The notes below the pieces were generated by a model, which was not told where the DNA came from, ran no database searches, and saw only the letters and a list, made by a program, of their open reading frames with translations. From the NCBI GenBank assembly GCA_903858165.1, contig CAIOHZ010000300.1:1-62420 (forward strand): a DNA stretch of 62,420 nucleotides. Direction: 5' to 3'. The DNA comes from an uncultured Pseudomonadota bacterium (GTDB taxonomy: Bacteria > Pseudomonadota > Gammaproteobacteria > Steroidobacterales > Steroidobacteraceae). This document shows, one piece after another, positions 1-62,420 of this stretch (position 1 is the stretch's first letter; every line of letters begins with the position of its first letter). The position numbers and the translations under genes were made by a program.

Positions 1-836
1 AGCCAACGGAACACGGGCGGCAGTTCCAGTGCGCGCTTTTCTAGCACGATGCCGAGGCCTTCCGGGATGACACGCGGCAGGTTGTCGGTGATGCCACCAC
101 CGGTGACATGGGCTAGACCATGCACGTCGAACTCCTTGAGGAGTTGCAGCAAGGGCTTCACGTAGATGCGAGTGGGGGCCATCAGACGGTCGAACAGCGC
201 CATGCCTTCCACTTGCGTGCTGGCATCGGCGCCCGTGTGCGCGATAAGGCGGCGGATGAGCGAATAGCCGTTCGAGTGAGGCCCGGAAGAGGGCAGGCCG
301 ATGACCACGTCGCCGGCGCGTGTCTTGCTGCCGTCGATGATGAGATCCTTCTCTACCACGCCTACGGTGAAGCCAGCGAGATCGTAGTCGCCGGCGTGGT
401 ACATGCCGGGCATTTCGGCGGTCTCGCCACCGACCAAGGCGCAGCCCGCTTGCAAGCAGCCTTCCACGATACCCGCGACGACCCGTTCGGCGACGGCTAC
501 TTCCAACTTGCCGGTGGCGTAGTAGTCGAGGAAGTAGAGCGGTTCTGCTCCCTGCACCACGATGTCGTTGACACACATGGCGACGAGATCGATGCCGACG
601 GTGTCGTGACGACCGGTATCGATGGCAAGGCGCAGTTTGGTGCCCACACCGTCCGTGCCGGAAACCAGCACCGGGCGACGGTAACGGTCCACCGGGACTT
701 CTACCAGCGCGCCGAAGCCACCGAGGCCGCCCAGGACTTCTGGGCGGAGCGTCCGGCGGACATGGGGCTTGATGCGCTCGACGAGTTCATCGCCCGCGTC
801 GATATCGACGCCGGCGTCGCGGTAGGTGATGGCCAT
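1..836 (-). CDS. purM: Phosphoribosylformylglycinamidine cyclo-ligase (AIR synthetase), 3' end outside window
   Basis: PurM catalyses the ATP-dependent closure of FGAM to aminoimidazole ribonucleotide in cytosolic purine synthesis. The reading frame on the reverse strand starts ATG-GCC-ATC-ACC ([18 protein letters not shown]), the characteristic PurM beginning, followed by the conserved stretch [18 protein letters not shown]. About 278 codons are present, so some 70 C-terminal residues lie beyond the window edge. It is divergent from the DUF2066 gene with only 44 bp between the starts. A TAAAAT hexamer on the reverse strand at 869-874 could be its -10 element. The identification is firm; the exact promoter is a guess. 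Confidence 0.95.
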
Positions 837-880
837 GGGACTCTGCGGGTGTGGTGGTCGAAAATGGTATTTTACACTGC

Positions 881-1978
881 ATGACCGCTCGCACCTCGCC
901 CATCGCCCATCGTGTCTCGTTCCTTTTCCCTCCAGGGGCTGGTGGAGGTTGGGTGTTAGGCAGCCGGTTCCGTCGCATCATTGGTGCTGCGTTGGTGCTG
1001 GGGTTGCTCGCCGGCGCCTTGCCATTGGCCCAGGCTGCCCCTGTTCCGGGGCTTTACGAAGGCACGGTGCCGGCCACCGACCGCAGCCCCAAGGGCTTGG
1101 CGATGGTCTATCCGGAGGCGCTCCGGCAGGTGGCGGTTCGCGTCACTGGGCGCCCGGCTGCAGCTGCGGACCCCACCCTCGCGACGTTATATGCCGACGC
1201 TAACCGGTTCGTGCAGACATGGCGCCCGGCAGGTTCTGGGCAAGTGGCCGTCGGCTTCGATGCCCAAGCGGTGGAAGCGGCGCTCGTTGCCGCGGGACAG
1301 CCCTTGTGGCCAGCAGACCGACCCGTGGTGTTTGCCGCCGTGATGGTGGAGCGGGCGGGCCCTGGGGGAGTGGCGCGAACCTTGGTGACTGGCGCAATTA
1401 CCGGTGATGAGCGCCGGGCGCTGGAGCGGGTCGCTCAGGCGCGGGGGCTGGTATTGGCCTGGCCGGCAGTGGAGTCCGCGCCGGTCCTGATGGATTTGGC
1501 CCAGAGTGGCCCTGTGGATTTCTTGCTGGCCTTTGCTCGCGAGCAGAAGGCGCAGGCGGTGTTTTGGCTGCGGACCAGTGCGGTGGCCGGTAGCGCCCCG
1601 CAGTGGTCTTGGGCGACGGACGGCTTGGTTGGCAGTGGGCGTGGTGATGCTGCCATCGCGCTGCAAGGCTTTGCCGATGCGCTGGCCGCACGTGATGCCA
1701 GTGCTCCTGGCGCAGCCTTGGCGCAGTTGGTTTTGGTGGTCAGTGGCGTCGATAGCCTCGCGGACTATGCGGCGGTGTTAAACGCCATCGAAGGGCTACC
1801 GACCGTGCGTGAACTGGGAGTCACCAGCGTGGCGGGGAATGTGGTGCGCTTGCGCGTCCGGTTGCGCGGGGATGCCGGTGGACTGTTGCGCGTGTTGGCG
1901 CCGGCCGGCCGGTTGGTAGCGGACGCCGCAGGCACTGCTGCTGGCGACGGCAGCCTGCGGCTGAAGTTGCAGAAGTAG
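881..1978 (+). CDS. DUF2066 domain-containing exported protein
   Basis: This 365-residue protein begins with a basic stretch and a hydrophobic segment (about residues 22-46) ending in an AQA-type signal peptidase site, so it is probably periplasmic. The mature part matches DUF2066 as I know it: an early [13 protein letters not shown] segment, then a [15 protein letters not shown] region. Family members usually sit between purM and the CDP-alcohol transferase/hda genes in gammaproteobacteria, exactly as here. The function is not established. I chose the ATG at 881 rather than upstream codons because it directly precedes the basic signal region. The next gene starts 23 bp after the stop, so the two are probably cotranscribed. 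Confidence 0.75.
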
Positions 1979-2001
1979 GCGCGGCGGCGGGGCAAGCGGG
2001 T

Positions 2002-2607
2002 ATGTGGCGTCACCTTCCAAACGCGTTGTGTGTGCTCCGGATTATCCTCATCGGGCCCATTGCCGTGCTGTTGCTGCAGGGGCGTCTGTCGCTAGCGCTG
2101 CTGGTGTTTGCCTTCGCGGCTCTCACCGACGTACTCGACGGTTACCTCGCCAAGCGCTTCTCGTGGCAGACGGAGTTGGGCAAGCGTCTCGATCCACTGG
2201 CCGACAAACTGTTGCTGGTCACGGTGTTCGTGGTGGTAGCCCTGCTCGGGAAGGCCCCCGTCTGGCTGGCCGCCACGGTGGTCGCGCGTGATCTCATCAT
2301 CACAGCGGGTGGCCTCACTTACCTCTGGCTCTATGGCGACCCGCAAGGTCAACCCACCGTGATCAGCAAGGTGAACACGTTTCTGCAGGTGGCATTTGTT
2401 TTGGGTGCGGTCGGGAGCGAAGCCCTACTTGGCGCCGCCGGGACTCGGCTGCCAGTGGGGAGCGGTGGCTGGTTGGCCTGTAGTCTGGCCGCGCTCGGGG
2501 CACTGGCGTTCGTCACCACCGTGGTGAGCGGGCTGGATTACGTACTTCGCTACGCCGCTAAAGCTCGAGTTGCGCGACGTGGCCACCAATCGCTGGCGGC
2601 AGACTGA
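2002..2607 (+). CDS. CDP-alcohol phosphatidyltransferase family membrane protein
   Basis: This is a 201-residue polytopic membrane enzyme that would transfer a phosphatidyl group from CDP-diacylglycerol to an alcohol such as glycerol-3-phosphate or phosphatidylglycerol. The family motif DGxxA(R/K)x8GxxxDxxxD is present at about residues 46-68 as DGYLAKR...GKRLDPLAD. Lys stands where Arg is common, which also occurs in cardiolipin-synthase-like members. It lies between the DUF2066 gene and hda with a 2-bp gap to hda. It could be PgsA or a second paralogue; another CDP-alcohol transferase, pssA, is encoded at 6918. The family is certain, the substrate is not. Confidence 0.85.
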   Translation: MWRHLPNALCVLRIILIGPIAVLLLQGRLSLALLVFAFAALTDVLDGYLAKRFSWQTELGKRLDPLADKLLLVTVFVVVALLGKAPVWLAATVVARDLIITAGGLTYLWLYGDPQGQPTVISKVNTFLQVAFVLGAVGSEALLGAAGTRLPVGSGGWLACSLAALGALAFVTTVVSGLDYVLRYAAKARVARRGHQSLAAD

Positions 2608-2609
2608 CC

Positions 2610-3299
2610 ATGCAACAGTTGCCACTCGGCGTGCAGTTGCGCGCCACGGCCGTGTTCACTTCCTACGCGCCGGGCCGTAATGTCGCAGCGCTGGCAGCAG
2701 TGAAGCATGTGGTGAGTGCAGGCGCCGGCGCTCCGTTGTGGTTGTGGGGCGCAGCCGGTAGTGGCAAGACACACCTGTTGCAGTCTGCATTGGCGGCTTG
2801 GGACGAGGCGAACGGGGCCGCCGCCTACTTGCCGCTAGCGTTGCCCGGACTGCAGGCTTCCATGCTCGCTGGCCTCGAGAACTTTGGTTTGCTGGCCTTG
2901 GACGAACTAGATGCCGTGGCTGGCAACACCGCCATGGAAACGGCGCTGTTCCACTTGTGGAACGGCTTGCTGGAACGAGGCGCGTGCGTGTTGCTGGCGG
3001 CACGCCAGCCGCCGGCGGGGGTTGGTATTCGCTTGCCGGACTTGGCTTCTCGCTTTGCCAGTAGCCTCGTCATGCAACTGCAGGCGCCCGACGACACCGA
3101 GTTGCCTGAGGTGTTGCGGGTCATGGCCGTCCAGCGCGGTTTGGAACTGGGCCCGGGCGTGGCAGCCTTTTTGCTGCGTCGAGTGCGACGCGACACGCAC
3201 CAACTGACGGTGCTGATGGAGCGCCTAGATGCGGCTGCGCTGGCAGCGCAACGGGCTTTGACCGTGCCGTTTGTCAGGGAAGTGATCGGGGGCGGCTGA
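2610..3299 (+). CDS. hda: DnaA regulatory inactivator Hda
   Basis: Hda is the AAA+ DnaA paralogue that binds the DNA-loaded beta clamp and stimulates hydrolysis of DnaA-bound ATP after initiation. The 229-residue product begins with the clamp-binding motif QQLPLGV. It then has the Walker A-like GAAGSGKTHLL (about 47-57), the Walker B LLALDELDAV (about 93-102), and a C-terminal helical lid with RRDTHQLTVLMERLD. Its 3' end overlaps the convergent DUF2069 gene by 26 bp. Length and domain content are normal for Hda. Confidence 0.93.
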   Translation: MQQLPLGVQLRATAVFTSYAPGRNVAALAAVKHVVSAGAGAPLWLWGAAGSGKTHLLQSALAAWDEANGAAAYLPLALPGLQASMLAGLENFGLLALDELDAVAGNTAMETALFHLWNGLLERGACVLLAARQPPAGVGIRLPDLASRFASSLVMQLQAPDDTELPEVLRVMAVQRGLELGPGVAAFLLRRVRRDTHQLTVLMERLDAAALAAQRALTVPFVREVIGGG

Positions 3300-3633
3300 A
3301 GCGCAGCCATGCTCCCGCGAACACGAATACCCCGAAAGCCGCGAACAAGGTCGCTGACGCCCAGGCATGAGCCCCCCGGTTCGTCAGGACTTCCATCAGC
3401 GCATAGCCCATGGTGGGAGTAGCCAGTACTGCCGCCAAGACATGGGCTTGCCGGTGCTGTCGCCACACGCTCGGCATCAAGGCCAGCCATGGGCCGGTTG
3501 TCAGCACAATAGCCACCCAAGCGCCGGTGGGCTGCAGACGGCTGGCATGCCAGCCAACGAGCAGTACGAGCAACAGCAACCAGCAGGTCAGCAGGGCGCG
3601 ACGCGCTGGGCTGGTGAGCGCATGTTGCATCAT
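3274..3633 (-). CDS. DUF2069 family small membrane protein
   Basis: This 119-residue protein has about four hydrophobic segments and fits DUF2069, a family of unknown role usually encoded directly after wrbA in gammaproteobacteria. It starts with ATG ATG that overlaps the wrbA stop codon (ATGA), so translation is coupled to wrbA. The short linker between the middle membrane segments carries WRQHRQAHV. No catalytic motif is visible. The tail overlaps the end of hda on the other strand. Confidence 0.8.
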   Translation of the reverse strand: MMQHALTSPARRALLTCWLLLLVLLVGWHASRLQPTGAWVAIVLTTGPWLALMPSVWRQHRQAHVLAAVLATPTMGYALMEVLTNRGAHAWASATLFAAFGVFVFAGAWLRFSRPRSLP

Positions 3634-4232
3634 GACGGTTCCCCGAGGCGCCGTGCCACGTCGGCGACGCGGGCCCCGAGCGCGCGGGCGATGGTTTGTT
3701 CATTGGCAGAAAGCATGCCGGGGCTACTTGCCAGTTCGCTGACATGCGAAGCGCCGTACGGGCCACCACCGGTGGCCGTGTAGTGGATGGCCGGCTCCGT
3801 GAAGGGCACTCCCAAGATGACGGCGCCGTGGTGGAGAAGGGGCAGCAACATGGTCAGCAGAGTGCTTTCTTGCCCGCCATGGCTCGTTTGCGAACTGGTG
3901 AACACGGCGGCGGGCTTGCCCACCAGGGCACCCGCCAGCCACTGCGCGCTGGTGCTGTCCAGAAAATGCTTCAAGGGAGCCGCCATGTTGCCGAAACGGG
4001 TGGGGCTGCCCATGACGAGGCCGCTACATTCGGCGAAATCTTCAGGGAGCGCGTACGGTGGACCATCTGCGGGGACTGCAGGCTGCGGTTCACTGATGGC
4101 CGTGACTACTGGTGGCACGGTGCGCAAACGGGCCGACATCCCCGGGATCGATTCGATGCCGCGGCAAACCTGTCGCGCTAGCGATGCGGTTGCGCCGTGG
4201 CGCGAGTAATACAACACCAGAATTTCAGACAC
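3630..4232 (-). CDS. wrbA: NAD(P)H:quinone oxidoreductase, WrbA type
   Basis: WrbA is a flavodoxin-like FMN enzyme that reduces quinones by two electrons with NAD(P)H. The 200-residue sequence starts EILVLYYSRHGATASLARQV, the FMN phosphate loop. It continues with GSPTRFGNMAAPLKHFLD and the conserved segment FTSSQTSHGGQESTL, and closes with the GPYGASHV region. The start is GTG at 4232. It is followed in a coupled arrangement by the DUF2069 gene. Upstream, 4233-4434 contains no recognisable gene and should hold the promoter. Confidence 0.93.
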   Translation of the reverse strand: MSEILVLYYSRHGATASLARQVCRGIESIPGMSARLRTVPPVVTAISEPQPAVPADGPPYALPEDFAECSGLVMGSPTRFGNMAAPLKHFLDSTSAQWLAGALVGKPAAVFTSSQTSHGGQESTLLTMLLPLLHHGAVILGVPFTEPAIHYTATGGGPYGASHVSELASSPGMLSANEQTIARALGARVADVARRLGEPS

Positions 4233-4434
4233 GGCTTGCTTCCTCGACGTTTCAGTCTTGCCGCGATTTCACAGCGTTGCTAATGATGGCATGAATCGCT
4301 GGCAGCATTCCTGCGGCGCTTGGCTTGTAACAACCGGTCTGGCGCAGTTGTCGGCCCCGTTGCTGCCACCGTCGTCTCCTGCCACGCCTTCCTCGCCCCA
4401 CTGAGGGTGCGGTCAATCGGCTGCGTGTTGGGGT

Positions 4435-5106
4435 TTAGCCGCGCCAACGCGCTTGCAGCCTACCCAATACCAAATCGGGGTAAGTGCGGCGGCCCAAGCT
4501 GCCGTTGTAACGTGCCAGTGCGCGCACGTAGTCGTTACGTTCCACGTACAAGTAGTAGCCGAGAATTTCGGCCCCCAGCCGAATGTTGAAATCCGTATCG
4601 CCGAACAAACGGTTTTCCACTTTCAGTTCGCGCGGCCAGAAGGGCATCACTTGCATGAGGCCAACGGCACCGGCGGAAGAGACGGCATAGCGATTGAAGC
4701 GGCTTTCCACATCCATGACGGCGAGCAGTAGCTCTGGCGGCATCTTCAGTGCGAAGCGCTTCTCGACGCGGTACTTGCGAGTGACGCGCTCGGCCTGGCA
4801 GTAGGCATGCGTCAGTAGTTGCAGACGCTGGCGGGGGTCCCGTTCAAAGCGCGCCAGTTGTCGGTCGTGCAAGCGCACGAACACTTCCTCGTCGAAGCGG
4901 TCGGCGTGTTCGTCGCAGCCGGTGTCACGGATGGCTGCCCGCAGGATGGGGCCCAAGGCCGCTTCCTGTTGCGCGCCCGCTGCCTGCGCGCTGCCGCCAA
5001 GACCCAGAATGCCTGGCGCTGCCAAACTCAGCAGCACTGTGCCTAGCAAAGCGCTCCAGTACCGGCGCCTGTGCGGACGCAACTGTGGACGCTCGCTTGG
5101 GGGCAT
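4435..5106 (-). CDS. Lytic transglycosylase (SLT domain), exported
   Basis: This 223-residue murein lytic transglycosylase would cleave the MurNAc-GlcNAc bond to give 1,6-anhydro ends. After a basic N-terminus and a hydrophobic export signal (about residues 18-42), the C-terminal half carries the SLT motif LLAVMDVESRFNRYAVS, with the catalytic Glu in VES. SAGAVGLMQVMPF and a late ALARYNGSLGR segment follow. The ATG shares its A with the proS stop codon (TAATG), which fixes the start and implies translational coupling. A longer in-frame extension reaching into proS was rejected. Confidence 0.85.
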   Translation of the reverse strand: MPPSERPQLRPHRRRYWSALLGTVLLSLAAPGILGLGGSAQAAGAQQEAALGPILRAAIRDTGCDEHADRFDEEVFVRLHDRQLARFERDPRQRLQLLTHAYCQAERVTRKYRVEKRFALKMPPELLLAVMDVESRFNRYAVSSAGAVGLMQVMPFWPRELKVENRLFGDTDFNIRLGAEILGYYLYVERNDYVRALARYNGSLGRRTYPDLVLGRLQARWRG

Positions 5107-6824
5107 TAGCGGCCGAGACGCTCGCGCAGGAAGGCGAGTGCGCCTTCCTGCGGAATGGCCTCGTTGTCTGCGGCGCGACGATGGCGGTATTCCAGCGTGC
5201 CCGCTTCCAGTCCGCGCTCTGCCACCACCACGCGATGCGGAATGCCCCACAACTCGGCGTCGGCGAATTTCACGCCCGGGCGCGCGTCGCGGTCGTCGAG
5301 CAACACGTCGACGCCAGCCGCTTGCAGGTCGGCGTAGAGTTTGTCGGCCACTTCCTTCACGCGCGGGCTCTTGGCGGCTGCCAGGGGCACTACCACCACC
5401 TGGTAAGGGGCGATGGGATCCGGCCAGATAATTCCGCGCTCGTCATGGTTCTGTTCGATGGCTGCCGCCACAACGCGCGTGACACCAATGCCGTAGCAGC
5501 CCATGAAGGGGATGGCATCCTTGCCTTCGGCGTCGAGTACGGTGGCCTTCATGGCCGCACTGTACTTCTGGCCGAGTTGAAAAATGTGGCCCACTTCGAT
5601 GCCACGCGCGATTCGCAGCACGCCGGTACCGGTGGGGCTGGGGTCGCCGTCGACCACATTGCGCAAGTCGGCGGCAGTGGGTTCCGGCAGGTCACGGCTC
5701 CAGTTCACGCCAGCGAGATGGTAGTCCTTGCGGTTGGCACCACAGACGAAATCCGCCAGCGCGAGCGCCGAGTGGTCCGCGTAGATGCGAACACCCTTCG
5801 CCGCGAGGCCCACGGGGCCGATGAAGCCCGGTTCACAACCGATGACCTCGACGATGCGCTCTGGAGCCGCGAGGTGCAGCGGGTTGGCTACGCCGGCGAG
5901 CTTCTGCGCCTTGATGGCGTTTAGTTCATGGTCGCCACGGAGGCACAGCGCGACGAGGCCGCCGTCGTCGGCATCCACTACCAGCGTCTTCAGCACTTGA
6001 TGGGCGCCACAGTTCAAGAAGGCGGTGAGGGTCTCGATGGTCTTCGTGCGAGGCGTTTCCACTTCGGCAATTGGCTTGGCGGCTGCTGCACGTGGCATGG
6101 CCGGCGCAATGGCCTCGGCTTTCTCGACGTTCGCGGCATAAGCGTCGCCGTCGGAGAAAGCGATGGCGTCTTCACCTGAATCGGCGAGCACGTGGAACTC
6201 CTGCGAGCCCGTGCCACCAATGCTGCCCGTATCCGCTTGCACGGCGCGGAAGTTCAGGCGCATACGGGTGAAGATGGCGTTATAGGCGTGGTACATGGCG
6301 TCGTAACCGCGCTGCAGGCAGGCTTCGTCCAAGTGGAAGCTGTAGGCATCCTTCATCAGGAACTCGCGGGCACGCATGACACCGAAGCGCGGGCGCACCT
6401 CGTCGCGGAACTTCAGCTGGATTTGATAGAAATTCACTGGCAACTGCTTGTAGCTGCGCAGTTCGCGGCGAGCCAGGTCCGTGACCACTTCCTCGTGGGT
6501 GGGGCCGTAGACGAATTCACGCTGATGGCGGTCCTTGAAGCGCAGCAGTTCCGGGCCAAACTGCCCCCAGCGGCCACTTTCCTGCCACAGTTCGGCGGGC
6601 TGCGTGGTCGGCATCAGCACCTCCAAAGCGCCAGCGCGATCCATTTCTTCCCGGATGATGTTTTCCACCTTCCGCAGCACCTTCAGGCCCATCGGCAGCC
6701 AGGTGTACTGGCCCGCGGCGAGGCGGCGGATGAGCCCGGCGCGAAGCATGAGTTGGTGGGAAATGACCTCCGCTTCGGCGGGCACTTCCTTGAGGTTGGT
6801 AACGGGGTAGGCGGAAAGGCGCAT
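5106..6824 (-). CDS. proS: Prolyl-tRNA synthetase
   Basis: ProS is a class II aminoacyl-tRNA synthetase that charges tRNA-Pro. The 572-residue product has the length of the E. coli enzyme. It shows motif 1 near [23 protein letters not shown], motif 2 around [17 protein letters not shown], the inserted editing domain in the middle (including [13 protein letters not shown]), and motif 3 [18 protein letters not shown] place the start at [15 protein letters not shown] because this is the conserved N-terminus; 25 upstream in-frame residues look non-coding. It is divergent from pssA with 93 bp between the starts. Confidence 0.96.
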
Positions 6825-6917
6825 GGGCAGGAATCTCGGCAGCAGACCAGAATCCGGCCAGTTTAGCCGAGGTGCAGTATCATTCCCCTGCCTTTCCAAC
6901 TTCCCCCGGGACCGAGC

Positions 6918-7706
6918 ATGCCAGCTGAAGAGCCTCTCCGCCCCAGGCGCGCCATCTACCTGCTGCCCAACCTGTTCACCACCGCGGCGCTGTTCGGTGG
7001 TTTTTACGGCATCGTCGCCGCCGTCAATGGCGAGTTCGAACGGGCCGCGCTGTCGCTGTTCCTCGCCGGCGTGTTCGACGGCCTCGATGGCCGTGTAGCG
7101 CGCTGGACCAAGACCGAGAGTGCCTTTGGTAAGGAATACGACAGTCTCTCCGACATGGTGTCGTTTGGTGTTGCGCCTGCGCTCATCTGCTACCAGTGGG
7201 GCATTGCCGGCATCGCGGACTACGGGTCTGCCTGGGCGCGGTTCGGTTGGCTTGCGGCGTTCTTCTATGCGGTAGCGGCAGCACTGCGCTTGGCGCGGTT
7301 CAACACGCGTACCTCGTTGGTAGACAAGCGCTACTTCGAAGGACTTCCGTCGCCGGCAGCCGCTGGGCTGGTGGCCAGTTTCATCTGGACCGCCGACACT
7401 TACGACTTGGGCGGACAGGCGGGGCTGGCCGGGCTCGCGCTGGGCTTCGGGGTCACGGCCCTGGCCGGGTCGCTCATGGTCAGCCAGTTCGCCTATCCCA
7501 GTTTCAAGGGCAAGAGCGGCGAAAACGGCGCCAACCGGCGCGTGAAGTTCGCTTCGCTGCTGTTCGTGCCGCTATTCTTCATTGCGGTGGCGACGAATCC
7601 GCCGGTGGTGTTGTTGGCCTTCAGCGGCACCTTCGCGTTGTCTGCCCCATTGCTGTGGGTATTCCGGAAGCTGTTCCGGCGCCGGCGCGAGACGGGCGAG
7701 GCCTGA
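6918..7706 (+). CDS. pssA: CDP-diacylglycerol-serine O-phosphatidyltransferase
   Basis: This enzyme makes phosphatidylserine, the precursor of phosphatidylethanolamine, from CDP-diacylglycerol and serine in the inner membrane. The 262-residue polytopic protein has the full CDP-alcohol transferase motif DGLDGRVAR...[10 protein letters not shown] at about residues 54-79. [19 protein letters not shown] follows the N-terminus, as in type II PssA. A basic C-terminal tail ends the protein. The next gene starts 3 bp downstream with GTG, so pssA, the glycosylase and rimI form an operon. Confidence 0.92.
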
Positions 7707-7709
7707 GCC

Positions 7710-8543
7710 GTGGAGGCCCGCCGCCTCGCTTACCTCGAGGCCATGGGGCTCGAGGTATTGGCTCTTCGCGGTGCGCCAAGCGAAGCGGCGCTGGCGCCCG
7801 TCGCTGCTGAAACCACAGCTGTTGCGGCTAGTCCGACAGCGGTTCAGGTGCCAGTCGAGGTTCCTGCTCCGGCAGCGGTCCGCGCCCCTGCCGCTACTCC
7901 TGCTGCTGTCCCGAGCGCACCCAAACCACTGGCGCAGGTCCCTAAGCGCTCGCCGCATCCGGCGGGGCAACTCGCTTGGGAACCGCTCGCCGCGGCCGTG
8001 GCCGGCTGCGAGCGCTGCGGCATGTGTGTCGGGCGCACCCAAGCGGTTTTCGGCATGGGCGCTCGGCGCGCCCGCTGGATGGTGATTGGCGAAGCCCCAG
8101 GTGTCGACGAGGACCGCGACGGCGACCCTTGTGCTGGCAAGGCTGGCGAGTTGCTGACTGCCATGCTGCGCGCCTGCGGCGTGCAGCGCGATGACGTCTT
8201 CCTGACCAACGTGCTGAAATGTCGCCCCGAGGATAACCGCGAGCCGGAGGCTGCCGAAGTAGCCGAGTGCTTGCCGTACTTGCTGAACCAGATGGCCCTA
8301 GTGCAGCCCGAACTCGTTATCTGCCTAGGGCGGGCTCCAGCGCAGTACCTGCTCGGCACAGACCTGCCCTTGGCGAAGCTGCGCGGGCAGGTGCACCATC
8401 TGCAGTCGCCGGCGGTGCCGGTGGTGGTGACTTATCACCCTACCTACTTGTTGCGGGCGCCGCAGGACAAGCGCAAAGCGTGGGAAGACCTGCAGTTGGC
8501 CATGGCGCAGGTGCCGCCGCTTCCGGCGGAGCGGGAGGGCTGA
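7710..8543 (+). CDS. Uracil-DNA glycosylase, family 4 (Fe-S type)
   Basis: The enzyme excises uracil from DNA and belongs to the [4Fe-4S] family 4 glycosylases. Residues 1-20 form a helix typical of the family. Residues about 25-85 are an Ala/Pro/Val-rich linker. The catalytic domain then begins with CERCGMCVGRTQAVFG, which supplies two cluster cysteines. It continues with GEAPGVDEDRDGDP, NVLKCRPEDNR, a later ECLPYL cysteine region and the C-terminal TYHPTYLLR motif. The start is GTG at 7710, 3 bp after pssA. The rimI start lies 1 bp after its stop, so cotranscription is very likely. Confidence 0.9.
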   Translation: MEARRLAYLEAMGLEVLALRGAPSEAALAPVAAETTAVAASPTAVQVPVEVPAPAAVRAPAATPAAVPSAPKPLAQVPKRSPHPAGQLAWEPLAAAVAGCERCGMCVGRTQAVFGMGARRARWMVIGEAPGVDEDRDGDPCAGKAGELLTAMLRACGVQRDDVFLTNVLKCRPEDNREPEAAEVAECLPYLLNQMALVQPELVICLGRAPAQYLLGTDLPLAKLRGQVHHLQSPAVPVVVTYHPTYLLRAPQDKRKAWEDLQLAMAQVPPLPAEREG

Positions 8544-8544
8544 G

Positions 8545-9096
8545 GTGGCGGCGAACCCAACCGACAGTGGGCGCGCGCCGGTGCGTCCGTTGGCCCCGGC
8601 CAGCTTGCGCCAAAGGCGTATGCGCGAAAGCGACGTGCCCGCGGTCATTGCCATCGAGAACGAGAGCTATCCGTTCCCGTGGAGCGACCCCATCTTTCGC
8701 GATTGTCTGCGCGTGGGTTACACCTGCCGGGTCCTCGAGGACCGTGATGGGCTGTGTGGCTACGCCATTCTGTCCATGGGCGCGGGCGAGGCGCACGTGC
8801 TCAATATTTGCGTTGACGCGTCGCTGCGTGGCTGTGGTGCCGGACGGCAGCTCCTCTACTGGCTGCTGCACCGTGCCCGCGGTGCCGGCTGTGAGGCGGT
8901 ATTCCTCGAGGTAAGGCCATCGAACCCCCACGCCGTACGCCTCTACGAGTCCACTGGCTTCGAGCAGGTCGGGTTGCGCCGTGGCTATTACCAAGCCGTG
9001 AACGGCCGTGAGGATGCGCTGGTGTACCGTTTGGCGCTAGGCGGTTGGCCGACACCTGCGGTCGCTTTGGCGGCACCTTTGCCCGGCGAACCTTAG
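8545..9096 (+). CDS. rimI: Ribosomal protein bS18 alanine N-acetyltransferase
   Basis: RimI is a GNAT-fold enzyme that acetylates the N-terminal alanine of ribosomal protein bS18. The 183-residue protein shows RRMRESDVPAVIAIENESYPFPW at the start of the fold. The acetyl-CoA loop appears as LRGCGAGRQLLYWLL, followed by FLEVRPSNPHAVRLYESTGFEQVGLRRGYY, all typical of RimI. It has a longer than usual N-terminus (about 25 residues) and starts with GTG. The glycosylase-rimI pairing is common in gammaproteobacteria. The 125 bp up to prfC contain no other gene. Confidence 0.9.
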   Translation: MAANPTDSGRAPVRPLAPASLRQRRMRESDVPAVIAIENESYPFPWSDPIFRDCLRVGYTCRVLEDRDGLCGYAILSMGAGEAHVLNICVDASLRGCGAGRQLLYWLLHRARGAGCEAVFLEVRPSNPHAVRLYESTGFEQVGLRRGYYQAVNGREDALVYRLALGGWPTPAVALAAPLPGEP

Positions 9097-9221
9097 CGGC
9101 GCTTCGCGCTTGGGCGCTTGCCGGTGGCATCCCGCCGGCTGACGGCGCATGATTCGCGCGCTTGCCGGCCTCTCGGCTGTGGCGGGCGCTTCGCAGTCCT
9201 TTGTTTTCCGGATCCTTTGCC

Positions 9222-10793
9222 ATGAGCCTTCCCCGCCGCACCTTCGCCATCGTCTCGCACCCCGACGCCGGCAAGACCACCCTTACCGAGAAGCTATTGC
9301 TGTTCGGAGGCGCCATCCAAATGGCCGGCACGGTGAAAGGGCGCAAGGCGGCGCGACACGCGACCTCCGACTGGATGGCTCTCGAACAGCAGCGCGGCAT
9401 CTCTGTTACCTCTTCGGTGATGCAGTTCCCCTATCAGGACACGATCGTCAACCTGCTGGACACACCGGGTCACGAAGATTTCAGTGAAGATACCTACCGC
9501 ACGCTGACGGCTGTGGACAGTGCACTCATGGTCATTGACTGCGCCAAGGGCGTGGAAGAGCGCACCGTGAAGCTGATGGACGTGTGCCGCCTGCGCGATA
9601 CGCCCATCATGACTTTCATCAACAAACTCGACCGGGAAGGCCGCGCACCCATCGAGTTGATGGATGAAGTGGAAGCGGTACTCCGTTTGCGCTGTTCGCC
9701 CGTCACGTGGCCGATTGGTATGGGTCGGCGGCTGAAGGGCATCTACCACCTGCTCGAAGACCGCATCTATGCCTATGAGGCAGCGGAGAAGGGACGTGCG
9801 GGTACCAATCTCATCATTGAAGGAATCAGTTCGCCGGAGGCCGAGGCTTTCCTGGGCGACGAGGCGGCGGAGTTCCGTGACGAAGTGGAACTGGTGCGTG
9901 GTGCCACGCCGACGTTCGATGCGGCGGAGTATCTGGCTGCCAAGCTGACGCCTGTCTTCTTCGGCAGTGCCATCAGCAATTTCGGCGTGGAAGAGCTGCT
10001 GAAGACTTTCGTCAAGGAAGCGCCTGGGCCGCGGCCGCGTGGTACGACCACGCGCGAAGTGCAGCCCGAGGAAGCCAAGTTGACTGGCTTCGTGTTCAAG
10101 ATCCAGGCCAATATGGATCCTTCCCATCGGGACCGCATTGCCTTCATGCGGCTGTGCAGCGGCCGCTACGTCAAGGGCATGAAGCTTTATAACGTGCGTC
10201 TAGGCAAGGAAGTGCGCGTGGCCGATGCCTTGACCTTCATGGCCTCCGACCGTCAGGCCGCCGACGAAGCCTGGGCCGGCGACATCATCGGTCTGCACAA
10301 CCACGGCACCATCGGCATTGGTGACACCTTCACTGAGGGTGAGAAGCTGTCCTTCACGGGCATCCCGAATTTTGCGCCGGAGATTTTCCGCCGCGCCGTG
10401 CTCAAGGACCCCTTGCGCATGAAAGCCCTGCAGAAGGGCTTGGCGCAGTTGTGCGAAGAGGGTGCTACGCAGTTGTTCAAGCCGCTGCGCAACAACGACC
10501 TTATTCTAGGGGCGGTCGGTCAACTGCAGTTCGACGTGGTGGCGTTCCGCCTCGCGGACGAATACGGTGTGCAATGCGTGTTCGAGCCGATCAGCGTAGC
10601 CACGGCTCGCTGGGTGCGGTGCGCGGACGACAAGAAGGCAGCCGAGTTCCGCGAGCGCGCCTACGAGCATCTTTCCATAGACCACGCCGGTGAACTGGTC
10701 TACCTTGCACCTACGCGCGTGAATCTGTCGCTGACGCAGGAGCGCTGGCCCGATGTCGGGTTCCGCGAAACACGGGAGCATCTTGCTGCATGA
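9222..10793 (+). CDS. prfC: Peptide chain release factor 3
   Basis: RF3 is a translational GTPase that releases RF1/RF2 from the ribosome after termination. The 523-residue product has G1 [21 protein letters not shown]3 [16 protein letters not shown] and G4 NKLDREG, with the RF3-specific [20 protein letters not shown] switch I segment. The ATG at 9222 gives the canonical [17 protein letters not shown]; 20 upstream in-frame residues were excluded. Its stop codon overlaps the ATG of the following MFS gene (ATGA). Confidence 0.96.
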
Positions 10794-12061
10794 AGACCGC
10801 TAGCGAACGCCGGGCCGTGCTGCTGCGCCGGCCAGTCTGGTCCTGGGCCCTCGTGGACTGGGCCAATTCGGCGTTTGCCACGACCGTGATGGCCGGGTTC
10901 TTTCCGGTGTTCTTTAAGCAATACTGGAGTGTTGGGGTGGAGGTGACGGAAAGCACCTTCAGGCTCGGTATCGCCAACACGATTGCTTCGGCCTTTATCG
11001 CCTTGGGCGCGCCCTTGCTAGGGGCGGTGGCCGACCGTGCGGGACGACGCATGTTCTTGCTCATGCTCGCCACCTTCCTCGGGGCCACCATGAGTTGCGG
11101 CCTTTATTGGGCGGGACAGGGACAGTGGGAACTGGCCTCGGCCTTGTATGTGCTTGGCTCGCTGGGCTTCTGGTGGAACAGCCAGTTCTCCGACAGCTTG
11201 CTGACGGATGTGGCGGAGCCGGCGGAATACGATTTCGTTTCGGCCTATGGCTACGCCATGGGTTATCTCGGCGGTGGTGTGCTGTTTATCGCTAACGTGC
11301 TTATGGTGACGCAGCCTGCTTGGTTCGGGTTGAAAGACGCGGCCGAGGGTGTCCGACTGTCATTTCTCACTGTGGGTGTCTGGTGGGTGCTGTTTACCGT
11401 GCCGGCCATGCTGTTCGTGCGTGAAGTGCGGCCGTCCGTCCGTCCGACGGTTTGGCGTGCCATGGTGGAAGGGGTCACAGAGTTGCGCGGAACACTTTCC
11501 GGGCTGCGCTCCCATCGTACTTTGTTGGCTTTTCTGCTGGCGTACTGGTTCTACATCGACGGCGTCAATACCGTCATCAAGATGGCGGTGGACTATGGGT
11601 TGTCGATTGGCCTGCCATCGGACGCCTTGCTGAAGGCCTTGCTGCTGACCCAGTTCGTGGGGTTCCCGGCCGCACTCGCGTTTGGCGCTCTGGGACGCAA
11701 GTGGGGCCCGCGGACCGGTATTTTCATCGCCATCGCCGTTTACACTGGAGCGACCGTTGCCGCGTCGTTCCTCCGTACCGAAAACGACTTTTACGTGCTC
11801 GCGGTGGTCATTGGGCTGGTGCAGGGGGGTATTCAGAGCCTCTCGCGCAGTTACTTCGGGCGTCTGGTGCCGCCTGGGCGGGCGGGGGAATACTTTGGGT
11901 TCTACAACATGATGGGCAAGTTTGCCTCGGTACTTGGGCCCCTGCTGGCGGGGGTCACCGCGTTACTGACGCGTGACCCGCGCCTGTCCATCCTGTCCAT
12001 TGCCGTCCTCTTTGTCATCGGCGCGGCTTTGCTGGCGCGGGTACCCCGCGACGCGGGCTAA
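10790..12061 (+). CDS. MFS transporter, UMF1/Atg22-like
   Basis: This is a 423-residue inner-membrane protein with about 12 hydrophobic segments. The opening [31 protein letters not shown] is typical of the UMF1/Atg22-like branch of the major facilitator superfamily. Inner repeats include the [13 protein letters not shown] loop and [17 protein letters not shown], conserved in this branch. Substrates of the family are poorly defined; amino-acid or peptide export has been proposed for eukaryotic relatives. It is translationally coupled to prfC and followed 20 bp later by an AraC-type regulator. Confidence 0.85.
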
Positions 12062-12081
12062 GGTAGACACCCGGGGGGGAT

Positions 12082-13017
12082 ATGCAAGCTGTTGAAACTT
12101 ACTGTACCGCGTCGGTTCGTCCGCACGAACGTTTGCAGTTCTGGAACCTTATCTCCAACCGCATTTTCAGCGGTACGCAGGTGCGTTCTGCAGACCCGTT
12201 GTTCGACGCCGAAATGTGGTGGTGGCGCGTCGGCAGCTTGTCATTGCTTCGTCCGCGTTGTCCCATCGCCGTGGTCGATCGCTATGGCGACCCGCAGGGT
12301 CGTGAACCGACCCACGTCGTGCTTCATCTTCAGCACCGCGGTACGTCCCGTATCCTTCAGGGAAGCCAAACTGCGCAGCTGTGCGCCGGCGACTTGGTGC
12401 TGAATACCCCGGCCGAACATTACCGGCTCGACGTGCTCGCCCGCACGGACATGCTTTCGGTCGAAATGCCCATTGCGCCGCTGGAAGAGCGTTACCCCGA
12501 TATTCGTGAGGCGCTGGGACAGCGTCTGCCGGGGACGTCCAGTGCCGTGCAGACGCTGCACTCCTATCTGCTGTCCTTGTGGCACAGTGGCTTCGCGGCA
12601 GATGTCAGCGATGAGTGGCTCGAAGATGCTGAGGCTGTGTTCTATTCACTGCTCGGTGCCGCGGTCCGTAATGGACGTCGTGGGCCGGCTATGGCGGTCA
12701 CCAAACCGTTGGTACATCGTTTGAAAGCCTTGGTGCAGGCGCGCTTGGAAGATGCGGACCTTGGGACTCATCGCCTAGCGCGCGAGGCTGGTGTGTCGCC
12801 GCGCTCCGTTCAGAATGCTTTTGCCGAGGTGGGGCTGACGCCCTCGATGTACATCACCCAGTGCCGTCTAGAAAAGGCAGCCTCCTTGCTGTCCGTGCAC
12901 GCGGGCCGGGCAGTCACGGAAATCGCTCACGAGTGCGGCTTCAATGACAGCGGATACTTTTCGCGCTGCTTCCGTGCTCACTACGGCGTGGCGCCCAGTG
13001 CGTGGCGCAAGGGCTGA
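12082..13017 (+). CDS. AraC family transcriptional regulator
   Basis: The 311-residue protein has an N-terminal sensor domain of the AraC-binding-like type (about residues 1-190). It includes THVVLHLQHRGTSRILQGS and GDLVLNTPAEHYRLD. The C-terminal double helix-turn-helix domain (about 210-308) contains LGTHRLAREAGVSPRSVQNAF and VTEIAHECGFNDSGYFSRCFRAHYG. A purine-rich GGGGGGA precedes the ATG by a few bases. The effector and targets are unknown. It follows the UMF1-type gene, which it may control, and is convergent with the DUF58/TgpA fusion gene. Confidence 0.9.
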   Translation: MQAVETYCTASVRPHERLQFWNLISNRIFSGTQVRSADPLFDAEMWWWRVGSLSLLRPRCPIAVVDRYGDPQGREPTHVVLHLQHRGTSRILQGSQTAQLCAGDLVLNTPAEHYRLDVLARTDMLSVEMPIAPLEERYPDIREALGQRLPGTSSAVQTLHSYLLSLWHSGFAADVSDEWLEDAEAVFYSLLGAAVRNGRRGPAMAVTKPLVHRLKALVQARLEDADLGTHRLAREAGVSPRSVQNAFAEVGLTPSMYITQCRLEKAASLLSVHAGRAVTEIAHECGFNDSGYFSRCFRAHYGVAPSAWRKG

Positions 13018-13045
13018 TTGCGCAGCCTCTGGTGCTAGGGCTGTT

Positions 13046-15742
13046 TCACTCCTTCGGTAGGTAGCGCCAAGCGGTATAAGCTTGCGCTGCTGCCCGTAAC
13101 TCGGTGGCGAGTGGCGGGTGCGCCATGGCCACGCGCTCGGCATAGCTCTGTTCACCTTCGCCCACAGCGCGTGGCAGGCCTGCTTTGGCTGCGCGCTGGC
13201 AGGCGCGGCGCCATTCTCGTTCCCATCGCGAAGGGCGCCGCCAGTTACCGGTGCGCACTACCATCACGAACAGCACTGCTCCTGCCACGCCAAGTAGCGC
13301 GACGAGCGCACGGACGACGCTGCCAAGGCCGTCCTCGCCGAATCCTAATTTCGCCGCCAGTTGTTCCTGGGCGGCTCGATCGAATTGCAAAAACTGCTGC
13401 TGCCAAGCGGTGCGAGCTGCATCCACCAAGGCGCGCGCCTCGCCAAGCCACCGCCAACGCGACGACCATCGGCCGGGGACGGGTTCATCGGCGTCCAGCG
13501 CACTGTCCAGACCTTGTTCCACGCGTTCAGGAGCCACCGCAGCAGTGGGGTCGATGCGTACCCACCCTTGCCCACGCAGCCAGACTTCCACCCAAGCGTG
13601 TGCGTCGGCTTGCCGCACCAGCAGGTATTTGCCGATGCGGTTCCATTCGCCTCCCTGGTAGCCCGTGACCACGCGCGCTGGAATGCCGGCGGCACGGGCC
13701 ACTGCCGCCAGAGCCGAGGCGTAATGGCCGCAAAAACCTTGCTTCGTTCGGAACAGGAATTCGTCTACGGCGTTGGTGTTGTCGAGTTGCGGCGGGGTGA
13801 GCGTGTAGGTGAACGGCGGTTCGCTGAAGTACTGCAGCACGGCTTGCACGAGTTCGCGGTCGTCGCGATAAGTGGAGCGGAGTTGTACAGCCCAAGCCAA
13901 GGTTTGCGGGTTCGTTCCTGCTGGCCACTGTAGTGCGCGGCGGTGTAGCGACAACGGCAGTTCCCCCGCAATGACGGCGGCGGGGTCGCTCGTGGCTGCA
14001 TAAGCGAGTAGCGAAGTCACTGGTTGCGCTGCTTGCAGCGTTAGGTCCCAGCCTTGGCTGGCCTGCGGCAGATCCCAACTGAGCCCACGTTCCAGCAGGG
14101 GCAGGTAGCGGTGCTGCGTGGCTTCCAGCAACACCCGGTAGGAGATGGCCGGGCCCTGGGGTTGTGTTGCCAACTTCGGGTAGGGCGTGCCGCGTGCCGC
14201 ACGCCACGTGCCGCCGTCAAAGTCATGCAGCACCGGCCCGCGCCAATAACGCTGCGACCGCGGCGGCAGTTTGCCGATGAAGAACACGCGCATCACGGGG
14301 TCGTCGGACAGGGACAGTTCGCTGATGTCGCCGGGACGCATCTCGTCGCCCAGACCGCTTAGCGCACGGCCATCCGCCGGCAGTGACCAAAAATGACCTT
14401 CGATTCGCGGAACGAACAGGAACAGCAGCGCCGTGATGGGCAGGCCGTAGAGCAAGGTTCTGCCGGTCTGTCGCAGGAGTGGCAGTTCGCCGGCACTGCC
14501 GGGGGGGCGGACGCATGCCACCAGGGCCGCCAACGCCAACCATAAGGTGCCGAGCGCCAGCAGGGCGGTGGTCGGTGCACCGCTGGTCAGGACGGCGGAG
14601 TACGTGATAAACGCCGCCAGGAAAAACAGTACGCCGAGGTCGCGCCGATCGCGGGTTTCTGTCAGTTTCAGGGCTGCCATGGTGACCAGCAAGGCGCTAC
14701 CGGCGGCCAAACCGTTCCAGGTGCGGAAGGCGAGCAACACGCCCATGGCTGCCACCAAAGCCAACCACAGCTTCAGCCAGCGGGGCGGCAACGGCCAGTG
14801 ACGGGTGGTGACCAGCCAACGCCACAGGAGGCAGGCTGCCAGGAACCCGCTGACCAGCCAAGGCACATGGCCCCATAGCAAGGCACCTGCGGTACCGAGT
14901 GCCAACAAGGCCGGCTTTAGGGTGCGAGGGTCCAGCGCGGTGTTAGCCGGCTGCAGCAGCTCGGCGGGCCTCAACTGCTGAATAGGTTGGCTTGGCTCGG
15001 GTGGTGCCTGCCACGCGCGTTCCATCACCACCCGGCGTCCGAGGCGCGCTGAAGCGCGCCAGGCGATGCGTTGCCAGAGGTCGCCCTGCCGCCAAGCGCG
15101 AAGGCTGACGATATCGCCGTCACCCGTCGGCGAGGCTGCAAGTTGCTCGATGTCACCGGTATCGCCGCGCCTTGGCGTAGTAGCCGCCAATGGGGCGGGG
15201 CTAGGCGGCGGCGGATGGATCCAGGTCCAGGCGCGGAACAACCCAAGGGGGTAACGGGTGGCGAGCCGAACCCGCAGCAGCCCTGGCGTCGTGGGATGGG
15301 TCCAATGAACGTGAACCGTTTGCCCGGGGACGAGAGACACCACGCGTGGTTGAGGCAACCCGGCGCGCGCGGGCCCATCGATTTCGAGGTCCGGGCGTGG
15401 TCTGTGGTCCGGAATGCGCAGGGCGAGATGAAAGTCGACTGGCCCGGTGGGTGCCGTGGTGTGTGCTGTTCCTTGCAGGCGTCCCAGGATGCCTTGCAAG
15501 TTGGCATGGGCTTGGTGCATGGCGACCCAGCCCGCGGCGGCCAACAAGAAGGTGAGCAGCAGGGCGAGATTGTTGCCGTAGTTCAGCCCGCCCACCAGCA
15601 TGGCCAATAACATGGTGGCGTAGGTGAGCCCCAGCCCTGTGGGTACGATGTAAAGGCGACGTCGATGGAGTTCGAACTCGCCGAGGTCCGCTCCTTGGCG
15701 GCGGAGTGTCCAGCGTGCAATGGCTTGCCGGAACCGGGACAT
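13046..15742 (-). CDS. Fusion of a truncated DUF58 domain with a TgpA-type transmembrane transglutaminase
   Basis: This 898-residue protein joins two parts that are usually separate neighbouring genes. Residues 1-245 resemble DUF58 proteins: RRRLYIVPTGLGLTYA, two membrane segments at about 35-75, TRYPLGLFRAWTWIHP, and the core SLRAWRQGDLWQRIAWRASAR. After a Pro/Gln-rich linker (about 246-272) come several membrane segments (about 275-447) of the DUF3488/TgpA type. A periplasmic transglutaminase-like domain follows with the apparent triad Cys671 (KQGFCGHYASA), His715 (ADAHAWVEVW) and Asp731 (WVRIDPTA). Then come a last membrane helix (about 806-830) and the cytoplasmic DUF4129-like tail. The DUF58 part seems to lack its usual last 70 or so residues. 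It lies 11 bp after the MoxR gene, its usual partner. Confidence 0.88.
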   Translation of the reverse strand: MSRFRQAIARWTLRRQGADLGEFELHRRRLYIVPTGLGLTYATMLLAMLVGGLNYGNNLALLLTFLLAAAGWVAMHQAHANLQGILGRLQGTAHTTAPTGPVDFHLALRIPDHRPRPDLEIDGPARAGLPQPRVVSLVPGQTVHVHWTHPTTPGLLRVRLATRYPLGLFRAWTWIHPPPPSPAPLAATTPRRGDTGDIEQLAASPTGDGDIVSLRAWRQGDLWQRIAWRASARLGRRVVMERAWQAPPEPSQPIQQLRPAELLQPANTALDPRTLKPALLALGTAGALLWGHVPWLVSGFLAACLLWRWLVTTRHWPLPPRWLKLWLALVAAMGVLLAFRTWNGLAAGSALLVTMAALKLTETRDRRDLGVLFFLAAFITYSAVLTSGAPTTALLALGTLWLALAALVACVRPPGSAGELPLLRQTGRTLLYGLPITALLFLFVPRIEGHFWSLPADGRALSGLGDEMRPGDISELSLSDDPVMRVFFIGKLPPRSQRYWRGPVLHDFDGGTWRAARGTPYPKLATQPQGPAISYRVLLEATQHRYLPLLERGLSWDLPQASQGWDLTLQAAQPVTSLLAYAATSDPAAVIAGELPLSLHRRALQWPAGTNPQTLAWAVQLRSTYRDDRELVQAVLQYFSEPPFTYTLTPPQLDNTNAVDEFLFRTKQGFCGHYASALAAVARAAGIPARVVTGYQGGEWNRIGKYLLVRQADAHAWVEVWLRGQGWVRIDPTAAVAPERVEQGLDSALDADEPVPGRWSSRWRWLGEARALVDAARTAWQQQFLQFDRAAQEQLAAKLGFGEDGLGSVVRALVALLGVAGAVLFVMVVRTGNWRRPSRWEREWRRACQRAAKAGLPRAVGEGEQSYAERVAMAHPPLATELRAAAQAYTAWRYLPKE

Positions 15743-15753
15743 GTGGGATGCCT

Positions 15754-16713
15754 TCAGGGCACAGGAGTATTGGCAAGAAGGTCTGTCAGCACGGCCAGAC
15801 TGCTAGTGGCGTTACGCGGTGAACCGGTATTGCCGCGCACCTGCACGCGGTGCGCGACCACGGCCACGAAGACAGCCTGTAGGTCTTCCGGGATGACCCC
15901 GTGCCTGCCGTTCAGCAAAGCCTGCGCCTGCGCGGCACGCAGCAGGGCCATGACGGCCCGCGGCGAAAGTCCGCCCTCGAGCAAGTCGTGGTGCCGTACT
16001 GCACCGACTAGCGCCTGCAGGTAATCGAGGAGGGCGGGGGAGGCATGGACACGGCGCACGCCTGCTTGGACTGCCAGTAATTCTTCGCGCGACAAGCACG
16101 GTGTGAGGCGTGCCACCAACTCGCGGCGGTCCTCGCCAAGGAGCAGCGCGCGCTCATGTTCTGCGGACGGATAGCCCAGTGATAGCCGCATGAGAAAACG
16201 GTCCAGTTGGCTTTCGGGCAGTGGGAATGTGCCTGCTTGTAGCAATGGGTTTTGCGTGGCAATGACGAAGAACGGTACCGGCAGTAAGTGCGTTTCGCCG
16301 TCGACGGTAACCTGCCGCTCTTCCATGGCCTCGAGCAACGCGCTTTGCGCCCGCGGGGTGGCGCGGTTCAGTTCATCCGCCAGCAGCACTTCCGCGAATA
16401 CGGGGCCGGCATGGAACACGAAGGTGCCCGTGGCGGCATCGAATACCCGGCTACCGGTGACATCCGCGGGGAGCAAGTCGCTGGTGAATTGGAGACGACG
16501 AAACCCCAGCCCAAGAGCACGAGACAAGCTATGCGCCAGCGTGGTCTTGCCGACGCCGGGCAGGTCTTCCAGCAGCAAGTGGCCGCCGGCCAGCAAGCAC
16601 GCCAGCGACAGTTCCAGCTGTGGGCGTTTGCCCAGAACAATACCTTCCAGCGCCGCGAGCACGGGCTGCAGCGTTTGCCGGGCGGCTTTTGCTTCCTGGC
16701 TGCCCAGCACCAT
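15754..16713 (-). CDS. MoxR family AAA+ ATPase
   Basis: MoxR proteins are AAA+ ATPases thought to act as chaperones for the assembly or activation of complexes. They are typically encoded with DUF58 and transglutaminase genes, as here. The 319-residue product has Walker A LLEDLPGVGKTTLAHSLSRAL (about 48-68) and Walker B VLLADELNRATPRAQSALLEAMEE. Sensor 1 is VIATQNPLLQAGTFPLPESQLDRFLMRL and the lid contains GLSPRAVMALLRAAQAQAL. It starts 3 bp after the valS stop and is followed after 11 bp by the fusion gene. Confidence 0.93.
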   Translation of the reverse strand: MVLGSQEAKAARQTLQPVLAALEGIVLGKRPQLELSLACLLAGGHLLLEDLPGVGKTTLAHSLSRALGLGFRRLQFTSDLLPADVTGSRVFDAATGTFVFHAGPVFAEVLLADELNRATPRAQSALLEAMEERQVTVDGETHLLPVPFFVIATQNPLLQAGTFPLPESQLDRFLMRLSLGYPSAEHERALLLGEDRRELVARLTPCLSREELLAVQAGVRRVHASPALLDYLQALVGAVRHHDLLEGGLSPRAVMALLRAAQAQALLNGRHGVIPEDLQAVFVAVVAHRVQVRGNTGSPRNATSSLAVLTDLLANTPVP

Positions 16714-16716
16714 GGT

Positions 16717-19488
16717 TTATGCTCCAGCCAGCGCGCGCACGCGTGCCAACTGGGTATCGAAGGTGGCCAGTTCCTGAGCGAACTTCGCGATACGCTCCCG
16801 TTCTTGCGCCACCACCGCCGGTGGTGCGTTGGCGACGAAGCTTTCCTTGGACAACTTCGCTTCTGCCTTGGCCACCTCAGTGGCAATTCTGGCGCGCTGC
16901 TTCTCCAGTCGGCCAATTTCCGCGGCGACGTCGATGAGGCCCGCCATGGGCACCAGCAATTGCATTTGGTCCACCAAGGCCACCGCGGATTCCGGCGTCG
17001 TGGCGCCTGGCGCGACGATTTGCGGAGGCTCCGTATTGGCGAGGCGCTCGATGGCACGGCTGTTCGCCGCGAGACGTGCCAGTTCGCTGGGCGAAGCGTC
17101 CTTCACCCATACGGCGAAGCGCTTGCTGGGTGGAATATCCATCTCGCCGCGAATGCGTCGCAAGCCGAGCACCACCTGTTGCACCCAGCCGAGTTCGGCT
17201 TCAGCCGCTTCGTCACGCGCGCCGGCCACGGGATAGGGCTGCCGCATGATAGTGGTAGCCTCCATGCCGAGCGCCGGAGCAGTGCGCAGCCAAATCTCTT
17301 CGGTGATAAACGGCATGAGCGGGTGCAACGCGCGCAGCGTGGTTTCGAGTACTTCCACGAGCGTACGGCGCGTACCGCGCTTCTGCGCCTCGGTCGCGGT
17401 GTCCGACTGCAACACGGCCTTCGACAATTCCAAGTACCAGTCGCAGTACTCATACCAACTGAACTCGTAGAGCGCTTGGGCATGCGCATCGAGACGATAA
17501 TCCTTGAGGCCCGCCCGTGCGCCGCCGACGGCATGCGCTAGGCGCGAGCGAATCCAGCGGTCTGCCAACGACAGTTCGGCACCCTCTGCGCTAAGGTCCT
17601 GCCCTTCGGTGGTCATCAGCACATAGCGCGCCGCGTTCCACAACTTGTTGCAGAAATTGCGATAGCCCTCGATGCGGCCGACGTCGAAGCGAATGTCGCG
17701 GGACAAGGTGGCGAGCGAAGCGAACGTAAAACGTAGCGCATCGGTGCCGTAGGCGGCGAGGCCATCGGGGAACTGCTTCCGCGTCGATTTATCGATGGCT
17801 GCCGCCAAGTGCGGCTGCATGAGGCCGGTGGTGCGCTTGGCGACGAGGTCTTCGAGGGCAATGCCGTCGATGAGGTCGATGGGGTCGAGCACATTGCCCT
17901 TCGACTTCGACATCTTCTGGCCTTCGTGGTCGCGAATGAGACCATGGACATAGACGGTGCGGAATGGCACATCGTCCATGAACTTCAACCCGAACATGAT
18001 CATGCGGGCGACCCAGAAGAAGATGATGTCGAAGCCGGTAACCAGTACTGCCGTGGGGTAAAAGCGCCGCAGTTCCGGCGTCTTCTCCGGCCAGCCCAGA
18101 GTGCTGAACGGCCACAGGGCCGAGGAGAACCAAGTGTCGAGCACGTCCTCGTCGCGGTTGAGGACGAGGTCGGCGGCAAGTGAATGCTTTGCACGGACTT
18201 CGGCTTCGTCGCGTCCTACGTAGATATTACCGGCGGCGTCGTACCACGCTGGAATGCGATGGCCCCACCACAGCTGGCGGCTAATGCACCAGTCCTTGAT
18301 GTTGCGCATCCATTCGTAATAGGTGCGGTCCCAGTTCGCCGGGACGAACTGGATGCGTCCGTCTTCCACGGCCTTGATGGCCGGTTCCGCGAGCGGCGCA
18401 ATGCGTACGTACCACTGGTCCGTGAGCCAGGGCTCCACGACGGCGTTGCTGCGATCGCCGCGCGGCACCATGAGGGTGTGCGCTTTCACCTCTTCCAGCA
18501 AGCCGAGCGCTTCGAGGTCCGCCACGATGCGCTTGCGTGCCACGAAGCGGTCGAGGCCACGGTAAGCCTCGGGTACGTCGTCCGTCAGGCGCGCGTCCTT
18601 GGTGAGGATGTTGAGTAGTGGCAGCGCATGGCGCTGCGCCATCTCGTAGTCGTTGAAGTCGTGTGCCGGCGTAATCTTGACGCAGCCGGTGCCGAATTCG
18701 CGTTCGACGTAGTCGTCCGCAATGATGGGGATGTCGCGGCCCGTGAGTGGCAGACGGATGTGCTTGCCCACCAAGTGTGCGTAGCGCTCGTCCTCAGGGT
18801 GTACGGCCACGGCCGTGTCGCCGAGCATGGTTTCCGGACGGGTGGTAGCCACCACGAGATGGCCGCTGTCATCTGCGAGCGGATAGCGCAAGGACCACAG
18901 TGAACCCTGCTCCTCGTGCGACAGCACCTCGAGGTCCGAGAGGGCGGTGTGGAGCACCGGGTCCCAGTTCACCAAGCGCTTGCCGCGATAGATGAGCCCC
19001 TCGTCGTGCAGGCGTACGAAGGTTTCGGTCACCGCCTTCGACAGGCCCTCGTCCATGGTGAAGCGATCGCGACTCCAGTCCAGCGAACTGCCTAGGCGAC
19101 GCAGCTGCCCGTTGATGGTGCCGCCGGACTGGCCCTTCCACGTCCATACACGTTCCAGAAACGCGTCGCGGCCTAGGTCATGGCGCGTCTTGCCTTCAGC
19201 ATTCAATTGCCGTTCCACCACCATTTGCGTGGCGATGCCAGCGTGGTCCGTGCCCGGTTGCCACAGCGTGTCGTTGCCTTCCATGCGGTGGAACCGCACG
19301 AGCGTGTCCATGACCGTATTGTTGAAGGCATGCCCCATGTGCAAGGTGCCGGTGACGTTCGGCGGCGGAATGACGATGCAGTAAGGCGGCTGACCATCGT
19401 CTTCGGCGCGTGGCGGAAAGCAGCCTTCTGCTTCCCACTTGGCGTAGAGACGCTGCTCGATGTCCTGGGGCTGGTAACTCTTGTCCAT
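16717..19488 (-). CDS. valS: Valyl-tRNA synthetase
   Basis: ValS is a class I synthetase that charges tRNA-Val and edits Thr-tRNA-Val. The 923-residue protein carries the HIGH signature as HMGHAFNNT after PPPNVTGTL. The KMSKS loop appears as [15 protein letters not shown], preceded by the editing domain with [15 protein letters not shown]. The C-terminal end is a coiled coil ([22 protein letters not shown]). I start at [19 protein letters not shown] rather than an upstream TTG. It follows pepA by 75 bp; in many gammaproteobacteria holC lies between these two genes, but here it is absent. Confidence 0.96.
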
Positions 19489-19524
19489 GTCGACTCGCAA
19501 GGGAATTCGGAAAGCAGGAAGCGG

Positions 19525-19572
19525 GGTTTAGCCCTAGGTTCAGCCCTGGGTTCAGCCCTGGGTTCAGCCTTG
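19525..19572. repeat. Four tandem copies of a 12-bp unit at the pepA stop codon
   Basis: The unit GGTTCAGCCCTG occurs four times head to tail: two exact copies, one with a single change (last copy, ...CCTTG) and one with two changes (first copy, GGTTTAGCCCTA). On the reverse strand each unit reads CAG-GGC-TGA-ACC or a variant in the pepA frame. Codons beyond the pepA TGA therefore supply TGA, TGA, TAG and TAA in succession. This is directly visible; the slippage origin is inferred. Confidence 0.9.
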
Positions 19573-21036
19573 GCGCAGCAGGTAGTCCACCAGCAGGGGT
19601 ACCGGGCGTCCGGTCGCGCCCTTCTGAGCGCCCCCGAGCCAAGCGGTGCCGGCGATGTCCAAATGGGCCCACTTCAGGCCGTCGGTGAACTTCGACAGGA
19701 ACGCGCCAGCCGTGAGTGCTCCAGCATCGCGACCACCGATATTGGCGAGGTCCGCGAAGTTGCTGCGCAGCATCTCCACGTACTCATCACCCAAGGGCAA
19801 GTGCCAGGCACGGTCGTCGGCGCGACGGCCGGCGGTGTCGAGGTCGCGGATGAGTTCCTCGTCGTTGCCCATGAGCCCCGAGTACGGAGCACCCAGCGCC
19901 ACCACGCACGCACCGGTGAGCGTGGCGATGTCGATGACCACCTTCGGCTTGAAACGCCGCGAATAGGTGAGTGCATCGCACAGGATAAGGCGGCCTTCTG
20001 CGTCCGTGTTCAGCACTTCGATGGTCAGGCCCTGCATGGAACGTACCACGTCGCCGGGCTTGGTGGCGCGACCGCTGGGCATGTTCTCGCAGGCAGCGAC
20101 AATGCCCACTACATTGACCGGAGCACGCATCGAGGCCAGTGCTTCCAGCGTGCCGAAGACACTCGCTGCACCACCCATGTCAAACTTCATCTCGTCCATG
20201 GCAGCGCCGGGCTTCAGGCTGATACCGCCGGAATCGAAGGTGATGCCCTTGCCGACCAGTGCCACCGGCGCCACGCCGGAAAGGCCGCCGTGGTATTCCA
20301 TGACGATGAACTTCAGCGGTTCATCCGAGCCACGCGCTACGGACAGGAACGAGCCCATCTTGAGTTTGCGCACCTCGGCCTCGCCGAGGATCTTCACGCG
20401 CAAGCCCTTATGGCGGCGGGCGAGGTCCTTGGCGGTGTTCGCCAAGTGCGTCGGCGTGCAAACGTTGCCCGGAAGGTTGGCGAGATTGCGCGTGAGCGCG
20501 ACGCCGGCCCCGATGGCGGCGCCTTCCTTGAGGCCGCGCACGGCTCCCTTGAGGTCGCCCTTCTCGGCCACGGCTAGGCCTAGGCGCGATAGCTTCGCCG
20601 GTGCCGGCTTCTTGGCGGACTTGAGGTCATTGACGCGGTAAAGCGCAGCGAGTGCGCCTTCGGCGAGGAAACGCGCGCGGTAGTAGGTGTCCGTGTCTGG
20701 CAGGGGTTCCTGCGCAAACAGCACGATGGCTTCGGTAACCTGCGTCTTGGCGAGGGCCTGAACGGTATTGGTGATAGCGCGGCGATAGCCCTTGCGGGAC
20801 CAAGACTTCCTCGAGCCCAGACCGACCAGCAAGGTGCGGGGAGCGCCTTCTAGCAGCCAGCTTTCACCGGCACGTCCGGCGAAGTCTCCAGCCTTCAGCA
20901 GCGCTGCGATACGACCCTTCTGGCGGGCGTCGGCGGCCTGTCCGGAGGCGGCCATTTCGCCGCCCTCATAGACGCCTACCACGGCGCAGGCTGCGGACTT
21001 CGAAGACGGGCCACCCGCCACTGCGTAGAATTCCAT
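19564..21036 (-). CDS. pepA: Leucyl aminopeptidase (cytosol aminopeptidase, M17)
   Basis: PepA is a hexameric di-metal aminopeptidase acting in the cytosol; in E. coli it also binds DNA in Xer recombination and carAB control. The 490-residue product shows VGKGITFDSGGISLKPG with the metal-binding Lys/Asp, and KFDMGGAASVFG. The M17 signature NTDAEGRLILCDAL is complete. The start at MEFYAVAGG (ATG 21036) gives the usual family length; a 115-residue upstream extension has no family character and would overlap the lptF promoter. It is divergent from lptF, a widespread arrangement. Confidence 0.95.
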   Translation of the reverse strand: MEFYAVAGGPSSKSAACAVVGVYEGGEMAASGQAADARQKGRIAALLKAGDFAGRAGESWLLEGAPRTLLVGLGSRKSWSRKGYRRAITNTVQALAKTQVTEAIVLFAQEPLPDTDTYYRARFLAEGALAALYRVNDLKSAKKPAPAKLSRLGLAVAEKGDLKGAVRGLKEGAAIGAGVALTRNLANLPGNVCTPTHLANTAKDLARRHKGLRVKILGEAEVRKLKMGSFLSVARGSDEPLKFIVMEYHGGLSGVAPVALVGKGITFDSGGISLKPGAAMDEMKFDMGGAASVFGTLEALASMRAPVNVVGIVAACENMPSGRATKPGDVVRSMQGLTIEVLNTDAEGRLILCDALTYSRRFKPKVVIDIATLTGACVVALGAPYSGLMGNDEELIRDLDTAGRRADDRAWHLPLGDEYVEMLRSNFADLANIGGRDAGALTAGAFLSKFTDGLKWAHLDIAGTAWLGGAQKGATGRPVPLLVDYLLRQG

Positions 21037-21120
21037 TTGAGCACCTCTGGACGGTAGCGGCTTGGGCTGCGCGTGCGGATGGTGTAGCGTCACGCCGCGA
21101 GCTGTTGCCAAAGGCCCCAA

Positions 21121-22236
21121 GTGTACTTCATCCGTCTCGGAACCTTCGATCGCTACGTCCTCCGCGAGGTCGCCACAGCGTGGCTGGCTGTTACGGGAGT
21201 GCTGTTGGTCATTCTCGTCTCGAATCAAGTGGCGCGGGTATTGGGTCAGGCGGCCTCCGGCCAGTTGCCGCGCGAAATCGTCGGGGCCGTCATTGCGCTC
21301 ACTTCGGTACAGAACCTCACTGTGTTGGTCCCGGTGGGTATGTTGCTGGCAGTGGTGATGGGCGTCGGCCGGCTGTACCACGAGAGCGAACTGGCCGCGA
21401 TGAAGGCCTGCGGTCGCGGGCCAGCCTCCTTGTACCGGCCCATTCTGCTGCTGGCTACGGTTGTGGCCTTGGCGTTGGCGTGGCTAACGCTGGACCTCGC
21501 CCCTGCGGCCTCGGCACGTGCGCAGCAATTGAGCCGCGAGGCCCTGCGCAATGCGCAGTTCGGGCAACTGGAGCCGGGGAAGTTCCGCTCATTCGCGGGC
21601 GGCAAGGCGGTTTTCTACGCTGAGTCCGTAACACCTGAGGGACGTCTGCTGGGCGTCTTCGTGGAACGGCGTGATGGCGACGCGGTGGAGGTGGCGACAG
21701 CCGCCAGTGCTACGCATGAGGTGGCTGACGGCGGGGACTTGCACGTCATCCGTCTGTTCGATGGCGAACGCTACGAAGGTACGCCCGGCAGCCGGGAATT
21801 TCGCCGCATCCGTTTCGCTGAGCATGCCATTCCCGTGCGCGTCACGGTGGGCAATACGGGCGCCGACCGCCGTGAGGCCAAGACCACGCACCAATTGTGG
21901 ACATCCGGTGACGCCGGCGATCTTGCGGAATGGCAGTGGCGGGTGTCGCTACCGCTCATGACGCTGGTGTTGGCGTTGCTCGCCGTGCCTTTGGCGGAGC
22001 TACAGCCGCGGCAAGGGCGCTATTCCCGCATGGGCTACGCCATCTTGCTGTACTTCATCTACAGCAACCTCATCGGTGCCGCACGCGTGTGGTTGGAGAA
22101 GGGCAAGATTGGCCCTTGGGTCGGCGTCTGGTGGGTGCACGCGCTGGTGGTGCTGCTGGCCTTGTGGTTGTTGCACCGGCAGTCGCCGTTGTGGTTGCGT
22201 CGCCGTGGCACCGTAGCACCGCAGGCGGCCGCATGA
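21121..22236 (+). CDS. lptF: LPS export ABC transporter permease LptF
   Basis: LptF is one of two inner-membrane permeases of the LptB2FG transporter that extracts LPS and passes it to LptC/LptA. The 371-residue product has the LptF/LptG architecture: TFDRYVLREVATAWLAVTGVLLVILVSNQVAR at the start, three N-terminal helices, a periplasmic beta-jellyroll domain (about 130-260), and three C-terminal helices with LPLMTLVLALLAVPLAELQPRQGRYSRMGYAILLY split across the loop. The start is GTG at 21121. Its stop overlaps the lptG ATG (ATGA). Confidence 0.93.
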   Translation: MYFIRLGTFDRYVLREVATAWLAVTGVLLVILVSNQVARVLGQAASGQLPREIVGAVIALTSVQNLTVLVPVGMLLAVVMGVGRLYHESELAAMKACGRGPASLYRPILLLATVVALALAWLTLDLAPAASARAQQLSREALRNAQFGQLEPGKFRSFAGGKAVFYAESVTPEGRLLGVFVERRDGDAVEVATAASATHEVADGGDLHVIRLFDGERYEGTPGSREFRRIRFAEHAIPVRVTVGNTGADRREAKTTHQLWTSGDAGDLAEWQWRVSLPLMTLVLALLAVPLAELQPRQGRYSRMGYAILLYFIYSNLIGAARVWLEKGKIGPWVGVWWVHALVVLLALWLLHRQSPLWLRRRGTVAPQAAA

Positions 22237-23309
22237 CACTACTCGACCGCTACCTAGCGAAGACTGTGCTGCTTTACACGGCGCTAGTGATGGCCGTGCT
22301 GCTCTCGCTTGGCGCGCTGTTCGTTTTTCTGCGCCAGCAGGGTGACATCGGTCATGGCTCCTACGGCACGCTGGATGCCTTCCTGTTCACCTTGTGCCAG
22401 TTACCCGGACAGGCATTCGAACTCATGCCCATGGCGGCGCTGGTCGGTACATTGCTCGGTCTAGGGACCCTGCAGCGTGACGGGGAACTCGTGGTGATGC
22501 GGGCGACCGGTATCTCGGTTTGGCGCCTGGCCTTTGCCGTAGCGGGTGGGGGAGCCATGCTCTCGGTGCTGATGCTGGTGCTGGCGCAGTGGGTGGCGCC
22601 CTCGCTCGACTTGCTCTCGCGCCAGTCGAAGGCCTTTGCCCGGTTTGCTGATGTGGAACTCGGCACCCTGACCGGCGCCGGCGGCGCCTGGGTACGCGAC
22701 GGTCGCTATGTCATGTCCATCGGCCAGCAAAATGCGGATGGGCGCTTCAGTGCGCTGACCGTGTTCGAGTTCGATGAGCAACGGCGACTGGTCGCCATGG
22801 CTACGGCGGCTTCTGCACGGACCGTGGGCACCGGTACTTGGGCGCTGGAGGGTTGGCGCGAAACCCGCGTGACTGCCAGAGGCGTCACCACAGCGGGCCC
22901 CCGCGTGGAGAACCTGCAGACCGGCCTATCGCCGGATTTCCTAGGTCTCGCCGTAGTGAACCCGTCGTCCCTGTCCATTTCCGGCCTCTGGCGTTACGTG
23001 GAGTATCAGCGGCGCAATGGTCTTTCTGCCGTTCCCTTCGAAATCGCTTTCTGGTCGCGGGTCGCGCGACTGTTGAGCGTCATCCTGGTGTGCATGCTGG
23101 CGGTGCCCTTCACTTCGGCACTGGCCCGTTCCGGCGGCGGCGGCCGGCAAACCGTTACGGGGATTTTGCTGGGCGTTGCCCTGTTTCTCTTCACTCGGAC
23201 GTTGGAAAACAGCGGTCAAGTTTATGGGCTCGACCCGGTACTCATCGGTTGGGGCCCGTCGGTGCTGCTTGCTACGGTGACCGGCGTGCTGCTCGCTCGA
23301 GCACGCTAG
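22233..23309 (+). CDS. lptG: LPS export ABC transporter permease LptG
   Basis: LptG is the partner permease of LptF. The 358-residue protein begins MTLLDRYLAKTVLLYTALVMAVLLSLGALFVF. It has the ELMPMAALVGTLLGLGTLQRDGELVVMRATGIS region that couples to LptB. A periplasmic domain follows, then the C-terminal helices beginning FEIAFWSRVARLLSVILVCMLAVPF. The ATG overlaps the lptF stop by 4 bp, which fixes the start. It is convergent with the RDD gene; 38 bp separate the stops. Confidence 0.93.
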   Translation: MTLLDRYLAKTVLLYTALVMAVLLSLGALFVFLRQQGDIGHGSYGTLDAFLFTLCQLPGQAFELMPMAALVGTLLGLGTLQRDGELVVMRATGISVWRLAFAVAGGGAMLSVLMLVLAQWVAPSLDLLSRQSKAFARFADVELGTLTGAGGAWVRDGRYVMSIGQQNADGRFSALTVFEFDEQRRLVAMATAASARTVGTGTWALEGWRETRVTARGVTTAGPRVENLQTGLSPDFLGLAVVNPSSLSISGLWRYVEYQRRNGLSAVPFEIAFWSRVARLLSVILVCMLAVPFTSALARSGGGGRQTVTGILLGVALFLFTRTLENSGQVYGLDPVLIGWGPSVLLATVTGVLLARAR

Positions 23310-23347
23310 CGGTGCGCTAGGGGTTTAGCGCTTCGGGCAGCGCAGCT

Positions 23348-23887
23348 TCAGGCCTTTGGTGGTTCCGGGACTACCACCACGCGGGTGTCGGACCAAAGAT
23401 CGTGCAGTGCACCTTGGCGTGTCCACAACAGCCAGCCAGCGTTGGCCAGCATTGGCAGAGACAGCACCAGGGCCAATAGATAGCGCTGTTGCATGAGCCC
23501 GAGTACGGACATCAGCAGTAGCAAATAGAACGGCGCGGCACAGCCCAGGCGGCGCAGCACGCCTCCCCAATGCAGCAAGGTGGCATCTTGGTATTCGGTG
23601 CGAATCTTCCACGCTTTCATGCCGAGCGTCTGGCCGGCCTTGCGCCAGCCGTAGCCGAAATACAAGGTGACAAAGGTGACCACCAGCAGCAGGTTGGCCA
23701 GTCGCTCCAACAGCGAAGGCGCCTGCAACGTTCCCACTGGACGCGACATTCCTCCGGCTGCGATGAACACCAGAAGCCCGGCAATCATCGCCAGCGCCAG
23801 CAGTAGCAGACCGTCATAGAAGCCGGCGGCAAAGCGGCGGAACAAGCCGGCCAAGCGTGGGTCCGTGGCGGTGGTTGTCGCAGTCAT
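23348..23887 (-). CDS. RDD family membrane protein
   Basis: This 179-residue protein with about four membrane segments matches the RDD family by its Arg-Asp-Asp signature: RRFAAGFYDGLLLLALAM in the first helix and LHDLWSDTRVVVV near the end. The middle carries GQTLGMKAWKIRTEY, also conserved. RDD proteins have no agreed function; some act as ion antiporters or in membrane transport. An RDD gene next to lptFG is common in gammaproteobacteria. It has its own upstream region shared with the divergent cytochrome gene. Confidence 0.85.
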   Translation of the reverse strand: MTATTTATDPRLAGLFRRFAAGFYDGLLLLALAMIAGLLVFIAAGGMSRPVGTLQAPSLLERLANLLLVVTFVTLYFGYGWRKAGQTLGMKAWKIRTEYQDATLLHWGGVLRRLGCAAPFYLLLLMSVLGLMQQRYLLALVLSLPMLANAGWLLWTRQGALHDLWSDTRVVVVPEPPKA

Positions 23888-23942
23888 GTGTCACTCCGTA
23901 GGGGGCGGCGTTAGGATACGCGAAGGGCGACAGTAGACGAGC

Positions 23943-23959
23943 CCGGTCATGTTGACCGG
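23943..23959. repeat. Perfect inverted repeat upstream of the b-type cytochrome gene
   Basis: CCGGTCA-TGT-TGACCGG is a 7-bp dyad with a 3-bp centre. It lies in the 99-bp region between the divergent RDD and cytochrome genes, 27 bp upstream of the cytochrome ATG. It may be an operator or a short mRNA hairpin; nothing in the window identifies a binding protein. Confidence 0.45.
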
Positions 23960-23986
23960 CGGGCGCAACCCAAGGAGCAGCAAGCC

Positions 23987-24670
23987 ATGACGGCAGGGGT
24001 GAAGGTGTGGGACTGGCCAGTGCGCATTACGCATTGGGTGTTGGCAGTTGCAGTGCTGGGTGCTTGGTGGACGGGCGAACGTCTTGAAGAGTGGTTTGTG
24101 GTTCACCGCGCTTGCGGTGTCGTAGTGTTGGTCGCGGTGCTGTTTAGGTTGGGTTGGGGCCTATTCGGTACCCGTACAGCGCGCTTCAGTTCGTTTTTGG
24201 CCGGCCCTTCAGCAGTAGTTCAGCACCTGCGGGAGTTGGTATCGCGGCGCTTGCCCGCCCATGCGGGCCATTCAGCCAGTGGCGGCTGGGCCGTGCTTGC
24301 CCTGTGGTTGGTGGCGCTGGCGCAGGCGTCTACGGGTCTGTTCGCGAACGACGACGTGATGAACGCAGGCCCCTTCTACGGCTGGGTAGCAGATGGTTTA
24401 AGTGACGCGCTCACAGCATGGCATGAGGAGATTTTCGATTTCCTGCTGGTACTGGTGGGGATACATGTGGGCGCCGTGCTGTTCTACCGCTTCTGGGGTC
24501 GGCAGAACCTTCTACCGGGCATTTTTGGCGGGCGCCGGAATGATGTGCCCGCCAGTGACGACATAGGCGCTGAACTGCCGTGGCGTGCCCTGTTGTGGCT
24601 GGCGGTCGTGGTGGCGCTAGTGGGCAGCTTGTTGTGGTTGGCGCCGCCGGCGGTGCTGGACGCCTTCTAG
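23987..24670 (+). CDS. Cytochrome b561 / diheme b-type membrane cytochrome
   Basis: This 227-residue inner-membrane protein would carry two b hemes and pass electrons between quinol and a soluble partner. Candidate heme-ligating histidines sit in VRITHWVLA (helix 1), VVHRACGVV (helix 2), and AWHEEIFDF...VGIHVGAVLFY (helix 4). Four to five hydrophobic segments are visible, with an extra C-terminal helix after a charged segment. AAGGAG at 23972-23977 is a good ribosome site. It is convergent with the cytochrome c' gene, a frequent pairing that suggests joint electron transfer. Confidence 0.87.
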   Translation: MTAGVKVWDWPVRITHWVLAVAVLGAWWTGERLEEWFVVHRACGVVVLVAVLFRLGWGLFGTRTARFSSFLAGPSAVVQHLRELVSRRLPAHAGHSASGGWAVLALWLVALAQASTGLFANDDVMNAGPFYGWVADGLSDALTAWHEEIFDFLLVLVGIHVGAVLFYRFWGRQNLLPGIFGGRRNDVPASDDIGAELPWRALLWLAVVVALVGSLLWLAPPAVLDAF

Positions 24671-24705
24671 TAGCGGGTTGTTTTTTACGCACTCCGGAAA
24701 CGACG

Positions 24706-24727
24706 AGGCCCGCAGGGTGGCGGGCCT
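24706..24727. terminator. Hairpin between the convergent cytochrome genes
   Basis: AGGCCCGC and GCGGGCCT form an 8-bp GC-rich stem around the loop AGGGTG. It is located 36 bp after the cytochrome b stop and 46 bp before the cytochrome c' stop. The T-run after it is weak (TTGTC), so termination efficiency is uncertain, but the position between convergent genes supports the role. Confidence 0.6.
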
Positions 24728-24772
24728 TGTCATCAACGCGGCGCCCCCTGCAGGACTCCGTTTGATCGGTTG

Positions 24773-25267
24773 TTAGTGGTCATCTACCTTGAACTTGTCG
24801 TGGCAGGCGCCGCAGGCCTTGCCGGTGGCCACGAAGGCGGGCTTGATCTGGTTCAGGTTTCCGCTCTGCGCTACGCGCGCGAGATTCGCCGAGGCGGTTT
24901 CCAGGTCCTTCGCTAGACGGTTGAACTCGGCCGGGTTGGCGTAGATATCGTCTTTCGCTTCGGTCTTCTTGGCGCCCTTCGTCGAGGGGTGAAAGCCTTC
25001 GGTAATCATCGGGGCGAGGGCGGCCACGCGCGTGGCCTGGGTGGCGAAACGCGCGCTGTCGTACGCGGCTTGGCCCTTCACCACGGCGGCCATGGGGCCG
25101 AAGTTCCAGCGGATGAGGTTGAACACGCTCTGCCGATATTTTACGTAGTGCTCGGGCTTGGGGCCGCCGGCAGGCGATTCGGTGTGGGCAGTGGCCGAAA
25201 TGGCGAGCCCTGCACAGAGTGCGGCGGCAACCAAGGCGGATTTGAAGGAACGGGAACGCTGGAGCAT
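24773..25267 (-). CDS. Cytochrome c', periplasmic
   Basis: The 164-residue precursor has a signal peptide (residues 1 to about 27, ending SATAH) and a four-helix cytochrome c' body. The single heme-attachment site CGACH lies close to the C-terminus (ACGACHDKFKVDDH), as in class II cytochromes c. The early segment YVKYRQSVFNLIRWNFGPMAAVV corresponds to helix A, which supplies the distal heme pocket residue. Such proteins bind NO or carry electrons in the periplasm. The upstream dyad at 25348-25379 may influence expression. Confidence 0.92.
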   Translation of the reverse strand: MLQRSRSFKSALVAAALCAGLAISATAHTESPAGGPKPEHYVKYRQSVFNLIRWNFGPMAAVVKGQAAYDSARFATQATRVAALAPMITEGFHPSTKGAKKTEAKDDIYANPAEFNRLAKDLETASANLARVAQSGNLNQIKPAFVATGKACGACHDKFKVDDH

Positions 25268-25347
25268 GGGTGTACCTCGATGTGGATGCGGTGCCAGCTT
25301 ACGACAGCGGCCCTTAGCGAAAGTTTACACCGGGCTTTACCGTTTGG

Positions 25348-25379
25348 TGTTACCAGCGCCGTTTTCGGCGTTGGTAACA
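25348..25379. repeat. Large inverted repeat between the MAPEG gene and the cytochrome c' gene
   Basis: TGTTACCAGCGCCG and CGGCGTTGGTAACA pair over 14 positions (one G-T) around a TTTT loop. The element lies 22 bp downstream of the MAPEG stop and 81 bp upstream of the cytochrome c' start, both on the reverse strand. No U-run follows on either strand. It could be a Rho-assisted terminator, an mRNA stabiliser, or an operator with half-site TGTTACCA. Confidence 0.7.
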
Positions 25380-25400
25380 GCCGTGGACCTCCGCAGACCT

Positions 25401-25775
25401 TCAGGGGCCGGCGAGGAAAATGGCGAGAGTGCAGCCAAAGCCAGCCATCCAGACCAGCGTCCGCAACGTGGCCAGGTCTGCCAGATAGCAGCCGAGATAG
25501 GCGACGCGCGCGGCAATGAAGGCCAGGGCCAGCGTGTCTACCTTGGCTTCCGGTGCGGACTGCAGCGCGGAAAGAATGACTGCCACGGAGAACAGCGCAA
25601 AAGCCTCCCAGGCATTTTGCTGGGCAGCATTCGCCCGTTGCTGCCAACCGGACAGTTGGGTCAGCCAGTCGCGCGGCATGCGATTGTCGTAGCCCTTCAC
25701 GCCAGCCTTCGCCAGGCTCACGGAAACAATCGGCAACAAGCCAGCTGTCAGCACGCACCAGTAAGCAATTCTCAT
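25401..25775 (-). CDS. MAPEG family membrane protein
   Basis: This 124-residue protein has four hydrophobic segments and the MAPEG family core: GYDNRMPRDWLTQLSGWQQRANAAQQNAWEAFALFSVAV. In it the Arg-Ala-x-x-AxxNxxE pattern marks the glutathione/lipid-binding helix. MAPEG proteins include glutathione transferases and related membrane proteins; bacterial roles are mostly unknown. The start MRIAYWCVLTAG was chosen because upstream residues lack family character. It follows the RedY/HapK-like gene by 46 bp on the same strand and may be cotranscribed. Confidence 0.85.
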   Translation of the reverse strand: MRIAYWCVLTAGLLPIVSVSLAKAGVKGYDNRMPRDWLTQLSGWQQRANAAQQNAWEAFALFSVAVILSALQSAPEAKVDTLALAFIAARVAYLGCYLADLATLRTLVWMAGFGCTLAIFLAGP

Positions 25776-25821
25776 GGTCAATCCCTCAGGGTGTTGTTGG
25801 TATTGTCGAAGTTTTGGGCCC

Positions 25822-26127
25822 TTACAGGGCCTCAGTCGTGATGAAAATGGGTGAGTCTGCAAACGTCTGAAACTCCGCGGCAACCCGCTGCATGGTCGGC
25901 GTGCTGATGTCGTTCATGAGGCCCGCAGCATCGCCGAGGCGCAACACTTCGACGTACTGGTAGGGGGCGCTACCGCCACCCAGTAACCCGGTGGTGCGCA
26001 ACACCTCGAAGCCCGCAACGGAGGGCAGTGCATTCACGATGGGTAGGTCCGTGGTGCGGGCCCAGTGTTCATAGGCGGCGGCGTCGGTGCCGGCCTTCAG
26101 GTTGAACAGCACGATGATGGTGGACAT
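25822..26127 (-). CDS. Small dimeric alpha/beta-barrel protein, RedY/HapK-like
   Basis: This 101-residue protein begins MSTIIVLFNLKAG, contains AYEHWARTTDLPIVNALPSVAGFEVLR and ends FADSPIFITTEAL. The pattern resembles RedY/HapK-like members of the dimeric ferredoxin-like alpha/beta-barrel group, first noted in prodigiosin clusters. Related folds serve as small oxygenases, isomerases or carriers of hydrophobic ligands; no catalytic residue can be assigned here. It is divergent from the VOC gene, and the 177 bp between them must hold both promoters. The assignment rests on memory of the family and should be treated as moderate. Confidence 0.6.
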   Translation of the reverse strand: MSTIIVLFNLKAGTDAAAYEHWARTTDLPIVNALPSVAGFEVLRTTGLLGGGSAPYQYVEVLRLGDAAGLMNDISTPTMQRVAAEFQTFADSPIFITTEAL

Positions 26128-26304
26128 GCAGCGCTCCGCAGGGTGGTAAACGACTTGTGAATATCGCCGGGGTGCGACGCTCGGTTCGCAAATCCCTTCC
26201 CGTCCGAGTCTGTTGTTCTCGCCCACGCCTGTCAATCACTGGACGGACCCGCGCGGGACGCTGCTAACATCCGTCAGCGTTCACTCTTGCGGAGTTGTGC
26301 ACTG

Positions 26305-27228
26305 ATGACTGCCACGCCTGATATCGACCCGCCATCGCCCTTGTCATCGCCTTCGCCTTTGGGCCGGATTCGTGCGGTAACGTTGGGCTGCCCTTCCTTG
26401 GCAACTGCTGAAGCGGTTTATGTGGCGGCGCTCGGCTACCGCGTGGTGGAGCGAGGCGCCTTGCCGGCTGCACTGGCCGCTGCATGGCAGGCGCCTGCGG
26501 TAGCGGGTGCGCCCTATGCTGTTCTGGCTCCCCAGAGCGGAGAAGAAACTTACTTGCGATTCGTCGAGGTGCCGGGGGTGGCGCCGTTTGCTCCGTATTC
26601 CGCCTATGGCTGGAACGCGATCGAACTGACGGTCGAGGACTGTGATGCCGCTGTGGCGCGACTTGCCGCGGGCCCCTTCACGGTAGTTGGCCCGCCGGAA
26701 GATCTGGCGTTTTCGCAGGGCGCTTTGCGTGCCGGGCAATTGGTCGGGCCGCTCGGGGAAATTATCTATCTGACGCAGGTGCGTCGGCAGATGCCCGGCT
26801 TTGAGTTGCCACCGGCGCGTTCCTTCGTAGACCGTGTGTTCATCATGGTGTTGCATGGCTCTGCAGCGCAGCCTGGGCTCGACCATTACGCGGCCACTTT
26901 TGGTAACCCGGCCTCTGCTACCTTCGATGTGACGGTGCCGTTCATGGCGGTGTACCAAGGTTTGCTACCCGATCACCCCTACCGCATCGGCACCTTGGTG
27001 CTAGGCGCCGGCTTCTACCTGGAGATGGACAACAGTCCAGCCCACATTGGCCCGCGTGTGGCGCCGGCGGGCGGTTTGCCGCCCGGCATCGCCATGGTCA
27101 GCTTCGAAGTCGCCGAACCGCAGTTGGGTGGGGTGGCTGCCGAGGGCGCCATTTATGCCGGACGCACCGCGCGTCGTGTCGCGGGGGCGTTCGGTGAATG
27201 GTTGGAACTTTTGGCACCAGTGGTATGA
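26305..27228 (+). CDS. VOC (glyoxalase/extradiol dioxygenase fold) family protein
   Basis: The 307-residue protein consists of two paired VOC modules (about 20-160 and 170-300). The first starts IRAVTLGCPSLATAEAVYVAALGYRVVERG, which is the usual beta-alpha opening of glyoxalase/dioxygenase folds, with RFVEVPGV and NAIELTVEDCDAAVARL further on. Metal ligands are not obvious, so it may be a non-catalytic or isomerase-like member. The start ATG at 26305 has GCGGAG upstream. It is the first gene of a coupled operon: its stop overlaps the ATG of the FAD/Fe-S reductase. Confidence 0.75.
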   Translation: MTATPDIDPPSPLSSPSPLGRIRAVTLGCPSLATAEAVYVAALGYRVVERGALPAALAAAWQAPAVAGAPYAVLAPQSGEETYLRFVEVPGVAPFAPYSAYGWNAIELTVEDCDAAVARLAAGPFTVVGPPEDLAFSQGALRAGQLVGPLGEIIYLTQVRRQMPGFELPPARSFVDRVFIMVLHGSAAQPGLDHYAATFGNPASATFDVTVPFMAVYQGLLPDHPYRIGTLVLGAGFYLEMDNSPAHIGPRVAPAGGLPPGIAMVSFEVAEPQLGGVAAEGAIYAGRTARRVAGAFGEWLELLAPVV

Positions 27229-29222
27229 GCGATACCCCGGTGAGCGAGAACAAGTACCCGCTGTTGTTCTCGCCGTTGGTCAGTGGTCGACTGCGGCTAC
27301 GCAACCGAATCTTGCATGCCTCGATGACCACCCGTCGCGTGGTGGACCAGCGCGTGACGCCCGGCATGGTGCAGTACTACGCCAATCGGGCCCGTGGTGG
27401 TGCGGCGCTGGTAGTGAGTGAGCCACTCAACATGTCCCGCTTGCAGCAGGCGGCACACAAAGTTCGTGTCTGGAACGACGATAATCTCGAAGGCTTGCAG
27501 CGCTGGGCCGCAGCGGTAGAGGGTGAGGACTGCCGTTTACTTGGGCAAGTGCAGGACTCCGGGCGAGGTCGGCACGAGCGTGGACGTAACCCCGCTGCCA
27601 TTGGCGTGTCGTCGCTGCCAGATGACCTTTCTTGGACTGTGCCGCATGTGCTGCGTGCCGATGAGTTGCAGGGCATGGTGGATGACTTCGCGCAGTCCGC
27701 AGCGCGCCTTGAGCGTTGCGGATTCTCGGGCGTTGAAATTTCGGCCGGTCATGGTCACTTGTTCCATCAGTTCCTCTCGCCATGGAGCAACCTCCGCGAA
27801 GACGCTTATGGCGGCGATTTCAACGGCCGCCTGCGTTTTCTCAATGACACCGTTAAGGCGATCCGTGCCAACTGCGGTGCTGGTTTCGTCATTGCACTGA
27901 AGCTGCCGGGCGATGACGGACTGCCGGGTGGTGTGGGCCCGGAATTGGCTGCCCAGATTGCCGGCGCCATGACCCGCGACAGCGCGGTGGACTACGTGAG
28001 TTTCTGTCAGGGAACCCATGCCAGAACCTTGGACTGGCATATCCCGGACATGCATTGGCCGCGTTCCACTTGGATGGATCTGATTGCGCAATTGCGCCCA
28101 GCAGTGAATGGGAAGCCGTTGGCTGCACTGGGGCTGATAACCGACCCGGCCGAAGCCGAAGGCCATCTGGCGCGGGGCACGGTGGAATTGGTGGCGCTCG
28201 GACGCGCATTGGTGACGGATCCGGCCTGGCCACTGAAGGCTGCTGCGGGACGTGAGGCGGAGATTCGCTATTGCGTGTCCTGCAACACCTGCTGGGGCAC
28301 CATCGTCGAAGGCTCGCCATTGGCTTGCGACAACAACCCCCGCGTGGCGATGCCCGAAGAAGTGGACTGGAAGCCGGCGCGTGTCGCCCGCGCCCGTCGT
28401 ATCACTATCGTCGGTGCTGGTATTGCTGGCCTCGAGGCGGCTTGGGTGGCGGCAGCACGTGGTCATGCGGTGACGGTGTTTGGCGCTGGCAACGAGGTAG
28501 GTGGCAGCGCGCGCTTGCATGCGGCCTTGCCCGGGGGCGAATCGCTCTCTTCGGTTTACGACTACCAGTATCTGGCGGCGAAACGTGCCGGGGTGCGCTT
28601 CGAGTTGGGGGTTAAGGCTGGCCTTGAAGACGTGCTAGCCACACGGCCGGATGCGGTCGTCTTGGCTACCGGCTCCACCATGCTGTGGCCGCGTTCGCTG
28701 CCCGCCGATTGGCAAGCGGACGGGGCTATCCCGGATTTGCGGGCCCTCTGCGGCGATCTGCTCGGGGTGACCCAGCCGCAAGGCGGTCGCGCCGTGTTGT
28801 TCGATATGGACCATACGGAAGGGACATACTCCGCTGCCGTGCTGCTGCAGCGCTTGTTCGATGAAGTGGTGTTGGTGACACCGCGTGAAAGGTTTGCGGT
28901 GGACGTTCCGTTGGTCTCTTCACTAGGTATTTACCGACGCTTGTCGAAGTTGGGCGTGCAACTGGTGCCGTTGCATGAACTGGCGCCCGAGTCGGCGCTG
29001 GACGAGGGCCGGGTGAGCCTGCGTCACTTCCACACTGGCGCGCTGCAAACCATGGACGACGTGGCAGTGGTGACGTTTGCAACGCCGCGAAAGCCCACGG
29101 ATGCGCTGGCAGCGCCGTTGCGTGCCGCGGGCTTGGAACTGCATTTGGCTGGGGATTGCCACCAGCCACGGCCCTTGTTGCTGGCTACGGCAGACGGGCA
29201 CCGTATCGGTAATCTGCTTTGA
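27225..29222 (+). CDS. FMN/FAD/[4Fe-4S] oxidoreductase of the old yellow enzyme / 2,4-dienoyl-CoA reductase family
   Basis: This 665-residue protein has an N-terminal OYE-type TIM barrel (about 10-340). The Fe-S binding segment follows with Cys350, Cys353, Cys356 and Cys368. The C-terminal half is a pyridine-nucleotide/FAD domain beginning IVGAGIAGLEAAW (about 395). This order is shared by FadH, trimethylamine dehydrogenase, and the bile-acid and isoflavone reductases, which reduce or oxidise activated C=C bonds. The segment EISAGHGHLFHQFLSPWSN aligns with the FadH catalytic region, but the catalytic Tyr (GYL) is replaced by His178. His265 in QGTHART may match the FadH His. It is coupled to the VOC gene by ATGA. 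Confidence 0.85.
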   Translation: MSDTPVSENKYPLLFSPLVSGRLRLRNRILHASMTTRRVVDQRVTPGMVQYYANRARGGAALVVSEPLNMSRLQQAAHKVRVWNDDNLEGLQRWAAAVEGEDCRLLGQVQDSGRGRHERGRNPAAIGVSSLPDDLSWTVPHVLRADELQGMVDDFAQSAARLERCGFSGVEISAGHGHLFHQFLSPWSNLREDAYGGDFNGRLRFLNDTVKAIRANCGAGFVIALKLPGDDGLPGGVGPELAAQIAGAMTRDSAVDYVSFCQGTHARTLDWHIPDMHWPRSTWMDLIAQLRPAVNGKPLAALGLITDPAEAEGHLARGTVELVALGRALVTDPAWPLKAAAGREAEIRYCVSCNTCWGTIVEGSPLACDNNPRVAMPEEVDWKPARVARARRITIVGAGIAGLEAAWVAAARGHAVTVFGAGNEVGGSARLHAALPGGESLSSVYDYQYLAAKRAGVRFELGVKAGLEDVLATRPDAVVLATGSTMLWPRSLPADWQADGAIPDLRALCGDLLGVTQPQGGRAVLFDMDHTEGTYSAAVLLQRLFDEVVLVTPRERFAVDVPLVSSLGIYRRLSKLGVQLVPLHELAPESALDEGRVSLRHFHTGALQTMDDVAVVTFATPRKPTDALAAPLRAAGLELHLAGDCHQPRPLLLATADGHRIGNLL

Positions 29223-29238
29223 GTGTCCGATGAAGAAT

Positions 29239-29261
29239 GTCCTAGGGGACTATTTTTTTTT
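29239..29261 (+). terminator. Possible weak terminator with a T9 run
   Basis: A short GTCC-TAGG-GGAC hairpin is followed by TA and nine consecutive T residues, 17 bp after the reductase stop. The stem is only 4 bp, so this is at best a partial terminator that could lower expression of the methyltransferase and later genes. Confidence 0.35.
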
Positions 29262-29327
29262 CACGGTCGGCTGCGCTAGCATCCGCTTGTCCGGGTACGT
29301 GCCGGGTTGCCAATTGGAGGAAGTACC

Positions 29328-30521
29328 ATGGTTGTTGAACTGAAACACGCTATGAAGCCCGAGTTGGGTGCCGAAGACGCTGCACGGCAGCGTTTCGTCA
29401 GTGGCTTGCGCGGTTTTGTGCTCAGCGACCTGGCTGGGGACCTGCGCCGGGTCTATGACGAACGGGTCGCCCCGCGCTTCGAAAGCACTCACGGACGCGC
29501 GCCCGCGGATGGCGATGAAGTGCACCAAGCCATGCGCGTAGACCCTACCTTCAAGGCCTACAGCAGTTTGCGTGTTACCGCGCAAAAAATGGTCTGGGAC
29601 TCAGTCGCCCCTGTAGTGGAAAGACATCGTGGTCTGCTGGAAGCCGCCGCCGTAGCCGGTGATGCGAAAGTGAAACTGGACCCTGCCGTACAGGTGCCGC
29701 GTAGCGTTTCCGCTGTCGACGTGCATCTGATGCCGGGTTCTTACAGCGGCAAGGGCGCGCCTGAAGACATGGCCCCGGGCGCGGTCTACGACCAAGGCTT
29801 TGCAGTTTTTTCCATGGGCCTGATGGGGGATGAATTCAACGACATTGGCCGTTCCATGGCGCGGTACATCAGTCGCAAGTTCCCCGATTTCAAGCCACAG
29901 CGCATCTTGGATCTGGGCTGCACCATCGGTCATAACACCTTGCCCTGGAAAGAGGCTTACCCCGACGCCGAGGTCGTCGGCGCGGATGTGGTGGCCGGAT
30001 GCCTGCGCTATGGCTCAGCGCGTGCCGTCTCGCGCGGGGTAGATGTCGAGTTTCGCCAGATGAACGCCGAGAGCATCGATCTTCCGGACGCCTCGGTGGA
30101 CGTGGTATTCACTTCCATGTTCTTGCATGAACTGTCATTGAAGAGCATTGGCCGGGTGTTCGCAGAGATTCGCCGCGTGCTGCGTCCGGGCGGTCTCATG
30201 TTGCACATGGAACTGCCGCCGAATACGCAGATGGGGGCCTTCGAAGGCTTCTATCTCGATTGGGACTGCTATTACAACGCCGAACCGTTCTATAAGGCCT
30301 TTCGCGACCAAGAGCCGCGCGACCTGTGCCGCAAGGCCGGGTTCCGCGACGACCACTACCTGCAGTTCGTGGTGCCTAGTGTGTGGAACCATGGCGAAGC
30401 CGCGGTGGAAACCGCCATCGCCGCGGAAGGCCATGAAGTGAACAAGGCCACGACCGGGCGTCTGTCACATGGTGGCATCGAATGGTTCGGCTTTGGCGCC
30501 TGGCGCGAGGCACAGTCGTGA
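29328..30521 (+). CDS. Class I SAM-dependent methyltransferase with N-terminal helical domain
   Basis: This 397-residue protein has a C-terminal Rossmann methyltransferase domain (about 165-390). Motif I is RILDLGCTIGHNTLPW, motif II ends in VVGADV, and VDVVFTSMFLHEL with RRVLRPGGLMLHMEL resembles the UbiE/COQ5 type. The first 160 residues form an extra, mainly helical region of unknown role. A clear GGAGG (29316-29320) precedes the ATG by 7 bp. Its stop overlaps the GTG of the small downstream gene. Context suggests a small-molecule substrate in the same pathway as the OYE-type reductase; the substrate is unknown. Confidence 0.85.
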   Translation: MVVELKHAMKPELGAEDAARQRFVSGLRGFVLSDLAGDLRRVYDERVAPRFESTHGRAPADGDEVHQAMRVDPTFKAYSSLRVTAQKMVWDSVAPVVERHRGLLEAAAVAGDAKVKLDPAVQVPRSVSAVDVHLMPGSYSGKGAPEDMAPGAVYDQGFAVFSMGLMGDEFNDIGRSMARYISRKFPDFKPQRILDLGCTIGHNTLPWKEAYPDAEVVGADVVAGCLRYGSARAVSRGVDVEFRQMNAESIDLPDASVDVVFTSMFLHELSLKSIGRVFAEIRRVLRPGGLMLHMELPPNTQMGAFEGFYLDWDCYYNAEPFYKAFRDQEPRDLCRKAGFRDDHYLQFVVPSVWNHGEAAVETAIAAEGHEVNKATTGRLSHGGIEWFGFGAWREAQS

Positions 30522-30835
30522 GTGCTGCTGAGTTGGGTAGCTCCGGCATTCCCGCCGATGCACCGCGTGGATACTACGGGCCGGACGGTCAGCCGCAGTT
30601 CTTTGTCGACCCGGCCATGGACCGCTTCTCGGCGGTACTGGTAAAGCTGGTTCAGGAAGTTTGGGTGCTCACCGAGCGGGTTGATGCCATCGAGCGCGTG
30701 GCCGCTGCCAAGGGCAGTGTCACCGCCGCCGAAGTGGCAGCTTTGCTGGCGGACCCGGCCGTTAGTGCTGCACGTGAAGCAGCACTGGCCCAGTTCATCG
30801 GCCGCACGCTCGGTCCACTGCGCGAACCCGCATGA
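30518..30835 (+). CDS. Small protein of unknown function coupled to the methyltransferase
   Basis: I do not recognise this 105-residue protein with confidence. It starts with GTG overlapping the methyltransferase stop (GTGA) and ends in an ATGA overlap with the MFS gene, so it is embedded in a translationally coupled operon. The N-terminal part has GYYGPDGQPQFFVDPAMDR. A long amphipathic helix follows (about 38-66, VLVKLVQEVWVLTERVDAIERV), likely to form a coiled coil. A second Ala-rich helical region closes the protein. There is no signal peptide and no cysteine. It may be a dimerising partner of the methyltransferase or reductase; that is inference. Confidence 0.7.
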   Translation: MSAAELGSSGIPADAPRGYYGPDGQPQFFVDPAMDRFSAVLVKLVQEVWVLTERVDAIERVAAAKGSVTAAEVAALLADPAVSAAREAALAQFIGRTLGPLREPA

Positions 30836-32064
30836 AGGCGCGCGGTGGTGCGCTTGGCAGCACGGGAGTGCTGCTGGTCATGTTGCTGGTCTGGGCTGCT
30901 TCCAACCTCGACCAGTCGCTGTTCAGCTATGCCATTCCCGGCATCGTCGGTGAGTTCGGCGCCAGTCTGAACGCCATCGGCGGTTTGCTGTCGCTGTCGT
31001 TCGCAGTCGCGGCGGTGTTCGCGGTGTTCGCGGGGATGGCAGCGGACCGCTTTGGACGGCGGTGGACGCTGGTGGTGTTGCTCGCCAGTTCGGCGTTGTT
31101 TGTCGGCCTGCATGGCTATGTGCAAGACATGGGCCAACTCACCCTTGCGCGCACTTTGGCCTTCGGGTTGGCGGCAGGCATTGCGCCCATCACGGCGGCG
31201 TATGTGGCCGAAGCCGCGCCGGCACGGCATCGCGGCATGCTCATGGGTATTTTGCAGTGTGGCTATCCGCTGGGTTGGGCCCTAGGGGGCTTGCTCGCCG
31301 GGCAACTATTGGCGACCGGCGGCTGGCGTAACGTCTTCTTGATCGGCTTCTTGATGGTGCCGGTGGCTTTGTTGATGGGGCGCTTTTTGCCAGAGAGTGT
31401 TCGCTTTGCGGAACTCGCTGCGCGCACCGATGCGGCGGCCGTGGCGCCCGTGCGCCTCGGCGAGTTGTTCGCTCCAGCGCTTCGTCGCCGCTCGTTGGCG
31501 TGCATCGTTTTGTTCTTCACTTTCGGTGGCGCTTACGCGGGAACTGCCTTCTTCTTCGCTACATTCTTTACAGAAGTGCGCGGCTACAGCCCGGCCGAAG
31601 CGGCCACGCTGGTGGGGCTGGGCAACGGCTTCGCCGTGGCGGGTTATCTGGTAGCGGCGGCGGTAGGTGAATATGTCTGGACGCGGCGCAACACCTACGC
31701 GCTGTGGTGTCTGCTCGGGGCGTTTGCCCTGTTGGCGCTGGTGTGGCTCCCGGTGGAACGCTGGCAGGACTTGGCCTTGTTCGCTCTCACGGGCAGCTTT
31801 TTCTATGGCAGCAATGCTGTGGTGGGTGCTTTGCTGGCGGACCTCTATCCCACGCGGGTACGCGCCACGGCCTACGCCGCTTGCGGCTCGGCACCGTTGA
31901 GTCTGGGCTTCGCGGTTTATCCGGCGGTGGTGCCACTGGTGGTGGGTTTGGCTGGCTGGAAGGTGGCTATGTCCTTGGCCATTGCACCGTTGCTGGTGGC
32001 GTCGGCATTGGCCGCGCTCTGGTTGCCTAACCTGCAGTCCGGCGCTGAAGTCGCCGACGTTTGA
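30832..32064 (+). CDS. MFS transporter (sugar/aromatic acid carrier-like)
   Basis: This 410-residue inner-membrane protein has 12 hydrophobic segments and the MFS loop signature AADRFGRRWTLVV after helix 2. RTLAFGLAAGIAPITAAYVAEAAPARHRGMLMGI in helices 4-5 is typical of the metabolite:H+ and aromatic acid carriers. The second half has ADLYPTRVRATAYAACGSAP. It is coupled to the preceding small gene and followed 11 bp later by the SDR gene, suggesting uptake or efflux of the pathway substrate. Substrate identity cannot be derived. Confidence 0.85.
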   Translation: MKARGGALGSTGVLLVMLLVWAASNLDQSLFSYAIPGIVGEFGASLNAIGGLLSLSFAVAAVFAVFAGMAADRFGRRWTLVVLLASSALFVGLHGYVQDMGQLTLARTLAFGLAAGIAPITAAYVAEAAPARHRGMLMGILQCGYPLGWALGGLLAGQLLATGGWRNVFLIGFLMVPVALLMGRFLPESVRFAELAARTDAAAVAPVRLGELFAPALRRRSLACIVLFFTFGGAYAGTAFFFATFFTEVRGYSPAEAATLVGLGNGFAVAGYLVAAAVGEYVWTRRNTYALWCLLGAFALLALVWLPVERWQDLALFALTGSFFYGSNAVVGALLADLYPTRVRATAYAACGSAPLSLGFAVYPAVVPLVVGLAGWKVAMSLAIAPLLVASALAALWLPNLQSGAEVADV

Positions 32065-32075
32065 GGAAAACGCTC

Positions 32076-32906
32076 ATGGGAATGCTTGAAGGTAAGGTAG
32101 CGCTGGTCACCGGTGCAGGACGTCATGGCGGGCTCGGTCAAGCCATTTGCGCACGCTTGGCGGTGGAAGGCTGCCGCGTGGCGCTGACCGACATTGGCGA
32201 GCCGCAACCCTTGATGGGCGTCGGCCATATTGGCAGTAGCGCCGAAATGGAACAGGTAGCGGCGGGGCTGCGGGAGATTGGCCCCGAGATTCTGGCGCTG
32301 CCGATGGATGTCCGCGACGAGGCGCAGGTGGAGGCCGCGATTGCTGCCGTGGTTGCGCGCTTCGGTCGACTCGACATCCTCGTCAACAATGCCGGTATTG
32401 GTTACCTCTTCAGTCCCATCATGGAGATGCCCGTCGACTTCTGGAAGGCCGTCATGGACGTGAACGTGCTTGGGCCATTTCTCTGCACCAAGCATGCCGC
32501 GCGGCAGATGGTTGCGCAGGGCGGTGGTGGGCGCATCATCAATATCGCCAGCCAGGCCGCGAAGTCGGGGCACCCGCACCTTGCCGCTTATATCGCTTCG
32601 AAGCACGGCTTGGTCGGGCTTACGCGTACGGCGGCGTTGGAATTGGGCAAGCACGGCATCACGGTGAACGCCGTTTGCCCGAACCACGTGACCACGGGAC
32701 TCGGCGCCGTGCAGAACGAGTACTACGCCAAGCAAGCCGGCATCACGGTGGAGGAGTATCTGGCCAACATGCGCCGCGGCATTCCGCTGGGGCGCGTGGG
32801 TTTGCCGGAGGACACTGCCAAGGCTTGTGTCTTCCTGTGCTCCGCCGCGGCGGACTACATCACTGGCGAAGCCATGAACGTGAGTGGCGGCGCCGAGATG
32901 CACTGA
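32076..32906 (+). CDS. Short-chain dehydrogenase/reductase
   Basis: This 276-residue NAD(P)-dependent SDR oxidises or reduces an alcohol/ketone pair. The cofactor motif is TGAGRHGGLGQAI, one residue longer than the classical TGxxxGxG. LDILVNNAG and the catalytic Ser/Tyr/Lys set in IASQAAKSGHPHLAAYIASK are intact. VNAVCPNHVTTGL and ITGEAMNVSGG end the fold as usual. TGAGGA directly after the MFS stop serves as ribosome site. It is the last gene of the VOC-OYE-methyltransferase operon; a GCCTG-CATA-CAGGC hairpin lies about 86 bp after its stop. Confidence 0.92.
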   Translation: MGMLEGKVALVTGAGRHGGLGQAICARLAVEGCRVALTDIGEPQPLMGVGHIGSSAEMEQVAAGLREIGPEILALPMDVRDEAQVEAAIAAVVARFGRLDILVNNAGIGYLFSPIMEMPVDFWKAVMDVNVLGPFLCTKHAARQMVAQGGGGRIINIASQAAKSGHPHLAAYIASKHGLVGLTRTAALELGKHGITVNAVCPNHVTTGLGAVQNEYYAKQAGITVEEYLANMRRGIPLGRVGLPEDTAKACVFLCSAAADYITGEAMNVSGGAEMH

Positions 32907-33041
32907 GCGGCGTGTTGCGTCTTCCGTAGGCGCGGCATTGTCGGCTCACCGCCTTTCCTACTACTGGCCTGTCCCTTGGGGTAGGTGGTAAGCCTGCATA
33001 CAGGCCCCAACTGCCGTTTTGTGGCAGAAAAGCCGCACCTG

Positions 33042-33051
33042 CAAACGTTTG
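33042..33051. promoter_or_regulatory. Palindrome CAAACGTTTG upstream of the TonB-dependent receptor
   Basis: This perfect 10-bp palindrome with a central CG has the form of LacI-family operators (compare GCAAACGTTTGC-type sites). It overlaps a TTGACG hexamer (33049-33054) that could be a -35 element, 108 bp upstream of the receptor ATG. LacI-type control of TonB receptors is known in related bacteria; no LacI gene is in this window. Confidence 0.45.
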
Positions 33052-33134
33052 ACGGTTTTTACAGAAAGTTAACTGCGGTTTTTTTTGTTGCGCCCGCCCA
33101 GTAGTTGCCGCAACATCCGCCTTGGTGGGGTTTT

Positions 33135-33144
33135 TTGTATACAA
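33135..33144. promoter_or_regulatory. Palindrome TTGTATACAA just upstream of the TonB-dependent receptor
   Basis: This perfect 10-bp palindrome ends 14 bp before the receptor ATG. Its form matches operators of FadR-type GntR regulators (TTGTnTACAA-like). Occupancy here would block the leader or ribosome-binding region. I saw no second copy in intergenic DNA of the window. Confidence 0.45.
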
Positions 33145-33158
33145 CAGCGAGGGTTATC

Positions 33159-35372
33159 ATGAATCGCGTTTCGTCCCGTACCAGCCTGATGCTGGTTTCT
33201 GCCGTCGGTCTGGTCCTGCAGTCCGCTGCAGCCATGGCCCAAACTCCTGCGGCCGATGCCGGCCTTGAGGAAGTCACCGTAACCGCCCAGCGCGTGTCCG
33301 CCAAGTTGCAGGACGTGCCACTGTCGGTAACGGCGCTCTCCGCTTCGGAACTACAGGACCGTCAGGTGACCAATGGCCTCGACATGGTGCGGCAGGTGCC
33401 GAACCTCATCGGCAGCAATAACGTTGGCCTCGGTTCAGCGGCCTCGTTCTTCCTCCGCGGCGTCGGTCAGGACGAATCCATCGCCACGTCGGACCCGGCC
33501 GTCGGTGTTTACGTCGATGGCGTCTACATTTCCCGCCAAATCGCCAACAACGTGCTGCTGTACGACCTGGAGCGCGTGGAAGTGCTGCGCGGCCCGCAGG
33601 GCACGCTGTATGGCCGTAACACCTCCGGTGGCGCCATCAAGTTCGTCACGCGGAAGCCTGGCAAGGAATTTACTGGTTACGCCGATGTTTCCTACGAGAG
33701 CGAATACCAGCGCGCGATGATTACTGCCAGCGTGGATATGCCGCTGTCGGATACCTTGTCCTCGAAGCTCACGGCCGTTCATTCGGACCAGCAGAAGGGT
33801 TTCCAGAAGAGCCGCACTACGGGTGACGAGTTCTGGTCGCCGCAGGCGGATGGCGTGCGTGCGCAGTTGCGCTGGATGCCGAACGATGCCACGGACATTA
33901 CCGGCACCGTTGAATACCTGAAGGACTCCGGTCAGGAAATCGTCGGTCAGGATCGTCTGAACGACAACCCGGGCACGTTCTTCTCGGTGCTGAGCGGCCT
34001 GCGTGGCCAGATGCAGGAAACGAAGACGCGTGCGGCGTCCATCAACGCCACCATCGACTTCGGCAGCTTCCAGCTCGAGTCGATCAGCGGCGTGCGTAGC
34101 CTGCAGCAGACGTTCCTCATCGACGCTTCGGACCAAGCCCGTGCGGCTTACGCCATTCCGAACGCCAGCACCCACAATCAGTGGAGCCAGGAGTTCACCT
34201 TCAGCGGCAAGGCCGGTGCGGTGGATTGGTTGGCCGGTGTGTTCTACATGAACGAGCGCAACCGCTCGTTCGTGGGTGACGAACTGTTCCTGTTTGGCGG
34301 CATCGTCGCCGGCAACTTCATGCGGGACCTGAACAACAACGCCAAGAGCAGTGCTGCCTTCGCGCATGCCACTTGGCACGCCAGCGATGCGCTTAGCTTT
34401 ACCGCAGGTGGCCGTTACACGCAGGAGAAAAAGACTGTCGATGTGCAGCAGTACATCGTGTTCCCGGTTGCCGTCCCCGGCACTATCGCGAACTATGCGC
34501 CTTCCTCCTATCCGGGCGCCAAAGGCCCATTGCTGCCGTTCTGGAACACCACGCAGGTGGTAGCGAATGGTACGGAAGTGGCGCCGAAGTTCACGAAGTT
34601 CGACCCGAAGGTTGGCGTGGACTATAAGCTGAGCGACGACGCCATGGTGTTCGCCAGTTTCACCAAGGGTTTCAAGAGCGGTGGCTGGAATGCCCGCGTT
34701 ACGGACCCGCGTGACTTCGTGCTGTACCGTCCCGAGTCGGTCACGTCCATCGAAGTGGGCTTGAAGAGCACTTGGCTCGACAACAAACTGCGTTTGAACT
34801 TGACCTACTTCGACGCACGCTACAAGGACTTCATCGTCTCGGCCATCAATCCGGCCACCAACAGCTTCATCACCGTCAATGCGGCGAAGATGCACAACCG
34901 TGGTGTGGAAGGTGAACTGGCTTGGCACCCGCAGGAGGCGGTGACGTTCTTCGCGAACTTTGGCACCAACGATGCGAAGTACACGCAGTCGACCACCGCT
35001 GCTATTTCGCTCAGCAACAAGGTGAAGCGCACGCCGAAATCCACCTATTCGTTGGGCGCCGAGCTGCGTGAGTCTGCTGGCAGTGGCGAAGTGTTCGCCA
35101 ACCTCTGGTACTCGCACCAGGGTAAGTATTACGCGGACCTAGCGAATTCGCCTTACGCCTTGGTGCCTGATTACCCAGTGCTGGACGCTAGCGCCGGTTG
35201 GGAATCGGCGACCAAGGACTGGCGTCTGGCGGTCAGTTGCAAGAACTGCGCGAACAAGGAGAACTTCCACTCTGCGCTCGTGTTCGCCACCTTGGGCTTC
35301 GCTACTCAGTACCCGTCGCTGCCGCGTCAGGTGTTCCTGAATGCGCGTTACAGCTTCGGCGCGAAGCGCTGA
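33159..35372 (+). CDS. TonB-dependent outer-membrane receptor
   Basis: This 737-residue receptor imports a bulky or scarce compound across the outer membrane using TonB energy. A signal peptide (residues 1 to about 28, ending AMAQ) is followed by a TonB-box-like LEEVTVTAQR. The plug domain has VPLSVTALSASELQDRQV and RVEVLRGPQGTLYGRNTSGGAIKFVTRKP. The rest is a 22-strand barrel ending FLNARYSFGAKR. No STN domain is present. A CxxC (SCKNCANKE) sits in the penultimate strand region, where KNLT-like sequence is more usual. The gene stands alone with its own promoter region and is followed by a strong terminator. Neighbouring carriers and oxidoreductases suggest an organic, non-siderophore substrate. 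Confidence 0.92.
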   Translation: MNRVSSRTSLMLVSAVGLVLQSAAAMAQTPAADAGLEEVTVTAQRVSAKLQDVPLSVTALSASELQDRQVTNGLDMVRQVPNLIGSNNVGLGSAASFFLRGVGQDESIATSDPAVGVYVDGVYISRQIANNVLLYDLERVEVLRGPQGTLYGRNTSGGAIKFVTRKPGKEFTGYADVSYESEYQRAMITASVDMPLSDTLSSKLTAVHSDQQKGFQKSRTTGDEFWSPQADGVRAQLRWMPNDATDITGTVEYLKDSGQEIVGQDRLNDNPGTFFSVLSGLRGQMQETKTRAASINATIDFGSFQLESISGVRSLQQTFLIDASDQARAAYAIPNASTHNQWSQEFTFSGKAGAVDWLAGVFYMNERNRSFVGDELFLFGGIVAGNFMRDLNNNAKSSAAFAHATWHASDALSFTAGGRYTQEKKTVDVQQYIVFPVAVPGTIANYAPSSYPGAKGPLLPFWNTTQVVANGTEVAPKFTKFDPKVGVDYKLSDDAMVFASFTKGFKSGGWNARVTDPRDFVLYRPESVTSIEVGLKSTWLDNKLRLNLTYFDARYKDFIVSAINPATNSFITVNAAKMHNRGVEGELAWHPQEAVTFFANFGTNDAKYTQSTTAAISLSNKVKRTPKSTYSLGAELRESAGSGEVFANLWYSHQGKYYADLANSPYALVPDYPVLDASAGWESATKDWRLAVSCKNCANKENFHSALVFATLGFATQYPSLPRQVFLNARYSFGAKR

Positions 35373-35387
35373 GTTGCGCCTAGGTGG

Positions 35388-35414
35388 GTTCCGTCACCTG
35401 TTGGGTGACGGAAC
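35388..35414 (+). repeat. 11-bp perfect hairpin after the receptor gene
   Basis: GTTCCGTCACC and GGTGACGGAAC pair perfectly around a 5-nt loop, starting 15 bp after the receptor stop. No T-run follows. It sits directly before the canonical terminator and may protect the mRNA 3' end. Confidence 0.7.
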
Positions 35415-35430
35415 TTGCTGATCAAACGGA

Positions 35431-35456
35431 GGCCCGGCTATTGCCGGGCCTTTTTT
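35431..35456 (+). terminator. Rho-independent terminator of the TonB-dependent receptor gene
   Basis: GGCCCGGC-TATT-GCCGGGCC is a perfect 8-bp GC stem followed by TTTTTT, a textbook intrinsic terminator. The T-run overlaps the last codon position of the convergent membrane-protein gene (stop at 35455-35457). Confidence 0.93.
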
Positions 35457-36039
35457 ATGCCGCCGCCGAATTCGGACCGATGCTGGCGGGAGTTGCAGTG
35501 CCTGCCGTCAGTTCGACGCCGGCAGCCAACAGCAAATGCAGCAGGGCAATGGCCGGCAGACCTGCCACCACCGGCTGGGTGGCTTGTACGACGCCGGTGG
35601 CAATGAGCAGCAATGTGCCGAGCGCGAAGGCTGGTTGACGGCGCTGCCAAGCCGCGGTGACGAGCAAGGACACAGCAAAGAGCAGGCACAGCAAGCTCCA
35701 TAGCTTGAAGCCGAGCAACCCCACGATGATGACGCCGCCTGCCCCGCCGAACAGCAAGGCCAGACAGGCAGCACGTGGCTGCTGCGACGGCAAGCTGCCG
35801 GGCCACCGCAGGCACCAGGCCAACAGCGGTATACCGGCATTGGTGGCGACCAGCACCATAAACTGATGAGGACCAACCGCCCACGGTGCGCCACCGAAAC
35901 GCGCTACTCCAAACAGGGCGGCGAGGCCAACGGCGGCCAAAGCCGCGGCTAGCCCCGGCGATTGCTTGGCCTTGCGCCAGATGAGCGCCGCACAGACGGC
36001 TGCCAGTACGAGGTCCGTCGCACCTTCTGGGGTCATCAT
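35455..36039 (-). CDS. Unknown polytopic membrane protein coupled to the sterol-desaturase-like gene
   Basis: I do not recognise this 194-residue protein. It has about six or seven hydrophobic segments, among them ATDLVLAAVCAALIW, VMVLVAT-like FMVLVATNAGIPLLAWCL, ACLALLFGGAGGVIIVGLLG and LWSLLCLLFAVSLLV, with short polar loops. Conserved-looking polar positions are HQF and NAG in the middle. Its ATG-ATG start overlaps the TGA of the desaturase-like gene, so the two proteins are made together and may act on the same membrane lipid. An upstream in-frame extension into the desaturase gene was rejected. Confidence 0.7.
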   Translation of the reverse strand: MMTPEGATDLVLAAVCAALIWRKAKQSPGLAAALAAVGLAALFGVARFGGAPWAVGPHQFMVLVATNAGIPLLAWCLRWPGSLPSQQPRAACLALLFGGAGGVIIVGLLGFKLWSLLCLLFAVSLLVTAAWQRRQPAFALGTLLLIATGVVQATQPVVAGLPAIALLHLLLAAGVELTAGTATPASIGPNSAAA

Positions 36040-37148
36040 GGTTTCTCTCCATTGGCGGTAGGGCTGGGCGTGCTCTTGGCAGGGGAGCCTGCCGCGGAGG
36101 GCCGCCAACGCCCTTCGAGTTGGGCGCCGATGGCGACACTGCCCAGCAGGATGAACCCGCCAGCGAGCAGTCGGCCAGTCCAGCTCAGACTTTCGGCCAT
36201 CAGAATGTAGTAGACGGTGGCGGCCATGAGTACCCCCGCCTGCAGCAAAATCATCGGCCGAACCCGGCGCGGTACTTCCGGCTGATAGCGTTGGAAGCCG
36301 GTGAAGTCCTCATGGGGAACGGGTTCGTTCCAGCCTTGCGGTGGGCCGAACCACACGGCCAGCGCCGCGCGCCAGCTCGGTGCAGCACGGCTGGCTTGGA
36401 ACAGTTCGCGGTATTGGATGAAGTTGCCCCACACCGGGTTCAGGCTGCGAAACCGCTTGCGGACGCCGTAGACCACGGGTTCCTCGGCGCGCTCTTCAGC
36501 GAAGGTGCCGAAGAGGCGGTCCCACACCACCAAGATGCCACCGTAGTTGCGGTCGATGCAGTAGTCGTTTTGGCCGTGATGTACGCGATGGTTCGAGGGG
36601 GTAACGAATACCCGGTCTAGCCAGCCGAGGCGGCCCACTTGCTCGGTATGAACCCACACTTGGTAGAGCAGATCGATGAGAGCCACGGTGGCAAATACCA
36701 TCGGGGGCACGCCGATCACCGCGAGACCGAGGTAGAACGGCCACTTCAACAGGGAGCCGGTCGCGGTCTGTCGCAGGGCGGTGGAAAGATTGAAGTATTC
36801 GGAGGAGTGATGCACTTGGTGCGAGGCCCACACGAGGTTCACCTGGTGGCCAAAGCGATGTACCCAGTAATAGCAGAAGTCGTAGGCCAGTAAGGCACCC
36901 ACCCATACCCGCCAGTCCGTCGCGGACAGTTCGAAGGCGTGGTAACGCTGGTAAACCGCCGCGTAGATGGCCGCGACCACCAGACGGGCCAGCGTACGCT
37001 CCACCTCACTGAGGTAACCGAAGTGGATACTCGTGAGTGCGTCGGGCAGCGCGTAGCTACGCGAGCCTCGCCAGTGCGCATAGAGCGCTTCTACGGCGAT
37101 GGCAAACAGAAACACCGGAAAGGCCAAGGCGATAGGGCTGACGTGCAT
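36036..37148 (-). CDS. Sterol desaturase / fatty acid hydroxylase family protein, AGMO-like
   Basis: This 370-residue membrane protein carries the three histidine clusters of the di-iron hydroxylase superfamily: HRFGH (97-101), HQVHH (110-114) and HRVHH (187-191). The later segment NYGGILVVWDRLFGTFAEE is typical of the branch containing alkylglycerol monooxygenase and related bacterial proteins. Such enzymes hydroxylate C-H bonds in lipids, ether lipids or sterols with O2. The C-terminal third has two more membrane segments and a basic tail. It is coupled to the unknown membrane protein downstream and divergent from the GH109-like gene. Confidence 0.87.
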   Translation of the reverse strand: MHVSPIALAFPVFLFAIAVEALYAHWRGSRSYALPDALTSIHFGYLSEVERTLARLVVAAIYAAVYQRYHAFELSATDWRVWVGALLAYDFCYYWVHRFGHQVNLVWASHQVHHSSEYFNLSTALRQTATGSLLKWPFYLGLAVIGVPPMVFATVALIDLLYQVWVHTEQVGRLGWLDRVFVTPSNHRVHHGQNDYCIDRNYGGILVVWDRLFGTFAEERAEEPVVYGVRKRFRSLNPVWGNFIQYRELFQASRAAPSWRAALAVWFGPPQGWNEPVPHEDFTGFQRYQPEVPRRVRPMILLQAGVLMAATVYYILMAESLSWTGRLLAGGFILLGSVAIGAQLEGRWRPSAAGSPAKSTPSPTANGEKP

Positions 37149-37274
37149 CCGGAATTTCCCCGAAAATGGTTGCTACGAAGTGTGCCTGTTAAACCGCGGG
37201 CTGGGAACCACCATCGGAGCCACTCGGCACGCCTGTGGCACGCCTTTGGCAAGCCACTGTGGGCCACCGATGCG

Positions 37275-37290
37275 GTATCGTGCTCGATAC
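37275..37290. promoter_or_regulatory. Dyad GTATCG-N4-CGATAC upstream of the GH109-like gene
   Basis: A perfect 6-bp inverted repeat with 4-bp spacer lies 46 bp before the GH109-like ATG, in the 188-bp divergent region with the desaturase-like gene. Its size suits a dimeric repressor, but the binding protein is unknown. Confidence 0.4.
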
Positions 37291-37336
37291 AAGTATTCGA
37301 CCGGTAGCCCGGCGTTGTCGGGGGGAGGGGGCGGGG

Positions 37337-38683
37337 ATGGGTATCGAGCGCAGGGACTTTCTCAAGGTGGCGGCTGCCGGCGCGGCTGCGGCAACTTTGC
37401 CGTGGACTGCGGCCGCCAGTGGGCGTGACCGCGTCCGGTTGGGTTTCATCGGCACGGGCTTGCGGGGGCAGGAGCACCTCGACCTGGCGCTACGCCGTGC
37501 GGATGTCGACGTGGTGGCGCTTTGCGACATTGATGCGGAGATGTTGGGCGCGGCACTGAAGCAGGTGGCGGACGCCGGGAAACCCGCTCCGCAGACGTAC
37601 ACGGGCGATGTTCACGCCTACCGGAAACTGCTGGAAGACCGCACGCTTGATGCCGTAATTATTGCTACCCCTTGGGAATGGCATGCGCCGATGGTGCTGG
37701 ACTCCTTGGCCGCTGGCATTCGCTATGTAGGTACTGAAGTGGTGCTGGGGCTCACGCTCGAAGACCATTGGAAGGTGGTGCGCGCCGTTGAACATCATGG
37801 TGCGCAAGTCATGATGCTGGAAAATGTTTGCTACCGCCGCGATGTGCTGGCGGTGCTGAACATGGTTCGGCAAGGCGTGTTCGGTGAACTCATGCACCTG
37901 CAGGGTGGCTACCAACACGACTTGCGTGGCGTGAAGTTCAACGACGGCAAGACGCCCTATGACAGTGGCGTTGAGTTTGGTGCGAAGGGCTATTCCGAGG
38001 CCCGTTGGCGGACACAGCATTCCGTGAACCGCAATGGCGACCTCTACCCGACGCATGGGGTGGGTCCTCTGGCGATGATGGTGGATATCAATCGGGGAAA
38101 CCGCTTCACCAAACTGTCGAGTTTTGCGAGTAAGGCTCGCGGCTTGCACGATTATGTCGTGGCCAAAGGTGGCGCAGATCACCCAAATGCGCAGGTGCGC
38201 TTTGCGTTAGGCGATGTGGTGACGACTCAGATCGCTTGTGCCAATGGCGAAACAGTACTGCTGCAACACGACACCTCGCTGCCGCGGCCGTATTCCTTGG
38301 GTTTTCGCGTGCAAGGGACGAAGGGCCTGTGGATGGACGTGAATCATTCCATCCACATTGAAGGTTCCAGCGAGCACCATCAGTGGGAGGCGGCTCAAGC
38401 GTGGCTGGATAAATACGACCATCCGCTATGGAGGCGCTATGGCGGCGACGCGCAAGGTGCGGGGCATGGCGGTATGGACTTCTTCGTGTTGCATGCTTTT
38501 GTGGAAAGTGTGAAGCGGCAGTTGCCTACACCGCAGGATGTCTACGATGCTGCGACTTGGAGTGCCATCACGCCGCTCAGTGAGGCTTCCGTGCGGCAGG
38601 AGCGCGTCGTGGAGTTCCCGGATTTCACGGGTGGGCGTTGGAAGTCGCGCCGGAACGAGTTCGCCTTGGGAGATGACTACTGA
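37337..38683 (+). CDS. Tat-exported Gfo/Idh/MocA oxidoreductase of the GH109 type
   Basis: The 448-residue precursor opens with a clean Tat signal (MGIERRDFLKVAAAG, twin Arg at 5-6). The NAD-binding motif LGFIGTGLRGQEH follows, then a Gfo/Idh/MocA fold. Several segments are those of glycoside hydrolase family 109 (NAD-dependent alpha-N-acetylgalactosaminidase): MMLENVCYRRDVL, MVRQGVFGELMHLQGGYQHDLRGVKF, RNGDLYPTHGVGPLA, LLQHDTSLPRPYSLGFRVQGTKG and QDVYDAATWSAITPLSE. The enzyme would act in the periplasm with a tightly bound NAD. It is coupled by TGATG to a quinone oxidoreductase, so a role in redox conversion of another glycoside or cyclitol is possible. Confidence 0.88.
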   Translation: MGIERRDFLKVAAAGAAAATLPWTAAASGRDRVRLGFIGTGLRGQEHLDLALRRADVDVVALCDIDAEMLGAALKQVADAGKPAPQTYTGDVHAYRKLLEDRTLDAVIIATPWEWHAPMVLDSLAAGIRYVGTEVVLGLTLEDHWKVVRAVEHHGAQVMMLENVCYRRDVLAVLNMVRQGVFGELMHLQGGYQHDLRGVKFNDGKTPYDSGVEFGAKGYSEARWRTQHSVNRNGDLYPTHGVGPLAMMVDINRGNRFTKLSSFASKARGLHDYVVAKGGADHPNAQVRFALGDVVTTQIACANGETVLLQHDTSLPRPYSLGFRVQGTKGLWMDVNHSIHIEGSSEHHQWEAAQAWLDKYDHPLWRRYGGDAQGAGHGGMDFFVLHAFVESVKRQLPTPQDVYDAATWSAITPLSEASVRQERVVEFPDFTGGRWKSRRNEFALGDDY

Positions 38684-39702
38684 TGAGCGGTTTACCTGCA
38701 TCGATGCGGTATGTAGCAGCACGGGGTGCTGGTGGTCCTGAAGTGCTGGAGCTCGACACCATGGCGCTGCCTGTGCCACGCGCAGACGAGGTGCTTGTTC
38801 AGGTACAGGCTGCCGGGGTGAACCGCCCTGACGTGGCGCAGCGGCAGGGGAAGTACCCGCCGCCGCCAGGAGCAAGCCCGGTCATTGGCTTGGAAGTGGC
38901 GGGCGTGGTGGTGGCTGTGGGCAGTGCTGTGCAGCGCTGGCGCTGCGGCGACAGCGTGACCGCGCTGACCAATGGCGGCGGCTATGCGGAATACTGTGCT
39001 GCGCCAGAAACCCAATGCCTGCCATGGCCTACGGGTTTCACCGCGGTGCAGGCCGCCTCGCTTCCCGAGACCTATTTCACCGTGTGGGCCAACCTCATGT
39101 TTCACGGGCGTTTCCAGCCCGGCGATAGCGTGTTGATCCATGGCGGCACCAGCGGTATCGGTGTTACCGCTATCCAGTTAGTGACGGCGCTCGGTGGCAA
39201 GGCTTACGCCACTGCCGGCTCCGCCGAGAAATGCGCTGCCTGCGTTTCGCTGGGTGCAGCGGCTGCTATTGATTATCGACAAGAGGATTTCGCGAAGCGA
39301 TTGGCGGAATTGACCGATGGATGCGGCGTGGACATCGTCCTCGACATCGTCGGCGCACCGTATTTCGAGCAAAACTTGGCGAGCCTTGCCATGGATGGCC
39401 GCTTGGTGCAGGTGTCTACCATGCAGGGGGCCGTGGCCACCAAGCTAGACTTGTTTCAAGTGATGCGGCGTCGGTTGGTCATTACCGGCTCGACCATGCG
39501 TCCGCGCACGACGGCAGAGAAAGGGGCAATAGCTGCGGCGCTGGAGGCCAAGGCTTGGCCTTTGCTCTCCTCCGGTATCATCCGGCCGGTCATTCATTCG
39601 GTCTTTCCGTTGGCTTCTGCCAGCGAGGCGCATCGCTTGATGGAAGCCAGTACGCACATCGGCAAAATTGTGCTCGATGGTATCTCTGAGGAAATACGCT
39701 GA
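38683..39702 (+). CDS. NAD(P)H:quinone oxidoreductase, PIG3-type zinc-independent MDR
   Basis: This 339-residue medium-chain dehydrogenase/reductase lacks the structural zinc cysteines. It shows AAGVNRPDVAQRQGKYPPPPGASPVIGLEVAG in the catalytic domain and VLIHGGTSGIGVTAIQL for NADPH binding, both typical of the PIG3/quinone oxidoreductase branch. The C-terminus with TGSTMRPRTTAEKGAIA and HSVFPLASASEAHRLMEAS also fits. Its ATG overlaps the GH109-like stop (TGATG), and its own stop overlaps the next gene in the same way, so three genes form one coupled operon. Confidence 0.9.
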   Translation: MSGLPASMRYVAARGAGGPEVLELDTMALPVPRADEVLVQVQAAGVNRPDVAQRQGKYPPPPGASPVIGLEVAGVVVAVGSAVQRWRCGDSVTALTNGGGYAEYCAAPETQCLPWPTGFTAVQAASLPETYFTVWANLMFHGRFQPGDSVLIHGGTSGIGVTAIQLVTALGGKAYATAGSAEKCAACVSLGAAAAIDYRQEDFAKRLAELTDGCGVDIVLDIVGAPYFEQNLASLAMDGRLVQVSTMQGAVATKLDLFQVMRRRLVITGSTMRPRTTAEKGAIAAALEAKAWPLLSSGIIRPVIHSVFPLASASEAHRLMEASTHIGKIVLDGISEEIR

Positions 39703-40952
39703 TGCTCGCCGAAAAGAAACTGACGGCGCCTGCCGTGTCCCCGCGCTATCTCGTGTTCCTGCTGGCGCTCGCTTTGCTCATCAGTTACGTGGACCGCGGC
39801 AATCTGGCCACGGCGGCGCCGCTCATCAAAAGCGAACTCGGCTTGGATGAAGCGCAATACGGCCTACTGGCTTCGGCTTTTTACTGGACCTATGTCGCGT
39901 TTATGGTGCCGGTGGGTTGGGCCACCGAACGCTTCGGGGCGCACCGAGTGCTCGCCATCGGTGTGTTCCTTTGGTCGGTCGCTACTTTGCTGACGGGCTT
40001 TGCCGGCAGCATCTTGGCCTTGTTGTTACTGCGCTTGCTCTTGGGTGCGGGCGAAAGCGCCGTCTTTCCGACCAGCTCCAGCCTCATTTCCACGTATGTC
40101 CCAGAACAGCAGCGCGGTACAGCCAATGGCGCCATCAGTTTTGGCTACCTCGTGGGCCCGGCCATCGGCACGTTTATCGGGGGCTTGCTCATGGCGCAAT
40201 GGGGATGGCGGCCGGTCTTCATCCTCTTCGGCGCGTTATCGCTGGTGTGGTTGTTGCCATGGTTCCGTTTCTCGCGGCAACTGAAGGTCGCGGCGGTAAC
40301 CAAGCTAGCCAGTGCCGCACCGGGTTTCCGTGAACTGCTGGCGCAACGTGGTTTGTGGGGTACCTCGCTCGGTCACTTTGCCGGCAACTACAACTGGTAC
40401 TTCATCCTCTCGTTCATGCCGCTGTACCTCGTGGATGTGCGCGAGTTTTCCATGGAGGGCATGGCTTGGGTGCTCAGTAGCGCCTACGTGGTGAATGCGG
40501 TCTGCGCCATGGCTTCGGGCTGGTTCACGGACCGTTGGGTTCGCAGTGGGCGTTCTGCCTCCACCATCTACAAAGGCTCCATGGTGCTGAGCCATGCCGT
40601 ATCCATTGGCGCCATGGCGGGCATGATGGTATTGCCGGTCAAGGGGGCCATTGCCTGTCTGTTTCTCTACGAAATCTTCCTTGGTTTTTGCTCGCCCGCC
40701 ACGTTTGCCATTGGTCAGACCATGGCGGGCCCCCACGCCACGGGCCGGTGGATTGGCGTGCAGAACTTCTGCGGCAACGTTGCGGGCATTCTGGCCCCAG
40801 CCATCACCGGACTGCTGGTCGCGGCCACCGGTAACTACACGCTGGCTTTTTTGTTGGCCTGTGCTGTCAACGTGTTGGGTATTCTGGGTTGGGGAATCAT
40901 CCTACCGAAGGTCCAGTTGGTGCAGTGGGGAGAACCTTCCCGGGGTTCATGA
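39702..40952 (+). CDS. MFS transporter, anion:cation symporter (ACS) type
   Basis: This 416-residue inner-membrane protein has 12 predicted helices. RYLVFLLALALLISYVDRGNLATAAPLIKSELGLDEAQYGLL at the N-terminus and GWATERFGAHRVLAIGVFLWSVATLLTGF after helix 2 are characteristic of ACS-family carriers of organic anions such as hexuronates, tartrate or phthalate. LGAGESAVFPTSSSLISTY in helix 4 and WGWRPVFILFG agree. Coupling to the quinone oxidoreductase and GH109-like genes suggests import of an acidic product. Its last 56 bp overlap the convergent FAD-linked oxidase gene. Confidence 0.88.
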   Translation: MLAEKKLTAPAVSPRYLVFLLALALLISYVDRGNLATAAPLIKSELGLDEAQYGLLASAFYWTYVAFMVPVGWATERFGAHRVLAIGVFLWSVATLLTGFAGSILALLLLRLLLGAGESAVFPTSSSLISTYVPEQQRGTANGAISFGYLVGPAIGTFIGGLLMAQWGWRPVFILFGALSLVWLLPWFRFSRQLKVAAVTKLASAAPGFRELLAQRGLWGTSLGHFAGNYNWYFILSFMPLYLVDVREFSMEGMAWVLSSAYVVNAVCAMASGWFTDRWVRSGRSASTIYKGSMVLSHAVSIGAMAGMMVLPVKGAIACLFLYEIFLGFCSPATFAIGQTMAGPHATGRWIGVQNFCGNVAGILAPAITGLLVAATGNYTLAFLLACAVNVLGILGWGIILPKVQLVQWGEPSRGS

Positions 40953-42327
40953 TGCCGTGCGGGTCGTAGGCCCGTTTGACGGCCTGCATCAACGCCAATT
41001 TGGCTGGTGACACGAGGCGGAGCAGGGTGGCCTGCTTCTCCACGCCGATACCATGTTCAGCGGAAAACGAACCGCCAAGGGCGGTCAGTTCATCAGTTAC
41101 CAAGGGCGCAATAGCTTCGTAGCGTTCAGTCACCGGGTAAGGGGCGTTCACCGTAACGTGCAAATTGCCATCGGCCAGATGCCCGATAATGAAGACCTCG
41201 AGACCCGAGTCCAAGGCCGCAACGCGAGCAGTCACGCGGGCCACGTAACCTGCCATGGCGGACAACGGCACGGAGATGTCGTACCAGAGGCCCCCCGGAC
41301 GTTCGCGGTCGACTGCCCAGTCCTCGCGTAAACGCCACATGGCATGGCGCTGGGCCGCGTTCTGCGCCAGCACGGCGTCGACTAGCAGTTGCTGTTCGCT
41401 GGCGGTTCCCAAGAGTTCGATGAGCATGCTTTCGGCTTGTTCGCTGCTGTTGGCTTCCACTTCCACCAATGCCAGCCAAGGGTGCGCGGCGAGGGAAGCA
41501 AGTTCCGTCATGCCAAGTGAACGCACTACCGCCACGGCATGGTTGCCGGACATCACCTCGAGAGCCACCAGGGCCGGCGCGCGCAGGTGACGTGCCAAGA
41601 CCACGGCTTGCGTCAGCGATTCCAGTGCCACGATGGCAGTGGCTACAGAGCGACGTGCCGGCACCAGTTCCAGCGCCACGCGCGTGACCACGCCTAGGGT
41701 GCCTTCGGCTCCAATCAGCAAGCGCTCCACGGCGAGCCCCTCGTTGCGCTTACGAACTTGCCCGAGTTCCGTGATGACGGTGCCGTCCGCGAGTACGCAT
41801 TCCAATCCCAGCACGCGTTCCCGCATGGTGCCGTAGCGAAAGGCTTCGTTGCCACCGGCATTCGTCGATACCAAGCCCCCTAGAGTGGCCGAGTCGCGTG
41901 CTCCGAGGTCTATGCCGGGCGAGAGGCCAACGGCCGCCGTCTGTACCGCAAGGACGCCGAGTTTCACACCAGCACCCACTATCGCGCTACGTTGGTCGGC
42001 ATCTAGCACCTCGACGGCGTCAAGGCGCTCAAGGGATAGGGCGACCTGTCCGGGTTGCGTGATGGCGCCACCTGAGAGCCCGGTACGACCACCTTGCGGT
42101 ACCACGGGAATGCGTTCGGCATGGCAGTAGGCCAACACCGCCGCTACTTCTGCTGTGGAACCCGGACGGAGCAGCAGACAGGCACCAAAGTTGTGTGGGT
42201 CTATGCCCGGGTCCAGCGCTGCCAAGTCTTGTGGGGTGCGGATCTGGGCGCTGCCCAAAAGGCCAGTGATGGCGGCGATTTGAGTGGCATTGAGCGGAGT
42301 TGTGGTAGGGGGCGTCATGCATGGCAT
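40897..42327 (-). CDS. FAD-linked oxidase / D-2-hydroxyacid dehydrogenase, GlcD type
   Basis: This 476-residue flavoprotein belongs to the vanillyl-alcohol-oxidase fold family that includes GlcD and D-lactate/D-2-hydroxyglutarate dehydrogenases. The FAD domain has PVVPQGGRTGLSGGAI and GIDLGARDSATLGGLVSTNAGG (about 125-150). The C-terminal domain has the metal/substrate motif IGHLADGNLHV and GGSFSAEHGIGVEKQ. No Fe-S cysteines are present. The start could be ATG 42327 or 42318. It is divergent from the ThDP enzyme with only 29 bp between the starts, so the two are probably functionally linked. Confidence 0.9.
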   Translation of the reverse strand: MPCMTPPTTTPLNATQIAAITGLLGSAQIRTPQDLAALDPGIDPHNFGACLLLRPGSTAEVAAVLAYCHAERIPVVPQGGRTGLSGGAITQPGQVALSLERLDAVEVLDADQRSAIVGAGVKLGVLAVQTAAVGLSPGIDLGARDSATLGGLVSTNAGGNEAFRYGTMRERVLGLECVLADGTVITELGQVRKRNEGLAVERLLIGAEGTLGVVTRVALELVPARRSVATAIVALESLTQAVVLARHLRAPALVALEVMSGNHAVAVVRSLGMTELASLAAHPWLALVEVEANSSEQAESMLIELLGTASEQQLLVDAVLAQNAAQRHAMWRLREDWAVDRERPGGLWYDISVPLSAMAGYVARVTARVAALDSGLEVFIIGHLADGNLHVTVNAPYPVTERYEAIAPLVTDELTALGGSFSAEHGIGVEKQATLLRLVSPAKLALMQAVKRAYDPHGIMNPGKVLPTAPTGPSVG

Positions 42328-42356
42328 TGTGGGATACTTCGCGTAAGGAGTGAAGC

Positions 42357-43988
42357 ATGCACAAGACCTTGGGTACCTATCTCATCGACGCTCTGGAAGC
42401 GCTAGGTGTTCGCCACGTATTCGGCATTCCTGGCGTGCATAACCTCGAGCTTTATCGAGGGCTTGCCGCGTCCAGCATTCGGCATGTGGCAGGCCGCCAC
42501 GAGCAAGGGCTCGGCTTCATGGCGGATGGCTACGCGCGCGTTTCTGGCAACGTCGGTGTGTGTTTCACCATTACCGGGCCGGGCCTTACCAATATCCTTA
42601 CCGCCATGGGCCAAGCCTATGCGGATTCAATTCCTTTGCTGGTCATTTCCAGCGAGAACCGTCGTGGGGAGATAGGCACAGGACGCGGCTTCCTGCACGA
42701 GATGACGGACCAGTTCGGTGTCGCCGCGCGGGTGGCAGGGTTCAGTCAGCGCATTACGCAGCCGCAGGACTTGCCCGCTGCGTTGGCGCACGTGTTTCGT
42801 GCGCTGAGCTCGGCGCGTCCCTTGCCGGCCTATCTCGAAATTCCCCGCGATGTATTGAAGGAAAGCGCAGCGAGCCTACCGCCGATAGCCGAGTGGACTG
42901 AAGAAGTGCTGCGCGCAGTAGTAGCGCCTGTGCCGGCCGCAACGGCCATCGACGCTGCTGCAGCGCGCTTGCTGGCTGCTGCCAACCCTTTGCTGCTGGT
43001 GGGCGGTGGTGCGCAGCGTGCGGCCAACGAGGTGCGAGCGCTGGCCGAACGGCTTGGTGCTCCAGTCGTCATGACCACCAATGCGCGTGGCATTTTGCCG
43101 CCGGGTCATCCGCTGGCCGTGCCTTTCAGTCCTTCACTGGAGCCGGTGCGGCGCTTGGTGCTCGCGGCGGATGTGGTGTTGGCCGTGGGTACGGAATGCG
43201 GGCAGACGGACTACGACATGTACGACGTCAGTCCGTTTCCTCAACCGCGGGGCCTCATTCGCATCGACATCGATCGCGATCAGTTGCAACGCACGCTGCG
43301 CCCGGAAATCCCCTTGCTCGGCGATTCGGCAGCCACCATGAAGGCTTTGCTGGCTGCCATCGGCGATAGCGGCACACCGGACGCCGAAGTCATGGCGCGT
43401 GGCGCCGCAGCGACTGAGGCGGCTTGCGATGTCACCTATGCGGCCTTAACGCCTGCCATGCAGCGACAGGTAGGGTTTCTGGAAGTCATTCGCGAAACAC
43501 TGCCTGAAGCCATTGTGGTTGGCGACTCCACGCAGGCGGTTTACGCCGGCAACCTCGGGTTCAATGCGCTACGGCCCGGTGCTTGGTTCAACAGTTCCAC
43601 TGGCTATGGCGCGCTGGGCTATGCCTTGCCGGCTTCTACGGGTGCGAGTTTGGCGGCGCCGGACAGGCCCGTGGTTTGTTTGGTGGGCGATGGTGGCCTG
43701 CAGTTCTCGTTAGGCGAGATGGCGGGCCCGCGTGAGAATAACTGTTGGACGGCCATCGTCATCTGGAACAACTACGGCTATGGCGAAATCAAGACCAGCA
43801 TGATTGCGGTCGACATCGAGCCTGAAGGCGTGGATATTCGCCCTCCCGATTTCGAGCAATTGGCAGCGGCCTACGGGTATGAGCATTGCGTGGTGGAAGA
43901 CCTTGCCGGGCTCACTGCTGCCATGCAGGCCTTTGGCGAGGAGCGCCAAGTGCTGGTGGTCGAGGTGCGTGCTGCTGTCTTCGAGTAA
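42357..43988 (+). CDS. Thiamine-diphosphate enzyme, AruI/acetolactate synthase-like
   Basis: This 543-residue ThDP enzyme would decarboxylate a 2-oxo acid. The N-terminal domain has FGIPGVHNLELYRGL and the catalytic Glu in GRHEQGLGFMADGYAR. The central domain includes LLLVGGGAQRAANEV. The C-terminal domain has the cofactor motif GDGGLQFSLGEMAG...WNNYGYGEIK. The sequence resembles AruI, the 5-guanidino-2-oxopentanoate decarboxylase of arginine transaminase catabolism, more than biosynthetic IlvB, and no small subunit is nearby. AAGGAG (42345-42350) precedes the ATG. Its promoter must lie inside the divergent oxidase gene. Confidence 0.82.
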   Translation: MHKTLGTYLIDALEALGVRHVFGIPGVHNLELYRGLAASSIRHVAGRHEQGLGFMADGYARVSGNVGVCFTITGPGLTNILTAMGQAYADSIPLLVISSENRRGEIGTGRGFLHEMTDQFGVAARVAGFSQRITQPQDLPAALAHVFRALSSARPLPAYLEIPRDVLKESAASLPPIAEWTEEVLRAVVAPVPAATAIDAAAARLLAAANPLLLVGGGAQRAANEVRALAERLGAPVVMTTNARGILPPGHPLAVPFSPSLEPVRRLVLAADVVLAVGTECGQTDYDMYDVSPFPQPRGLIRIDIDRDQLQRTLRPEIPLLGDSAATMKALLAAIGDSGTPDAEVMARGAAATEAACDVTYAALTPAMQRQVGFLEVIRETLPEAIVVGDSTQAVYAGNLGFNALRPGAWFNSSTGYGALGYALPASTGASLAAPDRPVVCLVGDGGLQFSLGEMAGPRENNCWTAIVIWNNYGYGEIKTSMIAVDIEPEGVDIRPPDFEQLAAAYGYEHCVVEDLAGLTAAMQAFGEERQVLVVEVRAAVFE

Positions 43989-44067
43989 AGCGGCGCTGGG
44001 GCTGGCCTAGTTGAACCCAACTTGGGCCCTGCCTGGTCCCTGCTTGGACGAGTAACGCCAGCGAAGA

Positions 44068-45084
44068 TCAGCTGCGCCGGTTTCGCCGGCCTTCGCTCGC
44101 GCTGCCACCGGCACTGCGATGGCCGGGTTTGGCCCCCGGCGCTTGCAGGGTCCCCAATTCAGCTACCACGGCGGCTTCATCCGGGCGTTGGCCGGGTTGG
44201 TGAGCATCCAGTGCCGCACGCATGGCGGTCAAATGATGGAAGCTGGTGCCGCAGCAGCCACCGACAATGCTGGCCCCGGAGTTCACGGCCAAATCGGTGT
44301 AGCGCGCCATGAGTTCGGGCGTGCCATTGTAGTGGATATGCTCGCCCACGAATTGCGGAATGCCCGCATTCGCCTTGGCGATGAGGGGAATGCCTGCCGC
44401 CTGCGCGGACATGCCAAGCACGCTCATCACGAGGTCCGAGGCGCCAACGCCGCAGTTGGCGCCGAGTGCCACGGGCGGCGGTGACAATTCTTTCGCGAAC
44501 TCGACCAAGGCGGCCGGCGTGATGCCCATCATCGTGCGGCCCGCGGTATCGAAGCTGGCCGTGAAAGCGTAGGGAATGCCCACGCGTGCCGCCGCCGTAG
44601 CCGCTGCGCGAATTTCCTCGAGCGAGGACATGGTTTCAATCCACGCCACGTCCGCGCCGCCGTCCTTGAGGCCCTGCATCTGCTCCGTGAACACGGCGAT
44701 GGCGAGGTCTTCGGTGAGTTCGCCTAGCGGCTCGAATAGGTCGCCGGTGGGGCCTACCGAGCCGGCCACTACGATCGGGCGTCCAGCGGCGTCCGCTACT
44801 GCGCGCGCGTGTTGTGCCGCGAGACGGTTGATTTCCAGCGCACGGCTTTGCAGGCCATGCAGCATGAGGCGGCGGGCGTTGCCACCGAACGTATTGGTAA
44901 GGATGATGTCTGCGCCAGCCTCCACGAAGCCCTGATGGAGAGCCTTTACGCGCTCGGGATGATCCATGTTCCAGGTTTCCGGTGCATCCCCTGCGGTCAG
45001 CCCCATGGCGAACAAGTTCGTGCCGGTGGCGCCGTCAGCGAGGAGGGGCTTGCCAGCAGCAAGCAGTGCGGAGAGCGAGGCCAT
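44068..45084 (-). CDS. Homocysteine S-methyltransferase (betaine-type)
   Basis: This 338-residue zinc enzyme transfers a methyl group from betaine, S-methylmethionine or a similar donor to homocysteine. It begins LSALLAAGKPLLADGATGTNLFAMGL and has ILTNTFGGNARRLMLHG. The zinc site appears as GANCGVGASDL with the later Cys pair in VGGCCGTSFHH. It lacks the cobalamin and SAM domains of MetH. The last 30 residues are a low-complexity Gly/Arg/Ser tail. The upstream region contains a perfect dyad (45110-45130) that may be an operator; the gene appears monocistronic. Confidence 0.87.
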   Translation of the reverse strand: MASLSALLAAGKPLLADGATGTNLFAMGLTAGDAPETWNMDHPERVKALHQGFVEAGADIILTNTFGGNARRLMLHGLQSRALEINRLAAQHARAVADAAGRPIVVAGSVGPTGDLFEPLGELTEDLAIAVFTEQMQGLKDGGADVAWIETMSSLEEIRAAATAAARVGIPYAFTASFDTAGRTMMGITPAALVEFAKELSPPPVALGANCGVGASDLVMSVLGMSAQAAGIPLIAKANAGIPQFVGEHIHYNGTPELMARYTDLAVNSGASIVGGCCGTSFHHLTAMRAALDAHQPGQRPDEAAVVAELGTLQAPGAKPGHRSAGGSASEGRRNRRS

Positions 45085-45109
45085 TTGAATAGTGTCCTTG
45101 AAACAACTG

Positions 45110-45130
45110 GATAGAGAATATCACTCTATC
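45110..45130. promoter_or_regulatory. Operator-like dyad GATAGAG-N7-CTCTATC upstream of the homocysteine methyltransferase gene
   Basis: Two perfect 7-bp arms flank AATATCA, 25 bp upstream of the ATG of the reverse-strand methyltransferase gene. The 21-bp size is typical of a dimeric repressor site. It does not match the MetJ box and I found no SAM or SAH riboswitch in the 5' region. Confidence 0.5.
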
Positions 45131-45249
45131 TATCGTCGGGGCTGCGGACAGGAAAGATCTAAAAGCCTTGCTGAACTCTGAGCCGACAGGACGTCACGGG
45201 GCATGAACGCCGGGCGCCGATAGGTGGCAACACAATAACGACGCACCCC

Positions 45250-45280
45250 AAAAAAAACGCCCGGGAAGTGATCCCGGGCG
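45250..45280 (-). terminator. Rho-independent terminator of the secreted-protein operon
   Basis: On the reverse strand CGCCCGGGA and TCCCGGGCG-type arms form a 9-bp stem (plus-strand 45258-45266 with 45272-45280). Eight U residues follow (A-run at 45250-45257). It lies 55 bp beyond the stop of the 944-residue protein gene. Confidence 0.93.
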
Positions 45281-45335
45281 CCTGTCGGTCACGAACGGAC
45301 CTATTCAGCAAAGAGAGTCGTTACGTGCAGTTTTC

Positions 45336-48170
45336 TCAGCGCACGGTTACGGCCACGCCCGTGAGGCTCGGCAACCCTACCAACCCCGTACCAGCTCCAC
45401 CCACTGCGCGGAGCGTGTAGACGTAGTTGGTATTCCGCTGAGCGGTGGAGTCAGTAAAGGTCGTAGTGAGGCGACCATCCACTGTTCCAGCCGTGTTAAC
45501 CGCGTTTCCGGACAGTGGAGTCGGCGTGGATCCAGTGGCGCAAGCCGCTAGTCCCGCTATCGCCGCACGGCAACGCAGCACTTGGTAACCGCCCACCGAA
45601 GTGGCGCCAAGAGCGGTCCAGCGCAAAGCCACCTGAGCGCTCGTTGTTCCGAGGGTAACCGTAGCGATAGGAGTGCCTGGGCGAGGCAGTCCACCGGCGG
45701 TCGCGACCGTGAACGGCGTTAGCGCGGTTGGCCCTTCGATGGTGCCGCTAAGTGCCGCGATCTGATAACGATAGGTCAGGTTGGCAGTCGTCCCGCTGTC
45801 GGTGTAGGTGAGGCGTGTACCACGACTAATTGCGCCGCCCAAATCGGTTATTGCCTGCGACCCGGTCAGGACGATTGCCCCGGAAGTGTCGTCTACGCGA
45901 TAGGCCAACCGGACGATGCGGTGTCCGGACTCGCCAAGGGAGTTGTCGGTGAACGACACCACCGGATTGCGAGCGACAGTTGCACCTGTCGCCTGCGCTG
46001 CCAGCAGTTCAGCGATCGCCACTGAGGCACCGGCCGTCGAGCGTGTGGTGCCCGCCCAGTTGGTCACTTCAACCTGATAGGTATGGTCACCCGGGGTGAC
46101 GTTGGAATCGGTGAAGCTGGTCACTCCCGCGGCAAGCGAGGCACTGGCGTTGACGTAGGCACCGCCGTTGCTGCTCCGCACTACTCTGTAGGCGGTTTCA
46201 TCAGTCGCGGCGTCCGTCCAAGCCACGGCAACACTTGAAATCCCAACCTGAGTAGCGCGAACACCCGTCGGCGTAGCCGGCAGAGCAGGCGTTTGGAGAG
46301 TGGCCGCGTCGGTCGGTTGTCCGACATCGGTGCCAAGGCTGTTGGTGCGGATGGCAGCGACCTGGTAAGTCACGGCGCTGTCTACCGGTACTCCGGAATC
46401 AAGGAAGGACAACTGTGCCTGCGGCAACGCGTTATCGCCACTAACCAACGTAGCGACACCATTCACCTGACGATAAACGTGGTAACCCGTGGCATCTGGA
46501 CTGGAGACCCAGTTGACGTTGACTGTCCGAACAGCAGCAGCGAGGGTGGAATTCACCAGCGCAGGACCGGCAGGCGGAGCGAGCGTTGCAACGATGAGGT
46601 CACCAGACCGCTCGGCACCAATGTGGTTGAAAGCCTCGACATATAAAGTGTAGGTGGTGTTAGCACTTAGTCCCGTCAGCGTGGCCGAGGTGGTGTTGGG
46701 CGGTACGCTGACGCTGACGTCGGCGAGGCCCTTAGCGGAGGCGACGACACGGAAACCATCCTCCGTCGTGGCGCGGTCGGTCCATTCCAACTGCAGGGAC
46801 GTCTGCGAGATTGCCACGAGGTTCAAGGCGGCTGGCGAGGTTGGTGGCGTGTTGGTACTTTGCACGCGTACCTGGGCAGTGGCTGTTCCGCCCGAGGCCG
46901 AGTCCACATGGATGACCGCCGGAGGAGTCTGGGTAAAGATATGGATGACTTCAGAACCTGGGGCGAAATCAGCGTAGTCGCGCAGGTTCAGGCGGGGAGT
47001 ACCCAAACCGTCACCCGAGCGTGCGGCCACCGACAACTGTCCGGTGTCCTGATTGTATTCGGCTAGCGTGATGTCGACGAAGTCGACCAGCGACAGGTTG
47101 AGTGTCGTCGGGTCGGTTCCCGCATCGGTAGACGTCATGCTTAGGATGGGAGGCAGGGAACTGGCCACCTGGACAGGCACCACCAGCGAATCCTGTGTAT
47201 CCAGGTGGTCCATGGTCAGAGCATTGGGAATGCGACCCGTTCCAAGGGGAATCGTCGGTCCGTCTTGCACTGTGACAGTGGCATTCGGCGCGGAGGCGGC
47301 AAAGGTCTCGATCTGGCCGCTACCATCGGCTCCGCGCGAATAAGTGAGCCGGGTTGGGGTCAGTGGCGTCTGCACGATGCCATCATGGAACTTACCCATG
47401 ACCGTGAACAGGTTGGTGGTGACCGAAGTGATCCCATTGCCCCAGTCAATCGGATTGCCCAGTGCATCCACGCCCGTAATTTCAACGGAATTGCGGTTAC
47501 ACGGACTGCCGATGACCTCGTTGCCCGGTTCGACTGCCGAACCAAGGTAGCCCTCGGGCGGGGCGATTTCGCGAAGGAAGGGGCCGACACTACCCAGGAC
47601 GCTGCTGTTCGCGTCAAATCCGCGGTCGATGGTATGAGTGATATCGCGGTTGGCACGTGCGGTCTCGACCGTGAAGACCTCCGTGCCGTACGGGTAACGC
47701 ACGGTGTAGGTGCCAGCCACTGGAACGTCCATGGTGAACCGCAGGCGAAGGAACGCCGTCTGGGAGCCATTGATGGGTTCGCCGTTGGGTCCTTGCTGAA
47801 GAAAGGCGGTTTCTGCAACCATCACTAAGGTCAGGACGCGCTTGCCCCCAGGTACCACCACTTGGGCCGTTGTGTTCCAGTAAAACGCCTCGCCACCAGA
47901 GCCAATCTGCAGCGAGTAAGCGTCCGTCTCGACGATGGGATCGAAGAGGCAAGGGCCTGCACCTAGGCAGCGCTGCAAGCTTACGCCGTTGGAGTCGGTC
48001 ACATATTCTGGGAAGCCGTTGACCGGGTTCAACGGCCCGGTCGAGACGGGAGTGGCGGCGTTGGCAGAAGTGTTATTGCCGACGATGTCGCAGGAGCCGA
48101 CTTGCGCCTCGGCGGTTGCAGCGAGTTGCAGGGTGGCGGTTACCAGCAGTGCGATGAGCTTGTTGTTCAT
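45336..48170 (-). CDS. Large secreted protein with unnamed N-terminal region and about five FN3-like repeats
   Basis: This 944-residue protein has a signal peptide (residues 1-22, ending AEA). An N-terminal region (about 23-435) follows that I cannot assign to a named domain. It contains VTDSNGVSLQRC, GPCLFDPIVET, SGGEAF, AETAFLQ, LRLRFTMDV, TYTVRYPYGTEVF and IGSPC. After a TPPTSPAALNLV linker come about five fibronectin type III-like repeats (about 441-530, 531-628, 629-720, 721-825, 830-944), recognisable by LEWTD/VAWTDAA and TYQV/YTLYVEA strands. The end has no LPxTG, membrane anchor or obvious sorting signal. It is probably a surface or extracellular binding protein. It starts 18 bp after its paralogue. 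Confidence 0.8.
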   Translation of the reverse strand: MNNKLIALLVTATLQLAATAEAQVGSCDIVGNNTSANAATPVSTGPLNPVNGFPEYVTDSNGVSLQRCLGAGPCLFDPIVETDAYSLQIGSGGEAFYWNTTAQVVVPGGKRVLTLVMVAETAFLQQGPNGEPINGSQTAFLRLRFTMDVPVAGTYTVRYPYGTEVFTVETARANRDITHTIDRGFDANSSVLGSVGPFLREIAPPEGYLGSAVEPGNEVIGSPCNRNSVEITGVDALGNPIDWGNGITSVTTNLFTVMGKFHDGIVQTPLTPTRLTYSRGADGSGQIETFAASAPNATVTVQDGPTIPLGTGRIPNALTMDHLDTQDSLVVPVQVASSLPPILSMTSTDAGTDPTTLNLSLVDFVDITLAEYNQDTGQLSVAARSGDGLGTPRLNLRDYADFAPGSEVIHIFTQTPPAVIHVDSASGGTATAQVRVQSTNTPPTSPAALNLVAISQTSLQLEWTDRATTEDGFRVVASAKGLADVSVSVPPNTTSATLTGLSANTTYTLYVEAFNHIGAERSGDLIVATLAPPAGPALVNSTLAAAVRTVNVNWVSSPDATGYHVYRQVNGVATLVSGDNALPQAQLSFLDSGVPVDSAVTYQVAAIRTNSLGTDVGQPTDAATLQTPALPATPTGVRATQVGISSVAVAWTDAATDETAYRVVRSSNGGAYVNASASLAAGVTSFTDSNVTPGDHTYQVEVTNWAGTTRSTAGASVAIAELLAAQATGATVARNPVVSFTDNSLGESGHRIVRLAYRVDDTSGAIVLTGSQAITDLGGAISRGTRLTYTDSGTTANLTYRYQIAALSGTIEGPTALTPFTVATAGGLPRPGTPIATVTLGTTSAQVALRWTALGATSVGGYQVLRCRAAIAGLAACATGSTPTPLSGNAVNTAGTVDGRLTTTFTDSTAQRNTNYVYTLRAVGGAGTGLVGLPSLTGVAVTVR

Positions 48171-48188
48171 GATAATTGTGCTCTGGTG

Positions 48189-49598
48189 TTACTGGTTAAT
48201 GACCGTGACGGCGCGTGTGGCGGCACCGCCGACGACGTCACCACGCGAAGAGACTACCGTTACGGTGGCCGGGAGTACGGGTGTCTGGATAGAGACATAC
48301 CCGTCGGTGAGCACGGATCCGTTTAACTGCAAGGTCAACGTCGGTGGTACGCGGACTCCGTTGGAGTCCTTGTTCCCTGATCCGTCATCGCTTGAGCTGG
48401 CCACTATCGACAGTGAGCAAATTCGGGCATCGGCTGCACCGGAGCAGGTGGCCGCGGCGGTATGGATGGTGACGAAGTCACGGATAATCGCCGTCTTGGT
48501 GTTCGGGACGGAGGGCAGACCGGGGTCGCTCGCCGTGACGGCCAGGGTGCTCTGACCGGCCACCAGCGGACCCGGAACCGTCATCGTGCCGAAGTAGCGA
48601 TGCCCTTCCTTGGTAAGCGGCAGGCTGGCGCCGTTGATGGTGACATCTGCGCCGGCAAGCTGTGTGGCACTAGCGCTGCCCTCTGCCATGACCGTGACGC
48701 GCTCTATGCCGTTGCTACGGCTGAAGTAGGCGGCGCCAATCGACAACGGGACCTCCGCCATCGGTGCGCGCTTGCCGGAAACGGTGAAAAGGCGACTCGT
48801 GTAGACGTTGATGGCGTCGCCATCCGGGTTGTTAGCAGTATTGATGGGAATTGGTGTCACGCCATCAAGGCCGACCGCCGTAACGCGGATGAAATTCGTT
48901 CCGCAAGGGCTGCCCGTGACCGTGGTCGGGGTGACTCCGTCGCCGATATACCAAGCCTTGTCTTCCGGACGGAGCAAGGGTGCCTGATCGGCGACCAGGA
49001 ACGGTGCAACCAGTCCCGGTACGGTGCTGCTAGGGGCGTAAGTGATGTCGATCGGCTCGCTGATTTCCATGCGATTCTGACCACCGCCAGCGCGTGCCAG
49101 CGTATCCACCCGGTAGGTTTTCTTTCCCCAAGGACTTTCGACGGTATAAATGCCAACAGCATCGACATTGATTCGGGTTCGCAGCCGCTGGAATTGTGTC
49201 TGGAAGCCCGCGGTCACTTGCGGGCTGAGGAAAGCGGTCTCGACACCGAGCACGATGACGCCGGTAATCGGGCTGTTACCGGGCGAGGTGAAGGTGTTCT
49301 CCGCCAGAAACAAAAACGCTTCACCACCACGCCCGAGTGCTTCGGAGAGCGGATTGCCGACTTCGATGGGGTCGTAGAAGCACGGTGCCGGATTGCCGTC
49401 GTTGGTGTAACTGTCGATGCAGGCCTGCAGGGCCACGCCATTGCTGTCGACGACCCAGCCCGAGAACATGCCATGTTGGTCCAATGGCCCGGACGTGAGC
49501 GGCTTGGCCGAATCGACGGTACACGCAAAGGCGGCCAGAGGGGCGGCCAGAAGCACGGCAGCAAGGGCCGTGATGCCGGGGCGGCGATAGTCTTCCAT
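48189..49598 (-). CDS. Secreted paralogue of the FN3 protein's N-terminal region
   Basis: The 469-residue precursor has a signal peptide (residues 1 to about 25, ending AAFA-C; the Cys directly after a small-residue run leaves a lipoprotein possible but LAAFAC is a poor lipobox). Its body repeats the landmarks of the neighbouring protein in the same order: VVDSNGVALQAC, APCFYDPIE, RGGEAF, VETAFLS, FQRLRTRINV, YTVESPWGKKTY, TVTGSPCGTNFIRV and SRLFTVSGK. It lacks FN3 repeats; the last 170 residues are beta-rich and Ser/Thr-rich. The start MEDYRRPGITALAAVLL gives a proper signal peptide; 46 upstream in-frame residues do not. Function unknown. Confidence 0.8.
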   Translation of the reverse strand: MEDYRRPGITALAAVLLAAPLAAFACTVDSAKPLTSGPLDQHGMFSGWVVDSNGVALQACIDSYTNDGNPAPCFYDPIEVGNPLSEALGRGGEAFLFLAENTFTSPGNSPITGVIVLGVETAFLSPQVTAGFQTQFQRLRTRINVDAVGIYTVESPWGKKTYRVDTLARAGGGQNRMEISEPIDITYAPSSTVPGLVAPFLVADQAPLLRPEDKAWYIGDGVTPTTVTGSPCGTNFIRVTAVGLDGVTPIPINTANNPDGDAINVYTSRLFTVSGKRAPMAEVPLSIGAAYFSRSNGIERVTVMAEGSASATQLAGADVTINGASLPLTKEGHRYFGTMTVPGPLVAGQSTLAVTASDPGLPSVPNTKTAIIRDFVTIHTAAATCSGAADARICSLSIVASSSDDGSGNKDSNGVRVPPTLTLQLNGSVLTDGYVSIQTPVLPATVTVVSSRGDVVGGAATRAVTVINQ

Positions 49599-49818
49599 GA
49601 GGGGGGTCCTTGTTATGGGGGGTTCGGAAAAGTACTCAGTGTTTACCCTCATGCAAAACACGCGCCAACCGAAATTTCCCAAGGCATTCAGGGCCTTAAG
49701 CAGCTCCCTAGGTGTTTTGTTCTTTGTTAACGTCAACTATCCCGACATGGTGGTTTATACGTACACAGCGCGCCGCCAACGCGTCGGAAATGCCAGTGGG
49801 GCGGTGAACGCCGAAATG

Positions 49819-49847
49819 AAAAAGCCCACCGCAAGGGGTGGGCTTTT
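49819..49847. terminator. Bidirectional intrinsic terminator after tRNA-Glu
   Basis: AAAAAGCCCACC and GGTGGGCTTTT form a 7-bp GC stem extended by A-T pairs around GCAAGG. In the reverse direction it lies 30 bp beyond the tRNA 3' end. It also isolates the tRNA from the secreted-protein operon promoter. Between 49599 and 49818 I see no gene; a TTGACG hexamer and a TATAAA on the reverse strand may belong to the promoter of that operon. Confidence 0.88.
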
Positions 49848-49876
49848 CTAGATTCCTCTTCTAGTGAACTGAGGAA

Positions 49877-49952
<76 letters not shown>

Positions 49953-49968
49953 TTTGCGAGAGCCTGCT

Positions 49969-49996
49969 ATCATAGCATTTATGCAGGTCACCTCAA
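49969..49996 (-). promoter_or_regulatory. Sigma70-type promoter of tRNA-Glu, overlapping the pcnB start
   Basis: On the reverse strand TTGAGG (49996-49991) and TATGAT (49974-49969) are separated by 16 bp. This places the start point roughly 10 nt before the tRNA 5' end. The -35 element lies inside the first codons of pcnB. The 11-bp palindrome GCTATCATAGC (49966-49976) gives a TATCAT on the plus strand as well, which could be the pcnB -10. Confidence 0.7.
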
Positions 49997-51462
49997 CCCC
50001 CTCGATCGTCTCCCGGTCGGAGCACTCCATCTCCCGGGCATCCATCTCCAACGCCGCCCTGAAGACGCTTTACCGTCTAAAAGACGCCGGTTACCAGGCT
50101 TTTTTGGTCGGGGGCGGGGTTCGCGATTTGCTTCTGGGGCTCGAGCCGAAAGATTTCGATATCGCTACTGATGCGCACCCGGAAGACCTCCGCCGCGTGT
50201 TCCGCAATTGCCGCCTCATTGGCCGACGTTTCCGCTTGGCCCATGTGCACTGGAACGGCGAGATTATTGAAGTCGCTACCTTCCGCGCAGCGGCGGCACC
50301 CGAAGAGACGGACGACGAGCACCCGGCAGAAGACCTCCACGCAGACCTGCGCCGTCCGTCGGCGGAGGTCCGCATTACGGATGACGCGGGCCGCCTGCTC
50401 CGTGACAACGTCTATGGCTCCATCGACGACGACGTCTGGCGCCGCGACTTCACCTGCAACGCGCTTTATTACAACATCGCGGATTTCTCCGTGTGGGACT
50501 ACGTGGGTGGTGTGCAAGACGTGCGCGACCGCGTGCTGCGTCTCATTGGCGACCCGGAGCAGCGCTATCGCGAAGACCCGGTACGCTTGCTGCGTGCCGT
50601 GCGTTTCGCCGGCAAGCTGGGTTTCAGTATCCATCCGGAAACTGAAGCGCCCATGCGCGAACTGGCGCCGTTACTGGCCAGCGTGCCGCCAGCGCGCTTG
50701 TTCGATGAGACCTTGAAACTGTTTCTCGCTGGCCACGCTCGCAATACCTTGGAAGTGCTGGAGCGTTACCACCTGCTGGCTCCCATGTTCCCCTCGCTGC
50801 ACGCAGCCCTCCATGGCGATGCGTCTGGGCGTTGGCGCAATTTCGTCAATGCTGGGCTGGCCGGTGGCGATGAGCGCGTGGCTGCCGACCGTCCCGTGAC
50901 GCCGACGTTTCTGTTTGCGACATTGCTCTACCCGGCCATCGACGCGCTGGCGCAGCGACGTCACCCAGGGTTGGCCCACACCTCTTCAGCCTACGGACAG
51001 GCGTTGGGCGCAGCTTGTGACGAAATTGCCTCGGCGCAGGTGAAGCGAATTGCTATTCCGAAGCGATTCACCTTGCCGCTGCGCGAACTGCTGGTCATGC
51101 AGCCGAAGTTTGCACGTCGCGATGGCAAGCGCATGCTGATGCTGTTGAACCACCCGCGCTTCCGTGCCGCGTACGATCTCTTCTTGCTGCGCGCTGAGTC
51201 CGGGCTGGCTGACATGGAGTTGGCTAAGTTCTGGACGGAGGTGCAGTTGGCCGAGCACGACCAGCGTGTCGAGATGGCGCTGGCGCTGGGCACGACGCCG
51301 CATGTACAAGGCGTTGGGCAGTCCGCAGAGTCCGTCGGCGCCGCGGAAGATGCGGATGGCGAAGCTGGTGACGAGCCTGGAGCTGAAGGTGCGCCTGTCA
51401 AGCGCCGTCGTCGTCGAACCCGTCGGCCGCGCGGTACGGGCGGTGGTCCCGCCGATGGCTGA
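49981..51462 (+). CDS. pcnB: Poly(A) polymerase I
   Basis: PcnB adds 3' A tails that mark RNA for decay. The 493-residue product has the nucleotidyltransferase motif GYQAFLVGGGVRDLLLGLEPKDFDIATDA (about 38-66), in which GGGVRD and DFDI are catalytic. RRDFTCNALYYN, GDPEQRYREDPVRLLRAVRFAGKLGF and the C-terminal basic tail KRRRRRTRRPRGTGG are all typical of PcnB rather than CCA-adding enzyme. No Shine-Dalgarno is visible before ATG 49981, and a TATCAT lies just upstream, so the mRNA may be leaderless. The stop overlaps folK by 8 bp. Confidence 0.94.
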   Translation: MQVTSTPSIVSRSEHSISRASISNAALKTLYRLKDAGYQAFLVGGGVRDLLLGLEPKDFDIATDAHPEDLRRVFRNCRLIGRRFRLAHVHWNGEIIEVATFRAAAAPEETDDEHPAEDLHADLRRPSAEVRITDDAGRLLRDNVYGSIDDDVWRRDFTCNALYYNIADFSVWDYVGGVQDVRDRVLRLIGDPEQRYREDPVRLLRAVRFAGKLGFSIHPETEAPMRELAPLLASVPPARLFDETLKLFLAGHARNTLEVLERYHLLAPMFPSLHAALHGDASGRWRNFVNAGLAGGDERVAADRPVTPTFLFATLLYPAIDALAQRRHPGLAHTSSAYGQALGAACDEIASAQVKRIAIPKRFTLPLRELLVMQPKFARRDGKRMLMLLNHPRFRAAYDLFLLRAESGLADMELAKFWTEVQLAEHDQRVEMALALGTTPHVQGVGQSAESVGAAEDADGEAGDEPGAEGAPVKRRRRRTRRPRGTGGGPADG

Positions 51463-51955
51463 GGGTGCTGTCTGGCAGCCGGCCTATGTCGGCTTGGGCA
51501 GCAATCTCGACGGCCCGGTGGACCGCGTCCTCAGGGCCTTCACTCAACTGGCTGCCCTGCCGCAGACGCAGTTGGTATCCCGTTCTTCGCTTTGGCACAC
51601 GCCCCCGGTTGGGCCGGTAGAACAGCCGCCCTTCGTAAACGCTGTGGCCGCGCTGCTCACGCAGTTGTCGCCGCGCCAGTTGCTGGAGGCACTGCTCGCC
51701 GCCGAAAGGGTGCAGGGCCGTGAGCGCGAGGTACGCTGGGGCCCACGTACCCTAGATTTGGACCTGCTGGTCTATGGTGCCGGGCAGGTGGACGAACCAG
51801 GGCTTACCGTTCCCCATCCTGAAATGTCCCGGCGCGCCTTCGTGCTGTATCCTTTGGCTGAAATAGCGCCCACGCTCTCGGTCCCTGGGCAGGGGCGGGT
51901 GGCTGCCTTGGCGGCTGCCGCGGACGGCGCCGGGTTGGAGCGACTCAACCTTTAA
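51455..51955 (+). CDS. folK: 2-amino-4-hydroxy-6-hydroxymethyldihydropteridine pyrophosphokinase
   Basis: FolK transfers pyrophosphate from ATP to 6-hydroxymethyl-dihydropterin in folate synthesis. The 166-residue enzyme has YVGLGSNLDGPVDRV, SSLWHTPPVG, QPPFVNAVAALLT and the signature WGPRTLDLDLLVYG, then VPHPEMSRRAFVLYPLAEIAP. The ATG at 51455 lies inside the end of pcnB. The pcnB-folK order is conserved in gammaproteobacteria; the panB-panC pair that often follows is absent and replaced by a deoxynucleoside kinase. Confidence 0.94.
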   Translation: MAEGAVWQPAYVGLGSNLDGPVDRVLRAFTQLAALPQTQLVSRSSLWHTPPVGPVEQPPFVNAVAALLTQLSPRQLLEALLAAERVQGREREVRWGPRTLDLDLLVYGAGQVDEPGLTVPHPEMSRRAFVLYPLAEIAPTLSVPGQGRVAALAAAADGAGLERLNL

Positions 51956-51967
51956 GGGAGTGGCGGC

Positions 51968-52666
51968 GTGAATAGCGAAGCGACAGGCTCACGCCAACCC
52001 TTGACGCAGCGCTTCGTCGTCGTAGAAGGCCCCATTGGCGTTGGCAAAACTGCACTTGCTCGCCGGATCGCGGCGGCCACTGGCGCCGAACTGGTGCTGG
52101 AACAGGCGGATGAAAACCCGTTCCTCGAGCGCTTCTACCGCGACCCGCGCACGGGGGCTTTGCCGGCGCAGTTGTATTTTCTGTTCCAGCGGGCGCGCCA
52201 GTTACAGGCATTGCGTCAAGCAGACCTGTTCGCGCCGCACCGTGTGGGTGACTATCTGCTGGCCAAGGACCGCTTGTTTGCCCGCGTGACACTCGATGAC
52301 GAGGAGTTCGCGCTGTACGAGCAGGTGTACGCGAAGATGGCCGTGGAGGCGCCGCGTCCCGACCTGGTGGTGTATCTGCAGGCGCCGGTGGAAGTGCTGC
52401 TGGAGCGGATTGTAAGGCGGGGCATTGGCTATGAGCAGGGTATGGACCGCGCCTACCTCGAGCGCTTGCTGGACGCTTACACCGGCTATTTCCACCGCTA
52501 TGACAGCTCCCCCTTACTCATTGTGAACGCCGCTGAAATCAACCCGGCCGAAGATGCTGGCGATTTCGAAGACCTCTACGCTGTCATTCAGCGCACCGTG
52601 CGTGGCCGGCACTTTTACCACCCGTTACGCTCTGGAGATCCGCTCAAGTCGCTGCGTGGCGGCTGA
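51968..52666 (+). CDS. Deoxynucleoside kinase
   Basis: This 232-residue enzyme phosphorylates deoxyribonucleosides for salvage. It has the P-loop FVVVEGPIGVGKTALARRIA (about 16-35), the ENPFLERFYRDP segment that positions the nucleoside, LLAKDRLFARVTLDDEEFALYEQVY, and a lid region LLERIVRRGIGYEQGMDRAYLERL. This is the pattern of the dGK/dAK family. The start is GTG at 51968, 12 bp after folK. Its last 23 bp overlap the convergent queG gene. The specific nucleoside cannot be decided. Confidence 0.88.
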   Translation: MNSEATGSRQPLTQRFVVVEGPIGVGKTALARRIAAATGAELVLEQADENPFLERFYRDPRTGALPAQLYFLFQRARQLQALRQADLFAPHRVGDYLLAKDRLFARVTLDDEEFALYEQVYAKMAVEAPRPDLVVYLQAPVEVLLERIVRRGIGYEQGMDRAYLERLLDAYTGYFHRYDSSPLLIVNAAEINPAEDAGDFEDLYAVIQRTVRGRHFYHPLRSGDPLKSLRGG

Positions 52667-53753
52667 GCGCCCAGTCGATATGCTCCTGCAGCAGCGGCGT
52701 TGCCGCGCTGCGCCGTGTTTGCAGGGCCGACACCACAGCGGCTGAGGACGGTGCATTCCCCAGAGCCACGGCGATATTGCGCAGCCAGCGTTCGTGGCCG
52801 ATGCGCCGGATGGCGCTGCCGGCCAAGCGTTCCAGAAACTGCTCTTCGGTCCACGCAAACAAGTCCACCAAGCGCGCGGCATCAAGCCCATGCCGGGGTT
52901 CGAAGGCGGCCTCGCGCGTGAAGCGTGCGTATTTGTTCCAGGGGCAAACGAGTTGGCAGTCATCACAGCCGTAAATGCGATTGCCCAGCGCCGTACGGAA
53001 TTCCTCCGGGATGCTGCCTTCGTTCTCAATCGTCAGGTAAGACAGGCAGCGTCGCGCATCGAGCTGGTACGGCGCGATGATGGCGCCCGTGGGGCAAGCG
53101 TGGAGGCAGGCGGTGCAACTGCCACAGTGATCCTCGGGGGCGCTATCGACGGGTAATGCCAGAGCCACAAACAGTTCGCCGAGGAAAAACCAACTGCCCG
53201 CTTCACGTGATAGCAGATTGGTGTGCTTGCCTATCCAGCCGAGGCCCGCATTGCGGGCGAGTGGTTTTTCCATGACTGGCCCGGAATCCACAAACACGCG
53301 GTGTCCGAAGGCGCCAAGTTTGGCCGTGAGGGCTTCGGCAAGGTCCTGCAAGCGGTTGCGCATGAGCCGGTGGTAGTCGCGGCCGAGCGCGTAGCGCGAC
53401 ACATAGCCCAGCGTGGCATCTTCCAGGACTTCGCCCGGATCGGCGGCGGTGGAAGGGTAGTAGTCGAGGCGCACACTGATGACCCGCAGCGTTCCGGGTT
53501 TCAGTTCGGCCGGCCGGGCGCGTTGGGCGCCGAAGCGCTCCATGTAATGCAACGACCCGTGATGGCCGGCTTCCAGCCACGCGAGCAATCGCGCTTCATC
53601 TTCTGGCAGGTCGACTCCCGCAATGCCCACGTCCGTAAAGCCGAGGTCACGCGCTAGCGTTTTCACTTCTCGCGCCAATGCATCTAGTGCCGCTTCGTTC
53701 GGTAAGTCGCTGCTGTTGGTGGGGAGGGCGGTTTGGTTTTCGTCGTGGTTCAC
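52644..53753 (-). CDS. queG: Epoxyqueuosine reductase
   Basis: QueG reduces epoxyqueuosine to queuosine in tRNA, using cobalamin and two [4Fe-4S] clusters. The 369-residue protein has GHHGSLHYMERF, VFVDSGPVMEKPLARNAGLGWIGKHTNLLS, the ferredoxin-like clusters CGSCTACLHACPTGAI and GCDDCQLVCPWN, and a C-terminal helical repeat. The start used is GTG 53753; about 20 residues precede the usual family start, so a later start is possible. It is divergent from nnr, which is the common arrangement. Confidence 0.93.
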   Translation of the reverse strand: MNHDENQTALPTNSSDLPNEAALDALAREVKTLARDLGFTDVGIAGVDLPEDEARLLAWLEAGHHGSLHYMERFGAQRARPAELKPGTLRVISVRLDYYPSTAADPGEVLEDATLGYVSRYALGRDYHRLMRNRLQDLAEALTAKLGAFGHRVFVDSGPVMEKPLARNAGLGWIGKHTNLLSREAGSWFFLGELFVALALPVDSAPEDHCGSCTACLHACPTGAIIAPYQLDARRCLSYLTIENEGSIPEEFRTALGNRIYGCDDCQLVCPWNKYARFTREAAFEPRHGLDAARLVDLFAWTEEQFLERLAGSAIRRIGHERWLRNIAVALGNAPSSAAVVSALQTRRSAATPLLQEHIDWALSRHAAT

Positions 53754-53827
53754 GGCGGCGTCGATGAAGTGGGGTGTATGCGGGGTATGCCACTGCTGCG
53801 CGGCGGCTGTCGACCTATACTGCCACC

Positions 53828-55378
53828 ATGGAGTCGTCGTTGCCTTTTGTTCCGGTGTATCGGGCCGCTGCAGTGCGTGCTGCGGACCTTGCTGCCCAGC
53901 GCGATCATGGCTTGCCTGGTCGCGAACTGATGCGTGCCGCGGCCGCTGCAGCGCTGACGGATTTGCAAGGGCGTTGGCCTAACGCGCGGCATCTGCTGGT
54001 GGTTTGCGGTGCTGGCAACAACGGTGGCGATGGCTACGACGTCGCTACCTTAGCCCGTGCCGCAGGCCTGTGCGTCTCGTTGGTCGCCTTGGCAGCGCCC
54101 GAGCATTTGTCGGGCGATGCCTTGCTGGCCGCGCAGGACTGGCAGGCAACTGGTGGCGTGGCCCTACCCGCCGCAGAGTTGCCCGCCGCATTGGCCGCCG
54201 CAGAAATAGTCGTGGATGCGCTGTTGGGCACTGGTTTGTCGCGTCCAGTGGTGGGTGCTTGGGCCGAGGTGATCGAGGCCGTTAACGCAGCGGGTAAGCC
54301 CGTACTATCTATCGATGTACCGTCGGGCATGGACGCCAATTCCGGCGCAGTGTTAGGCACGGCTGTTCGTGCTGAATTCACCAGCACCTTCGTCGGCTGG
54401 AAGGCCGGACTGTTCTTGAACCCAGGGTTGGCCGGGCAGGTGCGGCTGCACACGCTGGACGTCCCGCTGGCTGCATTCCCCAAAGAGTCGCAGCCCCTGC
54501 TCTGGCAGCTGCCTCGGCAGACGTTGGCGGGTTTGCCGCGGCGGGCGCGCGATGCCCACAAAGGGCGACACGGGCACGTGGTGGTGGTGGGTGGCGACGT
54601 TGGCATGCCAGGCGCGGTGCGCTTGGCGGGCGAGGCGGCGCTGCGCAGTGGGGCTGGACGCGTAACCGTATTGACCCGCGCCGAACATGCCGCCGCCGTC
54701 GTGGCAGGCTGCCCGGAACTGATGGCGCGGGCCGCTGAGGTGGGTGCGGAGTTGGTTGCGCAGTTAGCGGGTGCGGACGTCATGGTGTGCGGGCCGGGGT
54801 TGGGGCGGAACGATTGGGGTAGCGCCTTATTGGCTGGTGTTATTGGTGCGGCGGCGGGCCGTCCAGTGGTGCTTGACGCTGACGCCTTGGTGTTGCTCGC
54901 CGCCGTGCCGCAGCGTCTGGGCGCCGCTTTCATGCTGACGCCTCATCCGGGTGAGGCGGCCAAGCTGCTTGGCGTATCAGTGGCCACCGTGCAGGCGGAC
55001 CGCGTGGGGGCAGTGCGCGCCTTGGTAGAGCGCTTCGGTGCCACGGTGGTGCTGAAGGGCGCGGCTACGCTGACGCTGGGGCATGAAATGGCGGTGCCGG
55101 TGGCCTGTGAACTTGGCAACCCCGGCATGGGAACCGCCGGTATGGGCGACGTGTTGGCAGGAGTTTGTGCTGCCTTGGCCGGGCAGGACGTCTGCGACCC
55201 CGCTTGGGGCTATGCGCGCCGCGCCGCGGCCGGTTGGGCAGGCGTAGCGGCCCTTGCCGTGCTGACCCACGCGGCAGCCGGTGATCTGGCGGCGGCGCAG
55301 CATGGCGAGCGCGGTCTGTTGGCCTCTGACTTGTTTCCTCATCTGCGCGCTGTGCTGAACGGGCGAGAGCAGGCATGA
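53828..55378 (+). CDS. nnr: Bifunctional NAD(P)H-hydrate epimerase / ADP-dependent NAD(P)H-hydrate dehydratase
   Basis: This 516-residue repair enzyme has two domains. An N-terminal YjeF_N epimerase domain (about 1-220) carries VVCGAGNNGGDGYDVA and VDALLGTGLSRPV...SIDVPSGMDANSG. A C-terminal ribokinase-like dehydratase domain (about 230-510) carries KGRHGHVVVVGGD, GAGRVTVLTR, LTPHPGEAAKLLG and GNPGMGTAGMGDVLAG. It restores hydrated NAD(P)H. ATG 53828 is the first start consistent with the family. The stop overlaps the tsaE ATG (ATGA). Confidence 0.94.
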   Translation: MESSLPFVPVYRAAAVRAADLAAQRDHGLPGRELMRAAAAAALTDLQGRWPNARHLLVVCGAGNNGGDGYDVATLARAAGLCVSLVALAAPEHLSGDALLAAQDWQATGGVALPAAELPAALAAAEIVVDALLGTGLSRPVVGAWAEVIEAVNAAGKPVLSIDVPSGMDANSGAVLGTAVRAEFTSTFVGWKAGLFLNPGLAGQVRLHTLDVPLAAFPKESQPLLWQLPRQTLAGLPRRARDAHKGRHGHVVVVGGDVGMPGAVRLAGEAALRSGAGRVTVLTRAEHAAAVVAGCPELMARAAEVGAELVAQLAGADVMVCGPGLGRNDWGSALLAGVIGAAAGRPVVLDADALVLLAAVPQRLGAAFMLTPHPGEAAKLLGVSVATVQADRVGAVRALVERFGATVVLKGAATLTLGHEMAVPVACELGNPGMGTAGMGDVLAGVCAALAGQDVCDPAWGYARRAAAGWAGVAALAVLTHAAAGDLAAAQHGERGLLASDLFPHLRAVLNGREQA

Positions 55379-55881
55379 CTACGGTGCTGCGACTCGATTT
55401 ACCTGACGAGGCCGCGACCCAGACCTTGGGGGGCGCGCTGGCAACGGTTTTGCCGCGGGTTGCCAGGCCAGTGTTCGTCACCCTGGAGGGTGACCTGGGT
55501 GCGGGTAAGACCACGCTGGCCCGTGCTCTGCTCCGTGCCTTGGGGGTGACAGGCGCCGTTCGCAGCCCCACCTACACCCTCGTGGAGAGTTACCAGACCA
55601 CGGTCGGTGAGGTTCACCACCTCGACTGGTATCGGTTGGCCGGGGCAGAAGAAGTTGAGGCGCTGGATTTTCGGGGCCTGCGGGCGGCGCCGTTGGTGTT
55701 GGTGGAATGGCCGGGGCGGGTCCCTGCGGTGGCATCTACGGCGGACTTGGTCATTGAACTGGTGGCGGCGGGGGCTGGGCGGGGTGCCATGCTTCACGCA
55801 TTAACCGATACCGGCCAAGGCATTGTGGGTGGTTTGGCAAAAATTTTCGAAGACAAACCTATAACTCCATCATTTTCTTGA
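55375..55881 (+). CDS. tsaE: tRNA threonylcarbamoyladenosine biosynthesis ATPase TsaE
   Basis: TsaE is the small P-loop ATPase that works with TsaB-TsaD in making t6A37 of tRNAs. The 168-residue protein has VTLEGDLGAGKTTLARALLRALG (Walker A), RSPTYTLVESY, HHLDWYRL and DFRGL, followed by VLVEWPGRVP. The last 25 residues (after GAMLHAL) extend beyond the usual family end. The ATG overlaps nnr. The 3' end of the gene turns AT-rich, where the amiC promoter is proposed. Confidence 0.93.
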   Translation: MTTVLRLDLPDEAATQTLGGALATVLPRVARPVFVTLEGDLGAGKTTLARALLRALGVTGAVRSPTYTLVESYQTTVGEVHHLDWYRLAGAEEVEALDFRGLRAAPLVLVEWPGRVPAVASTADLVIELVAAGAGRGAMLHALTDTGQGIVGGLAKIFEDKPITPSFS

Positions 55882-55906
55882 TATTTATTCTCTTGGTGGT
55901 TAAAGT
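55878..55906 (+). promoter_or_regulatory. Putative sigma70 promoter of the amidase gene
   Basis: TTGATA and TAAAGT are separated by exactly 17 bp in an AT-rich patch over the end of tsaE. The predicted start point falls at about 55913, next to the amidase ATG (55914), and no Shine-Dalgarno is visible. A leaderless transcript is therefore plausible. Confidence 0.5.
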
Positions 55907-55913
55907 TCACGGC

Positions 55914-57308
55914 ATGAACATACGCTACACGCAATGCTCGGTTACCGGTTTCAGGCGTTTACTCGCCATAGCGGTGGCGTGCGTGGCTGGCTGTTGGGCC
56001 GTGCCCAGTGCTTCCGCGGCGGTCCCGCAGGTTCAGTCGGTGGCAGTTCAGTCCCCCACGGAACAAGCCGCGGCTCGCCTGGTTCTCGCTTTGTCCGTTG
56101 CCGCGGAATACAAGACTTTCACCCTCGACGGGCCCCCGCGCCTGGTCGTGGATTTGGTGGCTGCCGAGTCCGCATCGTCACTGGAGTTACCCGCGCTTTC
56201 CGCTAGTGCTACCTCCTCGCCCATCCTGGGGGTCCGGGTGGCCAAACGCGGCGCAGGTTTACGTTTCGTGGTGGACCTCGCGGCTGCATCTCCCTATAAA
56301 ACGCGCCTAATTCCCGCCGCCAAGGGGCAGCCGGCGCGGCTAGAAGTGAACGTCGGGGCGCCGTTGCTGTTGGCGGTGGCCAAGCCCGTGATAGCGCCGG
56401 TAAACGCTGCGCCTCCGTCCGTGCTCACTGAAACGCCGAAGGTAGCTATCGTTGAGCCGCCGAAGCCGCTAGTGCCAGAGCTACCGAAGGCCGAACCGCC
56501 GCCCGTGAAGCTGGTGCGTAAGGCCGAGCTGCGTGCTGGGCGCGATTTGATTATTGCGGTGGATGCGGGGCATGGGGGCAAGGATCCGGGTGCCCATGGT
56601 TTGAACGGTACTCTGGAAAAGGACGTGACGCTGGCAGTGGCGCGTCGCCTAGCGGCTGCCCTGCAGCGCGAACCTGGCATGCGGGCCTATCTGGTTCGTG
56701 ACGGCGACCATTTCGTGGATCTTCGCCAGCGCATGATGCGCGCGCGCAAGGCCGGCGCAGATTTGTTTGTCTCCATCCACGCGGACGCTGCGTACAACCG
56801 TGCGGCAGCGGGTTCTTCGGTCTATATCCTCTCCACCCGTGGCGCCAGCAGTGAGGCGGCGCGCTGGCTGGCAGACCGTGAAAATGCTGCTGACCTCGCT
56901 GGTGGGGTGGAACTTGACAAGGTAGACCCCACTGTCGCTTCGGTGCTCATGGATCTGTCGCAGGGGGATACCATTACCGCCAGCGACCGTGCGGCACGGT
57001 TGGTGCTCGGCGAACTGGACCGGATTGGCAACGTACACAAGCGTGAGGTGCAATCGGCCGGCTTCATGGTGCTGAAGTCGCCAGACATCCCGTCGATGCT
57101 GGTGGAGACCGCGTTCATTAGTCACCCGGCGGAAGAAGTACGGCTGGCAGACCCTGAACACCAGCAGCGCCTCGCGGAGGCCATCCAGAATGGCCTGCGT
57201 ACCTACTTCTACAACAATCCGCCGCCCGGCACGCGCGTGGCGCAATTGGCGGCAGCCCGTCGCAACGCGGCCCGCATCGCAGCCCGTATCGTCTCCACTG
57301 GCCCCTGA
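55914..57308 (+). CDS. amiC: N-acetylmuramoyl-L-alanine amidase, AMIN plus Amidase_3 (AmiC-type)
   Basis: The enzyme splits septal peptidoglycan by removing the stem peptide from MurNAc during cell separation. The 464-residue precursor has a signal peptide (residues 1 to about 36), an AMIN domain (about 38-148) for septal targeting, a Pro-rich linker (150-205), and a zinc amidase domain. The metal/catalytic residues appear as His220 (VDAGHGGKDPGA), Glu235 (LEKDVTL), His in SIHADA and Glu in MLVETAFISHP. There is no LysM domain. AmiC and AmiB are not separable from this alone. The tsaE-amidase-mutL-miaA-hfq-hflX order is classical. Confidence 0.9.
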   Translation: MNIRYTQCSVTGFRRLLAIAVACVAGCWAVPSASAAVPQVQSVAVQSPTEQAAARLVLALSVAAEYKTFTLDGPPRLVVDLVAAESASSLELPALSASATSSPILGVRVAKRGAGLRFVVDLAAASPYKTRLIPAAKGQPARLEVNVGAPLLLAVAKPVIAPVNAAPPSVLTETPKVAIVEPPKPLVPELPKAEPPPVKLVRKAELRAGRDLIIAVDAGHGGKDPGAHGLNGTLEKDVTLAVARRLAAALQREPGMRAYLVRDGDHFVDLRQRMMRARKAGADLFVSIHADAAYNRAAAGSSVYILSTRGASSEAARWLADRENAADLAGGVELDKVDPTVASVLMDLSQGDTITASDRAARLVLGELDRIGNVHKREVQSAGFMVLKSPDIPSMLVETAFISHPAEEVRLADPEHQQRLAEAIQNGLRTYFYNNPPPGTRVAQLAAARRNAARIAARIVSTGP

Positions 57309-57335
57309 GCCGAGATTCCCCCACTACAATGGGGG

Positions 57336-59207
57336 ATGCCGATTCGTGTCCTGCCTTCCACTTTGGTCGACCAGATCGCCGCCGGCGAGGTGGTCGAGCG
57401 TCCGGCTTCCGTCGCCAAAGAGCTCATTGAGAACAGCCTCGATGCTGGCGCGCGCGCTATCGAGGTGGAGGTGGAGCGGGGCGGTTTGTCGCTCATTCGC
57501 ATTCGTGACGATGGCTGCGGCATTCCGGTGGAGGAACTGCCGTTGGCGTTGTCGCGGCATGCCACCTCCAAGCTGACCTCGCTCGACGACCTCGCGGCGA
57601 TCAGTTCCCTCGGTTTTCGCGGCGAGGCCTTGCCATCCATCGCCTCGGTATCGCGGTTCCAGATGGTTTCGCGCACGGCGGCCGACGCACACGGTTGGCG
57701 TGTCGCGGTGGAAGGGGGCGAGGTTCAGCTACCTATACCTTCGCCGCATCCGGTGGGCACCACGATCGAAGTCCGCGACCTGTTTCATCAGGTGCCGGCA
57801 CGGCGCAAGTTCATGCGTAGTGAGGCCACTGAGTTTCAACACCTCTATGGCATGGTGGAACGCTTGGCACTGGCGCGACCGGCAGTGGCCATTACGCTGA
57901 GCCACAACGGTCGCCGTGTACTGTCCGTCAGCGCGGCGAATACCCGCGAGGCCGAAGCGCGGCGGGTTGCCGCGGTACTGGATGACGACTTCATCGCCCA
58001 TTCTTTGCATCTGGAACACGCCACGCTGGGCTTGCGCCTGGAGGGTTGGTTGGGGTTGCCCACAGCGGCTCGCGGTGTGGCGGACCGACAGTTTCTGTTT
58101 GTGAATGGGCGTCTGCTGCGCGACCGTTTTCTGGCCGCAGCAGTGCGCGTGGGTTATCGCGACGTGCTGTTTCATGGACGTCACCCTGCTTATGTCTTGC
58201 ACCTGACGCTCGACCCACAACGGGTAGATGTGAACGCGCACCCGCAGAAACTCGAGGTGCGCTTTCGCGACCCTGGCACGGTCCATGACTTCGTCAGGCG
58301 AACGGTCGATCAAGCTTTGGCAGCCACAAGGCCGCGCGATGGTGCTGGTCCCGGTTCAGTCCACTTCGCTGCAGCCGGATTGGACGGGGGCGAACCGGTC
58401 GCGGAATCGCGGTTTCCTGAACAACAATCTTTGGCGGTTTATCCTGCGCGAACGTCCACGACTTTTGCCGCGGGTACCAGCATCGGTGGCAAGCACGATT
58501 GGGCACGTGCCGACTGGAATACGGGTACCAGTGTTTTCGCCGAAAACGCCGTGGCGGACGCAACAGCTTCCGGTGCTGCCTCGCTTGGCGGGGCAACCGC
58601 AGCAAGCAGCGACGGCGCGGCAGAACCACCACTAGGCTTCGCCATTGGACAGGTGCTGGGGCTCTATATCCTCGCGCAGGCACGCGGCACGCTGGTGCTG
58701 GTGGATCAACATGCTGCCCACGAACGCGTCATCTACGAACAGATGAAGGCCGCCTATGCGGCCGGTGGCATCGCGCGTCAGGCCTTGCTGGTGCCGCAGT
58801 CCGTGGAAGTATCAGCACCGGCCATGGAGGTGGCGTTGGAGCACGCCGAAGCGCTGGCCGGTATCGGCTTGGTCGTCACTCCCGGTGGCCCCAGAACCTT
58901 GCTGCTCCGCGAAGTGCCGGCCGTGTTTGGCACGAAAGATCTCGGCGGCTTGTTGCGCGATGCACTGGCAGAACTGGCGGAGAAGGGAAGTGCCGAGGCG
59001 CTGGAAGGCGCCAGCCACCAGTTGTTCGCCACCATGGCTTGTCACGCGGCGGTGCGTGCTCATCGTCCGCTGAATCTTCACGAAATGAACGCCCTGCTGC
59101 GGGAAATGGAAAAGACCCATCGCAGTGACCAGTGCAACCATGGGCGTCCCACTTGGGTGCGGCTATCGGTCGAGGAACTCGACCGGCTGTTCTTGCGCGG
59201 ACGCTGA
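57336..59207 (+). CDS. mutL: DNA mismatch repair protein MutL with endonuclease motif
   Basis: MutL couples MutS mismatch recognition to strand removal. The N-terminal GHKL ATPase (about 1-330) has EVVERPASVAKELIENSLDAGA, RDDGCGIP, SRHATSKL and LGFRGEALPSIASVS. A variable linker (about 335-425) precedes the dimerisation domain. There the endonuclease motif DQHA(X)2E(X)4E is complete as DQHAAHERVIYE, starting at residue 457. The end has ACHAAVRAHRPL and CNHGRPTW. E. coli MutL lacks this motif and uses MutH instead. The miaA ATG overlaps the stop (TGATG). Confidence 0.95.
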   Translation: MPIRVLPSTLVDQIAAGEVVERPASVAKELIENSLDAGARAIEVEVERGGLSLIRIRDDGCGIPVEELPLALSRHATSKLTSLDDLAAISSLGFRGEALPSIASVSRFQMVSRTAADAHGWRVAVEGGEVQLPIPSPHPVGTTIEVRDLFHQVPARRKFMRSEATEFQHLYGMVERLALARPAVAITLSHNGRRVLSVSAANTREAEARRVAAVLDDDFIAHSLHLEHATLGLRLEGWLGLPTAARGVADRQFLFVNGRLLRDRFLAAAVRVGYRDVLFHGRHPAYVLHLTLDPQRVDVNAHPQKLEVRFRDPGTVHDFVRRTVDQALAATRPRDGAGPGSVHFAAAGLDGGEPVAESRFPEQQSLAVYPARTSTTFAAGTSIGGKHDWARADWNTGTSVFAENAVADATASGAASLGGATAASSDGAAEPPLGFAIGQVLGLYILAQARGTLVLVDQHAAHERVIYEQMKAAYAAGGIARQALLVPQSVEVSAPAMEVALEHAEALAGIGLVVTPGGPRTLLLREVPAVFGTKDLGGLLRDALAELAEKGSAEALEGASHQLFATMACHAAVRAHRPLNLHEMNALLREMEKTHRSDQCNHGRPTWVRLSVEELDRLFLRGR

Positions 59208-60175
59208 TGAGCACCGTTCCCCCCATCTTGTTGATGGGCCCCACGGGCTCCGGCAAGACGGCGCTAGCCCTCGAGATCGCAGCACGGTTTCGCGTCGGCC
59301 TCATCAGCGTGGATTCGGCGCTGGTATACCGCGGCCTTGACGTCGGTGCCGCCAAGCCAGACCGCGCGACGCTCACTGCGTTCCCCCACGAATTGGTGGA
59401 CATCGCGGACCCCGCGCAGCCCTACAGCACGGGAGAGTTTCTGCGGGATGTCCTGCCGGCCATGGAGCGAGTTCGTCAGCGTGACGAAGTGCCGTTATTG
59501 GTCGGTGGCACCATGCTCTGGTTTCGTGCTTTGCAAGCCGGTATGGCAGACCTGCCGCCGGCGGACCCGGTGCTGCGTGCCGCGTTGGCCGCCGAGGCCG
59601 AACTGCGGGGCTGGCCGGCACTACACGAACGCTTGGCTGTTCTGGACGCCGCTGCCGCCATTCGCATCCACCCGAACGATGCTCAGCGCATCCAACGCGC
59701 GTTGGAAGTGCACGAGCTCTCTGGACAATCACTATCGGCTTTGCAGCAGCAGAACTTGCGCTCCGCTGGTGCCGGTGCCGCCACTGGGCCGCTAGGCGCA
59801 GCGCTGCAGGGTGCCTTGAAGCTGGCTCTCCTACCCGAGGACCGCGCCGCCCTGCATGAGCGCTTGGCGCAGCGGTTTCAGCAAATGCTGGCGGAGGGCT
59901 TTCTGGACGAGGTTCGTGGATTGCGGGCGCGTGGTGATCTGCATGCGGAACTTCCAGCAGTCCGTGCAGTCGGATACCGGCAATTGTGGTCGCACTTAGC
60001 TGGCGAATGCCAACTGGAGACAGCGGTGGCGGCTGGGATAGCTGCCACCCGTCAATTGGCGAAACGCCAGCTGACCTGGCTGCGGCGGGAACCGGACGTT
60101 GAAAACGTGCCGACGCCCCCCACAGTGGATTGGATGATGGCTCGTTTGCGCCATCACGGAGTGCCGGAAAGATAG
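59207..60175 (+). CDS. miaA: tRNA dimethylallyltransferase
   Basis: MiaA adds the dimethylallyl group to A37 of tRNAs reading U-starting codons. The 322-residue product has the P-loop LLMGPTGSGKTALALEIA, ISVDSALVYRGLDVGAAKP, HELVDIADPAQPYSTGEF, VGGTMLWFRAL and NDAQRIQRALEV. VRAVGYRQLW and ATRQLAKRQLTWLR, conserved near the end, are present. The start is fixed by the 1-bp overlap with the mutL stop. The hfq gene follows after 188 bp that hold its leader; AGGGAGA precedes the hfq ATG. Confidence 0.95.
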   Translation: MSTVPPILLMGPTGSGKTALALEIAARFRVGLISVDSALVYRGLDVGAAKPDRATLTAFPHELVDIADPAQPYSTGEFLRDVLPAMERVRQRDEVPLLVGGTMLWFRALQAGMADLPPADPVLRAALAAEAELRGWPALHERLAVLDAAAAIRIHPNDAQRIQRALEVHELSGQSLSALQQQNLRSAGAGAATGPLGAALQGALKLALLPEDRAALHERLAQRFQQMLAEGFLDEVRGLRARGDLHAELPAVRAVGYRQLWSHLAGECQLETAVAAGIAATRQLAKRQLTWLRREPDVENVPTPPTVDWMMARLRHHGVPER

Positions 60176-60363
60176 CAATGTTGCAGCGCAAGAGGTAGCA
60201 ACGGCTGTGGTAAAGTTAATGCATGGTTGAGCGTGCTGCCCGCAGGTGTGGGGGGCGCCGATCTTGAAGCGAGTTTCCATCCTCCGGGTGTTCAGGCACC
60301 ACGGACAGGTCCTCCGGTCGCTGGCCGGGCCCGGTGGATGTCACGAATAACAGGGAGAACAAC

Positions 60364-60627
60364 ATGGCTAGAGGTCAGTCCTTGCAGGATCCATTCCTGA
60401 ACGCGCTCCGCAAGGAACGCATTCCCGTTTCCATCTACCTGGTCAATGGCATCAAACTCCAGGGCCAGATCGATTCCTTCGACCAGTTCGTGGTGCTGTT
60501 GAAGAACAGCGTCAGCCAGATGGTCTACAAGCACGCTATTTCCACCGTGGTGCCGGCGCGCAATGTCCGCCTGCCCTCGGGCGACGGCAGCGACGAGGCC
60601 CCGGACGATATGCCGGTGACGGACTGA
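60364..60627 (+). CDS. hfq: RNA chaperone Hfq
   Basis: Hfq is the hexameric Sm-like protein that pairs small RNAs with mRNAs. The 87-residue sequence carries [43 protein letters not shown] (Sm1) and the Sm2 motif [10 protein letters not shown], which are nearly invariant in proteobacteria. The tail is short and acidic ([12 protein letters not shown]), much shorter than in E. coli. ATG 60364 gives the canonical [10 protein letters not shown]. It is followed by hflX after 38 bp. Confidence 0.97.
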
Positions 60628-60665
60628 TCCCACCTTGAAGCCCTCCCCGGGCAGGGTGCACCTGC

Positions 60666-62066
60666 TTGTTTGAACGTCCGCGTAGCGGTGAGCGTGCCTT
60701 GTTGGTTCGCCTCGGCATTGATAGCCGGGTCGACCCTGAGGACCTCAGGGAATTTTCAGCCCTGGCGGAATCCGCCGGGGCTACGGTGCTGGGCACGGTC
60801 ACCGGCCACCGCGCTCGTCCCGACCCGAAGTTTTTCGTGGGCACGGGCAAGGCAGAGGAAATTCGCGCCAAAGCCGAAGAACTGGAGGCGGAGGTGGTGC
60901 TGTTCGACCACGCGCTTAGCCCTAGCCAGGAGCGCAATCTGGAAAAGCTTACCGGTCGGCGCGTGCTGGACAGGAACGGGCTCATCCTCGATATCTTCGC
61001 GCAGCGTGCCCGTAGCCACGAGGGCAAGTTGCAGGTGGAACTGGCGCAGTTGAAGCACTTGGCCACGCGCCTCGTGCGCGGCTGGACCCACTTGGAACGC
61101 CAGAAGGGTGGTATCGGCATGCGCGGTCCCGGCGAGAGCCAGCTGGAAACAGACCGCCGCCTCATTGGCGTGCGTATTCGCACGTTGCGGCAGCGGCTCG
61201 ACAAGCTCGCCTTGCAGCGGGATACGGGCCGGCAAACCCGCAAGGAATTGCCTGTGCCTGGCGTCGCTATTGTGGGCTACACCAATGCCGGCAAGAGCAC
61301 CCTGTTCAACGTGGTCACCGGTGCCGCCGCTTATGCGGCGGACCAGCTCTTCGCCACCTTGGACCCCACGGTTCGTCGGCTGCGGTTGCCGCATTGCCCG
61401 GATATCGTGCTGGCGGATACGGTCGGGTTCATTCGCGACCTGCCTCACGAGCTGGTCGCTGCCTTTCGTTCCACCCTGCTTGAAGCCCGCGAGGCCGACC
61501 TGCACTTGCATGTGGTCGACGCTGCGGATACCGAGCGCGCGGAGCGCATCGGGCAGGTAAACGAGGTGCTCGAGGGCATCGGCGCCGGGAGTATCCCTAC
61601 CATCCAGGTCTTCAACAAAGTGGATCTGTTGGAAGAGCCCGCGCGCCTCGAGCGTGACGAGCACGGTCAGGTGGTCCGCGTGTTTCTGTCGGCCCGGACG
61701 GGCGAGGGGCTGGACTTGCTGCGGCAGGCGCTGGCCGAACGCTTCGGGCGGCGGGTTGTCCAGCTCGAATGGTGTTTGCCCCCCTCGGCTGGCAAGATCC
61801 GGGCCGAACTTTACCGTCTCGGCGCCATCCGGCAGGAAGCTGTCAGCGAGACAGGCGATTTCGTCCTGCAACTGGAAGTCGCAGCCAGCGAGCTTCAAGT
61901 CCTGTGTCGTCGGGAGGGCCTCCCTGTCCCCCCCGGCGTGGGCACCGAAATGACGTCCGAACCAGCTACGGCACCCCCCGCTGAGGGCTTAGGTGCGGTT
62001 TTACCTTGTAACGACAACGCCCCCTTCCTACAATCGTCGCGCACGGACGCCGCACTGCGCGCCTAA
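60666..62066 (+). CDS. hflX: Ribosome-associated GTPase HflX
   Basis: HflX is a GTPase that splits stalled ribosomes under stress. The 466-residue protein begins MFERPRSGERALLVRLG, matching the E. coli start, which identifies the rare TTG at 60666 as the initiation codon. The N-terminal domain has KFFVGTGKAEEI and LFDHALSPSQERNLEKLTGRRV. The helical linker has KLQVELAQLKHLATRLVRGWTHLERQKGGIGMRGPGE, and the G domain GYTNAGKSTLFN, DTVGFIRDLPHELVAAF and NKVD. A C-terminal domain and a 40-residue tail follow. Confidence 0.95.
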   Translation: MFERPRSGERALLVRLGIDSRVDPEDLREFSALAESAGATVLGTVTGHRARPDPKFFVGTGKAEEIRAKAEELEAEVVLFDHALSPSQERNLEKLTGRRVLDRNGLILDIFAQRARSHEGKLQVELAQLKHLATRLVRGWTHLERQKGGIGMRGPGESQLETDRRLIGVRIRTLRQRLDKLALQRDTGRQTRKELPVPGVAIVGYTNAGKSTLFNVVTGAAAYAADQLFATLDPTVRRLRLPHCPDIVLADTVGFIRDLPHELVAAFRSTLLEAREADLHLHVVDAADTERAERIGQVNEVLEGIGAGSIPTIQVFNKVDLLEEPARLERDEHGQVVRVFLSARTGEGLDLLRQALAERFGRRVVQLEWCLPPSAGKIRAELYRLGAIRQEAVSETGDFVLQLEVAASELQVLCRREGLPVPPGVGTEMTSEPATAPPAEGLGAVLPCNDNAPFLQSSRTDAALRA

Positions 62067-62080
62067 CCCCCGGTACTCCC

Positions 62081-62420
62081 ATGCCTTCCTCAGCCATCCT
62101 TTATGCCCGCCGCGCCCGGGACGGGTTCGTCGGTTTGCTCTCGGTCCTGTCGGCCTTGGGTCTGCTGCTCCGCGCTCTGGCCCAACGGTCGGCGACTTTC
62201 GTGCTGCGACCCTGGCGCGCCAGTGCATGGAATGAATCCGGGGGTGGCAAAGAACCCTGGAAGAACCGCCCGCGCCCGGACGAGGGCCCGCCGGACCTCG
62301 ATGACATCGTGCGCAATTTGCAGGTCAAGTTGAAAGCGCTGTTTGGTGGTGGCAAGCCACCGGAGTCGAATGATGAGCCTGCGCCGCGCGTGAACTGGGG
62401 CGCCATTGCCGCGGCACTGG
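62081..62420 (+). CDS. hflK: HflK, N-terminal part, start uncertain, runs off window
   Basis: From about 62225 the frame reads AWNESGGGKEPWKN, then GPPDLDDIVRNLQVKLKALFGGG, the recognisable cytoplasmic N-terminus of HflK, a membrane partner of HflC that modulates FtsH. The expected initiator just before AWN is missing: the sequence there is GTGCATGGAAT rather than GTG-GCA-TGG-AAT. The frame is open upstream to ATG 62081, adding about 48 residues with a hydrophobic stretch (GFVGLLSVLSALGLLL); GTG 62201 is an alternative start. The membrane anchor and SPFH domain lie outside the window. Confidence 0.75.
   Translation, partial: MPSSAILYARRARDGFVGLLSVLSALGLLLRALAQRSATFVLRPWRASAWNESGGGKEPWKNRPRPDEGPPDLDDIVRNLQVKLKALFGGGKPPESNDEPAPRVNWGAIAAAL

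Follow-up and report, generated by a model that had tools for sequence, protein, structure and literature searches.

A small helical protein as the conserved partner of a SAM-fold methyltransferase in catabolic-looking bacterial loci

Trm112 is a small activator subunit for methyltransferases, and Trm112-type proteins, which stabilise or activate a methyltransferase, offer a precedent for the pair of proteins considered here. The larger member of this pair (MT) has the core fold of class-I SAM methyltransferases (Methyltransf_25; MfnG, DnrK, RdmB and Coq5) and shares with them the acidic residues in motif I and those that follow strand 2. The reductase encoded beside it has the OYE (old yellow enzyme), Fe-S and nucleotide-binding layout common to BaiCD, bilirubin reductase (long form) and mycofactocin OYE 2. 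The neighbourhoods of MT and its small partner (S105) also resemble the nic-type nicotinate and creatinine pathways, which include isochorismatase-type amidases; the creatinine pathway, with hydantoinase A/B and N-carbamoylsarcosine amidohydrolase, likewise resembles the amide cluster described below. Neither pathway is known to contain MT-S105, HapK or OYE.

The window, a stretch of 62,420 nucleotides from an uncultured freshwater bacterium of the Steroidobacteraceae, contains six same-strand genes at 26305-32906. From the sequence and its open reading frames (ORFs) the operon is real, and its genes and immediate neighbours are as follows.

25822..26127, minus strand: HapK/RedY-like protein, 101 aa (PF11639), divergent from the operon
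26305..27228, plus strand: two-module VOC-like protein, 307 aa; glyoxalase models below cut-off
27225..29222, plus strand: OYE-type FMN/Fe-S/FAD reductase, 665 aa (PF00724); 4-bp overlap with the VOC gene
29328..30521, plus strand: MT, class-I SAM methyltransferase fold with a helical N-terminal domain, 397 aa (PF13649); 105-bp gap after OYE
30518..30835, plus strand: S105, helical protein of 105 aa paired with MT and without a named family; 4-bp overlap with MT
30832..32064, plus strand: MFS carrier, 410 aa (PF07690); 4-bp overlap with S105
32076..32906, plus strand: SDR oxidoreductase, 276 aa (PF13561); 11-bp gap after MFS
33159..35372, plus strand: TonB-dependent receptor, 737 aa (PF00593, 142.9 bits; PF07715, 74 bits)

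Genes of the fatty-acid-hydroxylase and GH109-like types lie downstream of the operon. The first-pass annotation had described six genes running in one direction with tight junctions, as is found: four of the five junctions are 4-bp overlaps or the 11-bp gap. Its family assignments also stand, with scores above cut-off for the reductase (PF00724, 163.5 bits, cut-off 27), MT (PF13649, 74.3 bits, cut-off 27), the carrier (PF07690, 143.6 bits) and the SDR (PF13561, 201.3 bits). Of the neighbours that it named, the TonB receptor and HapK (PF11639, 46.8 bits against a cut-off of 25; PDB sequence match 2jdj, E 5e-8) are supported by Pfam matches, whereas none of the five ORFs tested between 35384 and 36210 matched MAPEG.

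The same eight-gene order, from the divergent HapK through VOC-OYE-MT-S105-MFS-SDR to the receptor, is present in four other genomes (L008, L104, L102 and L103), so the arrangement is not due to chance; the block thus proved to be conserved in relatives. The receptor follows the SDR in all four, and is 31-32% identical in two of them. A wider core comprises HapK, SDR, MT, S105 and OYE, and occurs in the order SDR-HapK|MT-S105-OYE in five loci of another family, at 46-63% identity (lower for S105). Co-occurrence with the reductase is seen in the core of two families and fails for most MT loci, an OYE of the window's cluster being called in 14 of 110. HapK itself seldom occurs without MT: 37 of the 38 HapK-positive genomes in a 196-genome sample of the order are also MT-positive. 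HapK distances were measured to MT places from a hand-listed set.

S105 is the conserved partner of the upstream MT. It lies downstream of MT on the same strand within 600 bp in 97 of 127 MT matches (90 of these within 60 bp), a total drawn from 110 sequences (the window, 100 stretches hand-picked, and hence non-randomly, from match lists, and nine earlier loci) that leaves out four matches below 140 bits and includes the L171 gene as two pieces (both counted with S105), two matches at sequence ends, the near-identical plasmids L018 and L019, and one weak S105 match (23 bits, L107). A further 12 MT matches have S105 elsewhere within 1.5 kb, amongst them cases where it is on the other strand (L088) or shared with the preceding MT (L112); L092 has two S105 genes around a single MT. 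The remaining 18 have none within 1.5 kb, which counts against the pairing. Genes were taken as longest ORFs, which missed some real genes (for example the L092 isochorismatase), and at least three clusters (C13, C36 and c44), which resemble antisense shadows, were ignored. Across 196 genomes of the order, S105 is found in 58 of 59 MT-positive genomes and 8 of 137 MT-negative ones, with relatedness of the genomes ignored in this and the other co-occurrence statistics; the eight with S105 but without MT at the cut-off used were counted against the pairing. The co-occurrence with the methyltransferase that the earlier annotation proposed to look for is thus strongly positive.

There is evidence that the association is specific to each pair. 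Over the 73 pairs that passed stricter limits, the distances between MTs and those between their S105 partners correlate at 0.52, while swapping partners among paralogues of the same genome gave a mean of 0.37 and a maximum of 0.48 in 500 trials; the observed value exceeds the best of these swaps, and each paralogue keeps its own partner. A natural in-frame MT-S105 pair, modelled as one chain, gave a pLDDT of 90.9 and a pTM of 0.90, with only the junction below 50; the gain in order over MT alone may reflect alignment depth, since the joined model was built from 110 sequences and that of MT from 11. S105 most likely packs on MT and would help to order its substrate side. Such a role would be like that of Trm112, and the MT fold list includes 6f5z, an example of this kind. 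In contrast to Trm112, however, S105 is predicted in the joined model to be all-helical, has no Trm112-type Pfam match, and comes as a separate copy for each MT paralogue rather than as one shared activator; a single genome may hold up to 19 copies of S105, and a Novosphingobium plasmid host carries several of MT. The first-pass annotation had left the 105-residue protein unassigned, and indeed the window's S105 has no match in Pfam, NCBIfam or PDB sequences. Thirteen members searched against Pfam gave six single-member matches (E 0.013 to 0.095). The fold searches covered residues 1-400 of the joined model; over its full length that model was matched by no PDB chain, the highest TM by query length being 0.32 among the matches listed. 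Among the 50 S105-only rows of alignment A4, four carry 16-23% of their residues beyond the S105 part.

The best fold matches of the MT model in the PDB have Z scores of 16.7 over 206 residues and 16.6 over 235; they include MfnG, DnrK, RdmB and Coq5, and are mostly biosynthetic enzymes. Unlike these, MT has a conserved D-x-H-x-x-P-G-x-Y loop, a small dedicated partner gene and catabolic-looking neighbourhoods, and mostly lacks the middle glycine of motif I: in the window the motif reads G-C-T-I-G rather than G-x-G-x-G, and the glycine is absent from 97 of 116 parsed copies. The best reading is that MT-S105 is a two-subunit, SAM-dependent enzyme of diverse catabolic pathways, some of them probably opening a cyclic amide, in which the pair would methylate a pathway intermediate as one step. 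Methylation is unusual in catabolism, and this, like the loss of the glycine, stands against the methyl-transfer step. It could be instead that the fold no longer methylates, with SAM or SAH in a structural or electrostatic role and a near-invariant His/Glu set catalysing hydrolysis, decarboxylation, hydration or a pericyclic step. RdmB, TamK and SpnF are SAM-fold enzymes that do not methylate, and all three are in the fold list (beside many true methyltransferases); H133, H267, E268 and E319 are, moreover, at 1.00 in 121 copies. On the other hand, the acids D195 (0.98) and D220 (0.99) and the pair G288-G289 are kept in the same 121 copies, 19 of the 116 copies retain the glycine, and some genuine SAM enzymes lack it. 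We regard a non-methylating MT as fairly unlikely. A less probable suggestion is that S105 is a separate small regulator, chaperone or carrier, kept with MT for regulatory reasons; the MT matches that have no S105 nearby, those in which it is upstream, shared or divergent, and the doubled S105 of L092 would be accommodated by this, while the pair-specific co-variation, the pairing across several families and the pTM of the joined model argue for a two-subunit enzyme.

The reductase contains the nucleotide-binding domain PF13450 and misses the equivalog cut-offs for BaiCD (NF041087, 248.1 bits against 825) and mycofactocin OYE 2 (TIGR03997, 419.4 against 793.15), and that for bilirubin reductase, long form (NF045599, 219.8 against 750). 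It differs from all three in an E-[IL]-S-x-G-H-G-H motif, seen in aligned reductases of the window type, and in its cysteine pattern, C-x2-C-x2-C-x11-C in 13 of 13 aligned sequences, which differs from the usual OYE spacing. The best model for the SDR, mycofactocin-coupled TIGR03971, scores 221.3 against a cut-off of 300, and the aromatic-acid symporter model TIGR00895 scores 115.4 on the carrier against 418.55. The VOC protein is below cut-off for Pfam glyoxalase models (16.4 bits with a cut-off of 20.6, and 16.6 with a cut-off of 27) and may lack the usual metal site: 10 aligned homologues have no conserved His at the usual ligand position. With specific models for OYE, SDR, MFS and MT all below cut-off, the window's genes yield no pathway name. 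Nor was a characterised pathway with this gene set found in the open-access PMC literature, in keeping with the first-pass annotation, which could name no matching catabolic pathway. Searches of that literature found no catabolic cluster joining isochorismatase, hydantoinase, CoA transferase and receptor, nothing joining methyltransferase, isochorismatase, receptor and old yellow enzyme, and nothing on hematinic acid gene clusters or on plasmid pJE1 with Sphingomonas; bilirubin, maleimide and bacterial degradation came together in work on heme taphonomy. A link of the family to alpha-tomatine breakdown through Sphingobium sp. TomTYG65 was considered and set aside: in the passages covered, the paper mentions the strain twice but neither 'methyltransferase' nor 'HapK'. 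Another paper (PMC4609964) reports that a lignin model dimer raises expression of a HapK gene 1.9-fold.

Several families encode MT-S105 together with amidases of the isochorismatase type, cyclic amidases resembling hydantoinase or PuuE, CoA-transferase III and enzymes of the RipB/RipC or HMGL type, and acyl-CoA dehydrogenase is also a recurrent neighbour (one of the families, f140, may be Burkholderiaceae-like). Genus g394 has CoA-transferase, isochorismatase, VOC, MT and S105 in a single cluster with hydantoinase and TPR/ExbB/TonB genes. The relatives' loci, as read from their genes, point to cyclic amides or imides as possible substrates in several lineages. In the window's own family, an isochorismatase-type gene of at least 55% identity is present in 12 of 13 MT-positive and 4 of 20 MT-negative genomes; order-wide the link is weaker (55 of 59, yet also 43 of 137), and G816, an MT-negative member of the window's family, has the gene. 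The window organism has a cluster of hydantoinase A/B, two isochorismatase-type amidases, CoA-transferase III and its own receptor, situated on a different contig (C92) from the operon, which was counted against a link between the two. PuuE-like imidases were rejected as part of this organism's pathway. The two in G000 lie on contigs of only 3.4 and 5.2 kb and neither of its two sister genomes has one at the cut-off, so they could be contamination and were not used as evidence. A match in only 4 of 33 genomes of the family argues against their being general there.

Taken together, it is proposed that an organic compound, for which the TonB receptor and MFS carrier provide entry, would be converted by the OYE reductase, SDR, VOC, HapK and methyl transfer by MT-S105, the C92 cluster probably serving later steps in which a cyclic amide is opened and the carboxylate fed into CoA metabolism; as a whole, we regard this proposal as evenly poised between right and wrong. 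Uptake and reductive conversion, as first suggested, fit the receptor, carrier, OYE and SDR. The first-pass annotation had in mind a plant- or steroid-like compound (terpenoid, steroid or flavonoid, read here as free of nitrogen), and BaiCD (steroid) and mycofactocin OYE 2 are indeed the best reductase models, albeit below cut-off, with the fatty-acid-hydroxylase-type and GH109-like genes nearby. That substrate seems rather unlikely given that several lineages have amidases and cyclic amidases next to MT-S105, and the models searched identified no steroid- or terpenoid-specific enzyme in the operon. The locus might alternatively make or tailor a specialised metabolite, the receptor and carrier handling a signal or siderophore. 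DnrK/MfnG-type class-I methyltransferases are biosynthetic, as are most of the fold matches, and prodiginine clusters are where HapK/RedY is known; the recurrent amidases, CoA-transferases, acyl-CoA dehydrogenase, RipB/RipC and HMGL-type lyases speak for breakdown instead, and no synthase or assembly-line genes were seen in the subset of neighbour families scanned. We consider a biosynthetic locus improbable.

A wider and decidedly speculative suggestion, to which we give a low probability, is that MT-S105 is an undescribed two-subunit SAM-fold class, at least part of which helps to degrade compounds derived from pyrroles (bilins, chlorophyll catabolites, heme or prodiginines). TonB receptors would import the compound, and OYE, SDR, HapK and MT-S105 would prepare the substrate. 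The lactams or methyl-substituted maleimides that result could be opened by cyclic amidases of the PuuE-like or hydantoinase type together with maleamate-type amidases (4l07 and 3ot4 are maleamate amidases), and RipB/RipC- or HMGL-type enzymes would finish the methyl-branched acids. If true, this would assign genes to what microbes do with chlorophyll and bilins, a process that is little understood. More generally, MT and S105 would form an enzyme class that is currently annotated as two unrelated entries, as on plasmid pJE1, where the pair appears as 'class I SAM-dependent methyltransferase' and 'hypothetical protein'. Several families keep the pair beside genes for uptake and carboxylate breakdown, and knowledge of the pairing offers a way into many catabolic-looking clusters, in aquatic bacteria and on sphingomonad plasmids, that are so far unassigned.

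The six-gene operon at 26305-32906 stands, on the sequence, as the first-pass annotation gave it, four of its five junctions being tight. Pfam matches were obtained for the FMN/Fe-S/FAD-type reductase (OYE; PF00724), for the methyltransferase (MT, 29328-30521, 397 aa; Methyltransf_25) and for the MFS and SDR proteins. The VOC protein scored under the Pfam cut-off, and the small helical protein of 105 residues encoded directly after MT (S105) matched no family in Pfam or NCBIfam profile searches; MT is a member of a known superfamily, and S105 lies outside every family in the libraries searched. The nearby HapK/RedY-like and TonB receptor genes were both recovered by Pfam, the receptor downstream of the operon; the MAPEG gene also placed nearby was absent from the five ORFs tested. 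The flanking features are as follows.

25822-26127, minus strand: HapK/RedY-like gene (HapK), divergent from the operon (Pfam)
36036-43988, past the receptor: further set comprising a fatty-acid-hydroxylase-type protein; GH109-like protein, zinc dehydrogenase and MFS; FAD-linked oxidase; TPP enzyme

The GH109-like, zinc dehydrogenase and second MFS genes of the further set are joined by 1-bp junctions, and the GH109-like protein has a Tat signal.

Profiles for MT (alignment A1, 17 rows) and S105 (A2, 13 rows) were applied to the 110 sequences compared, and MT matches above 140 bits were counted (n=127). S105 lies on the same strand within 600 bp downstream of 97 of these 127 (90 of the 97 within 60 bp) and elsewhere within 1.5 kb of 12; the other 18 have no S105 within 1.5 kb, two of them being at sequence ends. 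Among 196 genomes of the window's order (E <= 1e-50 for MT, E <= 1e-5 for S105), MT was found in 59 and S105 in 66, and the envisaged co-occurrence of the 105-residue protein with the methyltransferase is borne out: S105 is present in 58/59 MT-positive versus 8/137 MT-negative genomes (Fisher p 1e-39, kinship ignored). The pairwise distances of the two proteins are correlated (Spearman 0.52, 73 pairs); with random S105 partners the correlation was never above 0.09 in 500 shuffles, and with paralogues swapped within genomes (28 pairs, 11 genomes) it had a mean of 0.37 and a maximum of 0.48 in 500. The observed value, set against these, indicates that MT paralogues tend to retain their own S105. 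The pairing was not found in the part of the open-access PMC literature that was covered. S105 copies reach 19 in the draft genomes G630 and G669 and 17 in the one-contig G686, a large expansion in genomes of ~3 to 4 Mb, all of the same order. At L092 (7558-9544, genome G699), two different S105 genes stand either side of one MT.

Modelled alone (11 sequences), MT gave pLDDT 81.6 and pTM 0.84, with nearly all of residues 129-148, a region containing a conserved D-x-H-x-x-P-G-x-Y loop, below 50. A joined model reached pLDDT 90.9 and pTM 0.90; it was built from the natural in-frame MT-S105 pair of locus L163, its single TGA read through, in an alignment with 109 further rows. Values fell below 50 only at the junction (residues 403-418), and were 77-98 in blocks of ten over the S105 part and ~95 in the loop region. 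This prediction fits a possible docking of S105 on MT, though part of the gain could come from the deeper alignment by itself. Fold searches returned the usual methyltransferase core (top Z 16.7 and 16.6); with the whole joined model, no chain matched the full length. Across 121 copies of MT, conservation is 1.00 at H133, H267, E268, E319, G201, G289 and G338 and 0.98-0.99 at H7, D195, D220 and N317. Of 116 copies in which motif I was parsed, 97 lack its middle glycine (mostly T, A or S there) and 19 keep it. The near-invariant His/Glu set could act as the general base in a methyl transfer; alternatively, it could be the centre of a non-methylating reaction.

Conservation of the gene block in relatives, on which the first-pass annotation had depended, holds in four other genomes, where homologues of all eight genes (HapK|VOC-OYE-MT-S105-MFS-SDR-receptor) are grouped: in L008 (74-85% identity), L104 (91-98%) and, in another genus, L102 and L103 (52-80%, but 31-32% for the receptor). 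HapK through S105 are present in L009, followed by the sequence end. The L008 block is likewise trailed by genes related to the hydroxylase, dehydrogenase and MFS members of 36036-43988. A second family keeps, at five loci (L117, L134, L142, L176, L178), a core in which SDR-HapK is divergent from MT-S105-OYE, with 46-63% identity for SDR, HapK, MT and OYE; S105 is matched there by BLAST in 3/5 loci (29-34%) and by profile in 5/5. Other arrangements are isochorismatase-MT-S105-MFS (L010, titled Caulobacteraceae MAG), HapK (partial match)-VOC-MT-S105 (L012, Acetobacteraceae MAG) and, on the Sphingomonadaceae plasmids pJE1 and pTomTYG65b, MT-S105 divergent from SDR-HapK, followed after MT-S105 in pJE1 by FAD oxidoreductases, a dehydrogenase and hydantoinase-family genes. 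Two contigs, L007 (titled Janthinobacterium lividum) and L011 (titled Candidatus Planktophila lacus), also carry the window's block at 91-98% identity; both titles look wrong. All 13 aligned OYE sequences (window 27225-29222; homologues in L008, L009, L102-L104, L117, L134, L142, L176, L178, L227, L231) have C-x2-C-x2-C-x11-C and E-[IL]-S-[ASV]-G-H-G-H, motifs unlike those of FadH/BaiCD-type enzymes, and may form a separate subfamily.

HapK occurs in 38/196 genomes, one copy each, 37 of them MT-positive; 22 MT-positive genomes are without it. Seventeen of the 38 HapK genes lie within 10 kb of MT (measured to the MT places compared). Where HapK is far from MT, it adjoins an OYE at L227 and L231; at L232 its neighbours are RipB, an acyl-CoA dehydrogenase, two CoA-transferases and a DUF3108-like gene. 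Family f140, in which 16/147 genomes have MT, shows varying mixes of isochorismatase, PuuE-like genes (often paired), a DUF3108-like gene (weak match, E 0.011), RipB, RipC, CoA-transferase III, aconitase/LeuD-type subunits, MmgE/PrpD and DUF1838 at its MT loci. No neighbour set is universal, since of the 110 loci only 28 had the SDR cluster called, 24 the receptor, 19 the PuuE-like, 18 the isochorismatase, 17 the VOC and 14 the OYE cluster. The best PDB sequence matches of the isochorismatases are N-carbamoylsarcosine amidohydrolases, 4l07 and 3ot4, the last two of which we take to be maleamate amidases. At L159 (10279-13074) and similar f140 loci, an isochorismatase and then two PuuE-like genes adjoin DUF3108-like-MT-S105, in what looks like an imide-opening module.

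With the L010 isochorismatase as query against the 33 listed genomes of the window's family, matches of at least 55% identity were found in 12/13 MT-positive versus 4/20 MT-negative genomes (Fisher p 6e-5), with one further MT-negative genome at 36%; G816, outside the 33, is MT-negative yet isochorismatase-positive. Across the whole order (E 1e-40) its presence discriminates less well (55/59 versus 43/137). In the window's own genome this gene belongs to a cluster on contig C92 that further comprises CoA-transferase III, hydantoinase A and B, another isochorismatase, a receptor and an SDR. The corresponding cluster of sister genome G017 is extended by an HMGL-type lyase, a TPR pair and an ExbD-type gene; that of G728 includes ExbB as well. 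Genus g394 (L092, L141) has VOC, MT and S105 inside the same kind of cluster, and at L103 the window-type block adjoins HMGL, CoA-transferase and isochorismatase genes. This is the strongest tie, though an indirect one, of the operon to cyclic-amide breakdown. PuuE-like genes of the window's own genome lie on two very small contigs (L212, C28, 3.4 kb; L213, C290, 5.2 kb); one is 75% identical to the f140 query, they were not found in the two sister genomes, and they may represent contamination or recent transfer.

Oxidation of bilins and chlorophyll classically yields methyl-substituted maleimides. Such compounds could be processed by the f140 gene set, and on the boldest, improbable reading the locus type would be a pyrrole or tetrapyrrole breakdown system; against this we count that most of the genomes in the window's family lack PuuE-like genes. 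The best explanation, to which we lend about as much belief as doubt, is that the locus serves uptake and catabolism with a two-subunit MT-S105 methyl-transfer step; its strength is trimmed because it names methyl transfer while so many copies are without the middle glycine. In the order that we infer, a compound would be imported by the receptor and carrier, its redox state would be altered by OYE and SDR, and MT-S105 with SAM would act on it; enzymes of hydantoinase or amidase type would then open a product carrying a cyclic amide or imide, whose breakdown would be completed via CoA transfer and lyase steps.
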